Shown piece by piece: positions 1 to 64,000 of a DNA stretch of 64,000 bases; the first letter of the stretch is position 1, and each line of letters begins with the position of its first letter. The notes beneath the pieces were generated by a model that saw only the letters and a program-made list of their open reading frames with translations, had not been told where the DNA came from and did no database searches. The stretch is taken from contig NC_087077.1 of the NCBI RefSeq assembly GCF_026151205.1, forward strand, positions 2,728,001 to 2,792,000, written 5' to 3'. The DNA is from Bolinopsis microptera (taxonomy: Eukaryota > Ctenophora > Tentaculata > Lobata > Bolinopsidae). The position numbers and the translations under genes are program-made.

Positions 1-946
1 CAAAGTCTGGCAGCCTAGATAACGAGATCTTCTGTTTGATTTGATCATTGTACCGAGGCATCCGAATCAGGTATAAGCACGGGTTGAGTGCAGCATTCAG
101 GAATACTGGAAAACAAAGCATCATCAAGTATCCGTACCACTTCGTATCATCAATGAATTGTTTCACTATTTCTGAGTGTAAGTTCTTTAATCTCACATTA
201 GAAAAGAGCAGTTGCACAATAGTTGGGGTGTTGCACGCCAGAAATATGGCTGTGAAGAGTGCTATTGTAGTGGAAACCTGTCTTGATCTTTTCTCTGCAT
301 CAATGTTGGAGGTTGGTGCCGCCTTCTTTCTCATCAGAGCCACAATACCAACAATAAAACTTACAAAAACTGCTATTGACGGCACAGCGAACTCTGTGTC
401 GAAAGTGGTATAGTAAAAATTTGTTGCCCAAGAAGGACTTTTATCCGTGAACGACAATACGCATGCTGATACCAGTTGCAGATATACCGGTTTAACCCAG
501 CCTTGGGCTAAAAATATTATATCAGTGAAAATTAAGAAAGCAACGTAACCCCCAATAACAAACGCCACTAGCTTAGTTTTGATTCGAATGAATCTGTGTG
601 GTGAGACAATAGCGATGGTCCTCGTTACACTCAAAACAGCAACCAGGAAAATGGACAGTCTCACCGAAAATAATACTGTCATGAGATAGGTTGAACACAA
701 TGCGGGGATTCCACAGAGCATAGGCTTCCTGTTGTTCAGAAGAGATGTTAACACAGGGAGAGATGAGATACTGGTAATGATATCTACAACAGCTATTGTG
801 ATGTAAAGTTTATCTGGGAGGGTTTTCAGTTTGTTTGACCAGAAGAACCGCAAAGCTGATATGTTTCCCGCGAGCGAAACAACAAGAATTATTATCAGAA
901 GAGCTCCAATTATCTTATCGGCTGTTTCGGACTGCTGCAATACCAT
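1..946 (-). CDS. Rhodopsin-type GPCR, copy 1 (3' end beyond window edge)
   Basis: Intact single-exon reading frame of 315 codons from the ATG at 946-944 to the left edge, where it runs off. It is a close paralogue of the receptor at 4176-5276 and aligns with it from the first residues (MVLQQSETADK versus MALQQSETADK). Seven hydrophobic segments can be traced. Family landmarks seen are GN in TM1, VTRT at the end of TM3 in place of DRY, CNTP in TM6 in place of CWxP, and NPCLY in TM7 (NPxxY). It should be a plasma-membrane class A GPCR; the ligand is unknown. The sequence 29 bases upstream of the ATG is interrupted by a 559 bp hAT-like element, so its promoter or 5' UTR differs from the paralogue's. 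The window cuts the cytoplasmic tail. Confidence 0.85.
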   Translation of the reverse strand, partial: MVLQQSETADKIIGALLIIILVVSLAGNISALRFFWSNKLKTLPDKLYITIAVVDIITSISSLPVLTSLLNNRKPMLCGIPALCSTYLMTVLFSVRLSIFLVAVLSVTRTIAIVSPHRFIRIKTKLVAFVIGGYVAFLIFTDIIFLAQGWVKPVYLQLVSACVLSFTDKSPSWATNFYYTTFDTEFAVPSIAVFVSFIVGIVALMRKKAAPTSNIDAEKRSRQVSTTIALFTAIFLACNTPTIVQLLFSNVRLKNLHSEIVKQFIDDTKWYGYLMMLCFPVFLNAALNPCLYLIRMPRYNDQIKQKISLSRLPDF

Positions 947-974
947 TTCTACTCCTGATATTTGAAGTTTTAGG

Positions 975-1533
975 CAGGGATCGACCGGGGACGAAATTTA
1001 GCCGGGGCCGGGGCCGGGACCAAGTTGAATCAGCCGGGGCAGGGATTAACCGGGATTTTGAAATGTTGCCAAGGCCGGGGCCGGGGCCGGGATCGGCTAA
1101 AATATGCCGGGGCCGGGGCTGGGGCCGGGATTTTTTAATCTAATTTTGAACATTTTTGTAAGTTTCCGGAAACTCGTATCAATGTAAGCTAGCTTCAAGG
1201 TCAACCTAGAAGGCAGCTACACAATGTTAAGTATAATTACAATGATGTCAAGTCCTCGTATTTAGATTTTTCACTCGATCTCATGTTACCGAAAATTTTG
1301 TGTTTAATTTAAGTCTAAAAATCAAGATAGATTCTGATAATCTATCGGTTTAAATTGAGGCAGAAAATACGAGAAATCCCGGCAAAAATTGACAAAAAAC
1401 AGCCGGGGCCGGGGCCGGGATTGGTGGCCTCTGGCCGGGGCCGGGACCGGGATTTTTAAAATTATTTTGCCGGGGAAAAAACACAAATCCCGGCCGTATC
1501 CGGGGCCGGGGCCGGGATCCCGGTCGATCACTG
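975..1533. mobile_element. hAT-like non-autonomous element, GGGGCC-rich, 8-bp TSD
   Basis: A 559 bp element flanked by a perfect 8-bp target-site duplication GTTTTAGG (967-974 and 1534-1541). Ends are inverted: CAGGGATCGACCGGG on the left, and the complement of CAGTGATCGACCGGG on the right. An 8-bp TSD with CAG-type termini is the hAT signature. Both ends are rich in GGGGCC repeats (around 1000-1020, 1075-1125, 1400-1460 and 1500-1515), which can form G-quadruplexes. No transposase is present. The paralogous GPCR upstream region near 5285-5310 shows the unoccupied site. Confidence 0.88.
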
Positions 1534-1541
1534 GTTTTAGG

Positions 1542-3121
1542 TAATTTTGATAAAAAGAATAGTGGATCAGACTTTTAAAAGACGACTCAAATTATTACCA
1601 ACTCAAAGAGGCATTTGGAGTTATGGATAGATTTGGCTATTGAACATAGTTTGAAAAGAAAGTTCGACAATTTTGTGATTGATCGAACAAAAGATTTAAA
1701 TCATATTAGGAAAATATCTCATTCACTTGATAAACATCTTCTGATCGTTTCGGTTTGATTATAATTACTCCATGTTCATAGTTACTTCATGAACTCATGC
1801 ACAACGACTGTGCAAACACAAAATACAACACCACCGTCTGAAATTCTTAAGCTCCAGATAATCTAAATTCAATCCAAACAGCAATAAAACACAAGTGTCT
1901 AGACTCTAGGTTTTATTGATTTAGGAAATTACTCACAACGTAGTGAATTACTGCGATAAAAGTTGAAAAACAAAAATGTTACTGAGTATACTGAACAGTA
2001 TTAGTTTAACTATTGGCTATTGCACTGAGTCCAGACATAGCGAAACCTTTTAAAAATCATAAGGGCAGATGATTTCTGATCCATAAGAAGTACCTTATTT
2101 ATGAGTAAGAACAAGCAAGTAGTAGTGAATAGTCGCACATGTGGACTGTGGTATTAAGCCCGTTGTCATAGGATCCGAGCTAGTCAGGACCAGAATCTAA
2201 AGTCCCAAACCGTACCCGAATAGTCGTATCCTCGGAGCCAGATGTTACAGAATCAGACAACTCTCGTCACAACTGATAATATGTGCGATTAAATTTTAAA
2301 TGTAGTACAAACTGATAACAAAGCAATCACAGAAAAAGGAATGCTACTATAATGATCTTAGCACATGCACTTGCAGCACCTGCGCGTTACTTTGCTGTAA
2401 ATGTGAAAGAGTTTAATATTTTTATCTATTATCCAGTTTTCCATTAGTCTACTTCTAGTCTGACACTCTCACAGTCACACTCACAGACAATGACATACAT
2501 ACCACACAGGAAATAACGTCTGAATTATAATAGTGATAGAACATGAAAATGTAACCGTTGTGTGAACACATTAACAAAACTTCAGAGAGTGTAAGAAATT
2601 CAGCTTTCTGAACCTCACGAGGTCGTACGCATGGGGTCGCTTAAAAAGTTAATGGTTACCTGGGGACCCCAGGCTTAATGTTCATTGATGATGCGGCGGA
2701 ATTACAGGCTGTGTGCCACCCATTAACTTAGACGATGCTAATGACTATGAATAAGCTTTATAATAGAATTATACGTTTGGTATTGTCATGATAATACCAA
2801 TACCATTAGAGCATTAGCATTTAGCATCATCATGACATCAATAATCTAAATCATCATGAGTCATGCCATTAATATTACGATAAATCAACGATTTTGCTTG
2901 TCCCTTTGAAGCAAGAACCCTCTGTTTACGATGCTCAAGTAACAAAATTTAAAATATACATGACAAACATCTTGGTATCACTGATAGTGATATGGATGCG
3001 TGGTTTGCAGTAGGACCTGTTTCACGAAATATTACGTGATATCAATTATACTTACACAGCTACTTTTAATCGGTCTCCTATAAATAGTTGTTAGCCGTCA
3101 TTGTTATGGAGACATTTCAAA
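1542..3121. other. GPCR copy 1 upstream region, part of a segmental duplication
   Basis: No convincing gene. Sequence just upstream of the hAT-like element (about 1555-1625) matches the region upstream of GPCR copy 2 (about 5310-5375), and 2030-2280 matches about 5880-6100. The two receptors therefore sit in a duplicated segment of roughly 2 kb. A copy of the short inverted-repeat element E lies at about 2656-2720. Confidence 0.6.
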
Positions 3122-4021
3122 AATGTACAACATAGTTGGTTCGTGTGTCATTTTTTTTCGGGAAAAGTGCGTGAAGTGCGTTCTCCGGAGGCACATTAAC
3201 ACAATTAAAACAACAGATCATAAAATATTAGCAAGAAATTAAAAACAAAGGTTATGAAAAACAGTTACTTTCCATACTAGAAAGATATCTTTAAACACTA
3301 TTGTGTGAACTGCAATCGAGTTGAGTGCAGTTCGGTTGAGTCTTGTAGAGATGGCTATGTGGCCATTTAATCTTTATTATCATTTGTTATTATTTATTAT
3401 TATTATCTTGTCATGTAATTACTGCAGGGCGGCGCTCAGCCTAGGTCATTCCGCCGAATCTCTATTGTTTATGAACATTATAGCCTGGGGTCCCCTGCAG
3501 GTAAGTTATGTAAATATATTCTAACAATAAGCTTCCACTTGAGTCTTGTAGAGATGGCTATGTGGCCATAATCTTTATTATCATTTGTTATTATTTATTA
3601 TTATTATCTTGTCATGTAATTACTGGGCGGCGCTCAGCCTAGGTCATTCCGCCGAATCTCTATTGTTTATGAACATTATAGCCTGGGGTCCCCTGCAGGT
3701 AAGTTATGTAAATACATTCTAACAATAAGCTTCCACTATTTTTATAGTCTCCTTAGATCAGTTAATAAGAGATGGACTTTCATGGTGACAGTATTAGTGT
3801 AAATGTACACTGTATAGTGTAAACCAAATATTACTACTAGTAAGTAGTAGTATGGTAGCCTAAGATTATTTTTTAAAAAGTGTTATTATTCAATATATTG
3901 AATATCTTCTAAAAAGTAAAAACGGTATTTATTCGTACGTATTTTTGACTTGTTTCGTGCGTTAAGTGCGTGAGGTTTTAAAAGTGCGTTAAGTGCGTAG
4001 GAACCAACTATGGTGTACATT
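3122..4021. repeat. 900 bp region bounded by inverted ends
   Basis: The left end AATGTACAACATAGTTGGTT is matched in reverse complement by the right end at about 4000-4021, with one mismatch in that stretch. Both ends carry internal GTGCGTKAAGTGCG subrepeats. Inside are two tandem copies of a roughly 200 bp block that includes element E. No target-site duplication is evident, so it is an inverted-repeat element or the relic of one. No transposase frame was seen. Confidence 0.5.
3338..3738. repeat. Tandem duplication of about 200 bp carrying element E
   Basis: 3338-3539 and 3540-3738 are nearly identical. Each begins GAGTCTTGTAGAGATGGC, passes through a (TTA)n-rich stretch, and ends in the same short element E (GGGCGGCGCTCAGCCT to GCCTGGGGTCCCC) followed by GTAAGTTATG. 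Related copies of E lie at about 2656-2720, 39381-39465 and 42324-42401. Confidence 0.8.
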
Positions 4022-4175
4022 ATTGAACATTGGGATAAGCTTTCCAGACAAATTGTCAATACTGTTGTTTCATTATCAAAAGATCAACGAGTACTGAGCC
4101 ACAATGTTTTTGGCCTTTATCATTTACAATGCTTATTTCTTATGCCACTTTCTACCACCCATTGAATTACAATAA

Positions 4176-5276
4176 TTAACAAATTATTCGTAAAGAAGAA
4201 ACCTTGTCCGATCCAGAATGAGATTGTCCGTACAAGCCAGTCGTCCGTAAAGTACAAATATTCTCCAAAGCCTGCTGCTGTGAGTCCCTCCCCTCTCTAG
4301 TAGCACTACGCCTTCCGATCAAAGTACTGCTTACCCCAAGAGCAAACAGGGAGATCCTCTGTTTAGTCACGTCCTTGTACCGCGGCATTCTAATCAGATA
4401 AAGACACGGGTTGAGTGCAGCATTAAGGAACAAGGGGGAACAAAACATCATCAAGTATCCGTACCACTTTGTTTCTCCAATGAATTCCCTTGCTTTTGCT
4501 GAGTATTTTGCCACCGAATATGAAAGTGAGTAGACAATGATAGCAGGCGTGTTGCACACCAGAAATACGGCTGCAAATAGAGCAATTGTCACGGAAACTT
4601 GTCTTGATATTTTGGCTGTTGTAACAGCTTTGTTGGAGGCAATTGGGGAAACATTCTTTTTCATCAGAGCTACTATTCCAATTATGAAACTCACAAAAAC
4701 AGCTACCGACGGTGCAAAGATTTCAATTTCAGCTTTGGTAACGTACAAATTTCTAGCTCCAAGCGGGATAGTCTCCGTACATTCCAGTGTGCAGCCAACT
4801 GTAAATTGGTTGTACTCAGTTGTGAACCAGCTTTGGGCAAGGAATACCCCATCAATGATTATCATAAAAACTGCATAGCCGCCTATTACCATCACCACTA
4901 ACTTTGTCTTGATTTCTTTGACTTTATGTGGAAAGACAATAGCGATAGTTCTCGTGATACTCAAAACAGCAACCAGGAACATTGACATTCTCACCGCATA
5001 ATTAGCAGCCATAGTATAGGTGTAGCATAAAGCAGAGCTAGAAAAAAGCGATGGTTTCCTGTCGTTCAGAAGCGAAGATATCACAGGAACAGATGAGATA
5101 CTGGTGACGATGTCTACAATAACTATCAGGATGTAGAGTTTATTTGGGAGGGATTTGCGTCTATTCGACCAGAAGTAGAAGAATGCTGACACGTTGCCCA
5201 CCAACGAAACACCAAGGATTATCGCAAGAGAATAACCGATTATCTTATCTGCTGTTTCAGACTGTTGTAATGCCAT
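4176..5276 (-). CDS. Rhodopsin-type GPCR, copy 2
   Basis: A complete single-exon 366-residue class A receptor. Approximate segments: TM1 12-36 (LVGN), TM2 46-68, TM3 88-112 ending ITRT where DRY is usual, TM4 124-147, TM5 188-208, TM6 226-250 with CNTP in place of CWxP, and TM7 273-296 with NPCLY (NPxxY). Cysteines before TM3 (SALCYT) and in the second extracellular loop (VGCTLEC) could form the conserved disulphide. It is expected to be a plasma-membrane G-protein-coupled receptor of unknown ligand. It is a tandem paralogue of the receptor at 1-946, on the same strand. The altered DRY and CWxP motifs occur in both copies, so they are a feature of this subfamily rather than decay. Confidence 0.9.
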   Translation of the reverse strand: MALQQSETADKIIGYSLAIILGVSLVGNVSAFFYFWSNRRKSLPNKLYILIVIVDIVTSISSVPVISSLLNDRKPSLFSSSALCYTYTMAANYAVRMSMFLVAVLSITRTIAIVFPHKVKEIKTKLVVMVIGGYAVFMIIIDGVFLAQSWFTTEYNQFTVGCTLECTETIPLGARNLYVTKAEIEIFAPSVAVFVSFIIGIVALMKKNVSPIASNKAVTTAKISRQVSVTIALFAAVFLVCNTPAIIVYSLSYSVAKYSAKAREFIGETKWYGYLMMFCSPLFLNAALNPCLYLIRMPRYKDVTKQRISLFALGVSSTLIGRRSATREGRDSQQQALENICTLRTTGLYGQSHSGSDKVSSLRIIC

Positions 5277-7070
5277 TTAAACTCCTGATATTTGAAGTTT
5301 TGGGTTTTTTATTGACAGAATAATGTGTCAGACTTTTAAAAGACGATTCAAATTATTACCAACTCAAAGACTAAAGAGACACTTTGAACGATATATTTAA
5401 ATTATATTAGAAGAATGTCTTGTTTTTGGTTTGATTAGGATAAACACTTATACTGCGCCATGTTGTACAATGCTGATAGTTGGATAATATCAGGTTGGAA
5501 GAGACAAGGACAAATGAAAAATCATGAGACTGATAAACAGCGAAGTACTCAATCATTTGATGTTGTACAATGATTATGGCTCATTTACAACGACAGTCCG
5601 TCTTAAAATCCGTCTGACTCTAAAGTGTTAGATAGTCAAGTTTCAAACAACAATAGGACACAGGTGTTTTGCCTAGGTGGCTGTTGTTTCGAGGATTAAC
5701 TAAAGTGAATTTAATAACTGCGATATAAATAGATCTAGTTCATCATATTTGAGCTCAGTATTATACTGAACAGTATTAGTATGACTACTATACATTTATA
5801 CAATCAACTAACTAGTATAAACAAAGGCCCCGAGAAAAACTTCCAAAACTTAATCAAATGATCAGTAGAACTGGTTCAGAGGTCAGACATCGGGAAAAGT
5901 TTTAAAATTATGAGGGTTATAATTCATAAAAAGTGCCTAATGCATGAGTAAATACGAGCTAATAAATAGTTGCACCTGTGGTATTTCATTCGTGCTTAAA
6001 TGCCCGTTGTCATAGGATCCGAACTCTAGAGTCTCACGTTCTAGAGTCCCAAACCCGACTAGCAAGTCGTATACTCAGAGCCACGTTTCGCAGAATCAAC
6101 TCAAAGAAGCAACCGATGCTTGGTAATCCGACCCCTCCTAGATATAAATTGATCAGATGATAACTCGAGCAAAGTGTAGCAACAACAAAGCCTGAAGTTT
6201 GCAGGTGATTAGATTGATTGGCTCCAGTGATTGAGTGACTACCAGATGCGGCTAATAACCAAAGAAATACAAAGAAACGAATGTTTCTGTTGCCTTTGTT
6301 TTTAAAAATTGCTTTATTCAGTTCAACTACAAACCAATTGATATCTGGCAATTAAATTGACAGAAAAATCATCCTCCGTGACTCAACAATACACAAATCA
6401 GTAAATAGATTTTTTTGGCGCGTGACTGTGATTCTGGGGTTTGATTAGTAAATAGCGGCAGCTGATTGTAAACAAGTTATTATTGCAAGTTTGTCAATTA
6501 TTGCTGCAATTGTGTTGAATTATACTGGGGTCCTGCTTATTCGATTTTGGGGATATTTACAAATTGTATTTTAAAATATTATGACAAAGTAACAATAATA
6601 ATCGAAATAAACATCTCGCAATTGGAAACATATGTCCCTACAGACAGTCTATATAATTTCCAACATATGGTCAGGGTAAAATTGTTTTCTTCTTTCGTGC
6701 AATCTGCTCGAGCCATCTACAATCTATAAAACTTGTCACGATAGTCAATCGTATAAAGGGATATTATTATTATTAACCAATAACCAATAACCATCACCTG
6801 GTCTCATCAAATACCAATATCAGTATCGTAATAGAATACAGAAGCTTGAAAGATTTGGGTTTGGTATTGAATTTATGAAGAGCATAATATTTATCGAATA
6901 ATATTGCCGAATTTGATTCGTTGATTTAAATATATTACACCAATTGGGGGCTTAATAACATCATCAGCTCAGATTTGTTGGTATTTAATGAAGGAAAGAT
7001 CACAAGTTATTTTATTTTTTAATAAACCTGTCCAAACCAAGCAAATCAGTAGGCAATATTAACACTTTAA
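5277..7070. other. Non-coding; duplicated upstream region of GPCR copy 2
   Basis: No convincing exon was seen. 5280-6100 is homologous to the region upstream of GPCR copy 1. Short open frames here lack codon bias and any recognisable domain. 6360-7070 is AT-rich with no recognised feature. Confidence 0.5.
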
Positions 7071-7420
7071 CAAATAAATCAGACCAGTTTTGTGTCATAT
7101 AGTGTCTACTTTCTTGACTTGTCGCCAACAAATCATCCTATGAGTATGACTTCGGATATTATTCATAAAATTTTCTCAAAGGCTATCCCTCACTGGAGAA
7201 GAACAATGTTAAAGAATATTACACTACGTGAGGCATGTAGGTATATGCTTAAAATCCCACAAAACCAATACAGTTCTATCCTTATCAGTAGAATGAAGAA
7301 TCACGAAGGACCAATCCTCTCTTGATGTTAGCACAAGGCCAGGAAAGTCACCTTGATTGACGAAGAAATTTTACTGTAGGGACTACCGGTGGGAGATGTA
7401 TAATTAAAAATCCAACAGGA
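7070..7420 (+). pseudogene. Decayed partial copy of the BTB gene
   Basis: The DNA at 7075-7215 aligns with 10143-10262 of the BTB gene downstream: both share AGACCARTTTTGTGTCATA, AAATCATC and TTCTCAAAGGCTAT. Similarity resumes around CCAGTATA/CCAATACA and GACGAAGAAATTTTACTG. It covers only the C-terminal third, contains in-frame stops and indels, and has no BTB domain, so it is a broken partial duplicate lying about 1.8 kb upstream of the intact gene. Confidence 0.7.
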
Positions 7421-9090
7421 TCTTGTTCTCTTCATTGTGCTGACAGTAAAATTTACTGTCTGGTATTATAGTGGTATTACATTTCTGGACAGGGAAACGA
7501 ATTCTGTGCCAACTCATGGCATTTATTACATTTTCTAAAACACAAATATCCAAAATAAATTTAAGTAGGCTGAGCACTGAAAATAAAAATGACCAATAAC
7601 TGGGCGGATCCATTTCTATCTAAAAGGTTTTTGTGATTTTGTGTTTGTCATCATCCACACGATATCAAGTTATCGTCAATCTAGTTAAAAGAGTGCACTG
7701 CGTTTCACTGCTTAACTTACTTGCTTTAGGACTTAGGAGTGAGGTGTCATTTTTAACTAGTTTGAATCAAAAGCGAGTAGCATTGTGATATTTTATAGTC
7801 CATACTAACTGAGATATGGGCGATTTTGTTCATTTTTTGCGATTATTTGAACACAAAATCCACAGTTAGGTAGATATTGAGCTGACAACCATAGAGAATG
7901 TGTAGTTCAGGCTTACCTTTCATATAAAGTTGATTTGATTCAAAAATATTGATATTTGACCAATTTATGGGCCAAAATCGATCAAATTAGGCGCTTATGC
8001 CCAAATATGGGCATATAGTTTTTAATGCCTTAATGCCGTAGAAGGCACAAACTGCAAACATTCCATCTACATTCTACATCAATGATCTGCCACATTCTTT
8101 CATGAATCTTAATGAAGGGCTCTTATTTACGTTACTGGTATAAACTTACAAGAGGCTGATGTGATACAACATTGAGCTGCTGATCGAATTACACACATTT
8201 GCAAGGAATGATGTTGAACCAGTGTAGTTATATTGTGTTCTTACTTTTAATTGTGTTTGAGTTTCTACGATTTTTGTTGTTTCCTTCTTAACAAATATAT
8301 TTCAAGGGTAGTCATTTGTATTATCTATCTACTCTTGTTTGTTTTTGTTGTTGTAATTTTGTTTATAATACCGCCCCGGATCTCGTAACGGTAGATGGTC
8401 TAACTCAAGGGTTGGGTGTAAATTTACGTTGTAAGTCCTTAGAAGAGAAGCACGTACGGTACGTACCTTTAAAAAAATTACTGTACCTTTGAAACTGAGC
8501 CATAAAGTACAAAAGTCACAATTTAGCTAAATTTCGAAAATCGCGGCGAGTTAAACATTTTCTGCTGTTCTGAAATGTTCACTCTGATTCAAAATTTAAT
8601 TATTTAACTGGCATGACAGTCTAAAGTATTTGTTCAATCACGATATTATGAAATAAGCTCTATCATCTATTAGCTTTATGCAGTATAAGTTCGTCACTTA
8701 AACATTTAACGTTAAAATTTTTCCCATTTTTGTACCGAATTTTTGTACCGAATTTTTGTACCGCAAGAGGAAAGGTGCAAAAGTATAAACTCGCTCAGTT
8801 AAAACTGGCTGCATTAGAGTAAATGTAATTCTGAGCACCTATCACGTAATACGTATCCAATAGTAATACTTAATAGGCTCCACTGCCATGTTTTCCAGAT
8901 TTTCTTCCTAATCTTATTTTTATAAGGGTGGTCATTTTTGTTATCTACCTAGTACCTACTTTTAAGTCTTAACGTGTATGATATCATGAATAATAATTAT
9001 AAATTATTTGTTAATTGTGGAGTGATCGTGAATATGGTAGATGTGATGGTGGTCACATGGTAGATGTGATGGTAGATGTGATGATGGTCA
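7421..9090. other. Non-coding, no recognised gene
   Basis: AT-rich intergenic DNA upstream of the BTB gene. Small tandem motifs only: ATTTTTGTACCGA three times at about 8728-8764, and GGTAGATGTGATG repeats at about 9033-9080. Confidence 0.5.
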
Positions 9091-9093
9091 TAG

Positions 9094-9119
9094 TGTTGCC
9101 ACTATAAATAGTGGCAACA
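9094..9119 (+). promoter_or_regulatory. TATA box inside a perfect-armed palindrome
   Basis: TATAAATA at 9103-9110 is flanked by GTTGCCAC on the left and GTGGCAAC on the right, giving a 26-bp dyad (9094-9119) interrupted only at its AT centre. It lies about 125 bases upstream of the BTB ATG at 9231, a plausible place for a core promoter. The TATA match and the dyad are direct observations; promoter function is inferred. Confidence 0.5.
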
Positions 9120-9230
9120 TCAAAATTATATCACAATCAGGTAAATATTAAATCTTTAAATGTAACACTAACAGATAATCCCGTCCTTTATTAGATTGAA
9201 GGCAGAAAAATCTGGATAACCGCTGCAGAG

Positions 9231-10772
9231 ATGACAGTGAAGCTCGAGTTCAACAATGATTTCACGTACTTCCTGGAAAAGGATGAATTTAATGATTCAG
9301 TTCAGATTGTAACGGAATCTGAAATCATTAAATGTAGTGCAGTGTTATTAGCCCAACATAGTTCTGTGCTCAGAGAGTATATAAAAGAGGACAATGAATT
9401 ATTCCTTACAGACAACAAACACGTCAGAGAATGTTTGACCATTCTTTATGGTGGTTCAGTCAGTCTGACTGAGGAAAACTTCCAAGATATTCTCAAGTTC
9501 ATGGTAGCTTTTGACATTCCTGGAGCTCGAAAGCAAGTCTTGGATTGGATGTCCGAAAATAGATGGAATTTGGACAATGCAAGCTTGTTGATCAATGGTT
9601 CTATGGTTGCCACCAAGGCCATTGAAGGCAAGTGGACGTGCTCAAAAGAAGATATTTACAAACCGTGTAGGTTGTTCTTCGCACAACACCTACCCAAAAT
9701 AATCGTACCAGAGGGCACTGATGAAAGGTACAAAAACCTTGACAGTGCCATAGACGATGTTATCTCAGGAGTTGTAGACAAGAAGGAACTACTCACTATA
9801 CTGCTTCACCAAGATCTTATCCCGGATTATATTCCGTGGGTCAATATGCTTATAGACCAGTCCAACTACAAACTTTTATTGGATTCGTTTGAAAACTCCG
9901 AAATTTCGAATGCAATGTCCCTATGTCCTCGCACTCAATTTGAAGACCTTTTTGAGAAAATGGAAGATTTTGACAATATAACATTGAAGGAATATAAGCA
10001 TTTAAACAGATATAAGATGAAACTTAATGAAAAAATAACCGTGTTACAGTCATTAAGATTCATGAAAGAAAGTGGAAGTCTTTATTCGTGCTGGAAGATC
10101 CTTGATGCAGATGGAATGTGTGTGCTTTCTACAGCATTTACAGATAAATCAGACCAATTTTGTGTCATAGAGTGTCTCCTGTCTTGGCTTGCAATCAATA
10201 AATCATCTTCTGACTTGGATATTGTCCAAAAAATTCTCTCAAAGGCTATTCATCATTGGTCAGGACACCCACCGATTAACATAAACGTTCAAGCATACTG
10301 CACGGTCTATATAAATAATGCTATTGATATGCTGCAAATTCTACCAAACCAGTATAATGCAATCAGTAAGATCCCGAAAGATCGACAAAGTTTCAATGTA
10401 ATGTTGACCGCAGCCACCTTCGGCGAAGAAATTTTATTGACATTATCTGGACGAAATCAGTTTACTGTTAGTGTTACTCTGTACCAGGATAGAACCCCAA
10501 AAGTTAGCTGTGATAAATCTTTTGGGAACTACCATTTGTACGTCTACGCTAGTAAAACCGTTTACGATAGAGCAGGAATCTGGAATTCTACTAGAATGCC
10601 TCTCTACTGCGATCCAGACAGCGCTTACAAAACTCTTAAACTATTCCCGTATTGTCAAGTCGGTAAACTTGTAAAGGTCCACCCTGCACCTGCCCAATAT
10701 AATAATCCCTACATTCAATACGTACCAGTTCAAGACAATATAACGTTCTCAGTTCTCTGGGTTAGTGTCTAA
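9231..10772 (+). CDS. BTB/POZ-domain protein
   Basis: A single-exon 513-residue protein. Residues about 17-107 read as a BTB fold: DSVQIVTESEIIKCSAVLLAQ, then HSSVLREYI, then LTILYGGSVSLTEENFQDILKF. A helical BACK-like stretch follows to about 280. The C-terminal 200 residues contain a beta-rich region (ILLTLSGRNQFTVSVTLYQD) that I do not recognise. The family acts as dimeric adaptors, often substrate receptors for CUL3 ubiquitin ligases; no Kelch or MATH domain is visible, so the partner is unknown. The start is the first ATG after the TATA-containing palindrome. A damaged copy of the C-terminal third lies upstream at 7070-7420. Confidence 0.85.
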   Translation: MTVKLEFNNDFTYFLEKDEFNDSVQIVTESEIIKCSAVLLAQHSSVLREYIKEDNELFLTDNKHVRECLTILYGGSVSLTEENFQDILKFMVAFDIPGARKQVLDWMSENRWNLDNASLLINGSMVATKAIEGKWTCSKEDIYKPCRLFFAQHLPKIIVPEGTDERYKNLDSAIDDVISGVVDKKELLTILLHQDLIPDYIPWVNMLIDQSNYKLLLDSFENSEISNAMSLCPRTQFEDLFEKMEDFDNITLKEYKHLNRYKMKLNEKITVLQSLRFMKESGSLYSCWKILDADGMCVLSTAFTDKSDQFCVIECLLSWLAINKSSSDLDIVQKILSKAIHHWSGHPPININVQAYCTVYINNAIDMLQILPNQYNAISKIPKDRQSFNVMLTAATFGEEILLTLSGRNQFTVSVTLYQDRTPKVSCDKSFGNYHLYVYASKTVYDRAGIWNSTRMPLYCDPDSAYKTLKLFPYCQVGKLVKVHPAPAQYNNPYIQYVPVQDNITFSVLWVSV

Positions 10773-12470
10773 GACTACTTTAGTACTATATAGACTTGGT
10801 TCATACGTATCTGTTGGTTCTTTGCTTTGTTTTGATTTTGAAGAGTAGAGGTTTTAAAATATCCGGATCGAAAAGTTGTTTGTAAGTCGCTTTATTGTGA
10901 TGATTCTGATTCAAAATGTTTGATCATTACGTTTTAGCGACAAATGAAAATGCTCTTTTTCAGGAATATTCCCATTAAAAGTGCATTTTTATTTTTTACT
11001 TGTCGCAAAAACGGAATGACCAAAAATCTTAAATCAGTGCTTTGGTTGGTTTTATTATTGTAAAACCTGATCTCAAAGTATGTGTAAGAATATTTCATTT
11101 TAACAAATACTTTATATATACAGGGCACAGGCCATATTATGTTCTAGCATCACATATTTTAGTGATAAGGTAATACTAATAGTGTTCCAAAGATTTATTT
11201 ATACTTTATTTCATGTCCGTTTTGCCTAACATTTGTATTTCCTTTATAAATTTAGCTAGGATGTGACAGTACAGTAGTTACTTAGTTAGAGAACAGTATT
11301 AATGTGACAAGGTCGGGCTAGTCCCAATTGTCATGTTGAGAGAGATCAGACTGATCAGAGAGAGGTAGAGAGAGAGGTAGAGAGGGTTGTTGAATTAGGA
11401 GATGAGGAAATGTGACGTCATTGAAGGGCGGATCAAAGAGAAAAGTAGCTCATTCTTTTTGCAATTCCTATTTAATTCTTTAATTATGATAATGAATCAA
11501 TTTGCAAATATTGTTTAAATTTGTCTCAGTTTTAGTTTCTGGGGAAAAGAGAACTTGAGACTCACCACTCGGATGACAACACGGGAATACAAATTTATTT
11601 GTAAACTTTTTCTGGGCTACCAGAAAGGGGAGTTTTTTCGGTCGAGGTAGCATAAGCTTTGATAAAAATAATGGATGATGATTAATCACTCGACTGTCAC
11701 GTTACTTTTTAAACACGTTATCTTGGTGGCCCTGAATGACTATTCGAAATCATAGCTCTCTAATCTGATCCCAACCCTGACCCTAACCTAATCTCTAACA
11801 AAAGCATATGCTGAAACCTTAATCCTAACGAGAAATTTGACTAACTTCATTAAAGGGTCATATCACGTGATCGAGACAGTTTTTCGCCAATATCTCGCCA
11901 GGGGAGCATTTTAACCCTATGCGATGGGGTGATCGACTGTAGAGGGGCCCTTTTAGAAAAATCTCAAAGATCGACTGTAGAGTGATTTAGCACGCTCAAA
12001 AAATAATTATTTTTCATTGTATACCTTATCGGACCTTATTTGGATGGATATTAATTGATCGCTGGAGGCCCTAACTTTCATCTTAATGTCCGTTCAAATA
12101 AAGTCCGTTCATTTAAGGTCCGTCCAAGTTAAAGTCCGTTGAATGTTTTTCAAAAATTTGTCCACTTCGAACTTTTTGTCCAGAATATGACAATATGGGA
12201 ACTTTATTGTGTCGTATTGTGCCGTATTGTATCTCGTTATACATAACAAATTAGTAATACATCATTTGGCGTAAGGAACCCCTAAGGGATAAATAGCAAT
12301 TAGTAATACATTATCACTCTTCTTTCCTATTCTCTTGTTATAGATTGAAAATTCAAAATACACAAAGAGGCCATAAGATTGGCCATAAAGCTCAGGTTTA
12401 AAGGACCACTTCATGAACTGAATAAGGTCAAAGAGGACAACGATTTGCTGACCGTAGTTTGATGCTCCAT
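10773..12470. other. Non-coding, no recognised gene
   Basis: AT-rich DNA downstream of the BTB gene. It includes a purine-rich GAGAGAGGTAGAGAG stretch (11340-11390) and several direct AAAGTCCGTT-type repeats (about 12085-12145). No coding support. Confidence 0.5.
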
Positions 12471-13770
12471 TATAAGTTCGTGAACAATTCAAATGACAAA
12501 GTTAAGGTTTTCCTCATATTCATAATTCTGAATTCAGTTTGTATTTGTGCGGCTTCGTGTGCACCGGGCATCCTCTCCCCCTGCCCGATGCGATGATGGG
12601 TATGCACTATGCAGAGGCGCTCCTACTAAATCGCTCGCCCAAATTTTAAGAAAATTCTTGTGAAAAGGCTCTTTGGGTATGAAATTGATATGAATCGGTG
12701 TATTTTTGGACGCTGATTCCGAATCACCCCCATGACGTAGGGTAAAAATGCTTCCCTGGAGAGTTATGGGCAAAAAACCGTTTTGGTCACGTGACAGGCT
12801 AGTAAAACATGAATTCGATTGTTTAGGGCTCGGGTTAGGGTTATGGTTGTGGTAAGGGTTATGGTTAGCTTCGAGGTTATGGTTAGGGTTAGGGTTGGGA
12901 TTAGGGTTTTATAAAATAAATGTAAAACCGTTTTGTACGGCTGCAAAACCATAAAAACCAAAGTCACGTGAAATTTTTGGGCGAGCGAATTAGTAAGAGC
13001 CATGCAGAGGGGTGTACCTTTTACTTTTAGTCTGCGACAAAGCAAAGTGTGATATGCTATAATTGTGTTTTACTGTGCGACAGCCGAATTAGCGGTTTCG
13101 GACAGGAGTCGTTTTTGGCGACATCTGTGATCTGTCCGACTTTCGGATCACATTTGTAATTTCGGATCACATTCGTATTTCACAAGCTCACGGGTAATCT
13201 TGTGAAGTTGCTCCCACTGTCCTAGTGCTGATCTGATCCATCGATAAGTGATTGACTATTTGAGGACAGGATCGTTCTAGCTAATAAATTTAAACTATTG
13301 TCCAATTAATTGACATCGAATGAAAATAAACTATGGTAGAGTTTAAGAGTTCAGCTCAGATCAATAGATCATATCTCGAATTGGAAATGTTAAGTATACA
13401 AAGTAGCTAGTAATAGTTCAGATCATGTCTCCAATTATAAATGTGTCGTATTGAAATTTATAGATCACAATTTCGGACAGATGTCGGTTTTTTCTTAGTC
13501 GGACAAGAGTCGCAGGGTCGGACAATAGTCGCTGTCGGACAAATGTCGTATTACCCTTATAGGCATAGCCTTGGCCTTTTATTAGTCTGTCATAATCCCG
13601 CGCCATATCTTCAATCAATATGAACACTGAAGCCTGAGATCCCCAAATAAATTGTGTCATGTGAAAAACAGTGAATATTATGGTTTTGTGGATTAATCGT
13701 AATATATATATCGAGCAAGAACCAAAGCAAACATAATTTTTGCTGTTGCATAACCTCGCCACGTGATTCT
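12470..13770. repeat. Dispersed repeat R, copy a, with two internal insertions
   Basis: About 470 bp of repeat R in three parts (about 12470-12617, 13002-13080 and 13555-13770). It matches copies at about 24305-24790 and 29807-30285. Shared landmarks are TAAGTTCGTGAACAATT, TTTGTATTTGTGCGGCTTCG, GCCCGATG, GTGTTTTACTG, CAATATGAACACTGA and ATCGAGCAAGAACCAAA. Element T interrupts it at 12618-13001. A second insert of about 470 bp (about 13077-13550), rich in TCGGACANNNGTCG motifs, interrupts it again. R carries no coding sequence. Confidence 0.75.
12618..13001. mobile_element. Element T1: inverted-repeat transposon with TTAGGG-like core
   Basis: A 384 bp element with inverted ends: CGCTCCTACTAAATCGCTC on the left, and the complement of GGCTCTTACTAATTCGCTC on the right. 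It is flanked by a 9-bp direct repeat ATGCAGAGG (12609-12617, 13002-13010). The uninterrupted target is visible in repeat R copy b near 24491-24506. The centre (about 12826-12912) is a degenerate array of GGTTAG/GGTTAT units resembling metazoan telomere repeats. An 8-9 bp TSD fits hAT or Mutator-type elements. No transposase is present. A second copy, T2, spans 26278-29806. Confidence 0.8.
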
Positions 13771-14156
13771 GCTTATTTGGTTCACAGGTTTTTCCTAGAC
13801 TTTGTGATCGGACTTAAACTTTCTGTACCAGTATTTCGTTATCTTAGAATTTATTCCGCTTTTATTTTATTCCCACTCTCGACTCCTCGCTAGCAGTCCG
13901 GTTAATTTAGTATCTCTAGGTACCTTCTCATTTAATCATTAGGACCTATTAAAGAACATCTCACCCTCTCAGAAAACTCCGTTTGGAGATATTTCTTATT
14001 ACGATCTATGTTATTAATTTTCCTTGTGTTTGAACTCTGTCACTTTTTAACTTACTTACTTTGGATACTTTGGAGAGATTCGTAGATTCCTCTACTGGGC
14101 ATCGCTGCTGCCTTATTCATACTCCAGTCCAGCAAAGAATTTCCATTAGGACAGGT
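13771..14156. other. Non-coding, probable LINE 3' flank
   Basis: No gene. It adjoins the 3' end of the minus-strand LINE fragment and may include its 3' UTR. Confidence 0.4.
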
Positions 14157-14726
14157 TTAATTGCTCACAGGTGGGTTATCTGGAAACGGTTTAAGAAATG
14201 CTGATAGTTTTGCTTTGAACAGCAGTGGGTCTTCAATGTGGTGAAGATCTGATGGAATGGTGTTCCATAAACGTGGCCCCATTACTGCAAATGAACCATC
14301 ATACAATGACTGTTGACGTTGAGTACTGCTCTTGCTGAGACTTGGAATGGTGGCCTTGATTCCGTGTCTTGATGGAGTAGAAAAAATAATCCCAAGGTCA
14401 TTTGGGCAGCGTTGATGTAAGATTTTCCACATGTGGATGATAATATAACGCTCTCTCCTCCTTTGCATCGACATTAGATTTAGTGCTTTGAGCCGCTGCC
14501 AATAGTCAAGATGTTGAACACCCCAAATCCTTGAGGTGAAAGTACGCTGTACTCCTTCAATCTGTTGGATGTCTGAGATTTTACTGGTATTCCACAGAGG
14601 GCAGCAGTACTCTAAGTCTAAATGACTTCGGATAAGTGACTTGTAAAGTGTCAACATTGTGATTCTATTTCTGCACTTGAACGCACTGAGCACCCAGGCT
14701 GCCACTTTTCTAGCTCGAGATGCCAT
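14157..14726 (-). pseudogene. 3' fragment of a jockey/CR1-like LINE reverse transcriptase ORF
   Basis: A 189-codon open frame matching only the C-terminal part of the LINE polyprotein at 34577-36901. Shared blocks include YKSLIRS, EYCCPLW, GVQRTFTSRI, RRRERYII and SLSKSS, and both end at PDNPPVS. The catalytic RT core and endonuclease are missing. 5' truncation is normal for LINE insertion. It is a dead fragment of a family with another member in this window. Confidence 0.8.
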
Positions 14727-14836
14727 AGAACAGCATTCTTACATTCTATCAACATGCCTACCTTCTCCAAATTCATCTCTGGTCGGACAGGATCTCAACA
14801 GCTACTTGACTCTGATGGAAACATCTACTGTCGGAG

Positions 14837-15016
14837 ATGGTTGAGGGCTTTCACAGAGGATTTAAATCCCGAGTGCATCGCCCAAAGCCCTCTGTTCAAG
14901 AGTATGTGCGAGCTATCAAAGAGCAGCAAGTCATTACTGACTTTCACATCGACAGGTTGAGTGTTGGCAAGACACCCGCTAAGAGGCGAAGGATGTCTAT
15001 TGACTTGTTAATTTAA
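14837..15016 (+). pseudogene. Possible MULE-type transposase C-terminal remnant
   Basis: A 59-codon frame beginning MVEGFHRGFKSRVHRPKPS and ending in a basic tail resembles the end of MULE-type DDE transposases common in invertebrates. It has no catalytic region. It is wedged between the minus-strand LINE fragment and the plus-strand LINE at 15.1 kb. Recognition is from memory of the family and is tentative. Confidence 0.35.
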
Positions 15017-15129
15017 ATCAAAAGTACGGAGTTAAACTGGGCTAGATATAGGGTAGAGTTCACATGTTCTGTAAATCATAGCTGGTGGATCACATCAATT
15101 CAATGTACTGTACACTGCCTCAAGTTTGA

Positions 15130-15636
15130 CAGCTATGAGGATACGACTAAAAAAACAAAGCTATTGAACAGCACCATCAAACGACTCAAGCCCGAATGCA
15201 TATATGTTCACACAGGGATAAATGACCTTCTCAAAAAGAAATCTGGTCTCGTGAGTATCGTTGAGGAGTTCTCCGAGCACCCATGATGAACACAACCAAA
15301 GCCCAAATATGCTTCTCAGGACTGATTCCATCGAGCAACGATAAAGCCCTCAATGAGAGAATCAGCATCGTCAACAAAGATGTTGAAGACTATGTGAGCT
15401 GGCTCCACAAACACAAGCCGGTTGCAAAAGATAGGATCTTTACCTTCCAAAATGACAGCATCGGTGACCAAAACTTTTACACAAGTAACGAAGGGTTCAA
15501 GCTGAGAGAACGAGGTCAAAAAATGCTGTGGGTGCGCCTCCGTGAAGGAATGAGGAAAACAATGCGCTTACCTCGAGTAAGCTACCAACCAAAGGACAGA
15601 TCCAGACGCAGCACGAACAGGTTTAGAGATGAATAG
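15130..15636 (+). pseudogene. LINE ORF1, SGNH-hydrolase-like, frameshifted
   Basis: The frame before 15282 reads ECIYVHTGINDLL, like the block III region (GxND) of SGNH/GDSL esterases found in CR1-type ORF1 proteins. It stops at two TGA codons at 15283-15290. The protein continues in another frame from ATG 15283 for 117 codons (ICFSGLIPSS, then FKLRERGQKMLWVRLREGM, which fits the C-terminal SGNH block). A frameshift near 15280 thus breaks ORF1. Its stop at 15634-15636 overlaps the ORF2 start by 8 bases. Confidence 0.55.
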
Positions 15637-18600
15637 CCCCCCTAAGATGAGACACTCACTCAAACTCATGAGCTGGAACATCAACCACCAGCGTGACAAA
15701 TTTGAGGGTGTCAAATTCGAAATTGACGAGGTCCAGAAGCTCATAGCTGGCCACGATATCGTCTGCCTACAAGAAACTAAAGGACAGGTTTCTATGCGGG
15801 AATTCAAATGCTTCAACGCCAACAGATCGGATAGCAACTCAGGTGGCGTGTGCACAGCGATCCGGAAGCACTTGGCTGCAGGAGTAGTCAGAGTTCATTT
15901 TTCCAAATGCGACGACATACTCATCGTAAAGCTTAAAGCCAAATACTTCAACCTTGACAAAGATCTGAATCTTATCAATGTGTACGACTCGCCAGCTCAT
16001 GGCTCATACAAGAAACGAATGCGTTCCAAAATGGAACAATATACAACCACTTGTGAGCACTTAGAAGAGTGTCTATCAAATATCCCCGACTCCGAAGATG
16101 CTGCCATACTTGGTGACATGAACGCGCGGACCGGCACATTGAACGACTTCCTTATACCATGCGAGTCTAGGGACCTTCAAGTTGAACTCGATCCTCCCCA
16201 GCATTCTATATCTCCTACTGAGGTAGCCTCTAGAAACAACCAAGATCGGATTCTCAACTCCAACGGCAAACCCTTCATTGAGCTACTCCAGACAACTGGA
16301 ATGATAATCCTAAACGGAAGGACAATTGGGGACATATTTGGCAGTCCAACTTGCATTCAAAGAAATGGAGTAAGTACGGTCGACTACATTTGCGTGTCCC
16401 ACAGCCTCCTTCATCGGGCAAGGTTCTTCAAAGTTGGTGACCTCACCCCTTATTCTGACCACAGACCAATATCCACCACTTTAACCACTAACATAAGGAA
16501 CATTGTGATGGCTGGCGACATCTCGAACGAAATGGAGCTCAAATTCGCATCGATCCCGAAGCCATTCAAGTGGACCAAAGATGCCTGCTCTGGACTTGGT
16601 ACCACAGAAAAATTCAAGTCAGCCCAGAACACCGCTCAATTCAAAGAAAAAGTTGATTCTCTTCTTCAAACTGATATTTCCTCCCCTGACGACATTCGCA
16701 GTTTCAATGAAATTGTGATTGCCACCTTTACTAACCTGGCAAGTCAAGTTACCACCCAGAAAAGTGGAAAGCCCAGTACTAACAAAAACAAATGGTTTGA
16801 TTGGAGTTGTAGGCATGCTAAACGATTAGTCTGTAGAGACGAAAGAGCCAAGAATAACACCCACATCGATCCTATGCTCGTGGAATCCAACCGAGCAAGA
16901 TTTTACCTCCGTAAGAAAGAATACAGGGCACAAACACGAGCTAGAAAGGGAGCTTACCTATACAAACTTAACGAGAAAATCAACCTCAGCAACAACATCA
17001 ACTGGGCTGCTTTAAAAGACCTCTCGTCCGCTTGCAAGGACCCCGATACATTCGACATATATGACCTGATCGCATTTCACAAGTTCTTCAACGACCTATA
17101 CAATCAGAAGTGCAAGGACCCCTCGCACGGTGGACTACAAACGAACACTTCGACCAACGAAGCTGGTGAACAGGGAACCGAGTACCACCTCGAGCCACCA
17201 GTCGAACTTGAAAAACTCAACACAGAGTTTACTATCCAAGAACTGGAGAAAGTCACCAATAAGCTCCAGAATAACAAAAGCGTTTCATGTGATCTTATCT
17301 CCAACGAGATGCTCAAGAGCTCCAAACTCGGTCTCCAAAAAGTCCTTCTGAAACTATTCAATGGTTGCCTAACGCAAGGAATCTACCCCTGGAACTGCTC
17401 AATAACTACCCCCCTACACAAAAAGGGGGACAAGCAGAACCCCGATAACTATAGAGCAATCACAGTCGGAAGTTGCCTTGGAAAACTCTTTGCATCCCTC
17501 CTCCTTGATAGGCTGATCGAATTCCGTAAAGTCGTCTGTCCCGACTTCCCTCACCAACTCGGATTCAGAGCTGGTGCCCAGTGCTCTGACCATATCCTGA
17601 CCCTTACAACGATCATCGAGAAGTATACAAAGAAGCTGAAGAAGAAAATATTCGCTTGCTTCGTGGACTATCGTAAGGCGTTCGACACAGTTTGCAGGGA
17701 GGCTCTCATGTACAAACTCAGTAGACTTGGTATCGGAGGAAGCTTCTTCTCTTGCCTCCAGAACATGTACAGCAACTCAGTTACCCGTATCAAACTGAGC
17801 AAGAAGCTGTCGGACACCATCGATGTCACCATTGGTACCGAACAGGGGCATCCAATGTCGCCGGAGCTCTTCAAGGTATACATTTATGACCTCTCCATTA
17901 GACTAGCAGCTCTTGAGGACTTGTCAATTCCAGAACTGAACGGCTTCCCGGTCAGCCATCTTCTGTGGGCAGACGACCTGATACTTTTGGCACTCGACGC
18001 CAAAAGCCTGCAGAAACAACTTGATTGCCTGTACGAATTTGCAAGTAAATGGGAACTGTCAATTAACATCGACAAAACCAAAATCATGGTATTCAACTCG
18101 AGCTCTCGTTTGCTGAAGTGCTCCTACGGGTTCAAACTAGAGAACCTGGACATCTCATCGGCCAAATCTTACTGCTATCTAGGCATTCAATTCAGTCTCA
18201 ACGGTTCATTTAAAGGTGCCATGAACGAACTGAGGAAAAAAGCACTAAGAGCATTTTTCTCGATCAGACGCATGGTCGACACTCGAGCATTAACAACAAA
18301 AACCATGCTCAAGCTTATAGACAGCCTCGTTAAACCAGTCGCTACGTATGCCTGTCAGATATGGCTACCGTGTACAAAAATGGCAAAGGAGATGGCTTGC
18401 GCTGATGGTTCAAGACAGAACCTTGCTAGAGCTGCAACAAAGGACGCACTTGAGACAACACACCTGAAAATGCTGAAATGGGTGCTCGGCTTACACAAGA
18501 AAGCTAACAACAACTTCTGTTACGGAGATACGGGCAGGTTACCATGGGCCCTGTCGGTACTACCACAATGCCTGAGATACTTCGACAGATTGTCTCAGAC

Positions 18601-19303
18601 ATCACCCGACGTGAGCAGCGTCAACTTTCTTGTACATCAGACATTCCAAGAGCAGAAGAATCTAAACCTCTCTTGGTATAAGACCTGGAACTCGATCGCT
18701 CAGTCTGAATCCAAAGCGGCCAAATTCGCTCGATCCGACCAACACAGAGCAGAAGGAACGACCTCAACTGCACATGGAAATTTGGTTGATCACTTTGTAA
18801 AAGATTGGAGAACAGATTTAGCATCCCAAAAGAAAATGCAATTTTACTGCACTATCAAACAGGTATTCGGAGAGGAGCAGTATCTCAATCTAAAGAATAG
18901 TCAATGTCGCATGCACATAGCAAAAATCCGCTCCAGTAGCCATGACCTTCTTATTGAGAGAGGGAGATACACAAAAGAAACTGGAACGTGGACGAGAGCC
19001 TGCAGATTCTGCTGCAACAAGGATAACGTTCAAGGCTTAGAATATCTCCCCTTTTTCGAAGGAACAATCATTGAAAATGAAGAACACTGCCTCACTGAAT
19101 GTCCAATGTACCACTCAGCGAGACTCTCACTGTCGGAAAACCTTAAGAGTCTTTTGCTGCTCAAGGAATACGGAGCTATCATGAATTCTGCCCATGTGCA
19201 AGAACTGGGCAAATTCCTTTGCAACTGTCACCGCATCAGGAACCCGAAAAAGACGCCAATACTGCCTGTCACCCCATCAGGACTACCAACTCAACAGACA
19301 TAA
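15629..19303 (+). CDS. LINE ORF2: endonuclease-reverse transcriptase
   Basis: An intact 1224-residue non-LTR polyprotein. The N-terminal APE-type endonuclease (residues about 10-285) shows MSWNINHQ, CLQETKG, ILGDMNART, STVDYICVS and YSDHRPIS. The reverse transcriptase (about 560-830) shows HKKGDKQNPDNYRAIT, LGFRAGAQCSD, FVDYRKAFDTV, GTEQGHPMSPELF and the catalytic box LLWADDLIL, with W replacing the usual first residue of FADD. A C-terminal Cys/His cluster (CRFCC, HCLTEC) near 1130-1170 is a likely zinc knuckle. It makes cDNA by target-primed reverse transcription. The start overlaps ORF1's stop by 8 bases (ATGAATAG), suggesting coupled reinitiation. The frame's integrity implies recent activity. 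Confidence 0.9.
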   Translation: MNSPPKMRHSLKLMSWNINHQRDKFEGVKFEIDEVQKLIAGHDIVCLQETKGQVSMREFKCFNANRSDSNSGGVCTAIRKHLAAGVVRVHFSKCDDILIVKLKAKYFNLDKDLNLINVYDSPAHGSYKKRMRSKMEQYTTTCEHLEECLSNIPDSEDAAILGDMNARTGTLNDFLIPCESRDLQVELDPPQHSISPTEVASRNNQDRILNSNGKPFIELLQTTGMIILNGRTIGDIFGSPTCIQRNGVSTVDYICVSHSLLHRARFFKVGDLTPYSDHRPISTTLTTNIRNIVMAGDISNEMELKFASIPKPFKWTKDACSGLGTTEKFKSAQNTAQFKEKVDSLLQTDISSPDDIRSFNEIVIATFTNLASQVTTQKSGKPSTNKNKWFDWSCRHAKRLVCRDERAKNNTHIDPMLVESNRARFYLRKKEYRAQTRARKGAYLYKLNEKINLSNNINWAALKDLSSACKDPDTFDIYDLIAFHKFFNDLYNQKCKDPSHGGLQTNTSTNEAGEQGTEYHLEPPVELEKLNTEFTIQELEKVTNKLQNNKSVSCDLISNEMLKSSKLGLQKVLLKLFNGCLTQGIYPWNCSITTPLHKKGDKQNPDNYRAITVGSCLGKLFASLLLDRLIEFRKVVCPDFPHQLGFRAGAQCSDHILTLTTIIEKYTKKLKKKIFACFVDYRKAFDTVCREALMYKLSRLGIGGSFFSCLQNMYSNSVTRIKLSKKLSDTIDVTIGTEQGHPMSPELFKVYIYDLSIRLAALEDLSIPELNGFPVSHLLWADDLILLALDAKSLQKQLDCLYEFASKWELSINIDKTKIMVFNSSSRLLKCSYGFKLENLDISSAKSYCYLGIQFSLNGSFKGAMNELRKKALRAFFSIRRMVDTRALTTKTMLKLIDSLVKPVATYACQIWLPCTKMAKEMACADGSRQNLARAATKDALETTHLKMLKWVLGLHKKANNNFCYGDTGRLPWALSVLPQCLRYFDRLSQTSPDVSSVNFLVHQTFQEQKNLNLSWYKTWNSIAQSESKAAKFARSDQHRAEGTTSTAHGNLVDHFVKDWRTDLASQKKMQFYCTIKQVFGEEQYLNLKNSQCRMHIAKIRSSSHDLLIERGRYTKETGTWTRACRFCCNKDNVQGLEYLPFFEGTIIENEEHCLTECPMYHSARLSLSENLKSLLLLKEYGAIMNSAHVQELGKFLCNCHRIRNPKKTPILPVTPSGLPTQQT

Positions 19304-19879
19304 TACAGATCAACCATCATTATGCAGATTTCACGATCTGTTGTACGAGGAAGGAACACTAGTGATTACTGTTTCCAGTACGTTGTGACTGTGAGTGGGA
19401 GGACTGTTTGAGTATGAATGTGTCTTTTGTGGACTCGAATACTAATATCGCAGTTTAGTGACCATTGAAGTTGCCTTTTACTACTTCCTCTTATGTTAAA
19501 TTATTATTTCAGCAATTGTTTCTATTTCGGTTGTTTGTACGGGAGTTAAATTTTAAGTGATTTTTTTTTAAATTTTCATGATTCTTGAATCTCGAATTTT
19601 ACTTACTCTAGATATGTTATTCATTCATGTATAGTCGAGACGATGGTGTTAGTGCCATCTCCGACAACTTTACGTTTAATTCCGTTTAATTCCGTTTAAT
19701 TCCATCACTAATTGTACGTCACATCACTAATCATACGTGATATGATCTGACCCCTAATAATCGGGGGCCCCCCTTTGTCGTGCAGCCGACATGATGTGAC
19801 CACGACATATCAGAAGACACTATAACTCCAAGATCTTTAACCAGAAAAATAAAAAAGAAGAATAAAAACTAAAAAACAG

Positions 19880-20090
19880 GACACCCATTGTTTGCACCCC
19901 ATGTAACGTTTTATACGTTGCAAATTTGTTTTTGAGTCCGGAAATTCTTGTTTTATTTTGTCAGATATCTAAAATACTCTTGCAATAGTTATTTATGTAA
20001 ATAGCTATCTTGATTGAATGTGGATACGATAAATCGATTAAATTTATCGTGCCCAGGGCCAGTGTGCTCATCAATAGAAGTGCAGGAATA
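19880..20090. repeat. Dispersed repeat, first copy (about 200 bp)
   Basis: It matches 37535-37740. Shared text includes GGACACCCATYGTTTGCA, CCCATGTAACGTTTTAWAC, GTTGCAAATTTGTTTTTGAG, TCCGGAAATTCTTG and TTTATGTAAATAGCTAT. Both copies lie just 3' of a minus-strand gene (stop codons at 20383 and 37823). No termini or coding sequence are evident. Confidence 0.75.
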
Positions 20091-20382
20091 ATACCGACTC
20101 AAATTAGCACAAATGTTGCTGAACCTTCACAAAACTGAAAACACTAAAGGAATACCGGTATTTGAGGAAGTATATTGTAATTAAGCTGAAACCGGTTGGA
20201 TTTAAATATTTCGATTATGGAATTTTAAACGATAAAATTGACTACAAAAACAAATGATTTTACAAAATTATTTGAAACAAATTGATCCGGGAACTTTTCA
20301 TTATTCAAACGGGCTACTCGGTATAAATCTGGAACAGTCCAGGCACACACCGAGTATCAGCTGGGAAACAGTCTAGGAACCT

Positions 20383-22644
20383 TTAAATATTACCAAAAAT
20401 ATCACCAGTTAATAATTTGGTTATCAATCTTAAAGATGGGCTTCGGTCCGTGTATTTGATTAGCATCGACTCAATCTTGGGAAATCGTTTGAAGTTTCTG
20501 ACAAGTTTTGAAACTGTTTCAGAGTTTCCTACCTCGGTCGACAATTCAACAACATCGAGGACATATTCGATCGGATCCCAAGTTATGTCAAGCTCACTTT
20601 TTTTTTGTTCATATCCCGTAGCTCCTCAGCTTTAAAAATTGTTTCAATCATCATTGATAATATTCCGTTATCTATCATTCTTTCCACTCCTTCTTTGCCT
20701 TTGAGCCGGAAAACATGCATGGTGATAAAAATTTGGTTCAAGCAAGATTCAAAGCTGCTGAGGGTAAGTGGGTGTTGTTTCAATCTATTCACCATATCTT
20801 CGAATATTCCAGATTCATCATTTCCATCTTTTGCAACTGCAAGGCCAAGAATGTCCAGAATCTGGTATTGTCGTTGTGGGTACAATCTTGCAGCACGGAT
20901 GATTAAGCCAATTGAATCTTTGGTCAATATCTTCATCATTATTCTATACGGTATGTTAACAATAAAGAATTGTAGAAAACCTATACAATTGCTCATTACA
21001 GTTAAATCATCGGTTAATGATAATTGGTTTTGGCTGGTAATTCTGTTTAATAACTGGAGAGCACTTGGAAAGAACCGTATCATATCCACAAGTTTCACTT
21101 CATCTCGAAACCAGTTTATTGCTGTGATGCATGTATCCTGTAATTGCTGAAAGACCTTAATATTGTTTGACAGAACTTCAGCATGAGATATAATATCAAC
21201 GATACCCTCTTTCACAAGGAAACGATTAGCTTTTTGTATGTCAGATTCATCCATGCAAAACAATATCATTGACTTCGCCATACATATTATGAGAGTCACG
21301 ATATCTGGCAAGAATATTGCATTTGTCTCGATTCGTTTAACATAAGTAAGGGCACTTGATACAATTAATAAAAGTTCTTCAGAGTTATCGTAGTTTAGTG
21401 TAAATGGTGATAAAATCAAGATGTCTAGCACTTGTTGGAAAATATCTTCTTCGTTCAGGAAACAAGCCAGAAGGACTATTGACAACTCCACCTTTCCATT
21501 CATCAGTAAGTGATTAGTCTCCCCTGAAGGTGAAGAGCTTTCAAAAACGTCTTTTACCATCTGAAGCAGTGGTACAATCAATTGTTTGTCATTCCAATAT
21601 TTAACAGCTGTGCAGACCATTCTGGGAAAGGTAGGGTCACGGTTAAGTATACGGACCTTTACTGATAGTTGAAATTCGACATATGACGTCATCTAGCGTC
21701 ATCTAGCGTCATCTAGCGTCATCTAGCGTGAAATATCGCCAGATGATGATAGATGACGCTAGATGACGCTATCATCATCTGGCGATATTTCACGCTAGAT
21801 GACGCTAGATGACGCTAGATGACGTCATATGTCGAATTTCAACTATCAGTAAAGGTCCAAGTATACTGCTCAGGACGTTTGACCGTTCAGCCCCGAAGTA
21901 CCCCTCTACATATTCCATGATTTGGCCCCGGGAGAAATCAAACATGGGAAGGTCCCAAACATTACTATACGGATTCTCTCGAGCTTCTTTGATTTTTGAT
22001 GCAAATTCATCCGGATCACAGCTTAGGCTGTTTCCTTTTATAGGCTCAACTAAAACTGGCCGAAACTCTTTGCTGCTTGTGCTTTCCAGTGGGTCTCTTT
22101 CCTGTCCTTTCAAGCTTGTCTGGGGCTTAATTTCTGGGCGTGTTTTATTTGACTTACCAGCTTTTTGTTTACCTTCCGCCTTTTTGACGCCCTGATCTGA
22201 TATAAAATCGAGAATTGGCGCCACTTTAAATTCTTTTGCAAAAGAAGTTATAACATTTTGTAGTTCATCATCTTTACTTAGTATCCTCCCGAGATCTGAA
22301 ATGAACAGAAATTGTTTGATTTTAAGTTCACGATGCAAGTTACCACCTGAACATTAAAAATAGGAAGTACTTATTTGATGTAACCAATTTATCTGCAGTG
22401 TCCCGCAAAAACATACTTTTGTTTCACAATATTTACAAACAAGGCAATTAATGGTAATAAATCATAATGTGTACACCCAATGCTTACCAGTACCTCTTGC
22501 TGTTTCTGATATCGAACTCATATTAAACTTTTCAAACTGATCAATCAATTCCAGAACTCTGCGTCTGTTCTTCCGCCGTCTGTTGTTTTCTTTTGTTTTG
22601 ATACTATTTACTATCAGGTCTACTGTCACACTTATTTCTTCCAT
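20383..22644 (-). pseudogene. Unrecognised helical-repeat-like gene, copy 1, broken by a palindromic insertion
   Basis: Exon 1 is 22488-22644 (ATG 22644; MEEISVTVDLIVNSIK...), with donor GTAAGC after phase 1. Exon 2 starts at 22346 and reads through a charged linker (KGQERDPLE) and the block WDLPMFDFSRGQIMEYVEGY. At 21866 it is interrupted by a 206 bp palindromic element plus an 8-bp duplication. The frame resumes below 21653 with DPTFPRMVCTAVKYWND and continues as helical repeats of armadillo/HEAT character (ACFLNEEDIFQQVLDIL, SSALTYVKRIE). A second break occurs at an A9 run near 20600, after which another frame continues to a TAA at 20383. I do not recognise the family. A related damaged copy is at 25180-26277. 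Confidence 0.7.
21653..21858. mobile_element. 206 bp fully palindromic transposon, 8-bp TSD
   Basis: Two arms of about 103 bases, inverted along essentially their whole length, starting GGACCTTTACTGATAG and ending in its complement. Each arm contains repeated CATCTAGCGT units. An exact 8-bp duplication AAGTATAC flanks it (21645-21652, 21859-21866). The uninterrupted site is present in the paralogous copy at about 26132-26143. The 8-bp TSD fits hAT-type mobilisation. The 214-base net gain is not a multiple of three and it introduces stops, so it disrupts the host exon. Confidence 0.92.
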
Positions 22645-24300
22645 TCTATTTCTATAACTGATTTATCACACGATCATTATAACATTTATAACAAGTACGT
22701 GTGAAACTGGTTGAATATATATGTTTCAAATGATTAATTATAAAATGAATTATCGCTTCAGCTAACTTACTTAGTTCAACTAAACTATTTCAATTCTATT
22801 CGTAATGAAATATTTACTCGCACGCGTTAGCAATGTATATATTTATTTGGAAATTCGGTTTTTAATAGAAATGGAAGAAAAAGAATAACGAAGCAGAGGA
22901 GAAACCACTAAATAAAGGATCAAGACGAGGACTCCAATATTAATACTATAAATAGAAAACGTAACGGGAAATATTTCACTGCTCGCAGCTTGTAATGTTG
23001 GACTTGTCTTCACCATCATCACGCCTAAGATTAACTCAATTTTGGTGACAAGACACTGATAAATTAAATGGGCTTGCATGGAATCGTGGATGCAAATAAT
23101 TTTAATAAAAAACAAAACGTCTAAGGTGATGTGTTACTGAACATCCATCACGTTCATACGAATACATATGCAGAGTTATCATAATTACATTACCAAAATG
23201 CACCCGGTAACGAAATTCAATACTCAGATCTAAACATTTTAAGTTTCCAGAGAAAATTTTACAAAAAGACTTTTCTTTGTGCTTGCACATTAATAACCTT
23301 ACGAAAATAACTTTCCGAAAATTAAATGAAAACTGATAAATTCTATACTACGACTTTATCTGAACTGTGGAAATTGGGAAGATCTTCCAATCAACAAGCA
23401 CCATGCATCTCAGTAAATAACTCTAACCAAATCGTCGTTTGAATGTGGGACAATTTCAAAAACTTAACTAAAGTATTAGCAAAACTGCACGTTTTGCTCT
23501 AGATACACACTTTTTTATAGATTTTACCGGCGTATCCTCTAAAATCACCTAATTTGTTCAATTTTAGGGAGGGGCACCAAAAAGGGAGGGGGGCGCTTTT
23601 TCGGCGGGGGGTGGGGTAGGACACCAACAGGCAACGTTACCCAGCGGCGGTTTGCCCACTATTTCCGATCCAAAAATACAAACCCCCTGGCTCGTGCAGC
23701 AAACTGATCTACTGAAAATAGTACCATTCACTTTAGCTAGGATTAATGTTGTTGATCCCACGGTCCAAGTCCAGGCTCTCACTGCACAGTGCACAGTGCA
23801 CTTATCGCATGGATGCAGTTTATGTACGGTTATCAAATTCAATTTAGCTTCACTAGGCTCCCTGCTCAACAGCTGTGTAAACAGGTATTGGAAAACTGGA
23901 GGCGGTCTGTGGTGATCCGCTATTTAGTACTACAGCTTAATGTTAGTGTGTAATAACATTACAACCGAGCTGACAACCAACTAGACGTGATCACTAATCC
24001 CCTGGTACATCGCGATAATGTTAGTAACAGAAACAGAATCAGTCAGCATGTATGAGAGGATATAATTGTTATGAAGTAAATGCTGCCTGAGATCCAAAGA
24101 ATAAAGTATTTCTACGGTCTGAAGTGAAAAGTAGTCTACTCGACAAAAATTGATTAGCTTGAATGAATATGCGCAATGTGACATGTGACTGTGAGATCAT
24201 TTGAATTTTGATATTTCTTCATATTTTCAGGTTTTTCGAAATAGTAGATGGTTCTAAATAACATTGTACAGACATCTTTGCATGTACCCCTCCGCCAGCC
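22645..24300. other. Non-coding, no recognised gene
   Basis: AT-rich upstream region of the broken gene. A G-rich stretch at 23568-23620 and a short CACTGCACAGTGCACAGTG repeat near 23780 are the only notable points. Confidence 0.5.
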
Positions 24301-24304
24301 TGAC

Positions 24305-24790
24305 TGTATACTGGTTACGATAAAATGATGGGTCGGGCAGCGTTTGAAAAAATAACCGTAAGCTCCATTAAAAGTTCGTGAACAATTGCCTCATATTCAT
24401 AATTCTGAATTCATAACAGAGTTTGTATTTGTGCGGCTTCGTTTGCACCGGGCACCCCTCCGCCGGCCCGATGAGATGATGAGTCCGTAGACTGCAGAGG
24501 GGGTGTATCTTTTACTTCTAATCTGCGACAATTGCAAAGTGTAATAATGTTAATTGTGTTTTACTGGGCGGCGCTTATAGTTATAATTATATTAGTCTGT
24601 CATAATTCCGTGCCATATCTTCAATCAATATGATTATGAACATTGAACACTGAGATTCCCAAGTAAATTGTGTCATGTAATGTGAAAAACAGTAAATATT
24701 ATAGTTTTGTGGGTATATAAGTGTATATATCGAGCAAGAACCAAACATAATTTTTGCCGTTACGTAGTCTCGCCAGATGTGTCGATCACG
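24305..24790. repeat. Dispersed repeat R, copy b (uninterrupted)
   Basis: The most continuous copy of repeat R, from TGGTTACGATAAAATGATGG to CTCGCCAGATGTGTCGATCA. It provides the empty target site for element T1 of copy a: ACTGCAGAGGGGGTGTATC here versus ATGCAGAGG-T1-ATGCAGAGG there. No coding capacity. Confidence 0.75.
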
Positions 24791-25179
24791 CGCGTGTTTT
24801 CAGAAAGGCAATTGGTCGATCTTTTGACAATAGTTGCGATTTGCCATATTTTATTCATTCGAGTACGGTCAGACCATGAACTTCCATAATGATCAAAGAC
24901 AAAATGACACAAGAATTGTTGACAAAAATTGCTAAAATCACATCAAAAGGTATAATAATTAATATAATAATTAAATATCTTATCATTCGACGAAAAAACA
25001 AAAATGCCGTTTTTAAACGCCAGATTTTATCGACGATTAATTTTTCACCGAAATGCTTTTACTGTTAGAAATTAATGATCTGCTCTGTAATAACGATTTT
25101 CAGTGAATTTGAACATGAGGATTAAGATTAGTTTACAATCAACGCTGAAAGTACAAACAAAATTATTTTTAAACATTAA
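24791..25179. other. Non-coding, no recognised feature
   Basis: AT-rich DNA between repeat R copy b and the second copy of the unrecognised gene. Confidence 0.5.
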
Positions 25180-26277
25180 TCATTCAAATGCCCAATATAA
25201 ATAGGCCACTTTGTCGATGCACGTTGGACAGCCATTAATTGGGCAAATTAAGTTTAAACAAGCAAGCTTCTGAGTTAATGTTGGTGAGTGGGCGCTGTCT
25301 TTGATCACTCCACGTTTATCTTTTGTAGCTGCTAAATCGAGAATATCTAGAACCTGGCTTTGTCTTATTGAGTAGATTCTCGAAAAACGGATGATTAAGC
25401 CAATTGAATCTTCGTTCAATATCTTCATCATATACGGTATGTTAACAATAAAGAATTGTAGAAAATGTAAACAAGTATCCTTTATGTGATCATCTACAAT
25501 CGATATTTGTTTTTTGCTGAGCATTGTGTTTAATAACTGAAGAGCACATGGAAATATGGGCAGCAGATCCACAGGTTTCACCTCTTCTTTGAACCAGTTT
25601 ATTAACAAAATGCTCACACCCTGTATATATATTAGGCGAAGTAAGTCGCAATCTTTGTATGCAGACAGAACTTCAGTTAGAGCATCAACGATACCCTCTT
25701 TCACAAGAAAACGTTTAGCTTTCTGTACATCAGATTCATTGAACTCCAAGTGGATTGTTTCTTCCATATATTGTATGAGAAGCAAGATGTTTAGCTGCAA
25801 AATTAGTGAATGTGTCTCGATTCGTTTAACATAAGTAAGGGCACTCGATACGAGTAGTAAAACGTCTTCTAACTTATTGTACTCGACTGGAAATGGTGAT
25901 CCATGAAAGATTCCTAGAACTTGGTTGAAAATATCTTCTTCATTCAGGAAACAAGCCAAAAGAGCGGTTGCCAACATCACCTTTTCATTTACTAGCCATT
26001 GACAAATCTCCTCTGAATCAAACGACCTCTTCTCAAAAACGTGTTTTACCATCTTAAGTAGTGGTACAATCAATCTCTTGTCATTCCAATATTTAACGGC
26101 TGTGCAGACCATTCTGGGAAAGGTAGGGTCACAGTTAAGTATACTGCTCTGGATGTTTGACCGTTCAGCCCCAAAGTACCCCTCTATATATTCCATGATT
26201 TGGTCCCGGGAGAAATCAAACATGGGAAGGTCCCAAACATTACTATACGGATTCTCTCTAGCTTCACTGATTTTTGA
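25180..26277 (-). pseudogene. Unrecognised helical-repeat-like gene, copy 2, truncated at both ends
   Basis: An open frame of about 365 codons with clear similarity to the gene at 20383-22644 (WDLPMFDFSRDQIMEYIEGY, DPTFPRMVCTAVKYWND, LLACFLNEEDIF, SSALTYVKRIET). It is uninterrupted where copy 1 carries the palindromic element. The 5' part, with exon 1 and the linker, is missing: homology ends at 26277, exactly where element T2 begins. The 3' end diverges from copy 1 after residues aligning near 20750 and stops at 25180, so the C-terminal 100 or so residues are gone. It could be expressed only if it acquired a new promoter, so I call it a truncated pseudogene. Confidence 0.65.
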
Positions 26278-26514
26278 GGCTCTTACTAATTCGCTCGCCC
26301 AAAAATTTCACGTGACTTTGGTTTTTATGGTTTTGCAGCCGTACAAAACGGTTTTACATAAACCATAATCCCAACCCTAACCCTAACCATAACCCCGAAG
26401 CTAACCATAACCCTTACCACAACCCTAACCCTAACCCGAGCCCTAAACAATCGAATTCATGGTTTACTAGCCTGTCAGATCACGTGACCAAAACGGTTTT
26501 TTGCCCATAACTCT

Positions 26515-29046
26515 CTTACTACTACTACTACTACTACTACTACTATGTCGGAGCTAAGTCCGATCTACGCCAGAAAACCCCCTCCATATATCCCTGTCCC
26601 GCATCAGGGTTCGCAGTTCCTCTTTAGAGTTTGTCCCAACTTCCTTCAGTAACATAGACAAGTAGCTTTGTCTTGGTCGGCCTTGCTGTGCTCTACCGTG
26701 CGTAGGTTCCCATAAGACTAAATCACTGGCAAGTAGCTCAGGATGTCGGATGCAGTGTCCCGCCATTTTTAATCTCCTGCTTCGTAACTTGTTTGACAGC
26801 CTTGGGAGGCTACCATACAAAGTTATATTGCTGACCTTGTCCTTCCATGAGATACCCAGCACCATACGCAACATCTTTGTGTATGTCCCGTCCAAACTTT
26901 TCTCTTGAGCCTTTGTCAGTGTCCAGGTTTCTGATCCGTAGAGCAGTACTGATTCACAAGCCGCTATGAACAATCTAATCTTTAGGCTCTTTGAGAGTTT
27001 GGATTTCCAGATATCCTTCAGTCTATGTAGGGCACCCCACGCTTTTCCCTTTCTAACCCTTATCTCCCTATCTGTGCTCTCAATCCAGGAGCCTAAGTAG
27101 ATGAAATCATCTACATTTTCTATGGCTTCTCCGGATCGACTTTGTAGGTCGCTAGATCGATCCTCCATATTCAGTGTCATGACCTTGGTCTTGCCTTCGT
27201 TTATGTGTAGTCCCACGCTTGCTGCCGCCGATTCTACTCTGAGCAGGAACTCGTTAGCCTTGTCCATGTCCTCAGATATAAGTGCTATATCATCTGCAAA
27301 GTCCACATCGGTGATGATCTTGGGCCCCACTCTTCTGCTTTTTCTACGTTCGAGGGTGAGTCCAAGTCGCTCCGCATCATCGCCTATGGCTTGCCTCATA
27401 CAGTAGTCGATGACTATTGCAAAGAGGTAAGGTGCTAAGGTATCATCCTGTAACACACCTGCAAGTATCTCGAACAATTCAGTTTCTCCGTCTGGAGTTA
27501 GGACTTTGGCCATTGTCTTCTCGTACATGAGCCGTATAAGCTGCACGATTTTGACTGGAATGCCGTAAGCTTCTAGAATCTTTAGCATTTTCCCACGATG
27601 TACACTGTCGAAAGCCTTCTTAAAGTCTATAAATGTCAGAACAGCTGGCAGTTTCCGACTCTTGACACCCTCTATAAGACGTCTCAGTACCAATATCTGT
27701 TGAGTTGTTGACCTTCCTGGTCTGAATCCATTCTGGTTTCTACGCAGAATTGTCTCGATTTCTGGCTTCAACCGGTTTAGAACCATCTTGTTTAGAGACT
27801 TGGCAACTAGGGATGACAAGCTTATTCCCCGATAGTTCATTGGTTCGCTAAGGTCGCCCTTCTTTGGAATTGGTATGATGTTGGCAGTTGACCATTGGTC
27901 TGGTTTCTCACCTTTCAATAGAGCATTGTTACAGAAGTCTAAGACAATTTGATCAAGGTCGCATCGTTTTAAGACTTCTGGGGCTATGTTGTCGTCACCC
28001 CATGCTTTCCCTTCCTTTATGCTGGACTTTGCTTTCCTGTACTCATCCAACGTAAACGGTTCTGTTCCGATATTCAGAGGTGGGTGGACTGGATCAATAT
28101 CCTCTTCCGCGTTCTCTACCGTCGGTGGTGAGCCGAGAAGAGTAGCAAAATAGTCCTTCCATTTCTGAACCCTTTCCGTTGGTGAGTTTCCCTTGATTTT
28201 GCCAGTATATGATGGAGCTTTACCTGTGATCTTGTTGATCATGGTCCAGCTTTTAGCATGTCTGCCCTGCCAACTTGCTTCCTCCAGTTCCCGGACCTGC
28301 CCCTCCAGCAGGTGCTCTTTGGCTGCTTGATAAGCATCGCCTAGCTTCTGTTTGCCCTCTTGAACAGCTATTCGGTTGTCTTCTGTAGCATCTGAGTGGT
28401 ATTTTATGCTACATTCCCTCAGCTTCAGCCTGGCAATCTCAACACTTGGAGTCGCTGAGATTTTACATCTTTTCTTTTTCTCCTTTTCAGGTAGTAAAAG
28501 TCGAGAAGTTGTCCTATTCGCATCAATAAAGCATTGGTACCTTTCTGTTGCCGTCTGATCATCCTTTTCAAGTATGGAAAAGCGGTTTTTAACTTCCACT
28601 GTGTACCTCTCTTGTAGAGCGATATCAGTTTTAAGTTTAGACCAGTCCAGAACCGGAGCCCTCTTCTCCGTCTTGCTTATCCGTAGACTAAGCTTTACCC
28701 TTGCTACGACTACTCTGTGATCCGAGCCAATACTGTGGAAACTACCATATGCTTCGGAGTTCTTGACGGAGTTCCGCCATTTCTTCCGGCAAATGATGAA
28801 GTCGATTTGAGATTTACTTTGACTCATATCTGAGAGATATGTCCAGAGTTTACCTCTTCGCTTCTGAAATCTGGTGTTTGTGATTTCTAGCTGTCGCTCC
28901 AACAGCATATCCTCTAGCAGTCTACCATTTCGGTTTGCTGGACCCTTGTGGAAGGATGTCCAGTTTCCTGATGATGAGACATGCGCATTGAGGTCTCCTA
29001 CAACGAATAGTAAGTTGTGGGCTGGTATCTGGTCGACTCTCTTGTA
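26515..29046 (-). mobile_element. 5'-truncated RTE-like LINE with (TAG)n tail and 14-bp TSD
   Basis: Flanked by an exact 14-bp duplication TTGCCCATAACTCT (26501-26514, 29047-29060). The empty site is present in T1 around 12759-12772 (reverse strand). The element runs on the minus strand from 29046 and ends in about nine TAG/TAC trinucleotides at 26515-26546, the microsatellite tail typical of RTE-type LINEs. The 5' end is truncated inside the endonuclease domain. Confidence 0.88.
26554..28908 (-). CDS. RTE-like LINE endonuclease-reverse transcriptase (N-terminally truncated)
   Basis: 784 codons from the first ATG. The frame stays open upstream to 29046, including VVGDLNAHV, the GDxN endonuclease motif. 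RT landmarks are IPIPKKGDLSEPMNYRGISL, NGFRPGRSTTQQIL, TFIDFKKAFDSVHRG, GVLQDDTLAPYLFAIV and the catalytic DVDFADDIALIS. The C-terminal block WKSKLSKSLKIRLF ... YGSETWTL ... HCIRHPE ... GRPRQSYL is typical of RTE-group elements in invertebrates. Lacking the first part of its endonuclease, this copy cannot retrotranspose itself. The long intact frame suggests a young insertion. Confidence 0.85.
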   Translation of the reverse strand: MLLERQLEITNTRFQKRRGKLWTYLSDMSQSKSQIDFIICRKKWRNSVKNSEAYGSFHSIGSDHRVVVARVKLSLRISKTEKRAPVLDWSKLKTDIALQERYTVEVKNRFSILEKDDQTATERYQCFIDANRTTSRLLLPEKEKKKRCKISATPSVEIARLKLRECSIKYHSDATEDNRIAVQEGKQKLGDAYQAAKEHLLEGQVRELEEASWQGRHAKSWTMINKITGKAPSYTGKIKGNSPTERVQKWKDYFATLLGSPPTVENAEEDIDPVHPPLNIGTEPFTLDEYRKAKSSIKEGKAWGDDNIAPEVLKRCDLDQIVLDFCNNALLKGEKPDQWSTANIIPIPKKGDLSEPMNYRGISLSSLVAKSLNKMVLNRLKPEIETILRRNQNGFRPGRSTTQQILVLRRLIEGVKSRKLPAVLTFIDFKKAFDSVHRGKMLKILEAYGIPVKIVQLIRLMYEKTMAKVLTPDGETELFEILAGVLQDDTLAPYLFAIVIDYCMRQAIGDDAERLGLTLERRKSRRVGPKIITDVDFADDIALISEDMDKANEFLLRVESAAASVGLHINEGKTKVMTLNMEDRSSDLQSRSGEAIENVDDFIYLGSWIESTDREIRVRKGKAWGALHRLKDIWKSKLSKSLKIRLFIAACESVLLYGSETWTLTKAQEKSLDGTYTKMLRMVLGISWKDKVSNITLYGSLPRLSNKLRSRRLKMAGHCIRHPELLASDLVLWEPTHGRAQQGRPRQSYLSMLLKEVGTNSKEELRTLMRDRDIWRGFSGVDRT

Positions 29047-29188
29047 TTGCCCATAACTCTTTTGTATTGCGTCATGTGGGGTGATTCGGAATCAGCGTCC
29101 AAAAATACACCGATTTAGATCAATTTCACACCCAAAGGGCCTTTTCACAAGAATTTTCTTAAAATTTGGGCGAGCGATTTAGTAGGAG

Positions 29189-29797
29189 TAGGTAGTGCGC
29201 CATCGACAGTGAGCCGCGCGTGCCGACTGTAGGATGGTTTCTTTGTTCTTAGCGCTAATTTCGGCCAGCACAATTTTCTTCAAACAAATAGATATTGAGT
29301 ATCCTTCCCGACCTCCAATTGCAACAAAAATTGATAAGCTTACTCATAGACTTACAAGGAAAGTGTCCGAAAAATTTAAAGCATATCAAACTGCATCAAA
29401 CATTATGTTACAGCTAAAAGCAGCGTATTTTGCCCCATTTTGATCACTATATCAACTCCGATATCCACCAAATTTTTCGGACAGTTGTGAAAACCCTATT
29501 GGAAGGTCGTCGCCAATTTCCAGAATGATCTCATTTAAGGAACTGAAGATAAATCCGAATAATACGACAAAAATCAACGAATTTGGACGAATTTGGTCAA
29601 ATTACGCAACTTTTACAGCTACTTTTGCTCCAAAAGCCGCGCACCATCAAATATGGCACCTAGGCGAAACTCACTGATCTTTCCAAAAAAGGTATGACAA
29701 ATTTAGTATTGTGAAAATTCTCACAGTCTCTAGAAAACAATGGTACAAAAAATTTTAAAATGATCCGAGCAAGTTTATTTTTATGGTGCACCCCCTA
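29189..29797. mobile_element. Element U: 609 bp inverted-repeat insertion in T2
   Basis: It starts TAGGTAGTGCGCCATC and ends in the complement of TAGGGGGTGCACCATA (12 of 16 bases match). It is flanked by a 7-bp direct repeat GTAGGAG (29182-29188, 29798-29804), or 8 bp if a shared A is counted. Removing it restores the right end of T2. No coding capacity was seen. Confidence 0.65.
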
Positions 29798-29806
29798 GTA
29801 GGAGCG

Positions 29807-30285
29807 GGTTACGATAAAATGATGGGTAGGGCAGCGTTTAAAAAAGTAACCGTAAGCTCCATTATAAGTTCGTGAACAATTGCCTCATAGTCATATTCAT
29901 AATTCTGAATTCATAACAGAGTTTGTATTTGTGCGGCTTCGTTTGCACCGTGCACCCCCTCCGCCGGCCCGATGAGATGATGGGTCCGAGGAGGGGGTGT
30001 ACCTTTTACTTCTAATCTGCAACAAAGCAAAGTGTAATATATTAATTGTGTTTTACTGGGCGGCTTTAATAATATTAGCCAGTAGCACTTAGCAGCTGTC
30101 ATAATTCCGCACCATACCTTTATTCAATATGAACACTGAAACCTGAGATCCCCCCAGGCCAAGTAAATTAAAATTGTGTCATGTGAAAAACAGTAAATAT
30201 TATAGTTTTATGGATTAATCGAGCAAGAACCAAACATAATTTTTGCCAACCTCGCCAAATGCATCGATCACGCGCGCACGCGTTT
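29807..30285. repeat. Dispersed repeat R, copy c
   Basis: The third copy of repeat R, abutting the right end of T2. It shares the GGTTACGATAAAATGATGGG start, the GTGCGGCTTCG block and the TCGAGCAAGAACCAAA block with copies a and b. Confidence 0.75.
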
Positions 30286-32061
30286 TGACTTCTTCCATGG
30301 CAACATAATTAGTAACCATTATATTACCGTCTAAAAAATTTTTTGTCAAAAATTAATTTTATAAAGTCTAAAAAAAATTGTGTCAAAAATTAATTTTATG
30401 AAGGAGTAAGTTGTCAAAGGATGCGCATTTGTATATTCATTTATTGCTTGTTTAATTTGTTTTTTGTGTTTAATTTACGATTATTTGTATTCGAGATTCT
30501 GCGATTAAATTTATTTTGTTGATTGTAATGTTGTGATATTGCATAATTTATTGTAAATGTAATATATGTTTCAGAAAATTATGTAATGTAACGCGATGGA
30601 AGTTCTTTAAGCGGGCAATTCCAGTCCAAACCCTGGAAAAATGACATAAAAGATTCGTTTTCACTTGTTTGCATGAAAAGCATTAATAATATAATAGGTA
30701 ACGAAGCGCGACAAAAAGCTTCCCTTGCACGTGAAGCCTCAGTTCTGTGATCGTTTCTAATAAATCCGATTACCGTCCGTCCGTTTATTGTTTGGTTCAG
30801 AAAAAGTTCAGGAAAAGTCAAAAGTTCAGGAAAAGTCAAAAGTTCAGGAAAAGTCAAAAGATCGCAGGAAGATCATTAGTAAAAGTAAATCAGTCACTGT
30901 CTACTATTCGTTATGGGTAATTCCTATAGTATGGATCAGTTCAGTGACATTGTAAGCACAATTTAAAGCATTTGCGGCCTTTTTTGCTTATCGACACAAA
31001 TATTTTCGTCATTAGTTTTCTCAAAACCCTAAAGTGCATCACTAATTAAAGAACCATAAATAAAATACCTTTTTCAATTGAACGATTTGTCACAAGGCCT
31101 AGATTTTTAATTTATTATGTGTTATGACTAATTTTTGATGAAGGACTGTGTTTTGCATTACGTTGCGCCATTTTGGCCAATTATCCTATATTAAGTTTAA
31201 TTAGAAATGCCTTGCCGTATACCTACGCTATAATTTACTGATAATACCCGTTTCATATAACTATATGATCATAGTCATACAATGTACGAACGTAGCGCCA
31301 GTTGCTTTACAAATTTTCAATCTTACAGGAGCTCCTGTACGTCTAGACGTACTATTTGACAAGCAGGAAGGTTGGAAATCATAAACTTGACATAAAATCT
31401 CAATCGGTGGAACAGTTTCAAAATCAGACAGGACACGAGGAGGAAGTTAGTGCCAGGGTAAGTTTAAAAAGTTGAAATGGCGTTTATTATCCGTTCTCAG
31501 TGTATTTTTAAATTTCATTCATAAACCATATGAATATGATATCTACATTTGAACCCTGTCCTTTTTATGACCCACTATACTAATCCTGGTGTCTCATTTA
31601 AACTTTTAAAGCATTATAAATCTAAATTAATTGAGGTAATTGATAATCATAGAGTTGATCATGATGTGTGGACTATGGTATTATAGAGTTATAGACAGAG
31701 TTTCTACTGATCCCTTTTAATTGGAAATTCTCAGCATCGAGCCAAGTTTCCAGTTGAGGACCAGAAAATGTGCAACTATCCAGTTCCTACTCTGAAAAAG
31801 AAGAGGATTTAAAAATACAGTTGGAGTGCGAGAAGACGAAGAACCGCCTTTCGGAGGAAACAATCGAAATGAAGAAGGGTCTGAAAACAATACCTAAAAA
31901 AACTGTCGGAAGTGGAAGAAGATTTATCGAACATCACACTAACTCAGACTGCTGTTGAAATTGATATGGACCCAATGGACTGCTCACATGAATCTCAATT
32001 AGGATCTTGTGAAAGATCTACTACTTTTTGATTTTATTAGCATCAATTTGTTTCCAAGCCA
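30286..32061. other. Non-coding or undetermined; possible decayed coiled-coil exons
   Basis: Four 17-base GTTCAGGAAAAGTCAAA units lie at 30805-30860. 31380-31457 (ending before a GTAAGT donor) and 31764-32030 contain short charged coiled-coil-like frames (SEKEEDLKIQLECEKTKNR). These do not join in phase and include a frameshift at an A7 run near 31903. They may be decayed upstream exons of the gene at 32062. Confidence 0.35.
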
Positions 32062-33330
32062 ATGTTGGTTATTCTGTTTTCTGATGTACGCTGCGAACAT
32101 GGAGTTTACTCGAATGCAGGCCTGAAAGCCAATGACCGGAAAAGATATTACATCGAAAAATTATCGAAAAGTTCAACCCTTTCCATTTTCAGCAATATCA
32201 GAGATCTCATACCCATAGACTTGATACCGAAAACGGAAAACCGCATCCTTGAACATCATGTCCACGTGAAAATTGATTTTGAGGATTCAGTTGAACTTCA
32301 AGTGGATGTTCTGGACGCTAAAGATAGAGTATCAAACAATTTTGTTAGCGCTAAGGACTCGGGTACTGATCTTAAGGTACAAACATTTTGTGATAATGCT
32401 CAATTTTTATCTAAACCATCATATTTAATAATTTTTTAATGGTTTCTTTTACATAAACATTTAAGAAACGGTAAAAGATTATTTTCGACATTTTTGCTGC
32501 AATAGTAAACCAATTTTGGACAATTTCATCATTCACGACGTCGAACATACCACGTCGTCGTCGAACGCGAACCATGCTTTTGGTGTAAGCAAGTTTTTAA
32601 TGCCTCACCCGCCTAGTTACGCAATACGCATGGCGACCAACATTTTGTAAAGTTGCTCCGTCGCAAAGTTATTTCTCAGTTTTAAAATGTTTCGTGCGCG
32701 CGATTTCACGAAAATTGACTTGTTGTATTTTATATTTTGCTGCATGCATAGTGTGAAGCTTGTTCGCTCTAAAATGTTATTTTAGTACTTGGTAAGTTTA
32801 ATGGAAGTTCCTCATATTCCCAATATTACTGGTGTTTAATTTATCTGCAACTTAACCAGGCTGATGAAAGTATACACAAAAATGAATCCTACCAAGACTC
32901 TGCTCGCTCCAAACTATGCAATATGGACACTAGACTCCAACAAGCAGAACAGGAGATAGTCCGTTTAGTGAAACAAGTCACTGGATTAATCAGTTAGTTA
33001 CTGTTTCAGTTGAATTACTCTTTTCATTTGATTTATGTGTCAGATCCAAAATGAAAAACGTCCAAACTTGTTGAATATAAAGGACTTATTTAAAATTTGA
33101 AACTTAAATGATTTCCACACAATGTTCCTCACCAAATAATTTTCCTAGGAGACGATGAAGCTAATAAGAAAGAGCTACAAGCAGCACATGATTTGATCGC
33201 TCAATCTAACGAAGTAATATTAAAGCTCCAATCTAACGCCCATAGTATGGAGATCATATACAAAAGTATGATCAATCAATTTACTGAAGAAAAACAGTTT
33301 CAAGAGGAAATTTCTCGCATTCCGAAGTAA
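32062..33330 (+). CDS. Possible small coiled-coil gene (3 exons)
   Basis: Three exons join in phase: 32062-32376 (donor GTACAA), 32860-32992 (acceptor TTAACCAG, donor GTTAGT) and 33149-33330 (acceptor TTTCCTAG, stop TAA 33328-33330), giving 209 residues. The last two exons read as coiled coil (RLQQAEQEIVRLVKQVTGLI; KKELQAAHDLIAQSNEVIL). No known domain is recognised. The consistent phases support a real gene, but the upstream sequence looks decayed and the start is uncertain, so it could be the 3' part of a pseudogene. Confidence 0.35.
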
Positions 33331-34440
33331 CTCAGGAAAACGGGAATCTCTCTTGTCAAGGTGGAAGTGTACCTGATCTCTGAACTATCACAGGATATGG
33401 ATAATTCTATTCACAGGATCAGCCGAAAGAATTAACAGCTCTTGCAAGATCTAGCTAACTTTGCAACCCAACAACACCTTAGCTCGAATAGAACTGTTAT
33501 AACATCACTGGATTTGCAATAACCCTAACTTGATACTAACTTAACATCAGAGTTGAAAAATACGTATTTAACGTATTTTATAAAATATCAAAAAAACGTT
33601 AAATACGGCGTATTTTATTTTCGCTGAATAAAATTCGTTAAAATACGTTACAAGTGATTTTGTAGCATTAAGAGCTCCAATGAAATAATAAGTACTATTT
33701 CTAATTATACAAGTTAAAAGTTTGATTAAAACTCGCGTAGCTCTGTAGTTTATCACATCGCGTATGATTTAAGGGAACTGTGCACGTGCTAAAGCGTACC
33801 AAAGCGTGCAAATACGAATTATTTTAACTTGATACTAACTAACATACTCACATCGTATGATACAATCTCTAACAAACAAAACCTACAAGAACCAAGTATA
33901 AATGCAAGCATATTGTTTTGATAATCTTCTCGAAGTTTTGATAACGAATAGAAAGATAAATGATAGATATTGACGCCTAGAAGAGGACACGGCAAGGATA
34001 TTTTTGTTAAACGTCTGCGATCACTGATGTTTGACAAACGGTCGATTTATGCTTATAAAGTTATAAAGTGGTACTTGATTAAATTACTCTGATGAAAATA
34101 CACAAGGTGTAGTTTTCGTCCATCTTTGTAGCTTGATATGATCTCGTCATTATTTGGAAATATGGTTATAGAGACTGTTCACTCATGATATGAAACATTT
34201 AATTTCCGAGCACATGATGTGCATAATTTCCAACCGATTTGGTGGTAATAATATATACCTCCGAGTAAAATGAGCGAACAGTTTCTTCCGAGGAATAATG
34301 ACTTTCGATTTCAAGTTCATCTGATTTCAAGTTCATCTAAAAGATGAATTATTGCGCTATTGTTAAATAGCCGCATAGTATTATATGTATGTTCAAAGTT
34401 TGATATCTCCAATAATAGCTGGATTTTGAGAATTAATACA
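33331..34440. other. Non-coding, AT-rich
   Basis: No gene. 33550-33655 contains several AAATACGTATTT/AACGTATTTTAT dyads. Nothing else is recognised. Confidence 0.5.
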
Positions 34441-37065
34441 CGATAAAAGGTTACTTGATAAAAGTTACTTGATTGTTATATTAAGTGACTTCAAGTTATT
34501 TGTTTAAAGTGACTTGATTGTGTTATTAACTAACTTGGTAACTTGGTAAGGTTTATCCTCGTAGCAGGAAGGGTCATCAGATGTCTGACCACCGTGATGG
34601 CGTGTAGTCTACCAAGGAATTCGACCAGCTGCACGTATAACCGGAAACCGGAGGGTTATCCGGTATCAAAGCAAGAAACTTAGACAAACTGACTTTGAAG
34701 CTGGCAAACGTTTTCTCGGCTTTCACTTCACTCGGCACCTTATTCCACAGTTTGGATCCTTTTACTGCGAACGAGCTATCATACAGTGTCTGGTTTCTCA
34801 TCGAACTCGACTTTGATAGAGAAGGAACAACTGCTTTAGTGCCATATCTGGATGTTTCCACAAACTCGATGCTACAGCTATTTGGAACAACGTTATGGTA
34901 CGTTTTCCACATCACCAAGATGATGTATCTCTCCCTTCTCCGTTGCAGGGACATTAACTTCAAATGAGCTAGCCTCTCCCAGTAGTTTAAGCTGTATAGA
35001 CCACCAATGCGGCTTGTAAAGGTACGCTGGACCCCCTCCAAAAGCTGAATCTCTGTCGTCTTGACTGGGTCCCACAGCGGACAACAGTACTCCAATAAGC
35101 TTCTGACTAGAGACTTGTAGAGGGTCATCATAACCACTTTATCCCGTGTCTTAAACACACTGAACACCCAAGACAGTTTACTTCTAGCTTTGGTGACCAT
35201 ATCCCCGACGTGTTTAGACCAGCTCAGATCGCTTGACACTTTTACACCAAGGTCTCTAACGTTTTCTACGGGATAAAGAGTGACGTCACTAGAAACATTG
35301 TAGAGGAGACTTTCTACGTAAAAGGGAAGTTCACTTGATAAGTTCCTCTTATTGTGTAGGTGGTTTAGGAGTTCGAACTTCTGCTCGTGTAACTTCATGT
35401 TGTTACATAGGGACCAATCTATAATGCTGTAAAGATCAGTCTGAAGAAGTTGGCAGTCTTCAAGGCAGCTAATTTGCTTGGAAACCCTAGTATCGTCTGC
35501 AAAGAAGCTCACTCTAGAATGCTTAACCACGTCCTCTAGGTCGTTGATGAACAACAGGAAGAACAGTGGACCTAAAACACTGCCCTGAGGCACCCCGCTT
35601 AACACCTTAGCGCTGTCTGAATGCACACCGTTCACGACAACAACTTGGTCACGACCAGTTAAGAAGGATTGAATCCATCTTAAGAGCTTCTCCTGGAATC
35701 CATATCTTTTCAGCTTAAGAAGAAGTAGATCCAAGTCGACTTTGTCAAAAGCTTTCGCAAAGTCGAGGTAGATTGAATCGGTGTCATTTCCTTTCGTGAA
35801 ACCTTCGTAAATGTCGTCAAAGTGCTCCAACATTTGGGTGAGACAGCTTCTATTTGACCTGAATCCGTGCTGTTTGTCCGATAACAGATCATTAGAATCA
35901 AGGTACTGGGTCATGTGCTTTCTGACGACCCTTTCATACACCTTCACTACGTGAGAAGTCAGCGTCACAGGTCTATAGTTTACAGCTTCACATCTGCTAC
36001 CTTTCTTGAAGAGAGGAGTGACATATCCGGTCTTGTAGTAGCTTGGGACGATGCCAGACGACATAGATTCTGTCCAGATGAGATAGATAGGGACCGCTAA
36101 GCTAGAGGTACATCTTTTCAGCAGGATGGAGGGGATGCCATCGGGTCCCGGTGCAGAGTCAAGCTTTAGTTCCGATATAGCGTCCTTTACGTGGTCGAGA
36201 GTGAGGACAGGTTCTTTATCTCGACAAGTAATGGGCGGCACCGCAAATTCAGGCATGGATTTGTAGGGGCAGTTAGGGTCACTATAGACTGAGCAAAACT
36301 GAGTCTGGAGGATGTTCGCAAGATCCTTCTTCTCTGTGACAAGCTTATTTTCACTATTAAGAAGAGTTGTGATGTTTTGCTTCACTTTGGAGAACGATTT
36401 CGCGTAGGAATAAAAGTATTTCGGATTAGCTTTTATCTTATTCACCGCTCTCCTTTCGCCCTCATCAAAATGGTGTACTATAGCTTCCTTAATCTCAAAG
36501 CTGATTAATCCGATTTCGTCTTCAAGCTGTTTCATTCGAGCATGGTCGCCGCTGCACTCTGCCGCTGAAAGACGATTCTTGAGTCTGGACTTCTTCCTTC
36601 TCAGCGAGTTGTAGACATTCGGTTTTCCTTTAGGAGGTCGTTTCCTTGGGACATTTTCAAGACAAACGTTTAGCACTTTACGTGTAAAATTTATCGGAAA
36701 TTCTTCAAAGGTAGTGGAACCTCGAACCTGTTTCCAGTCCACACTACTGAGAGCTTCGTTAAGTTCCTCGAAATCAGTATGGTTAAAATCTAGAGCCCGA
36801 AAGTTCATTTCGTCCAGATACGTGAGCTTAGCTTCCTCAAGTAATGCAGGGTTAAAAGAGAGGAGAGCATTAACCATGTTAAGTGACTTTGAGAAATACA
36901 AGTTACTCGATAAAAGTAACTTGATTGTAGTATATTTTAGTGATTTTGAGTTATTTGTTAAAAGTGACTTGATTGTAGTATCAAGTGATTTTGAAGAATG
37001 CTAGTTACTTGTTAAAAGTGACTTTGAAGATTACAAGTAATTTCATAAACGTGACTTGATTTTCA
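34440..37065. repeat. AAGTGACTTGAT tandem repeat split by a LINE
   Basis: Degenerate tandem units built on AAAAGTGACTTGATTGTAGTA and AAGTGATTTTGAAGTTA occupy 34440-34550 and resume at about 36880-37065. The LINE between them evidently inserted into a pre-existing satellite-like array. Exact unit boundaries are not resolved. Confidence 0.65.
34577..36901 (-). CDS. Jockey/CR1-like LINE reverse transcriptase (endonuclease missing)
   Basis: 774 codons; the first ten or so come from flanking repeat DNA. RT landmarks are DSAPGPDGIPSILLKRC, TPLFKKGSRCEAVNYRPVTL, KQHGFRSNRSCLTQM, YLDFAKAFDKVD, GVPQGSVLGPLFFLLFINDL and the catalytic VSFFADDTRV. The C-terminal block EYCCPLWDPVKT ... RRRERYIILVMWK ends in PDNPPVSG, shared with the fragment at 14157-14726. 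The APE endonuclease is absent, so this is a 5'-truncated copy. The open frame implies recent insertion. Confidence 0.88.
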   Translation of the reverse strand: MYFSKSLNMVNALLSFNPALLEEAKLTYLDEMNFRALDFNHTDFEELNEALSSVDWKQVRGSTTFEEFPINFTRKVLNVCLENVPRKRPPKGKPNVYNSLRRKKSRLKNRLSAAECSGDHARMKQLEDEIGLISFEIKEAIVHHFDEGERRAVNKIKANPKYFYSYAKSFSKVKQNITTLLNSENKLVTEKKDLANILQTQFCSVYSDPNCPYKSMPEFAVPPITCRDKEPVLTLDHVKDAISELKLDSAPGPDGIPSILLKRCTSSLAVPIYLIWTESMSSGIVPSYYKTGYVTPLFKKGSRCEAVNYRPVTLTSHVVKVYERVVRKHMTQYLDSNDLLSDKQHGFRSNRSCLTQMLEHFDDIYEGFTKGNDTDSIYLDFAKAFDKVDLDLLLLKLKRYGFQEKLLRWIQSFLTGRDQVVVVNGVHSDSAKVLSGVPQGSVLGPLFFLLFINDLEDVVKHSRVSFFADDTRVSKQISCLEDCQLLQTDLYSIIDWSLCNNMKLHEQKFELLNHLHNKRNLSSELPFYVESLLYNVSSDVTLYPVENVRDLGVKVSSDLSWSKHVGDMVTKARSKLSWVFSVFKTRDKVVMMTLYKSLVRSLLEYCCPLWDPVKTTEIQLLEGVQRTFTSRIGGLYSLNYWERLAHLKLMSLQRRRERYIILVMWKTYHNVVPNSCSIEFVETSRYGTKAVVPSLSKSSSMRNQTLYDSSFAVKGSKLWNKVPSEVKAEKTFASFKVSLSKFLALIPDNPPVSGYTCSWSNSLVDYTPSRWSDI

Positions 37066-37822
37066 AGCATATGTTACCATGATGCCTATTATTTAATAGG
37101 AATATTCATCAACATCACTTAATGGTACTCATAATAACAGGCAATTTTGTCCTGAGTAATATTGCAAATCAATATATATATATGAATATGATGCGAATTT
37201 TTTTATTGGCATTAATTTAGACGAAAAACGTCATAGTTTATAAATACATGTGTGTAAATTTTGTGTAATTTTGTGTAAGTTTACATATATTTATCCGGTT
37301 ACAATTTTACTGACGAGAAAGATAATCAGTCTAAATTAATGCCAATAAGAGTATGTTTTGAAATTTCCAATATACTTAAAAGTCGAACTATGATACTTGC
37401 TAAATGTCTTATACATTATAGTGAATATCATATCATGTGATCGTATGCTCCGATTTCCATGCTATGCTATATATTTATTGATATCTTTGTTAACCAGACA
37501 AAGAAAAAAGAAACAAAAAAACTTTTAAAAAGGACACCCATCGTTTGCAACCCATGTAACGTTTTAAACGTTGCAAATTTGTTTTTGAGTCCGGAAATTC
37601 TTGTTTTATTTTGTCAGGAATCTAAAATACACTTGAAATAGTAATTTATGTAAATAGCTATATTAGTATATTGGTTGAATGAGATTTAAAATCAATAAAA
37701 TGTATCATGCTCATAGGCATAACTGTGTTCATCAAATAGATGATCAATATAAGTCCAAGTACCAACATCATAATTTTAAGCCAAATTTGCTGAACTTAAA
37801 AAACTTAAAATACTTATTATTA
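37066..37822. other. Non-coding; second copy of a dispersed repeat
   Basis: AT-rich DNA. 37535-37740 is the second copy of the repeat at 19880-20090. No gene. Confidence 0.6.
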
Positions 37823-39329
37823 TCACTCCGGCTTGCTGGTGCTTCTCGAGCCATAGTTTGAGCAAACAACACAAGGATTGTTCCTAACGAAAGGGACCAT
37901 CTGGACCGCGTTATCATTGCTTACAGTTATACCAGCCACGATCCCGGACTCATTGTTTGGGATCGACCTTACTTGTTTAGCAAGCCGTTTCATCATTTTA
38001 GGAGTGAGGACATATATAAGAGGATCTGTTAGAGTGTTTAAGTAAAGGAGAACCTGCGCAGACCATTTGAGCGGACATGTTCCAGTCCTTTTGACAATAT
38101 CTATGATAATGAACGCTGGAACCCACGATAGAGAGAAGATAACAATCATTATAACTGCTCTGATAAGGAGACTTTTGTTCTTCTTAGTTCCGACTCGCTC
38201 GCTCCTGCACATTCTCCACGACATAGCAGAGTAAGCCACAATGTTGACCGCCAGTGTTCCTAGGCCACAGAACGCGGTGGGGAAATGATAGAAGATACTG
38301 TGTCGGAGCCACTCAGCAGGTTCACAAACACTACCAGCAGAGTAGTTGACAACAGAGCCGACCTTAGCTATCTCCTGGTAAATCACGATAACGATTGTAA
38401 CAGATAAGGGAAACAGCCAGCATAACAGGGTGAGTAGATGTTGTCTGCGGTGATGAGCGTGGGTTTTGTAGCTGAAAAGTGCAAATTGGTTTAAAGTAAG
38501 GTCAAAGAATAATGGCATTGAGCAGCTTATCTTTAAGTCTTATCTTTAAGAGTTCTGTAAGGGTAAGGAAACCAAGGAAACCAGGGAAACCAAGGAAACC
38601 AAGGAGACCAAGGAAACCAAAGAAACCAATGAAACCAAGGAAAGAGGATCGAGAGAAACAGAGCTGGATCAAGGGAATAAAAGGCCGGGAGCAAAGGGAT
38701 TAAAGGAGTCAGTGGGATTAAGTGGATCAAGATGAAATGGGTCAAAGGGAGAAAACAGGGAAATCTCAAATTATGACAGTCAGTTTAATTATCCAAATTA
38801 GAAATAAGCACCCTGCACCAACCTAAAAGGATAGAAAATAGCAGCTAGTCGGTCGGTTGTGATAGGGAGTACTGACAAGAAGTTGGCTGCCGGCAGAATG
38901 GATGCCAGATATACTCCAGTTTCGCACAATTGTTTAATAGAAACTGTACCAATAAAACCTGAAAATGTATTAAGTAGCGTGGCAGAAATAAAAAATGATA
39001 GAAATAATAATGTGTTACGATAAAAAATTTATATATTTACTCAGAATTGTGTAGACATCAGATTAAAGAGGACCTGAAACATGTTAGTCTCACTTACTGC
39101 GACCCCTGAAGATCACCCCAAACAGTGCCATTACTGCGTCAGATACCGCAAGATTCATGTACGCTTGATGGTACGATTTCTGATACTTTCTTTTCCAAGT
39201 AAAGTAAATCAGTACACAAATATTGATCAAGAAAGCTACGGTCATAATGCTAATGAAGGTTAGAGCAAACTTGCATTTTTTGCAATCCAGGTCAATCTTC
39301 AGTCCGAGTGGATTATGGTATGTTTTCAT
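37823..39329 (-). CDS. Rhodopsin-type GPCR, three exons
   Basis: Exons 39098-39329 (donor GTAAGT), 38823-38958 (acceptor ACATTTTCAG, donor GTTGGT) and 37823-38471 (acceptor CACTTTTCAG) join in phase into 338 residues. TM1 is in exon 1 (FALTFISIMTVAFLIN), as is TM2 with the canonical LAVSD. TM3 ends TDRLAAIFYPF (DRY position) across the exon 2-3 junction. TM6 has SLSWVP (CWxP position) and TM7 has DPLIYVL (NPxxY position). A second-loop cysteine (SVCEPAEW) could pair with the one before TM3 (KQLCETG). It is a plasma-membrane class A receptor, ligand unknown, and not a close relative of the two intronless receptors at 1-5.3 kb. Confidence 0.85.
38565..38640 (+). repeat. Short AAACCAAGG tandem repeat in a GPCR intron
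   Basis: About nine degenerate 9-base units of AAACCARGG lie between exons 2 and 3 of the GPCR. They account for open frames of low-complexity K/P/R on one strand and W/F/P on the other. Confidence 0.8.
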
Positions 39330-41780
39330 CCTAAATATTTTGCTCTTGGTTAATACAAATGTAAATCAAATATCAAACTTACTGGGCGGTGCTCAGCCTG
39401 TCATTCCGCCGAATCTTTATAGCCTGGGTCCCCTTTGACTTTATAGCCTGGGGTCCCCAGGTAAATATAAAACATGTTTTTAAATTTACCCACAGAACTG
39501 AGTATATACGGATACCCAGGGTCCCAGGCTGCAGCTACAGCTGGTCAGCTCTTACTTATACATGGCCCAGGCTGAACACTACAGGGGGGGGGGGGGGGGA
39601 GGGGGCAAACACCTACGTACTGGGTATTATTTAACATATTACTTAGTTATGTTTCATATTTGAGACTTTTCAATTGGCATACTTTAACTATTGCCATCAT
39701 TTGAAAATTTGAAAATTTGAAAATGTTCAAAATACCAGGATTAGAACCTGTAAGACTGGCCTCCGCCCTCCAGCTCGCCATTTTTGACATTCAACATTTA
39801 AGCAAATTGATGATGTTCAAAGGGTGCAGGATGTTCAGCTCAACAAAATGCCGGTGAAAATTATTTCGTAGGCCCTCCAGATCCAGTCTTAACCTTAAAT
39901 TAGGCATAAGTCATTAGCTGAAGTAGCTCTGATACCTCGGATTAGAGCCTGTAAGACTGGCCTCCAGCTGCAGGTTTTTCAGTTCGACAAAATACCGGTG
40001 GAAATTATTTTAGGCCCTAAAATTACTTCTCCAGATCCAGTCTTAACCTTCAATTAGCTGAACTGTGCATATATATTATATATCAAAAAACAAGTAGTAT
40101 AGTGAACAGAAGGATAAAAAACGCGGAAACAGTAATCGTTGAAAAATTAAAGACGAGATCCTGACTGCAAAGTCAGGTCTCATAATTGTAAATTATTGTT
40201 GATTCTAACTAATGATAAATCGTTGTAATTATGCCTGCTGGTTGCTCCTTGTAGCAAAAACTAGTTAAGAAAATATGACGCAGATGGCACATGAAACTGG
40301 AAACCAAGCCTGAAAACTAAAACTAAAAGTCCCACCTATGCAAACTGGACACTAACAAATATCAGATAGGTGGGAAATTTGTTACAGCTGTTCACCATGC
40401 AGAGTCTCAGTAACCTGGGGCCATGAATTCATAAAGCGATGAAATTGGAAGCAGATGTAATATACAAACAGCATAGTATGGTTTGATCAGTTCAATTGCA
40501 CTCCGGACCATTCTCTGCTAGTAGTCAATAACTACACTGTGGTTACTGTAAGTGTAAGGTATAGTAGAAGATATTATTATTAGAAAAGGAGCGTCAGAAT
40601 TAAAAGCTTTAAGCCTTTCTTATCACCTTACACATGTATATTGTACATTACACCGCGACCGTCAGTAAGTAAACATTACAAATACAATAGTACAATGTGC
40701 ATATTGCATATCAATTATTATTTATATTGGTCGAAAGATCGGCTGAAAGAAAGATATAGCAATACCATAAGTATTACCATAAAGCAGTAATCATATGTTA
40801 ATGTAGTCAATGCAAGTTGTGCGATGGATCGTCCTCAAAGTATTTCAGATCAACCAACCTTCCGATCGAAAAAAAGGGGAAGAGACGCCACCATGCACCA
40901 AATCTATAAGTAAATATAATTATAGATAAGTATGTTAGCCGTATATTAGGATATCAGAGATGAACGCGGTTAGGATATGAAACTGGGACAATGCTGATCA
41001 CCGTATGAACAAACAAAACTGCAACTTATCGATGATATTAATATCACACAGACAGAAAGATAAGATTCTAATTTGGTGCCGAGGCGGCCAATTGATGGCA
41101 GGTGGGGTTATTATAGCTGTGGAAACAGCACAGCTATTAGTCCATGGTAGCTGTACGATTATACAGAATTTCATCAATTTGTACAGGACAGTCACAAAAA
41201 CAATATTATGCTTAATATCATGCTAGTGAATATGTTCCAGTAATTTCTCCATCGAAGTTTCGCCATGATCGATATTGGATCGTTTCCAATAAATAAATAA
41301 ACCAATCGTTGTGAATCATATTGAAATTACGGCCTGAAATACTTATGAAGCAGGTGGTTGAAAATTGCATTGTCGATCTACAGGTCCAGCAGAACAAATT
41401 GATTACTAAACACGATACCTCAATATTCTTCAGCTCTGTTCGGGCAGACAACCGACACAAACAGTCCACTAATTTTTGGGTAGCCCTGCCACTAACCACC
41501 TCCAGTACAAATTGAGGAATCATCCCACAAAATTGAAGAACGATGATCAATAATCTGTTGATCGAGCATTCAAGTTGCGTAGTTTCATTTTGCGCCAGGC
41601 TTCTTGGATATTGCCTATCCATTTGTTGGTACTATGGATGATGGATATTGCCAACTGCCAGTCATTATCGAAGTACACTCTCACTGCCGTTTTAAAATTG
41701 TTAGCTCTCGTTATCGCACTGCTTATCTGTTGATAATTACACCGCTACTGCGCTGCTAGCTTGTTGTGCTGATCTTAACG
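39330..41780. other. Non-coding with short repeats
   Basis: Contains a copy of element E at about 39381-39465 with an internal duplication, a G18 homopolymer at about 39583-39600, and a direct duplication of about 150 bp (39728-39900 and 39938-40065, both with GTAAGACTGGCCTCC and CCAGATCCAGTCTTAACCTT). Open frames at 41000-41620 have no recognisable domain. Part of 41640-41780 may be the 5' region of the ORF1-only LINE. Confidence 0.5.
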
Positions 41781-42764
41781 ATGGCAGATTTGGACTTGGA
41801 AAGTATCAATTACATGTGGAATGAGATGTTCACCTGGAGCAAAGAGACTCTGAAGAAATTTGGCAAGCCTTACGGAAAGTTAAAGGACATTGCGGACGCT
41901 AAGAACTTCAACAGACTGAATAAGCCGGAGATTGTCGATGTGTGTGGTCGATCTTTTGAGTATACGAACTATCTTATGGAGACCGTTGAAGCGTATATAT
42001 AGCGTATAATAAGAATGTGTTGACTAGACTTCAGGGTCAGTTAATTGAGAAGCAAGAGCAGGTTATCAGTGTTCAGGCCGAGCTATCAGCTTGCAAGACT
42101 GAGCAACTAGAAGCGATGAAGAAAACTGTGTCAAGTTCAGTTGCTGATTCAGTGAAAGCGGAGTTCCAATCTTTATACAGCTCAGTCGTTCAAAGTTTGC
42201 CAGCACAGTCTCCAGTAATCAGCCCGGAAGCATTGACGTCTGTAGTCAAGACTATTGTTGCAGAGGAGGACCGCAGCAGGAACCTTCTTATCTTCGGTCT
42301 GCCTGAGGAAAAAGAAGAGAAGCTTACCTGAGGACCCCAGGCTATTATGTTCATTAACATAATATTTTTGGCGGAATGACAGGCTGAGCGCGGCCCAGTA
42401 AAGAGAAGCTCGAATCTCAAGTCAGTGAAGTTCTGGAAACTATTGGCATAAAGCCAAAAGTAGAGGCTCAGAGAATAGGAAAAAAGAAAACGGTTGACTC
42501 AACGCGACCAGTTAAAGTTACCACCTCAAACTCGCTCATCGTTAATCAGATTCTGAGGAATGCCAGGAACCTGCGGCAGAGTGAGAAGTTTAAGACAGTT
42601 TTCTTGAGCCCTGATTGGTCTGTCGAACAGAGGAAGCTCCGGAAAGATCTGGTACAGGACATGAAGAAGCGGGCACTTGCAGAACCGACCAAAAAGTTTT
42701 ACATAATAAGGACGGGCAAATTTATTGTGCCGATGAGAGCAACGGTTGACAACTTTTTTTGAGT
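41781..42764 (+). pseudogene. LINE ORF1 (coiled coil + RRM type) without ORF2
   Basis: Reads MADLDLESINYMWNEMF..., then a coiled coil (about 42017-42140), then an RRM-like domain starting DRSRNLLIFGLPEE and ending TKKFYIIRTGKFIVP with stop at 42762-42764. This is the layout of L1/CR1-type ORF1 RNA-binding chaperones. Two lesions are visible: a 2-base TA insertion in a TATATA run near 42000, and a 78 bp element E insertion at 42324 with its 8-bp duplication. No endonuclease or reverse transcriptase follows. The 3' region ends near 43090 (AACCCAGTTCCCAATCAAAT), so it resembles a half-LINE. Confidence 0.75.
42324..42401. mobile_element. Element E: 78 bp inverted-repeat insertion, 8-bp TSD
   Basis: Starts TTACCTGAGGACCCCAGGCT and ends in the complement of TTACTGGGCCGCGCTCAGCC, an imperfect inverted repeat. 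It is flanked by the 8-bp duplication AGAGAAGC (42316-42323, 42402-42409). Removing the element and one duplication restores continuity of the LINE ORF1 frame, which independently confirms the boundaries. Other copies are at about 2656, 3425, 3623 and 39381. Confidence 0.85.
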
Positions 42765-44285
42765 GTGTGTTTCGTGTGCTGTTTTGATATGTTTTGGACC
42801 ATGTTTGTGAGGGACATATTGGTAGCTGTAGTTATTTTCTATACAAGACCGAATAGTCTTCAGGCTTTAGCTGAGCTTTAATTTCCGACGCAGATTTGTT
42901 GAGCCACTAGTCCATGATGGGGAATATAAACAATATATTTAACTCTTAATGGTCATAGCTACTTTTAATTTTATGAATCATACAGATTTTAAAGTACGCT
43001 GGTACGATTTTTATCTGTTATTTTTTGCTGTTCAATATCTATTTTAGTAAACATTAACTGGGGTAGTAAAACCCAGTTCCCAATCAAATCAATCAATACG
43101 TTGGCACTGACTTTAAGTCGTTAACAATTGGCTAAAAAGTGATTATGTAATATGCAGATTGCAAACGGCCCCTTAATCTTTTAAATATAACAAGAAACTC
43201 CAGTGAAGTTTTGACATTTAGTTTATTTTTAGGGAAAGATTATATTAGACTTGGGCGTTGTTTTTAAACTATCCTTATTAATTAATTCATTGAACAAATA
43301 AAATTATTTAATTTCATCTTCTCAATTTCGATAGGAATATGTCTTGTCTATAAATCATGATTGATCACAATTCATCAACAAATAGAAATCACCAAAAATA
43401 ACAACTTGCACAAAACGTAAGTGAAACTTAAACAAAGTTTATACTCCTTAAAGTTAAAGTTAAAGATACTTCAACAATACTGTCTGTGTTTTACAGAGCA
43501 AGGAAACTAAGATATTGTGATCTCAAACACAAAAACCTCAGCTAATATCACACAAGAAACAGCGAAAATTACAAAAACTCTCAGGGAAATCGTCTATTAC
43601 GGTTATGACTTTATCGTTATTCATCCGGATATGTTGATATCGGTATAAAACGGCTGGTTAAAAGGTTGGTTAAACTTGGCAAATGGATCGGTTTTAAATT
43701 GCAATAAGCTATCTGTATGCTGTAAACTTTGCCTTAGGTGGTGCGATTAATCATAATTGCTGTTATAATCTCAATCCTTGTTCAGCTTGTTGTCCAGTCG
43801 CAATTTTGAAAGCTAAATGTATTGTTTTAAAATTTACAAAATGGTAATTTTTGTCGCCTATCAAACCCCATTTCCACACTTAAATCGAAAGTATATTTTC
43901 GTCGTAAACTTTTGATTCATTAATCAAGGTTTATACACTGTTAAACATATAGAATCTAAATAATCATTGTAAACGCAAATAATCATTGTAAACGCAACTG
44001 CTTCCACTTAAAAACACCTGAAAAGTTCAGAGCTCATTTAAGTATAACATACCGATCAAAGTAAATTCTAATTATTCGTTTATATTCTAACGATTTTAAT
44101 ACACTGCTAGTCTAGTTAATAATTCATTATAATATAACAGTTTACTAAATAGCTTTAAGAGTGTTTCGAGGTCAACAGTCAGATGCTGAGTGATGAAGTT
44201 CAGGAGATTCTAGGGATGGAAAGTACTAAGTATTAAATCCACTGTCCATGATGACCTGAATCTAGTCTGATGAGAGGACCCAGCC
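42765..44285. other. Non-coding: LINE 3' region, then intergenic DNA
   Basis: 42765-43090 is probably the 3' UTR of the ORF1-only LINE. 43091-44285 is AT-rich intergenic DNA 3' of the ALDH gene with no recognised feature. Confidence 0.5.
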
Positions 44286-44398
44286 TCACTGCCCACCGGA
44301 CCCACTGCTACCAGGATAAGAGTAAGCGTAGGCGAAAGCAGCACCAGCCATTGTCGATGTGACGGCGTACTTCGCAAATCCATTGCTGGTTGGGGCAT
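44286..44398 (-). CDS. ALDH3: ALDH last exon encoding a small-residue hydrophobic tail
   Basis: Acceptor CTCCTTACAG, phase 1, joined to the donor GTATGT at 44658. It encodes [20 protein letters not shown], a further AYAY-containing stretch, and a Gly/Ser-rich end, with stop at 44286-44288. Without this splice, translation ends 3 codons past the junction. The alanine-rich stretch may act as a weak membrane association segment, in the place where vertebrate ALDH3A2 has its membrane anchor. Confidence 0.7.
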
Positions 44399-47300
44399 CT
44401 GTAAGGAGTACGCGTTATATATTGAGGGTGTGATTTTAGTATTAATAAGACATGCTTTTTGAGTTTGAAGCACTTCTCATAGTTACTTTGTCAACATTGC
44501 TTCACAAACTCTAAGTATGCAAAATAACCTTACTACACGAACAAACCATGCAGATCAAAATACACAAAATACTCATGCAGTCTAACAACTAAATATTAAA
44601 GCAGGAAAGTAAGACAAAGTTCGTTTCAACTCGACCTCTCTCACGTACAATTACATACTAGGCTTGTAATACGCCAGCGAGTAGATCAGGTTCTGCTTCC
44701 ACTCCGCGTCGTACGGGGGATATCTGAGGTTGTTGACGGACTCCATGCCTATTGGCTTGTGTAGGACGGATTTGTGGTGACTGAACTGGTCAAATGTGGA
44801 CTTGCCGTGATACTTTCCTGGGGTTATAGTGATTGAGATACCGTTACACCAGAGTGGTACACCAGAGTGGTACACCAGAGTGGTACACCAGAGTGGTACA
44901 CCAGAGTGGTACACCAGAGTGGTACACCAGAGCGGTACACCAGAGCGGTACACCAGAGTGGTACACCGGAGTGGTACACCAGAGTGGTACACCAGAGTGG
45001 TACACCGGGGTGGTACACCAGAGTGGTACACCAGAGTGGTACAGCAGAGTGGTACACCAGAGTGGTACACCAGAGTGGTACACCAGAGTGGTACACCAGA
45101 GTGGTACACCAGAGTGGTACACCAGAGTGGTACACCAGAGTGGTACACCAGAGTGGTACACCAGAGTGGTACACCAGAGTGGTACACCAGAGTGGTACAC
45201 CAGAGTGGTACACCAGAGTGGTACACCAGAGTGGTACACCAGAGTGGTACACCAGAGTGGTACACCAGAGTGGTACACCAGAGTGGTACACCAGAGTGGT
45301 ACACCAGAGTGGTACACCAGAGTGGTACACCAGAGTGGTACACCAGAGTGGTACACCAGAGTGGTACACCAGAGTGGTACACCAGAGTGGTACACCAGAG
45401 TGGTACACCAGAGTGGTACACCAGAGTGGTACACCAGAGTGGTACACCAGAGTGGTACACCAGAGTGGTACACCAGAGTGGTACACCAGAGTGGTACACC
45501 AGAGTGGTACACCAGAGTGGTACACCAGAGTGGTACACCAGAGTGGTACACCAGAGTGGTACACCAGAGTGGTACACCAGAGTGGTACAGCAGAGTGGTA
45601 CACCAGAGTGGTACACCAGAGTGGTACAGCAGAGTGGTACACCAGAGTGGTACACCAGAGTGGTACACCAGAGTGGTTAATAGAAATATCAACTAATGTC
45701 CATATTGCAGGTGAACACTAAACAGTTAGATTACAGATATCTTCAGTTAGATGCATAGGATATATTATTAAGTAAAGTAGCTTATATTATTAAGTAAAGT
45801 AGCTTATATTATTAAAGTAGCTTATATTATTAAGTAAAGTAGCTTATATTATTAAGTAAATAATAAGAACAGGAAATTACCGATGCCACTGTGACCAACA
45901 CCTCCGAACGGTAAGGTCGGTATCATCATGTGCATCAGACAGTCATTAACATCCAGCGTACCTGCTGACACCTTCTTCTTTACCTGAACATTTAAACGGG
46001 TTAATGCCAGTCTCTGGCTCCATAACATGAAGACCTTGTTTTAATTTGTATTGAAAAGCTCTAATATGTCACTTTGTAGCTGATTAAGAGTCACGCAATA
46101 CGGATAACGGATGTGGAACTAAAACTTTAGTCCTAGATATAGAATCGTTCATATCTCACTCAGTTTTTAAAAAATCCTCGATTTTACAATTTCAGCACCG
46201 ATCCTAACACAAAAACACAAAAACATGAATATCTCATACCTCATCGACAAGCTTAGCGTTGCTAGAAAACAGGTAACACACAAGGGGCTTCTCTCGGGTC
46301 CTGAAGAACTTAAAAACGCTCTGAATGTCCTCGTATTCCATGATGGGCAGGATGGGCCCGAATATCTCGTCCTGCATGACTTTAGAGTCCAGAGGAGTGT
46401 TGGTGAGGATAGTCGGGGAAATGTAGTTAGTTTCATCGTTAGTTTTACCTCCTGATAAGTTATATGGTTGCTCAATATTAAGCAATATTGATAAGAGATA
46501 TCTGGTAACTAGGTGATGTTATCAGAAATTTATATGAAGATATTTTTGGTCACTGTCACCAACATGTTAACCAACATTGGCTAAAACATGGTGCCATTTA
46601 GGTTTTGTTACTTGGTAATACACAATGAAGTTTCAGTTCTTATCAAAGATCAGTCAGTATAATTATATCTATCACTGAAACTGAAACACAATTACCCACC
46701 AATAACGACAGTTCCATCATTCATAAGAGACTTTAACCTGTTGTAGTGACCTTGGTTGATTATCCTGAAATTAGGTATTATTATTTAAGTCAGTCACGTA
46801 CTTTTAACTTTAAACGTCCCTCAAAAATGTGGAATCCCTCAAAATATACGAACAAACGTTAACGGTAAAGCTCAATTAATTAAAATTTTGCCCTTCAATT
46901 TAACTCCAATTGGGCGGCCAGTGGGGACTCTGAAAACAGTGTGTGTTGACCTGTTGGAGAGTTTACTCTCCTGAAAATAATAACACCCCAATAATGACAC
47001 GTGACTCTACCACGTGACCCTACGTTACCACGTGACCCTAAGTTACCACGTGACTATACCACGTGACCCTAAGTTACCACGTGCTCCTACCTTGCGAACC
47101 CGTCGCTCTGTTCCGGATCCTCTCCGTACATGTCAGTAATGTGCTGTTTCATCCTCTCAATCAGAGTTGGCATCTGCTTCTTGTGACAATATATGTAGTC
47201 CGGAGCTATGCAAGTCTGCCCAGCGTTCACACACTGTTCAAAGTACAAAATTGTCAATCAAACGGCGTTTCTTAAAACTCTTATTTTTAAAATATAAGAA

Positions 47301-49866
47301 AAGCGGTCTAAGGAATTAATTCCAGAATTGAATGACAAAATACCAAACGAATATTACCAAACCTTGCCCCAAATGATTCGTTTGGCGGCCGTGTCAATGT
47401 TAGTATTCTCATCCACAATAACAGGGCACTTTCCCCCCAGTTCCAGGGTGACGGGGGTCAGGTTTACTGCGGCAGCTTTAGCTACTATCTTACCCACTGA
47501 TACGCTCCCTGGAGAGGAGTTACTTGAGGGGTGTATTCGAAGGGGTGTATTTTATTAAAGGGGTATATCGGCCCCCCCCCCCCCCCCCGTATATCTGATT
47601 ACGCATGAATATTGTCACTGATTGAGGTATTTTAAAGATTGAGAACGGTTCATTTGAAAGACAATTTGAGACAATATGACCCCCCGTGAATGAGGAAGAA
47701 TTAAAGATAAATTACCTGTAAAGAAGATGTGATCCCACCTAAGTTTTAATAAAGCCGTAGCAGTATCAACCCCTCCCTCCAAAGTTCTGAAAATACAGTT
47801 TTAATTAATTGAAGCTAATTAGTAATTAGGCTTACTAAGGTTATTCATTGAAAATCTTGGATAAGTGGACTAATCTTCAATCTGGTGTTAACTACATACC
47901 CTACATAGTATCTTCCTAGTGATCTAAGTCTAAATAAGTGTGGATTATCCAGTATACCTGTAACACAGAGGATCCAGAAATAGGTCGAAGTATTTCTTCA
48001 TGACAGCACTAGCAGTGGGTGCTACCTCGCTCAGCTTCACCACAGCACAGCACCCAGCACATATTGCTCCTGGAGGGGCTACTGTCAGCATTTTATGAGC
48101 GTCAGGGATTTTTGATTCTTGTGAAACACAAGGAAATGTTCTTAAAAGGGAATAGAACTTTTGCCAGAATATTCTGATGATTTTGGGGCCGTGATTCGAA
48201 CTGCTCTCGGGGTATAAATCAATTTTTAAGAACTTGTGGAGATTTTAATCTTGTACGATTATTTACCAAAAGCCTAAGTGATGACAAGAGAGGAATGTTA
48301 CAAGTTTCCAACACATGATTCAAAATAAAATATTTGAATTACAGTACGCCCAAAAAAGGAGGATTAAGATAACCGATAATTGAATCAAGGCGATCTTTCA
48401 TGTTCGTCAAATCCCCATTATAACATTTACCGCCGATCATCACGAATATCAAAAGCCACTTGGAAGTTGATTTTCTGTACTTCCATAATCCATACACCAT
48501 ACACGTATCATTCCAACCGTTTTAATTCCAACTTGGTTGTTCCCCGGGCCGATCGTTAATACATGAAACAAATTTAACATAATCGCATTTTACGGCTCAC
48601 CGACGAGTGGACTCAGGGCAAGTTGAACAGGGTAATTCCAGGCCCCGAATATAACGATAACCCCCTTGGGTTCCGGACACAGATAAGCCTGGTCTATCTT
48701 GTTCAGAAGGTCCTACAGTTGGGGGTATTGGGTATTATACAATGTAATAGTTGGTTAGTACCTTGGTAAACCCAGCTGATAGTCTTGCTTTTTAGTTACA
48801 GAAATAAACCTCTACCGCTCGAACAACACCAACGAAAGTTTCGAAACCTCTTACCAGTGTGCTAATCAGTAAATGAATCTGTCTGCTGGGTTTACCATGG
48901 TAAAAATACAGAAATGTAATCAATTATCCTAATTACCTATGAGAGGCACCAGCGTACATTGCATAGGATAATTCCAGGTTCCTATAACTAGGATCATCCC
49001 CTTTGGCTCTGGGTGTTGGTACGCGTAATCTAACTTGTTCACTAAATCCTATGGATCAGCGAGTCAACATTCGATTCAAATCATTAAATACCTGTTAGAT
49101 AATTATATTACCAAACACAAAAATCAAAACTTGATCACGAAAATCACACGATAAGGCTCCCCTCGGCTCCCTAAAATATTACCCACAGACACAGTACTTA
49201 GTGGGTCACTAATAGAAGTTGTGACTACTGTGACAGCAGGTACAACTACTATCAGTGACCCGCTATCACAACACAGAAATACTCACGGTCTTAACATACT
49301 GATCTGCCATCCAACCCTTGAGGTGCTTCATAGCGTACCCCAGTTCACTCTCAGTAAACTTTAGATCCGTACCGTTGGTTTCCATCGGGTGCTTCCTCAT
49401 GTCTTTATGTACTGCTTCTAAATACTCCTGAGAAGATACGTGTTGGTGATGGTGGGGAGGTGGTTTGTTTTGGCACGTGACAGTGATTCTGAAGTTGGTG
49501 TGAACTGAAGGAGGACGAGCTAATCACTGGCACGTTTCAGCGATAATGTCAGCGAAAATCTATCAAAAGATAATGGTCACAATCCCAAATTTCAATTCTT
49601 TTTCCAATTAACAATTTAAGACTATTAAGAGTTCTAATAAACATAGTGGGCGAAGCGAAATCATATTGGTGTTGCATATAAATCAAGTTTAATAAGATGT
49701 TAATTAAACAGCTAGATTAATTGAATTGAACCTTTTCCATAGCTTTAATCATAGCAGCACACTTTTTAAGCTGTCCGATCCTATACTCGTAAGGCAAGGT
49801 GACCCCTGAGTCGAATGAAGTCTGAAGCTCATCCTGGATTTTCTGATATTCTTCTTCTAGAGACAT
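44286..49866 (-). CDS. ALDH3: Class 3 aldehyde dehydrogenase, 12 exons with an alternative third exon
   Basis: Exons in transcript order: 49732-49866, 49287-49427, then 48937-49048 or 48601-48712, then 47958-48081, 47716-47786, 47363-47508, 47091-47233, 46700-46764, 46240-46451, 45881-45983, 44659-44817 and 44286-44398. All phases agree and give 507 residues (human class 3 enzymes are about 450-485). An in-frame TAA directly precedes the ATG. Motifs: WNYP (oxyanion-hole Asn) in exon 3; FFTGSVSVGK (NAD binding) across exons 5-6; TLELGGK (general-base Glu) in exon 6; NAGQTCIAP (catalytic Cys) in exon 7; EIFGPILPI in exon 9; [17 protein letters not shown] across exons 10-11. It should oxidise fatty or aromatic aldehydes with NAD(P). 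The exon 6 donor is GTTTGG and the last donor is GTATGT. Reading through that last donor ends the protein at KPSM. Confidence 0.93.
44846..45677. repeat. 13-bp minisatellite (about 64 copies) in the last ALDH intron but one
   Basis: Near-perfect tandem copies of GGTACACCAGAGT. Variants (CGGT, CCGG, CAGC) cluster toward both ends and the middle is homogeneous. On the transcribed strand the array ends about 27 bases before the acceptor of the exon at 44659-44817, leaving very little room for a branch point and pyrimidine tract. A 13-base unit without stops in any frame creates long spurious open frames on both strands. Confidence 0.95.
45768..45862. repeat. 22-bp tandem repeat in an ALDH intron
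   Basis: About four to five copies of AAAGTAGCTTATATTATTAAGT, one with a small deletion, ending near the donor of the exon at 45881-45983. Confidence 0.85.
46996..47086. repeat. CACGTG-containing tandem repeat in an ALDH intron
   Basis: Six CACGTG hexamers within about 90 bases, in units like TACCACGTGACCCTAAGT, ending 5 bases from the exon at 47091. CACGTG is the E-box core bound by bHLH-zipper factors. Regulatory function is only a possibility; the array may be an ordinary minisatellite. Confidence 0.75.
48601..48712 (-). CDS. ALDH3: ALDH alternative exon 3a
   Basis: 112 nt, acceptor CCCAACTGTAG, donor GTGAGC, entering in phase 0 and leaving in phase 1. It encodes 37 residues starting [17 protein letters not shown], with the active-site block [17 protein letters not shown]. 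It matches exon 3b at 22 of 37 residues and retains WNYP. It can splice to the same partners as 3b. Confidence 0.9.
48759..48902 (-). promoter_or_regulatory. Inverted repeat in the intron between the alternative ALDH exons
   Basis: TACCTTGGTAAACCCAGC at 48759-48776 is complementary to GCTGGGTTTACCATGGTA at 48885-48902 at 17 of 18 positions, with a 108-base loop. It lies wholly inside the 224-base intron separating exons 3b and 3a. In pre-mRNA it would fold between the 3b donor and the 3a acceptor. A role in exon choice is inference. Confidence 0.6.
48937..49048 (-). CDS. ALDH3: ALDH alternative exon 3b
   Basis: 112 nt, acceptor GCTGATCCATAG, donor GTAATT, phases identical to exon 3a. It encodes 37 residues starting [17 protein letters not shown] with [25 protein letters not shown] is the version closer to vertebrate class 3 ALDH, so 3b is probably the ancestral form. 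Confidence 0.9.
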
Positions 49867-50877
49867 TTAGTAGCTAGCAATTGTTGTACGTTTAATTAAA
49901 AGACCCACTCCGAGGTGATACTGACATAAATAAGTGACAAAGATTAGGAACTGAAAAGATCAAAGAATAGTAATAACGAGAGGGGTGATAAAATCACAAC
50001 ATTATTGGTATTTGAATTTTTGTTAAATCAGGAGTGAGTTAACGAGGAAATAACCATGAACAAGGGAGCTGTCTAAAACGTATAAGCGCATGATACACCA
50101 AAGATAAACGAGTGAATTATCTCTAACAATTTGGCAAAACATGTGATAAAGATTTTCCACAATATCGTGTTACAACTTTATACTTTACAGTGTCATTCTT
50201 CAGGCCCTTTCGACTGTTCTCGAATGACAGGGAATTTTATTTGAACGAAAAACATACATTATAGAGCGTGGCATAACTCTGATTAGTCTTGAGTGATAAA
50301 ACGATGGACTTGTAAAAATAATTTTAGAATGAAATAACAATACTGTTCATTGTATAGTTTCAAAATTTCACTTTAACAAAATCATCGTCTGGTAAAGTTT
50401 TAGATACAGTAAAACCCCGATTTACCGCAAACCCCGATTCAATGTGAACAAACAAAACCCCGATTTACCGCGGCTATTCCCTTTCCCCAAACCCCGGCGA
50501 AAAATCGAGGTTTTACTGTGCTTACTTTCGATCAAAGCTTTGATTCAGATTATCACTTGAAAGAAAACTGAATCAATCTTATATCAAATTTTCACAAATA
50601 TCATATACCAAGACCTCATTTTAAATTCGAAGACAAAGCAACCTGAATGAGCAAAATGAGTGAATTCATGAAATACATTATACCGCAAAAACTTGGCAAA
50701 ACTTGGCAAAACTTGGAAAAACTTGGCACGTGCCCGTGTTATCTAAATGAAGTGTTTTGATAAAAAGTCTCTCTTACGGCGTGTATCTACTTACCACTCA
50801 TATCACTCATGGATACTGGCAGATATCGACTTAGCAGTGAGATAACATCACATTTATTACATGCTGTAAAATTGTCA
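49867..50877. other. ALDH upstream region, containing a possible pogo/Tigger-like element
   Basis: 1 kb between the RagC/D stop and the ALDH start, both genes on the minus strand. 50409-50519 has inverted ends CAGTAAAACCCCGATTT and the complement of CAGTAAAACCTCGATTT, resembling Tc1/pogo-type MITEs; the flanking dinucleotides are TA and TG, so the TA duplication is imperfect. Several AAAACTTGGCA units occur at about 50690-50728. No core promoter was identified. Confidence 0.55.
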
Positions 50878-53800
50878 CTACTTCACGGGTCTCCTTTTAA
50901 AGTGCGACTTTAACACATCGTCCATTCCTTGACTAAATTTTGCTGAAATACAACAATAATGCAGAGCAAGTTATAGTATCGTCCATTTTACCAGGGGATA
51001 AAACGTGTAACTGTTCATTAATGCGACTCATAACGTGGGAACATAGTTGAAATATTTGGCCAGTTGGTAGATCACCGACCGGCTATAAGCCGGCTTATAG
51101 CCGGCTAAAATTTTTATAGCCGGCTATAAGCCGGCTTATAGCCGGTTAGTAGCCGCTTACATTTGTTGTTGAGCGACGGCTATTAGCCGGTTATAAGCCT
51201 GCTATTAGCCGTTTTGGTATTAAAAGTGGTTATAAGCCGGCTATAAGCCGGTTATAAGATATTAACTCAACTACATCGTACTGAACGATAGTCAGGAGCC
51301 GGCTATGATCTACCAATTTCCCAAATATCTGATACTAGAATGGATATTGTAACAAAACTACAAGGTATCTAAATAATCTAACCTATATTGTATTGTAACA
51401 AAACTACAAGGTATCTAAGTAATCTAACCTATATTGTATTGTAACAAAACTACAAGGTATCTAAGTAATCTATCCTATATTGTATTGTAACAAAACTACA
51501 AGGTATCTAAAGAATCTAACCTATATTGTATTGTAACAAAACTACAAGGTATCTAAATAATCTAACCTATATTGTATTGCAACAAAACTACAAGGTATCT
51601 AAATAATCTAACCTATATTGTATTGTAACAAAACTACAAGGTATCTAAAGAATCTAACCTATATTGTATTGTAACAAAACTACAAGGTATCTAAAGAATC
51701 TAACCTATATTGTATTGTAACAAAACTACAAGGTATCTAAGTAATCTAACCTATATTGTATTGTAACAAAACTACAAGGTATCTAAATAATCTAACCTAT
51801 ATTGTATTGCAACAAAACTACAAGGTATCTAAATAATCTAACCTATATTGTATTGTAACAAAACTACAAGGTATGTAAAGAATCTAACCTATATTGTATT
51901 GTAACAAAACTACAAGGTATCTAAAGAATCTAACCTATATTGTATTGCAACAAAACTACAAGGTATCTAAAGAATCTAACCTATATTGTATTGTAACAAA
52001 ACTACAAGGTATCTAAATAATCTAACCTATATTGTATTGTAACAAAACTACAAGGTATCTAAATAATCTAACCTATATTGTATTGTAACAAAACTACAAG
52101 GTATCTAAATAATCTAACCTATATTGTATTGTAACAAAACTACAAGGTATCTAAATAATCTAACCTATATTGTATTGTAACAAAACTACAAGGTATGTAA
52201 AGAATCTAACCTATATTGTATTGTAACAAAACTACAAGGTATCTAAAGAATCTAACCTATATTGTATTGTAACAAAACTACAAGGTATCTAAATAATCTA
52301 ACTTATATTGTATTGTAACAAAACTACAAGGTATCTAAAGAATCTAACCTATATTGTATTGTAACAAAACTACAAGATATCTAAATAATCTAACCTATAT
52401 TGTATTCGATGAGTCCCAACTCTGTTAGACAGGATTCTTGGAGCAAGCACACCAGTGTCAGGTTATTGCAAATATACTTCGTTAGTATCACCTGATAAAT
52501 ATCATCTTATATTTAAACAGAATTAAAATTAATCGTAGGGAAACAAACCGGTTGATCGAGTATGGCATGTTTCCAATTTCCATACGATCACCCACGATTA
52601 TATCCATGTATGTACCTGGTTCCACTACAGTAATTAAATGAGTAATTCAATCCTTGCTCAGGCACCCCGCACAACTAACAGTAAGGTTACTTGCAACCAG
52701 AACGGTACTTACAGTGCCGTTGTCGAGATGGACCGAAGAGAAAGACTTGCTGTCGTAAAATGAGAAAGACTCGGGCGTGGTGTAGATGTTTGAAACGTCT
52801 GCCACCAAGTCCAACATATCACAACACATCTCGTACTTCTGCAGGATGAAAATATAACGTTATATTATTATTATTTAAAGTACATTGGTTCTTAAATTTT
52901 TATGAGATCCCAGTTTATATATTTAAAAAAAAACCTTCTGCTCTGAGGAGGAGAGAAAGTTTTTGTGGAGAGCCGCTCAGACATGGGCACCGTATTGTGT
53001 AAATTATTTAGGTATATTTTATGCAATATCTTTGTCGCATACGAGCGGGGTAGTAAATATTGTGTTTCGTTTCGTTTCGTTTCGTTTTCGTTATTAATAA
53101 TGTTATGTTTTTTTGATAATGATAGGTGGGGACGAAGTGAGAGTCTCCACTCAGTGTAGTAGACTCTCACTTCCCCAACTATCATTTTCAATTGTGATCG
53201 ACCCACTCATTAGAGCGGAAAAGATTACTAAAATGTTCTGTTTTGTCTGGAAGCGTCCTTTTGTGACAGGTTTTTGGGGAATTTGAAGAAAAATGTAATT
53301 ATAATTTTGTACAAAGCAAAACGAAACGTATGAATCCAAATCTAAAATGCAATTATACAGATTTGATTAGGAGATTGGTGGTTCTACGGAAAACGCAAAA
53401 TGAATTCATTAAACAGACATACATCGGAATTCGGTATGTTACTATCTGACCATTAAATAACAGTAAGTTATAACTTACATTAGTTGGAACTGACTCAGTA
53501 TCGGTAGCTATGTAACACTTAGTAGCAACGTCAAACAGTAACACTCTGTCCATCCCACAAGGCTCCTTGAGCGCGTTAAGCAGCGATTCAAACGTCGATA
53601 ATAACTGGAATAACGACTAGTAATGATGTTATGAGTAAGAAAAAGATTACCGCTCAAGGATAGATTAGACTTGGGCGTTGTTTTTAACTATCCCCTGTTT
53701 AGAATTTGTATTTAATAAGTTTTATAGCCGAGGGAAAAGTTGTCATGGGCCAAGGCTCCAAGCATTTGGTGGGTTAAGGCGGGTCAAAAGCAATTTTATC

Positions 53801-56800
53801 ATCTTTTCAAGATGAAATTGCATTTCATTGCATCTAATCTAAATTTACAGCAACTAAACTTAGCAGTAATCAAACTTCACGGAGATTATTTCATTGTATC
53901 GGATAAAAAAACACTATAAAATCACAAACTTCGTTCTTTGAAGTCTGAACATGCTTTCGAAAATTTGTGGACTTCATGACAGATAATACCGTAACATAAA
54001 TGTGACGTGTAATAATCATCAATGTAACATAACCTATACTGACTAAATTAATTATAAGCTGACCTCAGGTATGAGCTTTTGTCCCACAATACTGAGAGCC
54101 TCAAATATGCTGTAATCGTAGACTGACGTCAACTGAGTTTTAAGATTGATGGATATCCCCGCTTCTGACAATTCGTCGTTAACTCTGAAGTTTATGTCCT
54201 TTAGAGCTTCCGCTCGCTGATCATCTGAGAGACCATCCACTTTGTGGATAAACACAAACACCTGCAAATAAATTGCCTTATGGGACAAAATTTTCGACAA
54301 ATCGAGTTGAATAACTTGCGGATAGTGAGGCCATCAAATCAGCGAACACATATGTCGCGCTGCTGAAGAAGAAAAATAAACATCTCAAGTCAATCAGATA
54401 CGTGTGATCTGCATTATTACTCGTGAACACACATTTGGGGTGATGACGAGCTTAGCTCAGGGGAGATTTGGTGGTCAGTTAAACAGATTACATCCCTTCT
54501 GATAGATATGGGACATGGGTTGCTTAGCTCAGGAACTTTTATCATAAAGGATGGCTCTCGTATTGTATGAGGGGGTTTGGAATAACTTGTGTAATTTTAG
54601 TTATTAGTCAATAGTCATATGGTTATTATTACGTACAATATAATATATGATATTACAAAAATAAACTATAATATATAGTTTATATATTATATATATTATA
54701 GTTTATTTTTGTAATATCATATATTATATTGTACGTAATAATAACCATATGACTATAAATTGAGCACAGACTAGCGGCAACTAATATTAATGGATAAGCC
54801 ACACATCCTAAATTCCAGGTCCATATTTATACTGCCACATTCCCACTATCACTATTTTCCTATCAGCACAAAGCGTAATTGATTTTAACTATCACAACAC
54901 TACATATTCAAACTTATGGCATATCAATATCTACGATATCCTAACTCAGTCCCAAACAAACTAAGCGCGAGTCTTAAAAGTTGCTGGAAGCACAGTGGGC
55001 TTTATCTTTTGTTTAAATCAATAAATCGCCCTTTTCATTTTTTTATTTATCAATTGCATGCAATTATTCTGTTTAAGATTTTATCTATATATGTTATATA
55101 TTTAAAATTATGTAATAAAGTTATTATATTCGTAAACGTTGACTGGCTAATAAACCAGTCCCCAAACAACAACAAAAAGAATTATCGAGGATAATATGCG
55201 ATGAAATAGTGAATATATGCATTCTTCAGAGTGAGCTGCAATATAGTATTCGTCCAAACTTTATTTTTAGATTTTGCACAGTTACTTAATTTGTAATTTT
55301 ACTCCCTCCCAGCCGAATGTCAATTCCACAAGTTGCAGGAGGGTCTGTTGCTTTATGGCAGAGCTTAGACGTAGCATCCTGGGTAGTGGGTGTCTTCCAT
55401 GAACAGTTTATGGTGTATTAAAAATGACTTAAGTACAAATTTATGTACACCTCTTCGTTTGTCATCCACGAGCTGAGTCTTAAGTACAAATTTGTATTTA
55501 AGTTGCATGATTTAAGTTCACACTTAAATAAGTGTGACTTTGGGAGTCGAACTTAACGTGCACTTGGGTGCAACTGTCGTTTTGAGAACCTGACATGGCG
55601 AATCAGATCACGTCACAGGCGCAACTATCGGTAGGCCTTTCGAATACACTTGTCCTCAAAAACAGGAGCATTACGTTGAATCAGGTGATTGGGTTGGCAC
55701 TAGATCCCCACTATGGGAATCGTGCAGAAAGCCCAATTACGGTATCCAAGCACCATGTCACATGATTAACGATTAGGTAATCATTGATTACCCAATCAAT
55801 TTTGCTAACGAGATAAACAAATTGCTTGATAACTTCGGAATTTTCAATCCGTTTCGCAGTTGAGTGTTTCGTCTAAAATTTAGGGTGGCACCAAGAAAAG
55901 TATTGGTGTATGTCCCCTTAATGTCAAGTCAATTGTAACAATTATATTAATTACAAAGCAAATCTTGCATTCCACGCACGTTTTGTGCCTGGTCTCAAGA
56001 GACAAGAATGCATGTACCAGGTGGCTCACAGTCATCAAAAGTTTCACTTATAATCGTATTAACTGGCCATTATTGTATTTTGAATGAGATTATCTCATCC
56101 AAATCTCAGTAAAAATAGAGATTCTCGTTCTTTTGACAATTAAATAAGAAACTCACTCCGCGTCTGCTCTAACATTAATGAGTCCCAACTAATAATACAA
56201 TTATAATAAATGCATAAATAGTAATAAAAAAACTTTAGATAGCGAAGGAAGAAGGAGGCCTGACCTTTTTAAATGAACAATATTAGGTGGGCGGCAAAAA
56301 ATAGCGATGGGGCGGCATGTTTCGACGCTGGTACAGATCAGGATATTTTGGATGCAGACAAGAATCAAGAATGACGATCGCGATCGGTAAATCAACTTTA
56401 AACGAGATTTAACAGAATTTCTAAATGAGCCAAAGCCCCAAAATTGTTGATAGCACACCGATATGTCCGGACCGTTGGTCACTTCACAACACGACGGGGA
56501 AACCGGATATCCAGCATAATGCCGTTATTAGCGTAGTGTCGCGTCGCTCGGCCGGGTAATTTAAGCAAGTACGTGCGTGATGCGCGCTGCGCTTATAATT
56601 ATAATTGAAGCGCGGGAACATTAACATCCTTAACATCGCGTTCTCCAACAAAATATAAAGTAGACCCTTTCGAAGTATGTGCCGGAATTGACCTACGATC
56701 AAAACATTCACGTTAGCATGTGACTCTTTTCAATCTACACCACGGACCACCTAGAACTATAACATTATAACAGTACGGAGTTTTTTATAAAACGCTGTGC

Positions 56801-58718
56801 ATACTTTATCGGCCCACAACTTCAAGTCATGTGGTTATTTTATCGCAAAATTTGCTGGGTATCTTGGAGATAAATAGAAGATTGTTGGTACAAAGTCTGA
56901 AGTCTCTACTCTCAAATCTGTTACATCAGATTAACCGAGTTTTACAAAAATCGAACTGTGGAATATTTTCGGACCATGGTATCTGTCACGTGATGAGGCG
57001 ACCATAACACAGTTTCAGGAAACTTTAGTCATGGACCGGCAAAGTGTGCAAACCTTTTTACGTAGATTAAAACACCGTACCTCAATATTTTCAAGCATTC
57101 CCTTGTTATCCAGACCAACGAGTGTGTTAACTATCTTATCTAATGCCTCCTGAAATATAACATTTTGTAAAACGTCTACTTTAACTTAAAAGCTGTAATC
57201 AGTATCTAAAATTAAGTAAAAATAATATTTCACGCATAATTAACACCAACACTATCTAAATGATACAAAATAAACGGGTTAATATCAAACTAGAAGTACC
57301 TTATATTCTTCCAAAACATCGATAACAAAAATAAGAGCACATTTTCCATCAAAAATATGTGAGTAGTCTATTGCCGAGTCCTCCAATGCGTCTGCCTGAA
57401 AAATGGTTGGTAAAACAGAATGGGGATGAGAGCTTACTTTAGGTGAACATTTCGTTGATTCTGATAAAATCTTCAGGTTTTGTACGTAACAGTTCATAAT
57501 TTGTATCTAGATGAGCTGCCAGGTTTGCAGTAACTTTCATAAAAGTATGAAATGGATTTTTGCTACTTTGCACGAGTTTTTATTTAGGTATGTGTAGAAT
57601 TAAAGCAGAATGCTTCATAAATCTCGCGGCACAGGAGATGGTTGGGGTTGTGCCCACCTATGCTACAATGAAAGCTGTACCGAGAGGGCCGTGGTCGAAA
57701 CGCAATTAGTCAGGGAAATAGGATCCCTGCGGTCGACAAAATTATCATTATCAGTATGTATTATAATGTACGTTATTACACAGAATCAGGATATTGATTT
57801 CGAAAGAGTTTTAAGACAAATTTTCAATCGTGGTAAAAAAGCCTTTTTCTATGAAAAAACATCTATCTAAAATTGCTGATAAGAGATATATTGTAACAGT
57901 ATTAATACATAATTCTAAGAATTATGAGAATGACACAAGATATGATTATACATATAAATATGTACTGAAATGTTAACATTATTTTGATACCTACTTGCCC
58001 AGGAAAATCGTAGATAACATAGTCTATAAAACAGTTCTTAGAAACGTCCTCGTGCTCCAACTGGAATGTTAGAATGTGGTTAAAATCAACAGCACAACAA
58101 TATCAACTAGAGCTGCAATGTGTGATAAAAAAGCAAGTCAAACCAGTTTGATAAAATCAAGAAAGTGAACTCTACCTTGGTGGTGCTTTCCAGAAATATC
58201 GTCTCATTTGCACTCATCTTATGAAACACCACCTTCCTGATACTGGTTTTGCCACTTCTTCGCAGACCAAAAAGTAATATTTTCGGTTTGACATCATTAA
58301 TGTCTTCTTCTACTTCGGGATCATCCAGTGGAGGAGGGTTTATGGCTTGTGTTATTGGTCTCTGAAATGTTCATTGATCTAATGAATTTTGGAATGTGTG
58401 GTGATGGGGAAATGATTTGAATGGTTTTTTGAGGGTTCTGAGATTCTTCATGGTGATAAAACTTGTATTGTGTAACTAAGATCCTTTAATCATTATTTAT
58501 TTGAGACATTGCATTATTACTTGAAATCTCGCATTCTTCTACACTGTATATTATGTTTTAGAGATAAGACCTCATTTAATTAGGCCGAATGTGAAAGTCT
58601 GATATTTACAGCTCTATAATTACAAGTTGATCACAAAAATTTTTAAAATTACGAGTTTAATTTTACATACTTGACTGTAGGAGTTAGGAATTTGGTCATC
58701 ATCATCATCAACATACAT
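50878..58718 (-). CDS. RRAGC: RagC/RagD GTPase (10 exons)
   Basis: Exons in transcript order: 58671-58720 (ATG 58718), 58176-58361, 57995-58060, 57300-57395, 57081-57149, 54064-54261, 53479-53604, 52713-52838, 52395-52491 and 50878-50942. All phases agree and give 358 residues (human RagC/D 399-400; the shortfall is the N-terminal extension). G motifs: GLRRSGKTS (P-loop), YDFPGQ (G3) and HKVDG (G4). The C-terminal roadblock domain is recognisable: [52 protein letters not shown]. Rag C/D pairs with Rag A/B on the lysosome to recruit mTORC1 in response to amino acids. A further 5' exon is possible because an acceptor-like CTCTAG lies 2 bases before the ATG. The last donor, G|GTTAGA, lies inside the 46-bp minisatellite unit. 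Confidence 0.93.
51066..51260. repeat. GGCTATAAGCCGG palindromic cluster in the RagC/D last intron
   Basis: Interlocking copies of GCCGGCTATAAGCCGGCTTA, itself a dyad, repeated about eight times with decay toward 51260. This stretch could form extended hairpins. It lies between the last exon and the 46-bp minisatellite. Confidence 0.85.
51343..52404. repeat. 46-bp minisatellite (about 23 copies) overlapping a RagC/D exon end
   Basis: The period is 46 bases; units differ by a few substitutions (AAATAATC or AAAGAATC, GTAAC or GCAAC). On the transcribed strand every unit contains AATACAATATAGGTTAGA. The unit nearest the gene supplies the last bases of the exon at 52395-52491 and its donor G|GTTAGA. 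The array fills most of the last intron. Confidence 0.95.
53119..53186. repeat. Hairpin-forming inverted repeat in a RagC/D intron
   Basis: TGATAGGTGGGGACGAAGTG and AGAGTCT on one side are complementary to AGACTCTCACTTCCCCAACT and ATCA on the other, with a small bulge and a loop of about 14 bases. It may be a foldback element; no duplication was identified. Confidence 0.6.
54614..54753. mobile_element. 140 bp palindromic MITE, TA duplication, in a RagC/D intron
   Basis: Two arms of about 65-70 bases starting GTCATATGGTTATTATTACG and ending in the exact complement, meeting at an AT-rich centre. TA flanks both sides (54612-54613, 54754-54755), consistent with Tc1/mariner-type mobilisation. It is in the 2.8 kb intron between exons 57081-57149 and 54064-54261. 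Confidence 0.75.
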
Positions 58719-60122
58719 TCCTAGAGAAAAATCCTTTCGATAAATATATCGTACAATAATAATGAATAATCTGCAATTAATTTTTTAATGCATTATTTGC
58801 AATAAACTATCATTTAGTATTCAGAATATATTCTATAAATATGCATTGATCATGGCTAAACATTATTGGTCGTTTTGAAAGTGTCATGATACAAGAATTC
58901 ATGGCGGTCAGTTTTTATCGAATCAAAAAATATCCATCGCAAGTCACAACCGAAGATACAACCGATTAAGATGTAGCTCGCACTGAACACAACGTAATAA
59001 CAACAAAAACGATCAAAATTCCATTCCAACAATCTTTGCAGGTGCACGTTCAACAACTCTCGTTACTATGGTTACTATGCAACTTCTATTTGTTTACCTA
59101 ATTTGCACGTGGGCGGTCGTACATACAGACAGACAGACTAGAATAATTCTTTGAATTATAATAATGATTAGAAAGCTCGTGTTAAAAGGGAGGAAGCTAG
59201 TAGTATTCTTTAAAATAAATCACATACAGAAATATTCATCCCAACCGAAGATACAGCCGATTTAAATGTAAACAATTTAAACACAACATAATTACCACAA
59301 AATTGGGTTGCAGAGTTCTCCTGATTCCTCAGTTTTTTAATGTGGTTTTTGTTCTTGTTCAGTTCTGTCCATATTTTCTTCCTCAAATTATTTGTTACGA
59401 CTTCCGCGACTCATGCTGGTTCAGAAAGGAAAACCAAAGTGTTTTAATCATGTGATGCAGGCACGTGAAATATCGTAGGGGAGCGGACGATAATAAGATA
59501 AATAATTTAAATAGTTCAGAAAAATATAAATATTGTATTGTATCAGATGTATATCAGGTGTATATCAGTATCTATATCCTAAGCATTAAATAGCCATTCC
59601 CCATGTAGCAATGGTTAACACGTCATTTACACGGGTTTACACTTCCTGTGATAATGGTAATTAGGCGTCCTAAAAATGGTTTAAATCCAATATCCATTTG
59701 TTGAGCACGTTTATGTTAATGTTAAGTTGAAATAAGTAGCCCTTTTTTTGGGAAGCCCTGGATGATGCTTTCACCCCTTCAGGAAAGCACGTTCCCAATT
59801 TTTTTGATAATTGCACTCTTCATGCGGTTTGAAAAGTAACTAGTTTCCTGTTAATGTTCGACCTTAACTATTTTACTGTTTACATTTGCCTCAACAAAGC
59901 GCGTATCTTTAGATAAAGTGAAAAGTTTTAGTTAAGAAAACATACGGGCAACCTTACTGTTATCGTTCAACATAAGCATTTCAATTTATTCGTTCGCTTA
60001 TTTTAAAATCAGTTTCTTCGAGTATAGTTGTAGCTTTGCATTGAATGGAGACTTAATTTAAGTTGTAATAATTTCAACTTTTCAATTTTTCAGACCAGAG
60101 CTGAGTCCAGAACTAGTTGTCC
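58719..60122. other. Intergenic, with dispersed repeat copies
   Basis: 58880-59190 contains a repeat (TCAGTTTTTATCGAATCAAA, TAGCTCGCACTGAACACAAC, GCACGTGGGCGGTCGTACAT) found again at 60797-61085. Fragments recur at 59215-59320 and 63380-63440. It lies between the divergent RagC/D and sulfotransferase starts. An acceptor-like TTTTTCAG lies about 30 bases before the sulfotransferase ATG. Confidence 0.6.
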
Positions 60123-60670
60123 ATGGCAGAAGTTCGTGAACATAACCGAAAGAGAGAAAAACTGTTCAAAATTCTCCCTTTTTGGACTCTTGTCTCTGTT
60201 ATTTTTATCCTCTTCTTGAAACCAAACTTTGGGTCTGTTATTTCAAGTGAATATTCAAAAGGCAATGTTACCAATGATTCATCTCACTCCACCTTCTCAC
60301 CAGTGGATCGAATAGCAAATAAACCGGACTATGGCAATGTTAAACTATAAAGCTGTTAGTCCACCCAACAAATGGAAATGCAGGAAACCAAGACATACTT
60401 ACTATTTTCCTAAAATCAAGACCATATTCACAGGCATCCCCAAATCCGGGTCTTCAAACTGGAAAGAGTTCCTAATGAGAGCGGAAGGTACCTTAAACAT
60501 GAGTTTAGGACCAAGTCAAGTCAATACCATTCACAAGTTGTATTCCGATGAGTTCCGGTTAGACGCTCATTCAAATGCTGCTGAAGTTAAGAAGGCAGTT
60601 ACAAGAGGTGAAAATATTTTCAGTTTTGCAGTGGTTCGCAACCCCTGGACCAGGTTAGTCTCCGGGTACA
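60123..60670 (+). pseudogene. CHST8-14-type carbohydrate sulfotransferase 5' exon, copy 1, frameshifted
   Basis: Starts MAEVREHNRKREKLFKILPF, with a type II membrane anchor (FWTLVSVIFILFL, residues about 20-33). The catalytic region shows the 5'-phosphosulphate site FTGIPKSGSSNWKEFL and the 3'-phosphate site FAVVRNPWTRLVSGY, as in Golgi HNK-1/chondroitin/dermatan sulfotransferases that use PAPS. Compared with copy 2, two bases are missing near 60277, so the anchor and catalytic parts are in different frames. A possible donor (A|GTTTGA) follows at 60671. No downstream exon with the rest of the domain was found before copy 2. Confidence 0.75.
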
Positions 60671-61790
60671 GTTTGATTTGGTTGGTCTTAATACTCTATA
60701 GCTTCTATTAAGTCATTCCTAAAATCGGAAATTTGATTTTCTTTGCGAGTTCTTTACTTAGAACTGGGATGAAGCTGCTAGTTTTTTATTTCTTTGGCAG
60801 TCAGTTTTTATCGAATCAAAAAATATACATTTATACATCACAACCGAAGATACAACCGATTAAGCTGTAGCTCGCACTGAACACAACGTAATAACAACAA
60901 AAACCATCAAAATGCTATTCCAAAAATCTTTGCACGTGCACGTTCAACAACCCTCGGCCTCGTCACTTACTATGCAACTTCCTATTTCTCATCAAATTTG
61001 CACGTGGGCGGTCGTACATACAGAGTACAGAAAAAATAATTCTTTGAATTATAATATAGACTAGAAAGCCCGTGGTCACACGGAGGAAGCTAATTAGGGT
61101 TGCCATTATCGCGATGGGTACAATTTCTTTTATCGCGATAATCGATAACTTTTTCAAAATTATCGCGATAATATCGGTTATCGGCGATAAATTTGGCAAG
61201 ATAATAAAAGTAATATTTGTCTGCACTCTGCATACTTGAATTATGCTCCTATGCTATGTAACCTTGTTACATCAGTCATCATCATTATATAGTTACAATA
61301 TCATTAATTTAATTTAATTTTCAAAAATGCAGAAACATTGAATCATGACAAATCCTTAAAGGATGACGTAAATGAGTTTTTAACTTTTGGCAAAGATTTT
61401 GTGGTGCATGTTACGTTAACTTAGGCCTCGAATACTCTAATATGATTAAAGAACGGAATTTCTAGCTTCCACATAAATGGAGATATCAGTTATCACGCAC
61501 GTCGCACACTAAATTTCTCGCTGCACACAGAACGTTCCTAGTTTGGAATGTAGTTCCCTCTCAGTACAGTGTTTATGTGATGTTTGCCTTCTTTTTTCCG
61601 TTCGTTAGAAGGCTCGATATTTCATTTTTGAAACGTTTGGATCGTTAAATTATTATTGAACATAATTGTACGAGAAAGTTTTACATCGGTATTTGACATA
61701 GAACAGACTTTAAAACCATAAAACATCCATTAAAACGCTCTAAATTCGCGAGTAAATTGCTCCCGGTAAGAAGTCATTGTATTTTCCGGC
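60671..61790. other. Intergenic, repeat copy and a TATCGCGATA cluster
   Basis: 60797-61085 is a copy of the repeat at 58880-59190. 61096-61200 holds several TTATCGCGATAA-type dyads bounded by GGTTGCCATTATCGCG and its approximate complement ending TTTGGCAA, a likely MITE relic. No gene. Confidence 0.55.
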
Positions 61791-61794
61791 TGGG

Positions 61795-62392
61795 GATGGA
61801 GGAGGACTCAGGAGGAGGACTCGGGAGGACTCAGGAGGACTCGGACTGATGAGGAGGAGGACTAATGAGGAGGAAGATGAGGAGGAGGAGGAGGTCTGAG
61901 TAGGAGCTGAAGAGGAGGATGAGTACCGGAGAGGAGGAAGGCTGATGATGAGGAGGAGGAGGAGGAGGAGGAGGAGGAGGAGGAGGAGGAGGAGGAGGAG
62001 GAGGAGGAGGAGGACTGCTGAGGTGCTGAGGAGGAGGATAAGGAGGACTGAGGACTGCTGAGGAGGAGGAGGACTGGTGAGGAGGAGGAGGAGGAGGAGG
62101 AGGATGAGGAGGACTGAGGACTGCTGAGGAGGAGGAGGACTGAGGAGAAGGAGGACTTAGGAGAAGGAGGACTTAGGAGAAGGAGGAGGAGGAGGACTGA
62201 GGAGAAGGAGGACTGCTGAGGAGGAGGAGGAAGAGGACTGAGGAGGAGGATAAGAAGAAGGGGGAGGAGGGGGAGGAAGAAGAGGGGGAGGAGGATAAGG
62301 AGGAGGGGGAGGAGGAGTGGGAGGAGGAGGAGGGGGAGGAGGGAGAAGAGGAGGATGGAAAGGAGGAGGAGAAGGAAGAGGATTGAGGAAGC
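61795..62392 (+). repeat. GGA-rich polypurine tract of about 600 bp
   Basis: Almost uninterrupted purine on the plus strand, made of GAGGAG/GGAGGA triplets with scattered GGACT. It includes a pure (GGA)n run at about 61947-62010. Open frames of Ser/Leu/Pro on the minus strand are a by-product. It can form triplex or G-rich structures. Confidence 0.95.
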
Positions 62393-62400
62393 ATCTAAAT

Positions 62401-62714
62401 TAGACCGGTTCATTTTAGCAAAAGTTGTTCAAATAATTAGAAATTGAAAATATGTTTAAACAAAATGCCATCATCACATTTATATTAGAGTAGAAAGTCT
62501 CAAAGCACAGAAATGACGCTATCATGTTAAAAAATGCGATTTTCCCTATTTTACCTGTATAAGAAACGCTATAAAAATGGGCGTGGCCCATGAAGACATT
62601 ATCCGAAACACTAGAGTCAAAAAAATTTTTTTGGTTGTTCCTGACCCTATAGAGCAACTAATAAGATAGGGTTTCTAATTATTTGAACAACTTTTGCTAA
62701 AATGAACCGGTCTA
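62401..62714. mobile_element. 314 bp MITE with 43-bp perfect inverted ends, 8-bp TSD
   Basis: The ends start TAGACCGGTTCATTTTAGCA and are perfect inverted copies for 43 bases. It is flanked by the 8-bp duplication ATCTAAAT (62393-62400, 62715-62722), so it is probably a hAT-mobilised non-autonomous element. It sits immediately next to the polypurine tract. The perfect ends suggest a young insertion. Confidence 0.9.
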
Positions 62715-62722
62715 ATCTAAAT

Positions 62723-63759
62723 GTTATTCTCATAACATTTGTTGTCCTTTTTTGTCCGCCCTACTTTATGTCCGTTTTGAAAATATAGGGTACCGAACGG
62801 ACAAAAACGGACACAAAACATGGTCCGGAAGCCGAAGCAAACCGTATAAAAATCGGACGATCACGTCTGCTAAATACTTAAATAGTGTGTTTACACAGTA
62901 CTGAGAGGGCAGTTCTGAGCATAGGAACGTTCTACGTAACGCATCACTTTCTTAATTTAGCTGTAGCGTGGCGTAGGAAGTAGATAGAGATTCCGAACTT
63001 TCACAGAGCAATTACATATTATGACATAGCGCAATACAAGCATGCCCCAGATACACAGTACAAGGTAGCATTACGTCATCCTTTAATAAAATTAATATCG
63101 GTAAATTCGAACTTCAAAGATAAAAATAGAAAACTTTGATAGCATTATCGTGTGCTTTATTGCTTAATGCTTTGTTATAGAATCAATTGCAATATTGGCA
63201 TTGCCCTTTAATAACAAGCCCCTATTTCATCGAGTAGAACGTTACCAGCGATACGAAGTTGAGACCGTTCTTTCTCTCGACATATCGTGTACGTAGCCTA
63301 TCAAGAAGGGTTCGAGAAAGTGGCGAGTCTATGTCTTGACTCTTCCAGCTTGCTATCAATAAACTGAATATTCACTTCTGCTTAAGCAGAAATAATTCTC
63401 TGAATTATAAGTAAGATGACTAGAAAACCCGTGGTCACTTGAAGGACTCTAAATGCTTAGAGGTAGTACCTGCAAGTGTATTCATTAAGCATTTAGAGTC
63501 CCGTAAAACTGCAGTTACAAGTTTGCTAGAGTATTTTGTATTTTTAGTAATTACGATCGATATCGGATACATAGTTACAAAATGTAAATCTCCAACTTTT
63601 TGCACAATGAACTGGAATGTTTTTTTTAAGTGGTATAAAAATGAAATAAACGATTTAATTTTTAGGAAAGTAAAATTAATTCCCTTGGTTTCTTAGTCAG
63701 TTTCAAAGTATGTAACGTCGATACCAAAGAGTCAGAACGAAGTCCAGAACTAGTTGTCC
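62723..63759. other. Intergenic, no recognised gene
   Basis: Upstream region of sulfotransferase copy 2, with a repeat fragment at 63380-63440. The sequence TAAATGCTTAGAG near 63450 recurs inverted near 63488. The 30 bases before the copy 2 ATG match those before copy 1. Confidence 0.5.
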
Positions 63760-64000
63760 ATGGCAGAAGTTCGTGAACATAACCGAAAGAGAGAAAAACT
63801 GTTCAAAATTCTCCTTTTTTGGACTCTTGTCTATGTTATTTTTATTCTCTTCTTGAAACCAAACTTTGGGTCTGTTATTTCAATTGAATATTCAAAAGGC
63901 AATGTTACCAATGATCTTCATCTCACTCCACCTTCTCACCAGTGGATCGAACAGCAAATAAACCGGACTATGGCAATGTTAAACTATAAGGCTCTTAGTC
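63760..64000 (+). CDS. CHST8-14-type carbohydrate sulfotransferase, copy 2 (runs off window)
   Basis: Open from ATG 63760 to the window edge (80 codons). It starts with the same MAEVREHNRKREKLFKIL and membrane anchor as copy 1, and continues in one frame through LHLTPPSHQWIEQQINRTMA into MLNYKALS, where copy 1 is frameshifted. It carries N-glycosylation sequons (NVT, NRT) after the anchor, as expected for a Golgi luminal stem. The catalytic domain lies beyond the window. It is probably the functional copy. Confidence 0.75.
   Translation, partial: MAEVREHNRKREKLFKILLFWTLVYVIFILFLKPNFGSVISIEYSKGNVTNDLHLTPPSHQWIEQQINRTMAMLNYKALS

Follow-up and report, generated by a model that had tools for sequence, protein, structure and literature searches.

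Tandem exons at the WNYP segment predict two forms of a ctenophore class 3 aldehyde dehydrogenase

Can one ctenophore gene provide two aldehyde dehydrogenases (ALDHs) that differ only in an active-site segment? The question is raised by a locus with two similar exons in tandem, 3A and 3B (hereafter A and B), which both encode the WNYP motif. The locus lies in the window, the whole stretch of 64 kb that was analysed (C6:2728001-2792000; GC content 38.35%). The genome searched comprises 264,652,675 bases in 232 contigs. Tandem duplication of the WNYP exon in a class 3 ALDH gene has very probably given rise to a mutually exclusive pair and to two full-length ALDH3 dehydrogenases. Exon 2 would be joined to A or to B and then to exon 4, and the isoforms would be identical except for 37 residues.

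The spliced model of the ALDH3 gene occupies positions 49866-44286 of the minus strand, and each intron is bordered by GT and AG (Table 1). With exon A or with exon B, it encodes 503 amino acids. A search of the own genome matched query residues 1-46 at exon 1. The sequence-only reading had assigned the gene to class 3 ALDH, and this assignment stands. Both spliced forms match PF00171 with E values of 6e-76 to 8e-76. For the B form, the closest PDB entries are 4qgk (E 3.5e-123) and then 3sza (E 8.3e-119), which we take to be human ALDH3A2 and ALDH3A1, respectively. The B isoform shares 42% identical residues with ALDH3A2 and 41% with ALDH3A1; WNYP and the catalytic cysteine are common to these enzymes. 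The alignment columns of the catalytic cysteine C247, the oxyanion asparagine N118 and the general base E213 of the model are invariant with ALDH3A1, ALDH3A2 and a paralogue on contig C3. The motifs ELGGK and EIFGP are intact. On this sequence evidence, the gene product is a member of the class 3 ALDH family and a predicted dehydrogenase.

The C-terminus of the enzyme may also be alternative, with a short tail or the tail of exon 12. Retention of intron 11 leads to a short SM-stop tail (44659-44651) and 469 codons including the stop. Variants of ALDH3A2 alter the C-terminus. Intron 10-11 holds a tandem array (44844-45680) of a GTACCACTCTG-like unit with long open frames on both strands, located near the acceptor of exon 11. 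Between 44000 and 50200, no Rfam element reached the gathering threshold.

Table 1. Exons of the ALDH3 gene and intronic features around exons A and B (positions in the window).
Feature	Positions	Strand	Remarks
Exon 1	49732..49866	-	Start Met, MSLEEEYQ...; donor gttcaa, weak
Exon 2	49287..49427	-	Exit phase 0
Hairpin, intron 2-A	49199..49265	-	Arms of 32 nt each, loop of 3 nt; found once in genome
Exon 3A	48937..49048	-	112 nt; entry phase 0, exit phase 1; acceptor TAG
Hairpin, intron A-B	48759..48902	-	24-nt arms 48902-48879 and 48782-48759; 13 bp perfect core
TACTAAC	48754..48760	-	Exon B branch-point candidate, branch A 48755; first two bases overlap outermost stem pairs
Exon 3B	48601..48712	-	112 nt; entry phase 0, exit phase 1; acceptor TAG
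Exon 4	47958..48069	-	Corrected start; A+B and no-exon products meet first stops here
Exon 5	47716..47786	-	
Exon 6	47363..47508	-	ELGGK, general-base segment
Exon 7	47091..47233	-	Catalytic Cys, GQTCIAPDY
Exon 8	46700..46764	-	
Exon 9	46240..46451	-	EIFGP
Exon 10	45881..45983	-	PFGGVGHSG
Exon 11	44651..44817	-	End 44659 when joined to exon 12; else read-through, stop at 44651
Exon 12	44286..44398	-	Alternative C-terminal tail, weakly hydrophobic

The two tandem exons of equal length and equal phases were found exactly where the sequence-only reading had placed them, each with AG before and GT after it. Its count of 22 identical residues out of 37 was reproduced in the phase 0 translation; 71 of the 112 nucleotides are identical. 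BLASTP aligned A and B with 55.5 bits and 29 positive positions out of 37, and their BLOSUM62 score is 132, where shuffled sequences average -38 (z 12.3). An assembly or haplotype artefact was ruled out, A and B differing at 41 of 112 nucleotides. In a tblastn search of the 64-kb window with each segment, no further exon copies were found; besides A and B, nothing was better than E 0.26.

Inclusion of both exons, or of neither, had been predicted to shift the frame, and the stops were indeed found within exon 4. NMD is expected for such transcripts because eight exons still follow downstream of the stop. After splicing, exclusivity would be secured by the frame in this way. The splicing of A and B is very likely mutually exclusive, as far as the exons themselves indicate, and two enzymes that differ in their pockets are the probable products of this single gene.

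The junction to exon 4 required a correction. Its acceptor had been placed at 48081, and the next exon begins at 48069 (cag/GAGCAA). The start at 48069 restores the PL(I/V)GAI / PMVGAI stretch of ALDH3. Position 48081 is 12 nt upstream and in frame, so that two CAG acceptors precede exon 4 (48081-48069). Use of the upstream one would put four extra residues inside the conserved PL(I/V)GAI stretch; at most, it would serve as an alternative acceptor in tandem with the other. TAG acceptors occur at A and B alone and CAG at the other ten acceptors, with a p value of 0.015 that is nominal, as A and B are duplicates and hence not independent. The TAG acceptors are perhaps weak, and weak acceptors would suit alternative exons.

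A different reading is that only one exon is used constitutively, the second copy being dead or seldom used. Its inclusion would yield frameshifted and decayed RNA, and at most it would tune expression in the manner of a poison exon. The stop reached by the A+B product and the perhaps weak TAG acceptors on both exons are in line with this. The divergence of the exons argues against it. The differences between A and B are distributed over the codon positions as 15/4/22. With pS 0.75 and pN 0.26, silent sites are saturated and amino acids constrained; therefore, the pair is not a recent duplication, and neither exon has decayed. The saturation of the silent sites also means that the duplication is old. 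In a neutral simulation with 41 nucleotide changes, at least 22 identical residues were retained in one of 20,000 runs starting from B and in none of 20,000 starting from A. Neutral drift at the same divergence left 13-14 identical residues on average, not 22, and about a quarter (from A) or a third (from B) of the runs were without stops. In the genome, both exons are open and have intact splice sites. They are about equally close to outgroups: A and B share 18/37 and 18/37 residues with human ALDH3A2, 17/37 and 20/37 with the C3 paralogue, and 17/36 and 14/36 with ALDH3A1. Given these similar identities, neither exon looks abandoned. Both exons are under coding constraint by these comparisons, and a dead duplicate is very unlikely.

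For the mutually exclusive pair, the exchanged residues suggest what the two forms could differ in. Residue numbers are those of rat/human ALDH3 and were assigned by ungapped alignment. Judged from the alignment and from what is known of the family, the 37-residue segment presumably comprises the strand that runs up to Asn114, the oxyanion residue, and the first part of the substrate-tunnel helix. Both exons had been described as carrying WNYP and differing around it, which is borne out by 15 differing residues in the alignment. Among these are, as A/B, 108 L/V, 109 V/I, 110 I/F, 112 T/A, 117 M/V, 119 C/L, 120 T/A and 122 V/S. Positions 119 (Cys/Leu), 117 (Met/Val), 112 (Thr/Ala) and 110 (Ile/Phe) correspond by alignment to tunnel and cofactor-side positions. 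At position 112, the Thr of A is shared with ALDH3A1 and the Ala of B with ALDH3A2. In docking to ALDH3A1, Asn114, Tyr115 and Cys243 are named as binding-site contacts (PMC9007462).

A family profile was built from 80 bacterial ALDH3 relatives kept out of at least 589 stretches. They were selected partly on the pattern [IV][FI]G[AT]WNYP, and the frequencies at positions 109-116 are biased by this selection. P103, G105, N114, Y115, P116 and P123 are kept in A and B; they occur in 79, 80, 80, 80, 80 and 77 of the 80 relatives listed, with the bias just mentioned for positions 109-116. Each exon departs from the family in its own way. A has Cys at position 119, where 78 of the 80 relatives listed have Leu. 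B has Val at position 108, where again 78 of the 80 listed have Leu, and Phe at position 110, where 71 of the 80 listed have Ile, a frequency within the range biased by selection. The A-B differences showed no significant concentration at family-variable positions in an entropy test with the 80 bacterial relatives listed (p 0.12). The B form would thus carry the family-typical Leu119 and the A form Cys119, Met117 and Thr112, which would give the latter a changed pocket wall. The location of differing residues at tunnel-lining positions makes it plausible that the isoforms differ in function, perhaps in their preference for substrate or cofactor.

Both exons could also be used in an unregulated mixture of constant ratio and same catalysis, the sequences having drifted within structural tolerance. 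Conservative replacements make up many of the 15 differences, as the 29 BLASTP positives indicate. In a related enzyme, ALDH2, the equivalent of position 119 is presumably another residue, Met174. Docking to ALDH2 puts ligands in contact with Met174, in the tunnel region (PMC10650273). The retention of both copies in spite of saturated silent divergence argues that each is needed, and the Cys of A stands where nearly all bacterial relatives listed have Leu. We consider such a mixture unlikely.

Exclusivity may also be helped before splicing; the introns on both sides of exon A contain long hairpins. The helix test covered 11 introns of the ALDH3 gene with 100 shuffles each (30 for intron B-4); intron 10-11, largely tandem repeat, was left out. 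Helices beyond all shuffles were limited to introns 2-A and A-B, on either side of exon A. The hairpin of intron 2-A is the stronger one, with a helix score of 50 that was reached by 0 of 100 shuffles. The next strongest helix of the gene, in intron 1-2, was reached by 2 of 100 shuffles. In the A-B intron of 224 nt, a perfect stem of at least 13 bp appeared in one of 3,000 shuffles. The overall fold of this intron is unremarkable (z -1.44; 17 of 200 shuffles fold as well). Within a pre-mRNA segment of 1,337 nt, the pairing probability of the A-B stem has a mean of 0.99 in the core and is 0.63-0.93 for the outer four pairs. Both hairpins are unique. A genome search with the 2-A hairpin returned the self match alone. 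The motif of the A-B arms, CCWTGGTAAACCCAGC, has just two occurrences in 264 Mb, namely the arms themselves, and a DNA search found no other copies of the A-B element in the genome.

The foot of the A-B hairpin adjoins the sequence TACTAAC, the best branch-point candidate for exon B. It is a candidate by consensus match alone, and the consensus may not be that of ctenophores. Among the introns tested, only intron A-B has TACTAAC in its last 70 nt. The last AG before the exon B acceptor is located at 48763-48762, so the AG-free zone, where the branch point is expected, begins at the end of the stem. From donor A to the candidate, the distance is 181 nt in the linear RNA and 37 nt with the hairpin formed. 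Steric interference is reported below a limit of about 50 nt between 5' splice site and branch point (PMC7969005, PMC5740500). Before splicing, the A-B hairpin perhaps helps exclusivity by folding out 144 nt and bringing donor A to within about 37 nt of the candidate. With the 2-A hairpin folded out, about 171 of 238 nt would be left, which is not below the limit of about 50 nt.

Together, the two single-copy hairpins might act as an RNA switch with exon A at its centre. The A-B hairpin would hide most of its intron and place donor A too near the branch point of B, so that the fold enforces exclusivity; the 2-A hairpin would set the frequency of A. The switch would select between two pocket chemistries, the A form gaining an extra Cys beside the tunnel. 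This extended reading is doubtful.

Alternatively, splicing does not depend on the hairpins. They would be chance or relic inverted repeats, and exclusivity would be achieved by frame/NMD and trans factors alone. This is compatible with the exclusive pair except for the steric part. Long hairpins are not rare in the region: 18 of 555 windows of 230 nt score at least 41, as high as the A-B hairpin, although seven of them belong to one tandem-repeat array and three are the two hairpins themselves. Stems with at least 13 perfect pairs form nine clusters in the 64-kb window, the A-B hairpin counted. The A-B hairpin is also MITE-like, with terminal inverted repeats and TA at both ends. On the other side stand the absence of the arm motif and of further copies from the rest of the 264 Mb by DNA search, and the position of the shuffle-beating helices, exactly on the two sides of A, with none in the nine further introns tested. 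Six introns of the C3 paralogue have helix scores of only 14-22 (scored without shuffles, with one end approximate and the long intron left out). We regard a role and no role of the hairpins as evenly balanced.

Two other origins or functions of the intronic sequences were considered. A MITE origin of the A-B hairpin is not supported, as no other copy was found by DNA or arm-pattern search; highly diverged copies could escape these searches. Docking/selector pairing among introns 2-A, A-B and B-4 was no better than in shuffles for two of the three pairs: 53 and 88 of 100 shuffles had duplex energies as good, compared with 4 of 100 for 2-A with A-B.

Mutually exclusive exons arising from tandem duplication are already known, and the ALDH case is a new instance. 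Among the titles and abstract beginnings searched in an open-licence library, none reported exon duplication or mutually exclusive exons for an ALDH. This agrees, within the same library, with the statement of the sequence-only reading that it knew of no described class 3 ALDH with such an exon pair. We know of no alternative WNYP exon in human ALDH3A2 or ALDH3A1. The Dscam exon 17 cluster is reportedly controlled by steric hindrance. For insect Dscam exon clusters, intronic RNA structure is implicated in the exclusive choice (PMC6071210). In the ALDH3 gene, the structures are local hairpins inside introns. The human OGDH gene, likewise encoding a metabolic dehydrogenase, has the mutually exclusive exons 4a and 4b (PMC7969005). 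Steric control is described there, the distance from the first exon's donor to the branch points downstream being only 25-41 nt (PMC7969005). In contrast to this account of a different enzyme, the ALDH3 branch-point candidate lies close to the acceptor, and the distance would become short only by folding out the hairpin. A donor-to-branch-point distance shortened by a hairpin is possibly a twist on the known steric control. The closest case by organism is Mhc2 of the ctenophore Mnemiopsis leidyi, for which tandem mutually exclusive exons are predicted that change loop-1 near the nucleotide site (PMC3912159). The ALDH3 pair resembles it as a predicted tandem exclusive pair in a ctenophore; Mhc2 is a muscle myosin.

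Ctenophores are argued to be the sister group of all other animals, and RNA-seq and Iso-Seq data of Bolinopsis exist (PMC10232365). The main claim can thus be checked with existing RNA data, which are presumably public, and without new animals. If it is true, a metabolic enzyme joins Mhc2, the one ctenophore gene with predicted exclusive exons that was met in the literature as covered here. If both isoforms are made, the swap of the pocket wall alone is a natural experiment in ALDH3 specificity. The gene is also a compact system in which to see if exclusivity can be imposed by an intronic hairpin that shortens the distance from donor to branch point.

Among the best-scored candidates genome-wide, the single-copy C3 paralogue is the only other class 3-type match to the WNYP segment. 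Matches of other ALDH genes also span the segment, with 27-28% identity. In the C3 paralogue, the WNYP segment is contiguous with the following ones and lacks an intron after the equivalent of exon 3; therefore, this intron was gained in the present gene or lost in the paralogue. Fragments of the C3 paralogue are located at L031 (C5:18508280-18508780), C12:5048129-5048601, C13:11832166-11832643 and C10:6184311-6184479. They consist of its exon 2 and the following intron joined to a late exon; the C10 fragment has the late part only. The fragments share 96-99% identity with the C5 copy, and the C3 gene itself 94-96%. Those on C5 and C12 have an in-frame stop. The pattern suggests that a mobile element has recently captured parts of the gene and spread them.

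A tandem array with an AT-rich unit (51360-52440), located upstream of the ALDH gene, adjoins palindromic AGCCGGCTATAAGCCGGC repeats (51078-51260). The window also contains long reverse-transcriptase frames at 15581-19303, 26554-29091 and 34577-37000; two have endonuclease domains, which suggests the non-LTR type. Rhodopsin-type receptor matches are located in frames 4176-5276 and 37823-38539, a BTB match at 9195-10772 and a sulfotransferase match at 60316-60711. Genome-wide, 32 iGluR-domain matches were observed, ten of them in uninterrupted frames of 904-989 codons. Some are clustered (examples are C12:11782391-11809362 and C6:9547809-9555444). One iGluR was compared with solved structures and was closest to the ML032222a iGluR, presumably from Mnemiopsis leidyi.
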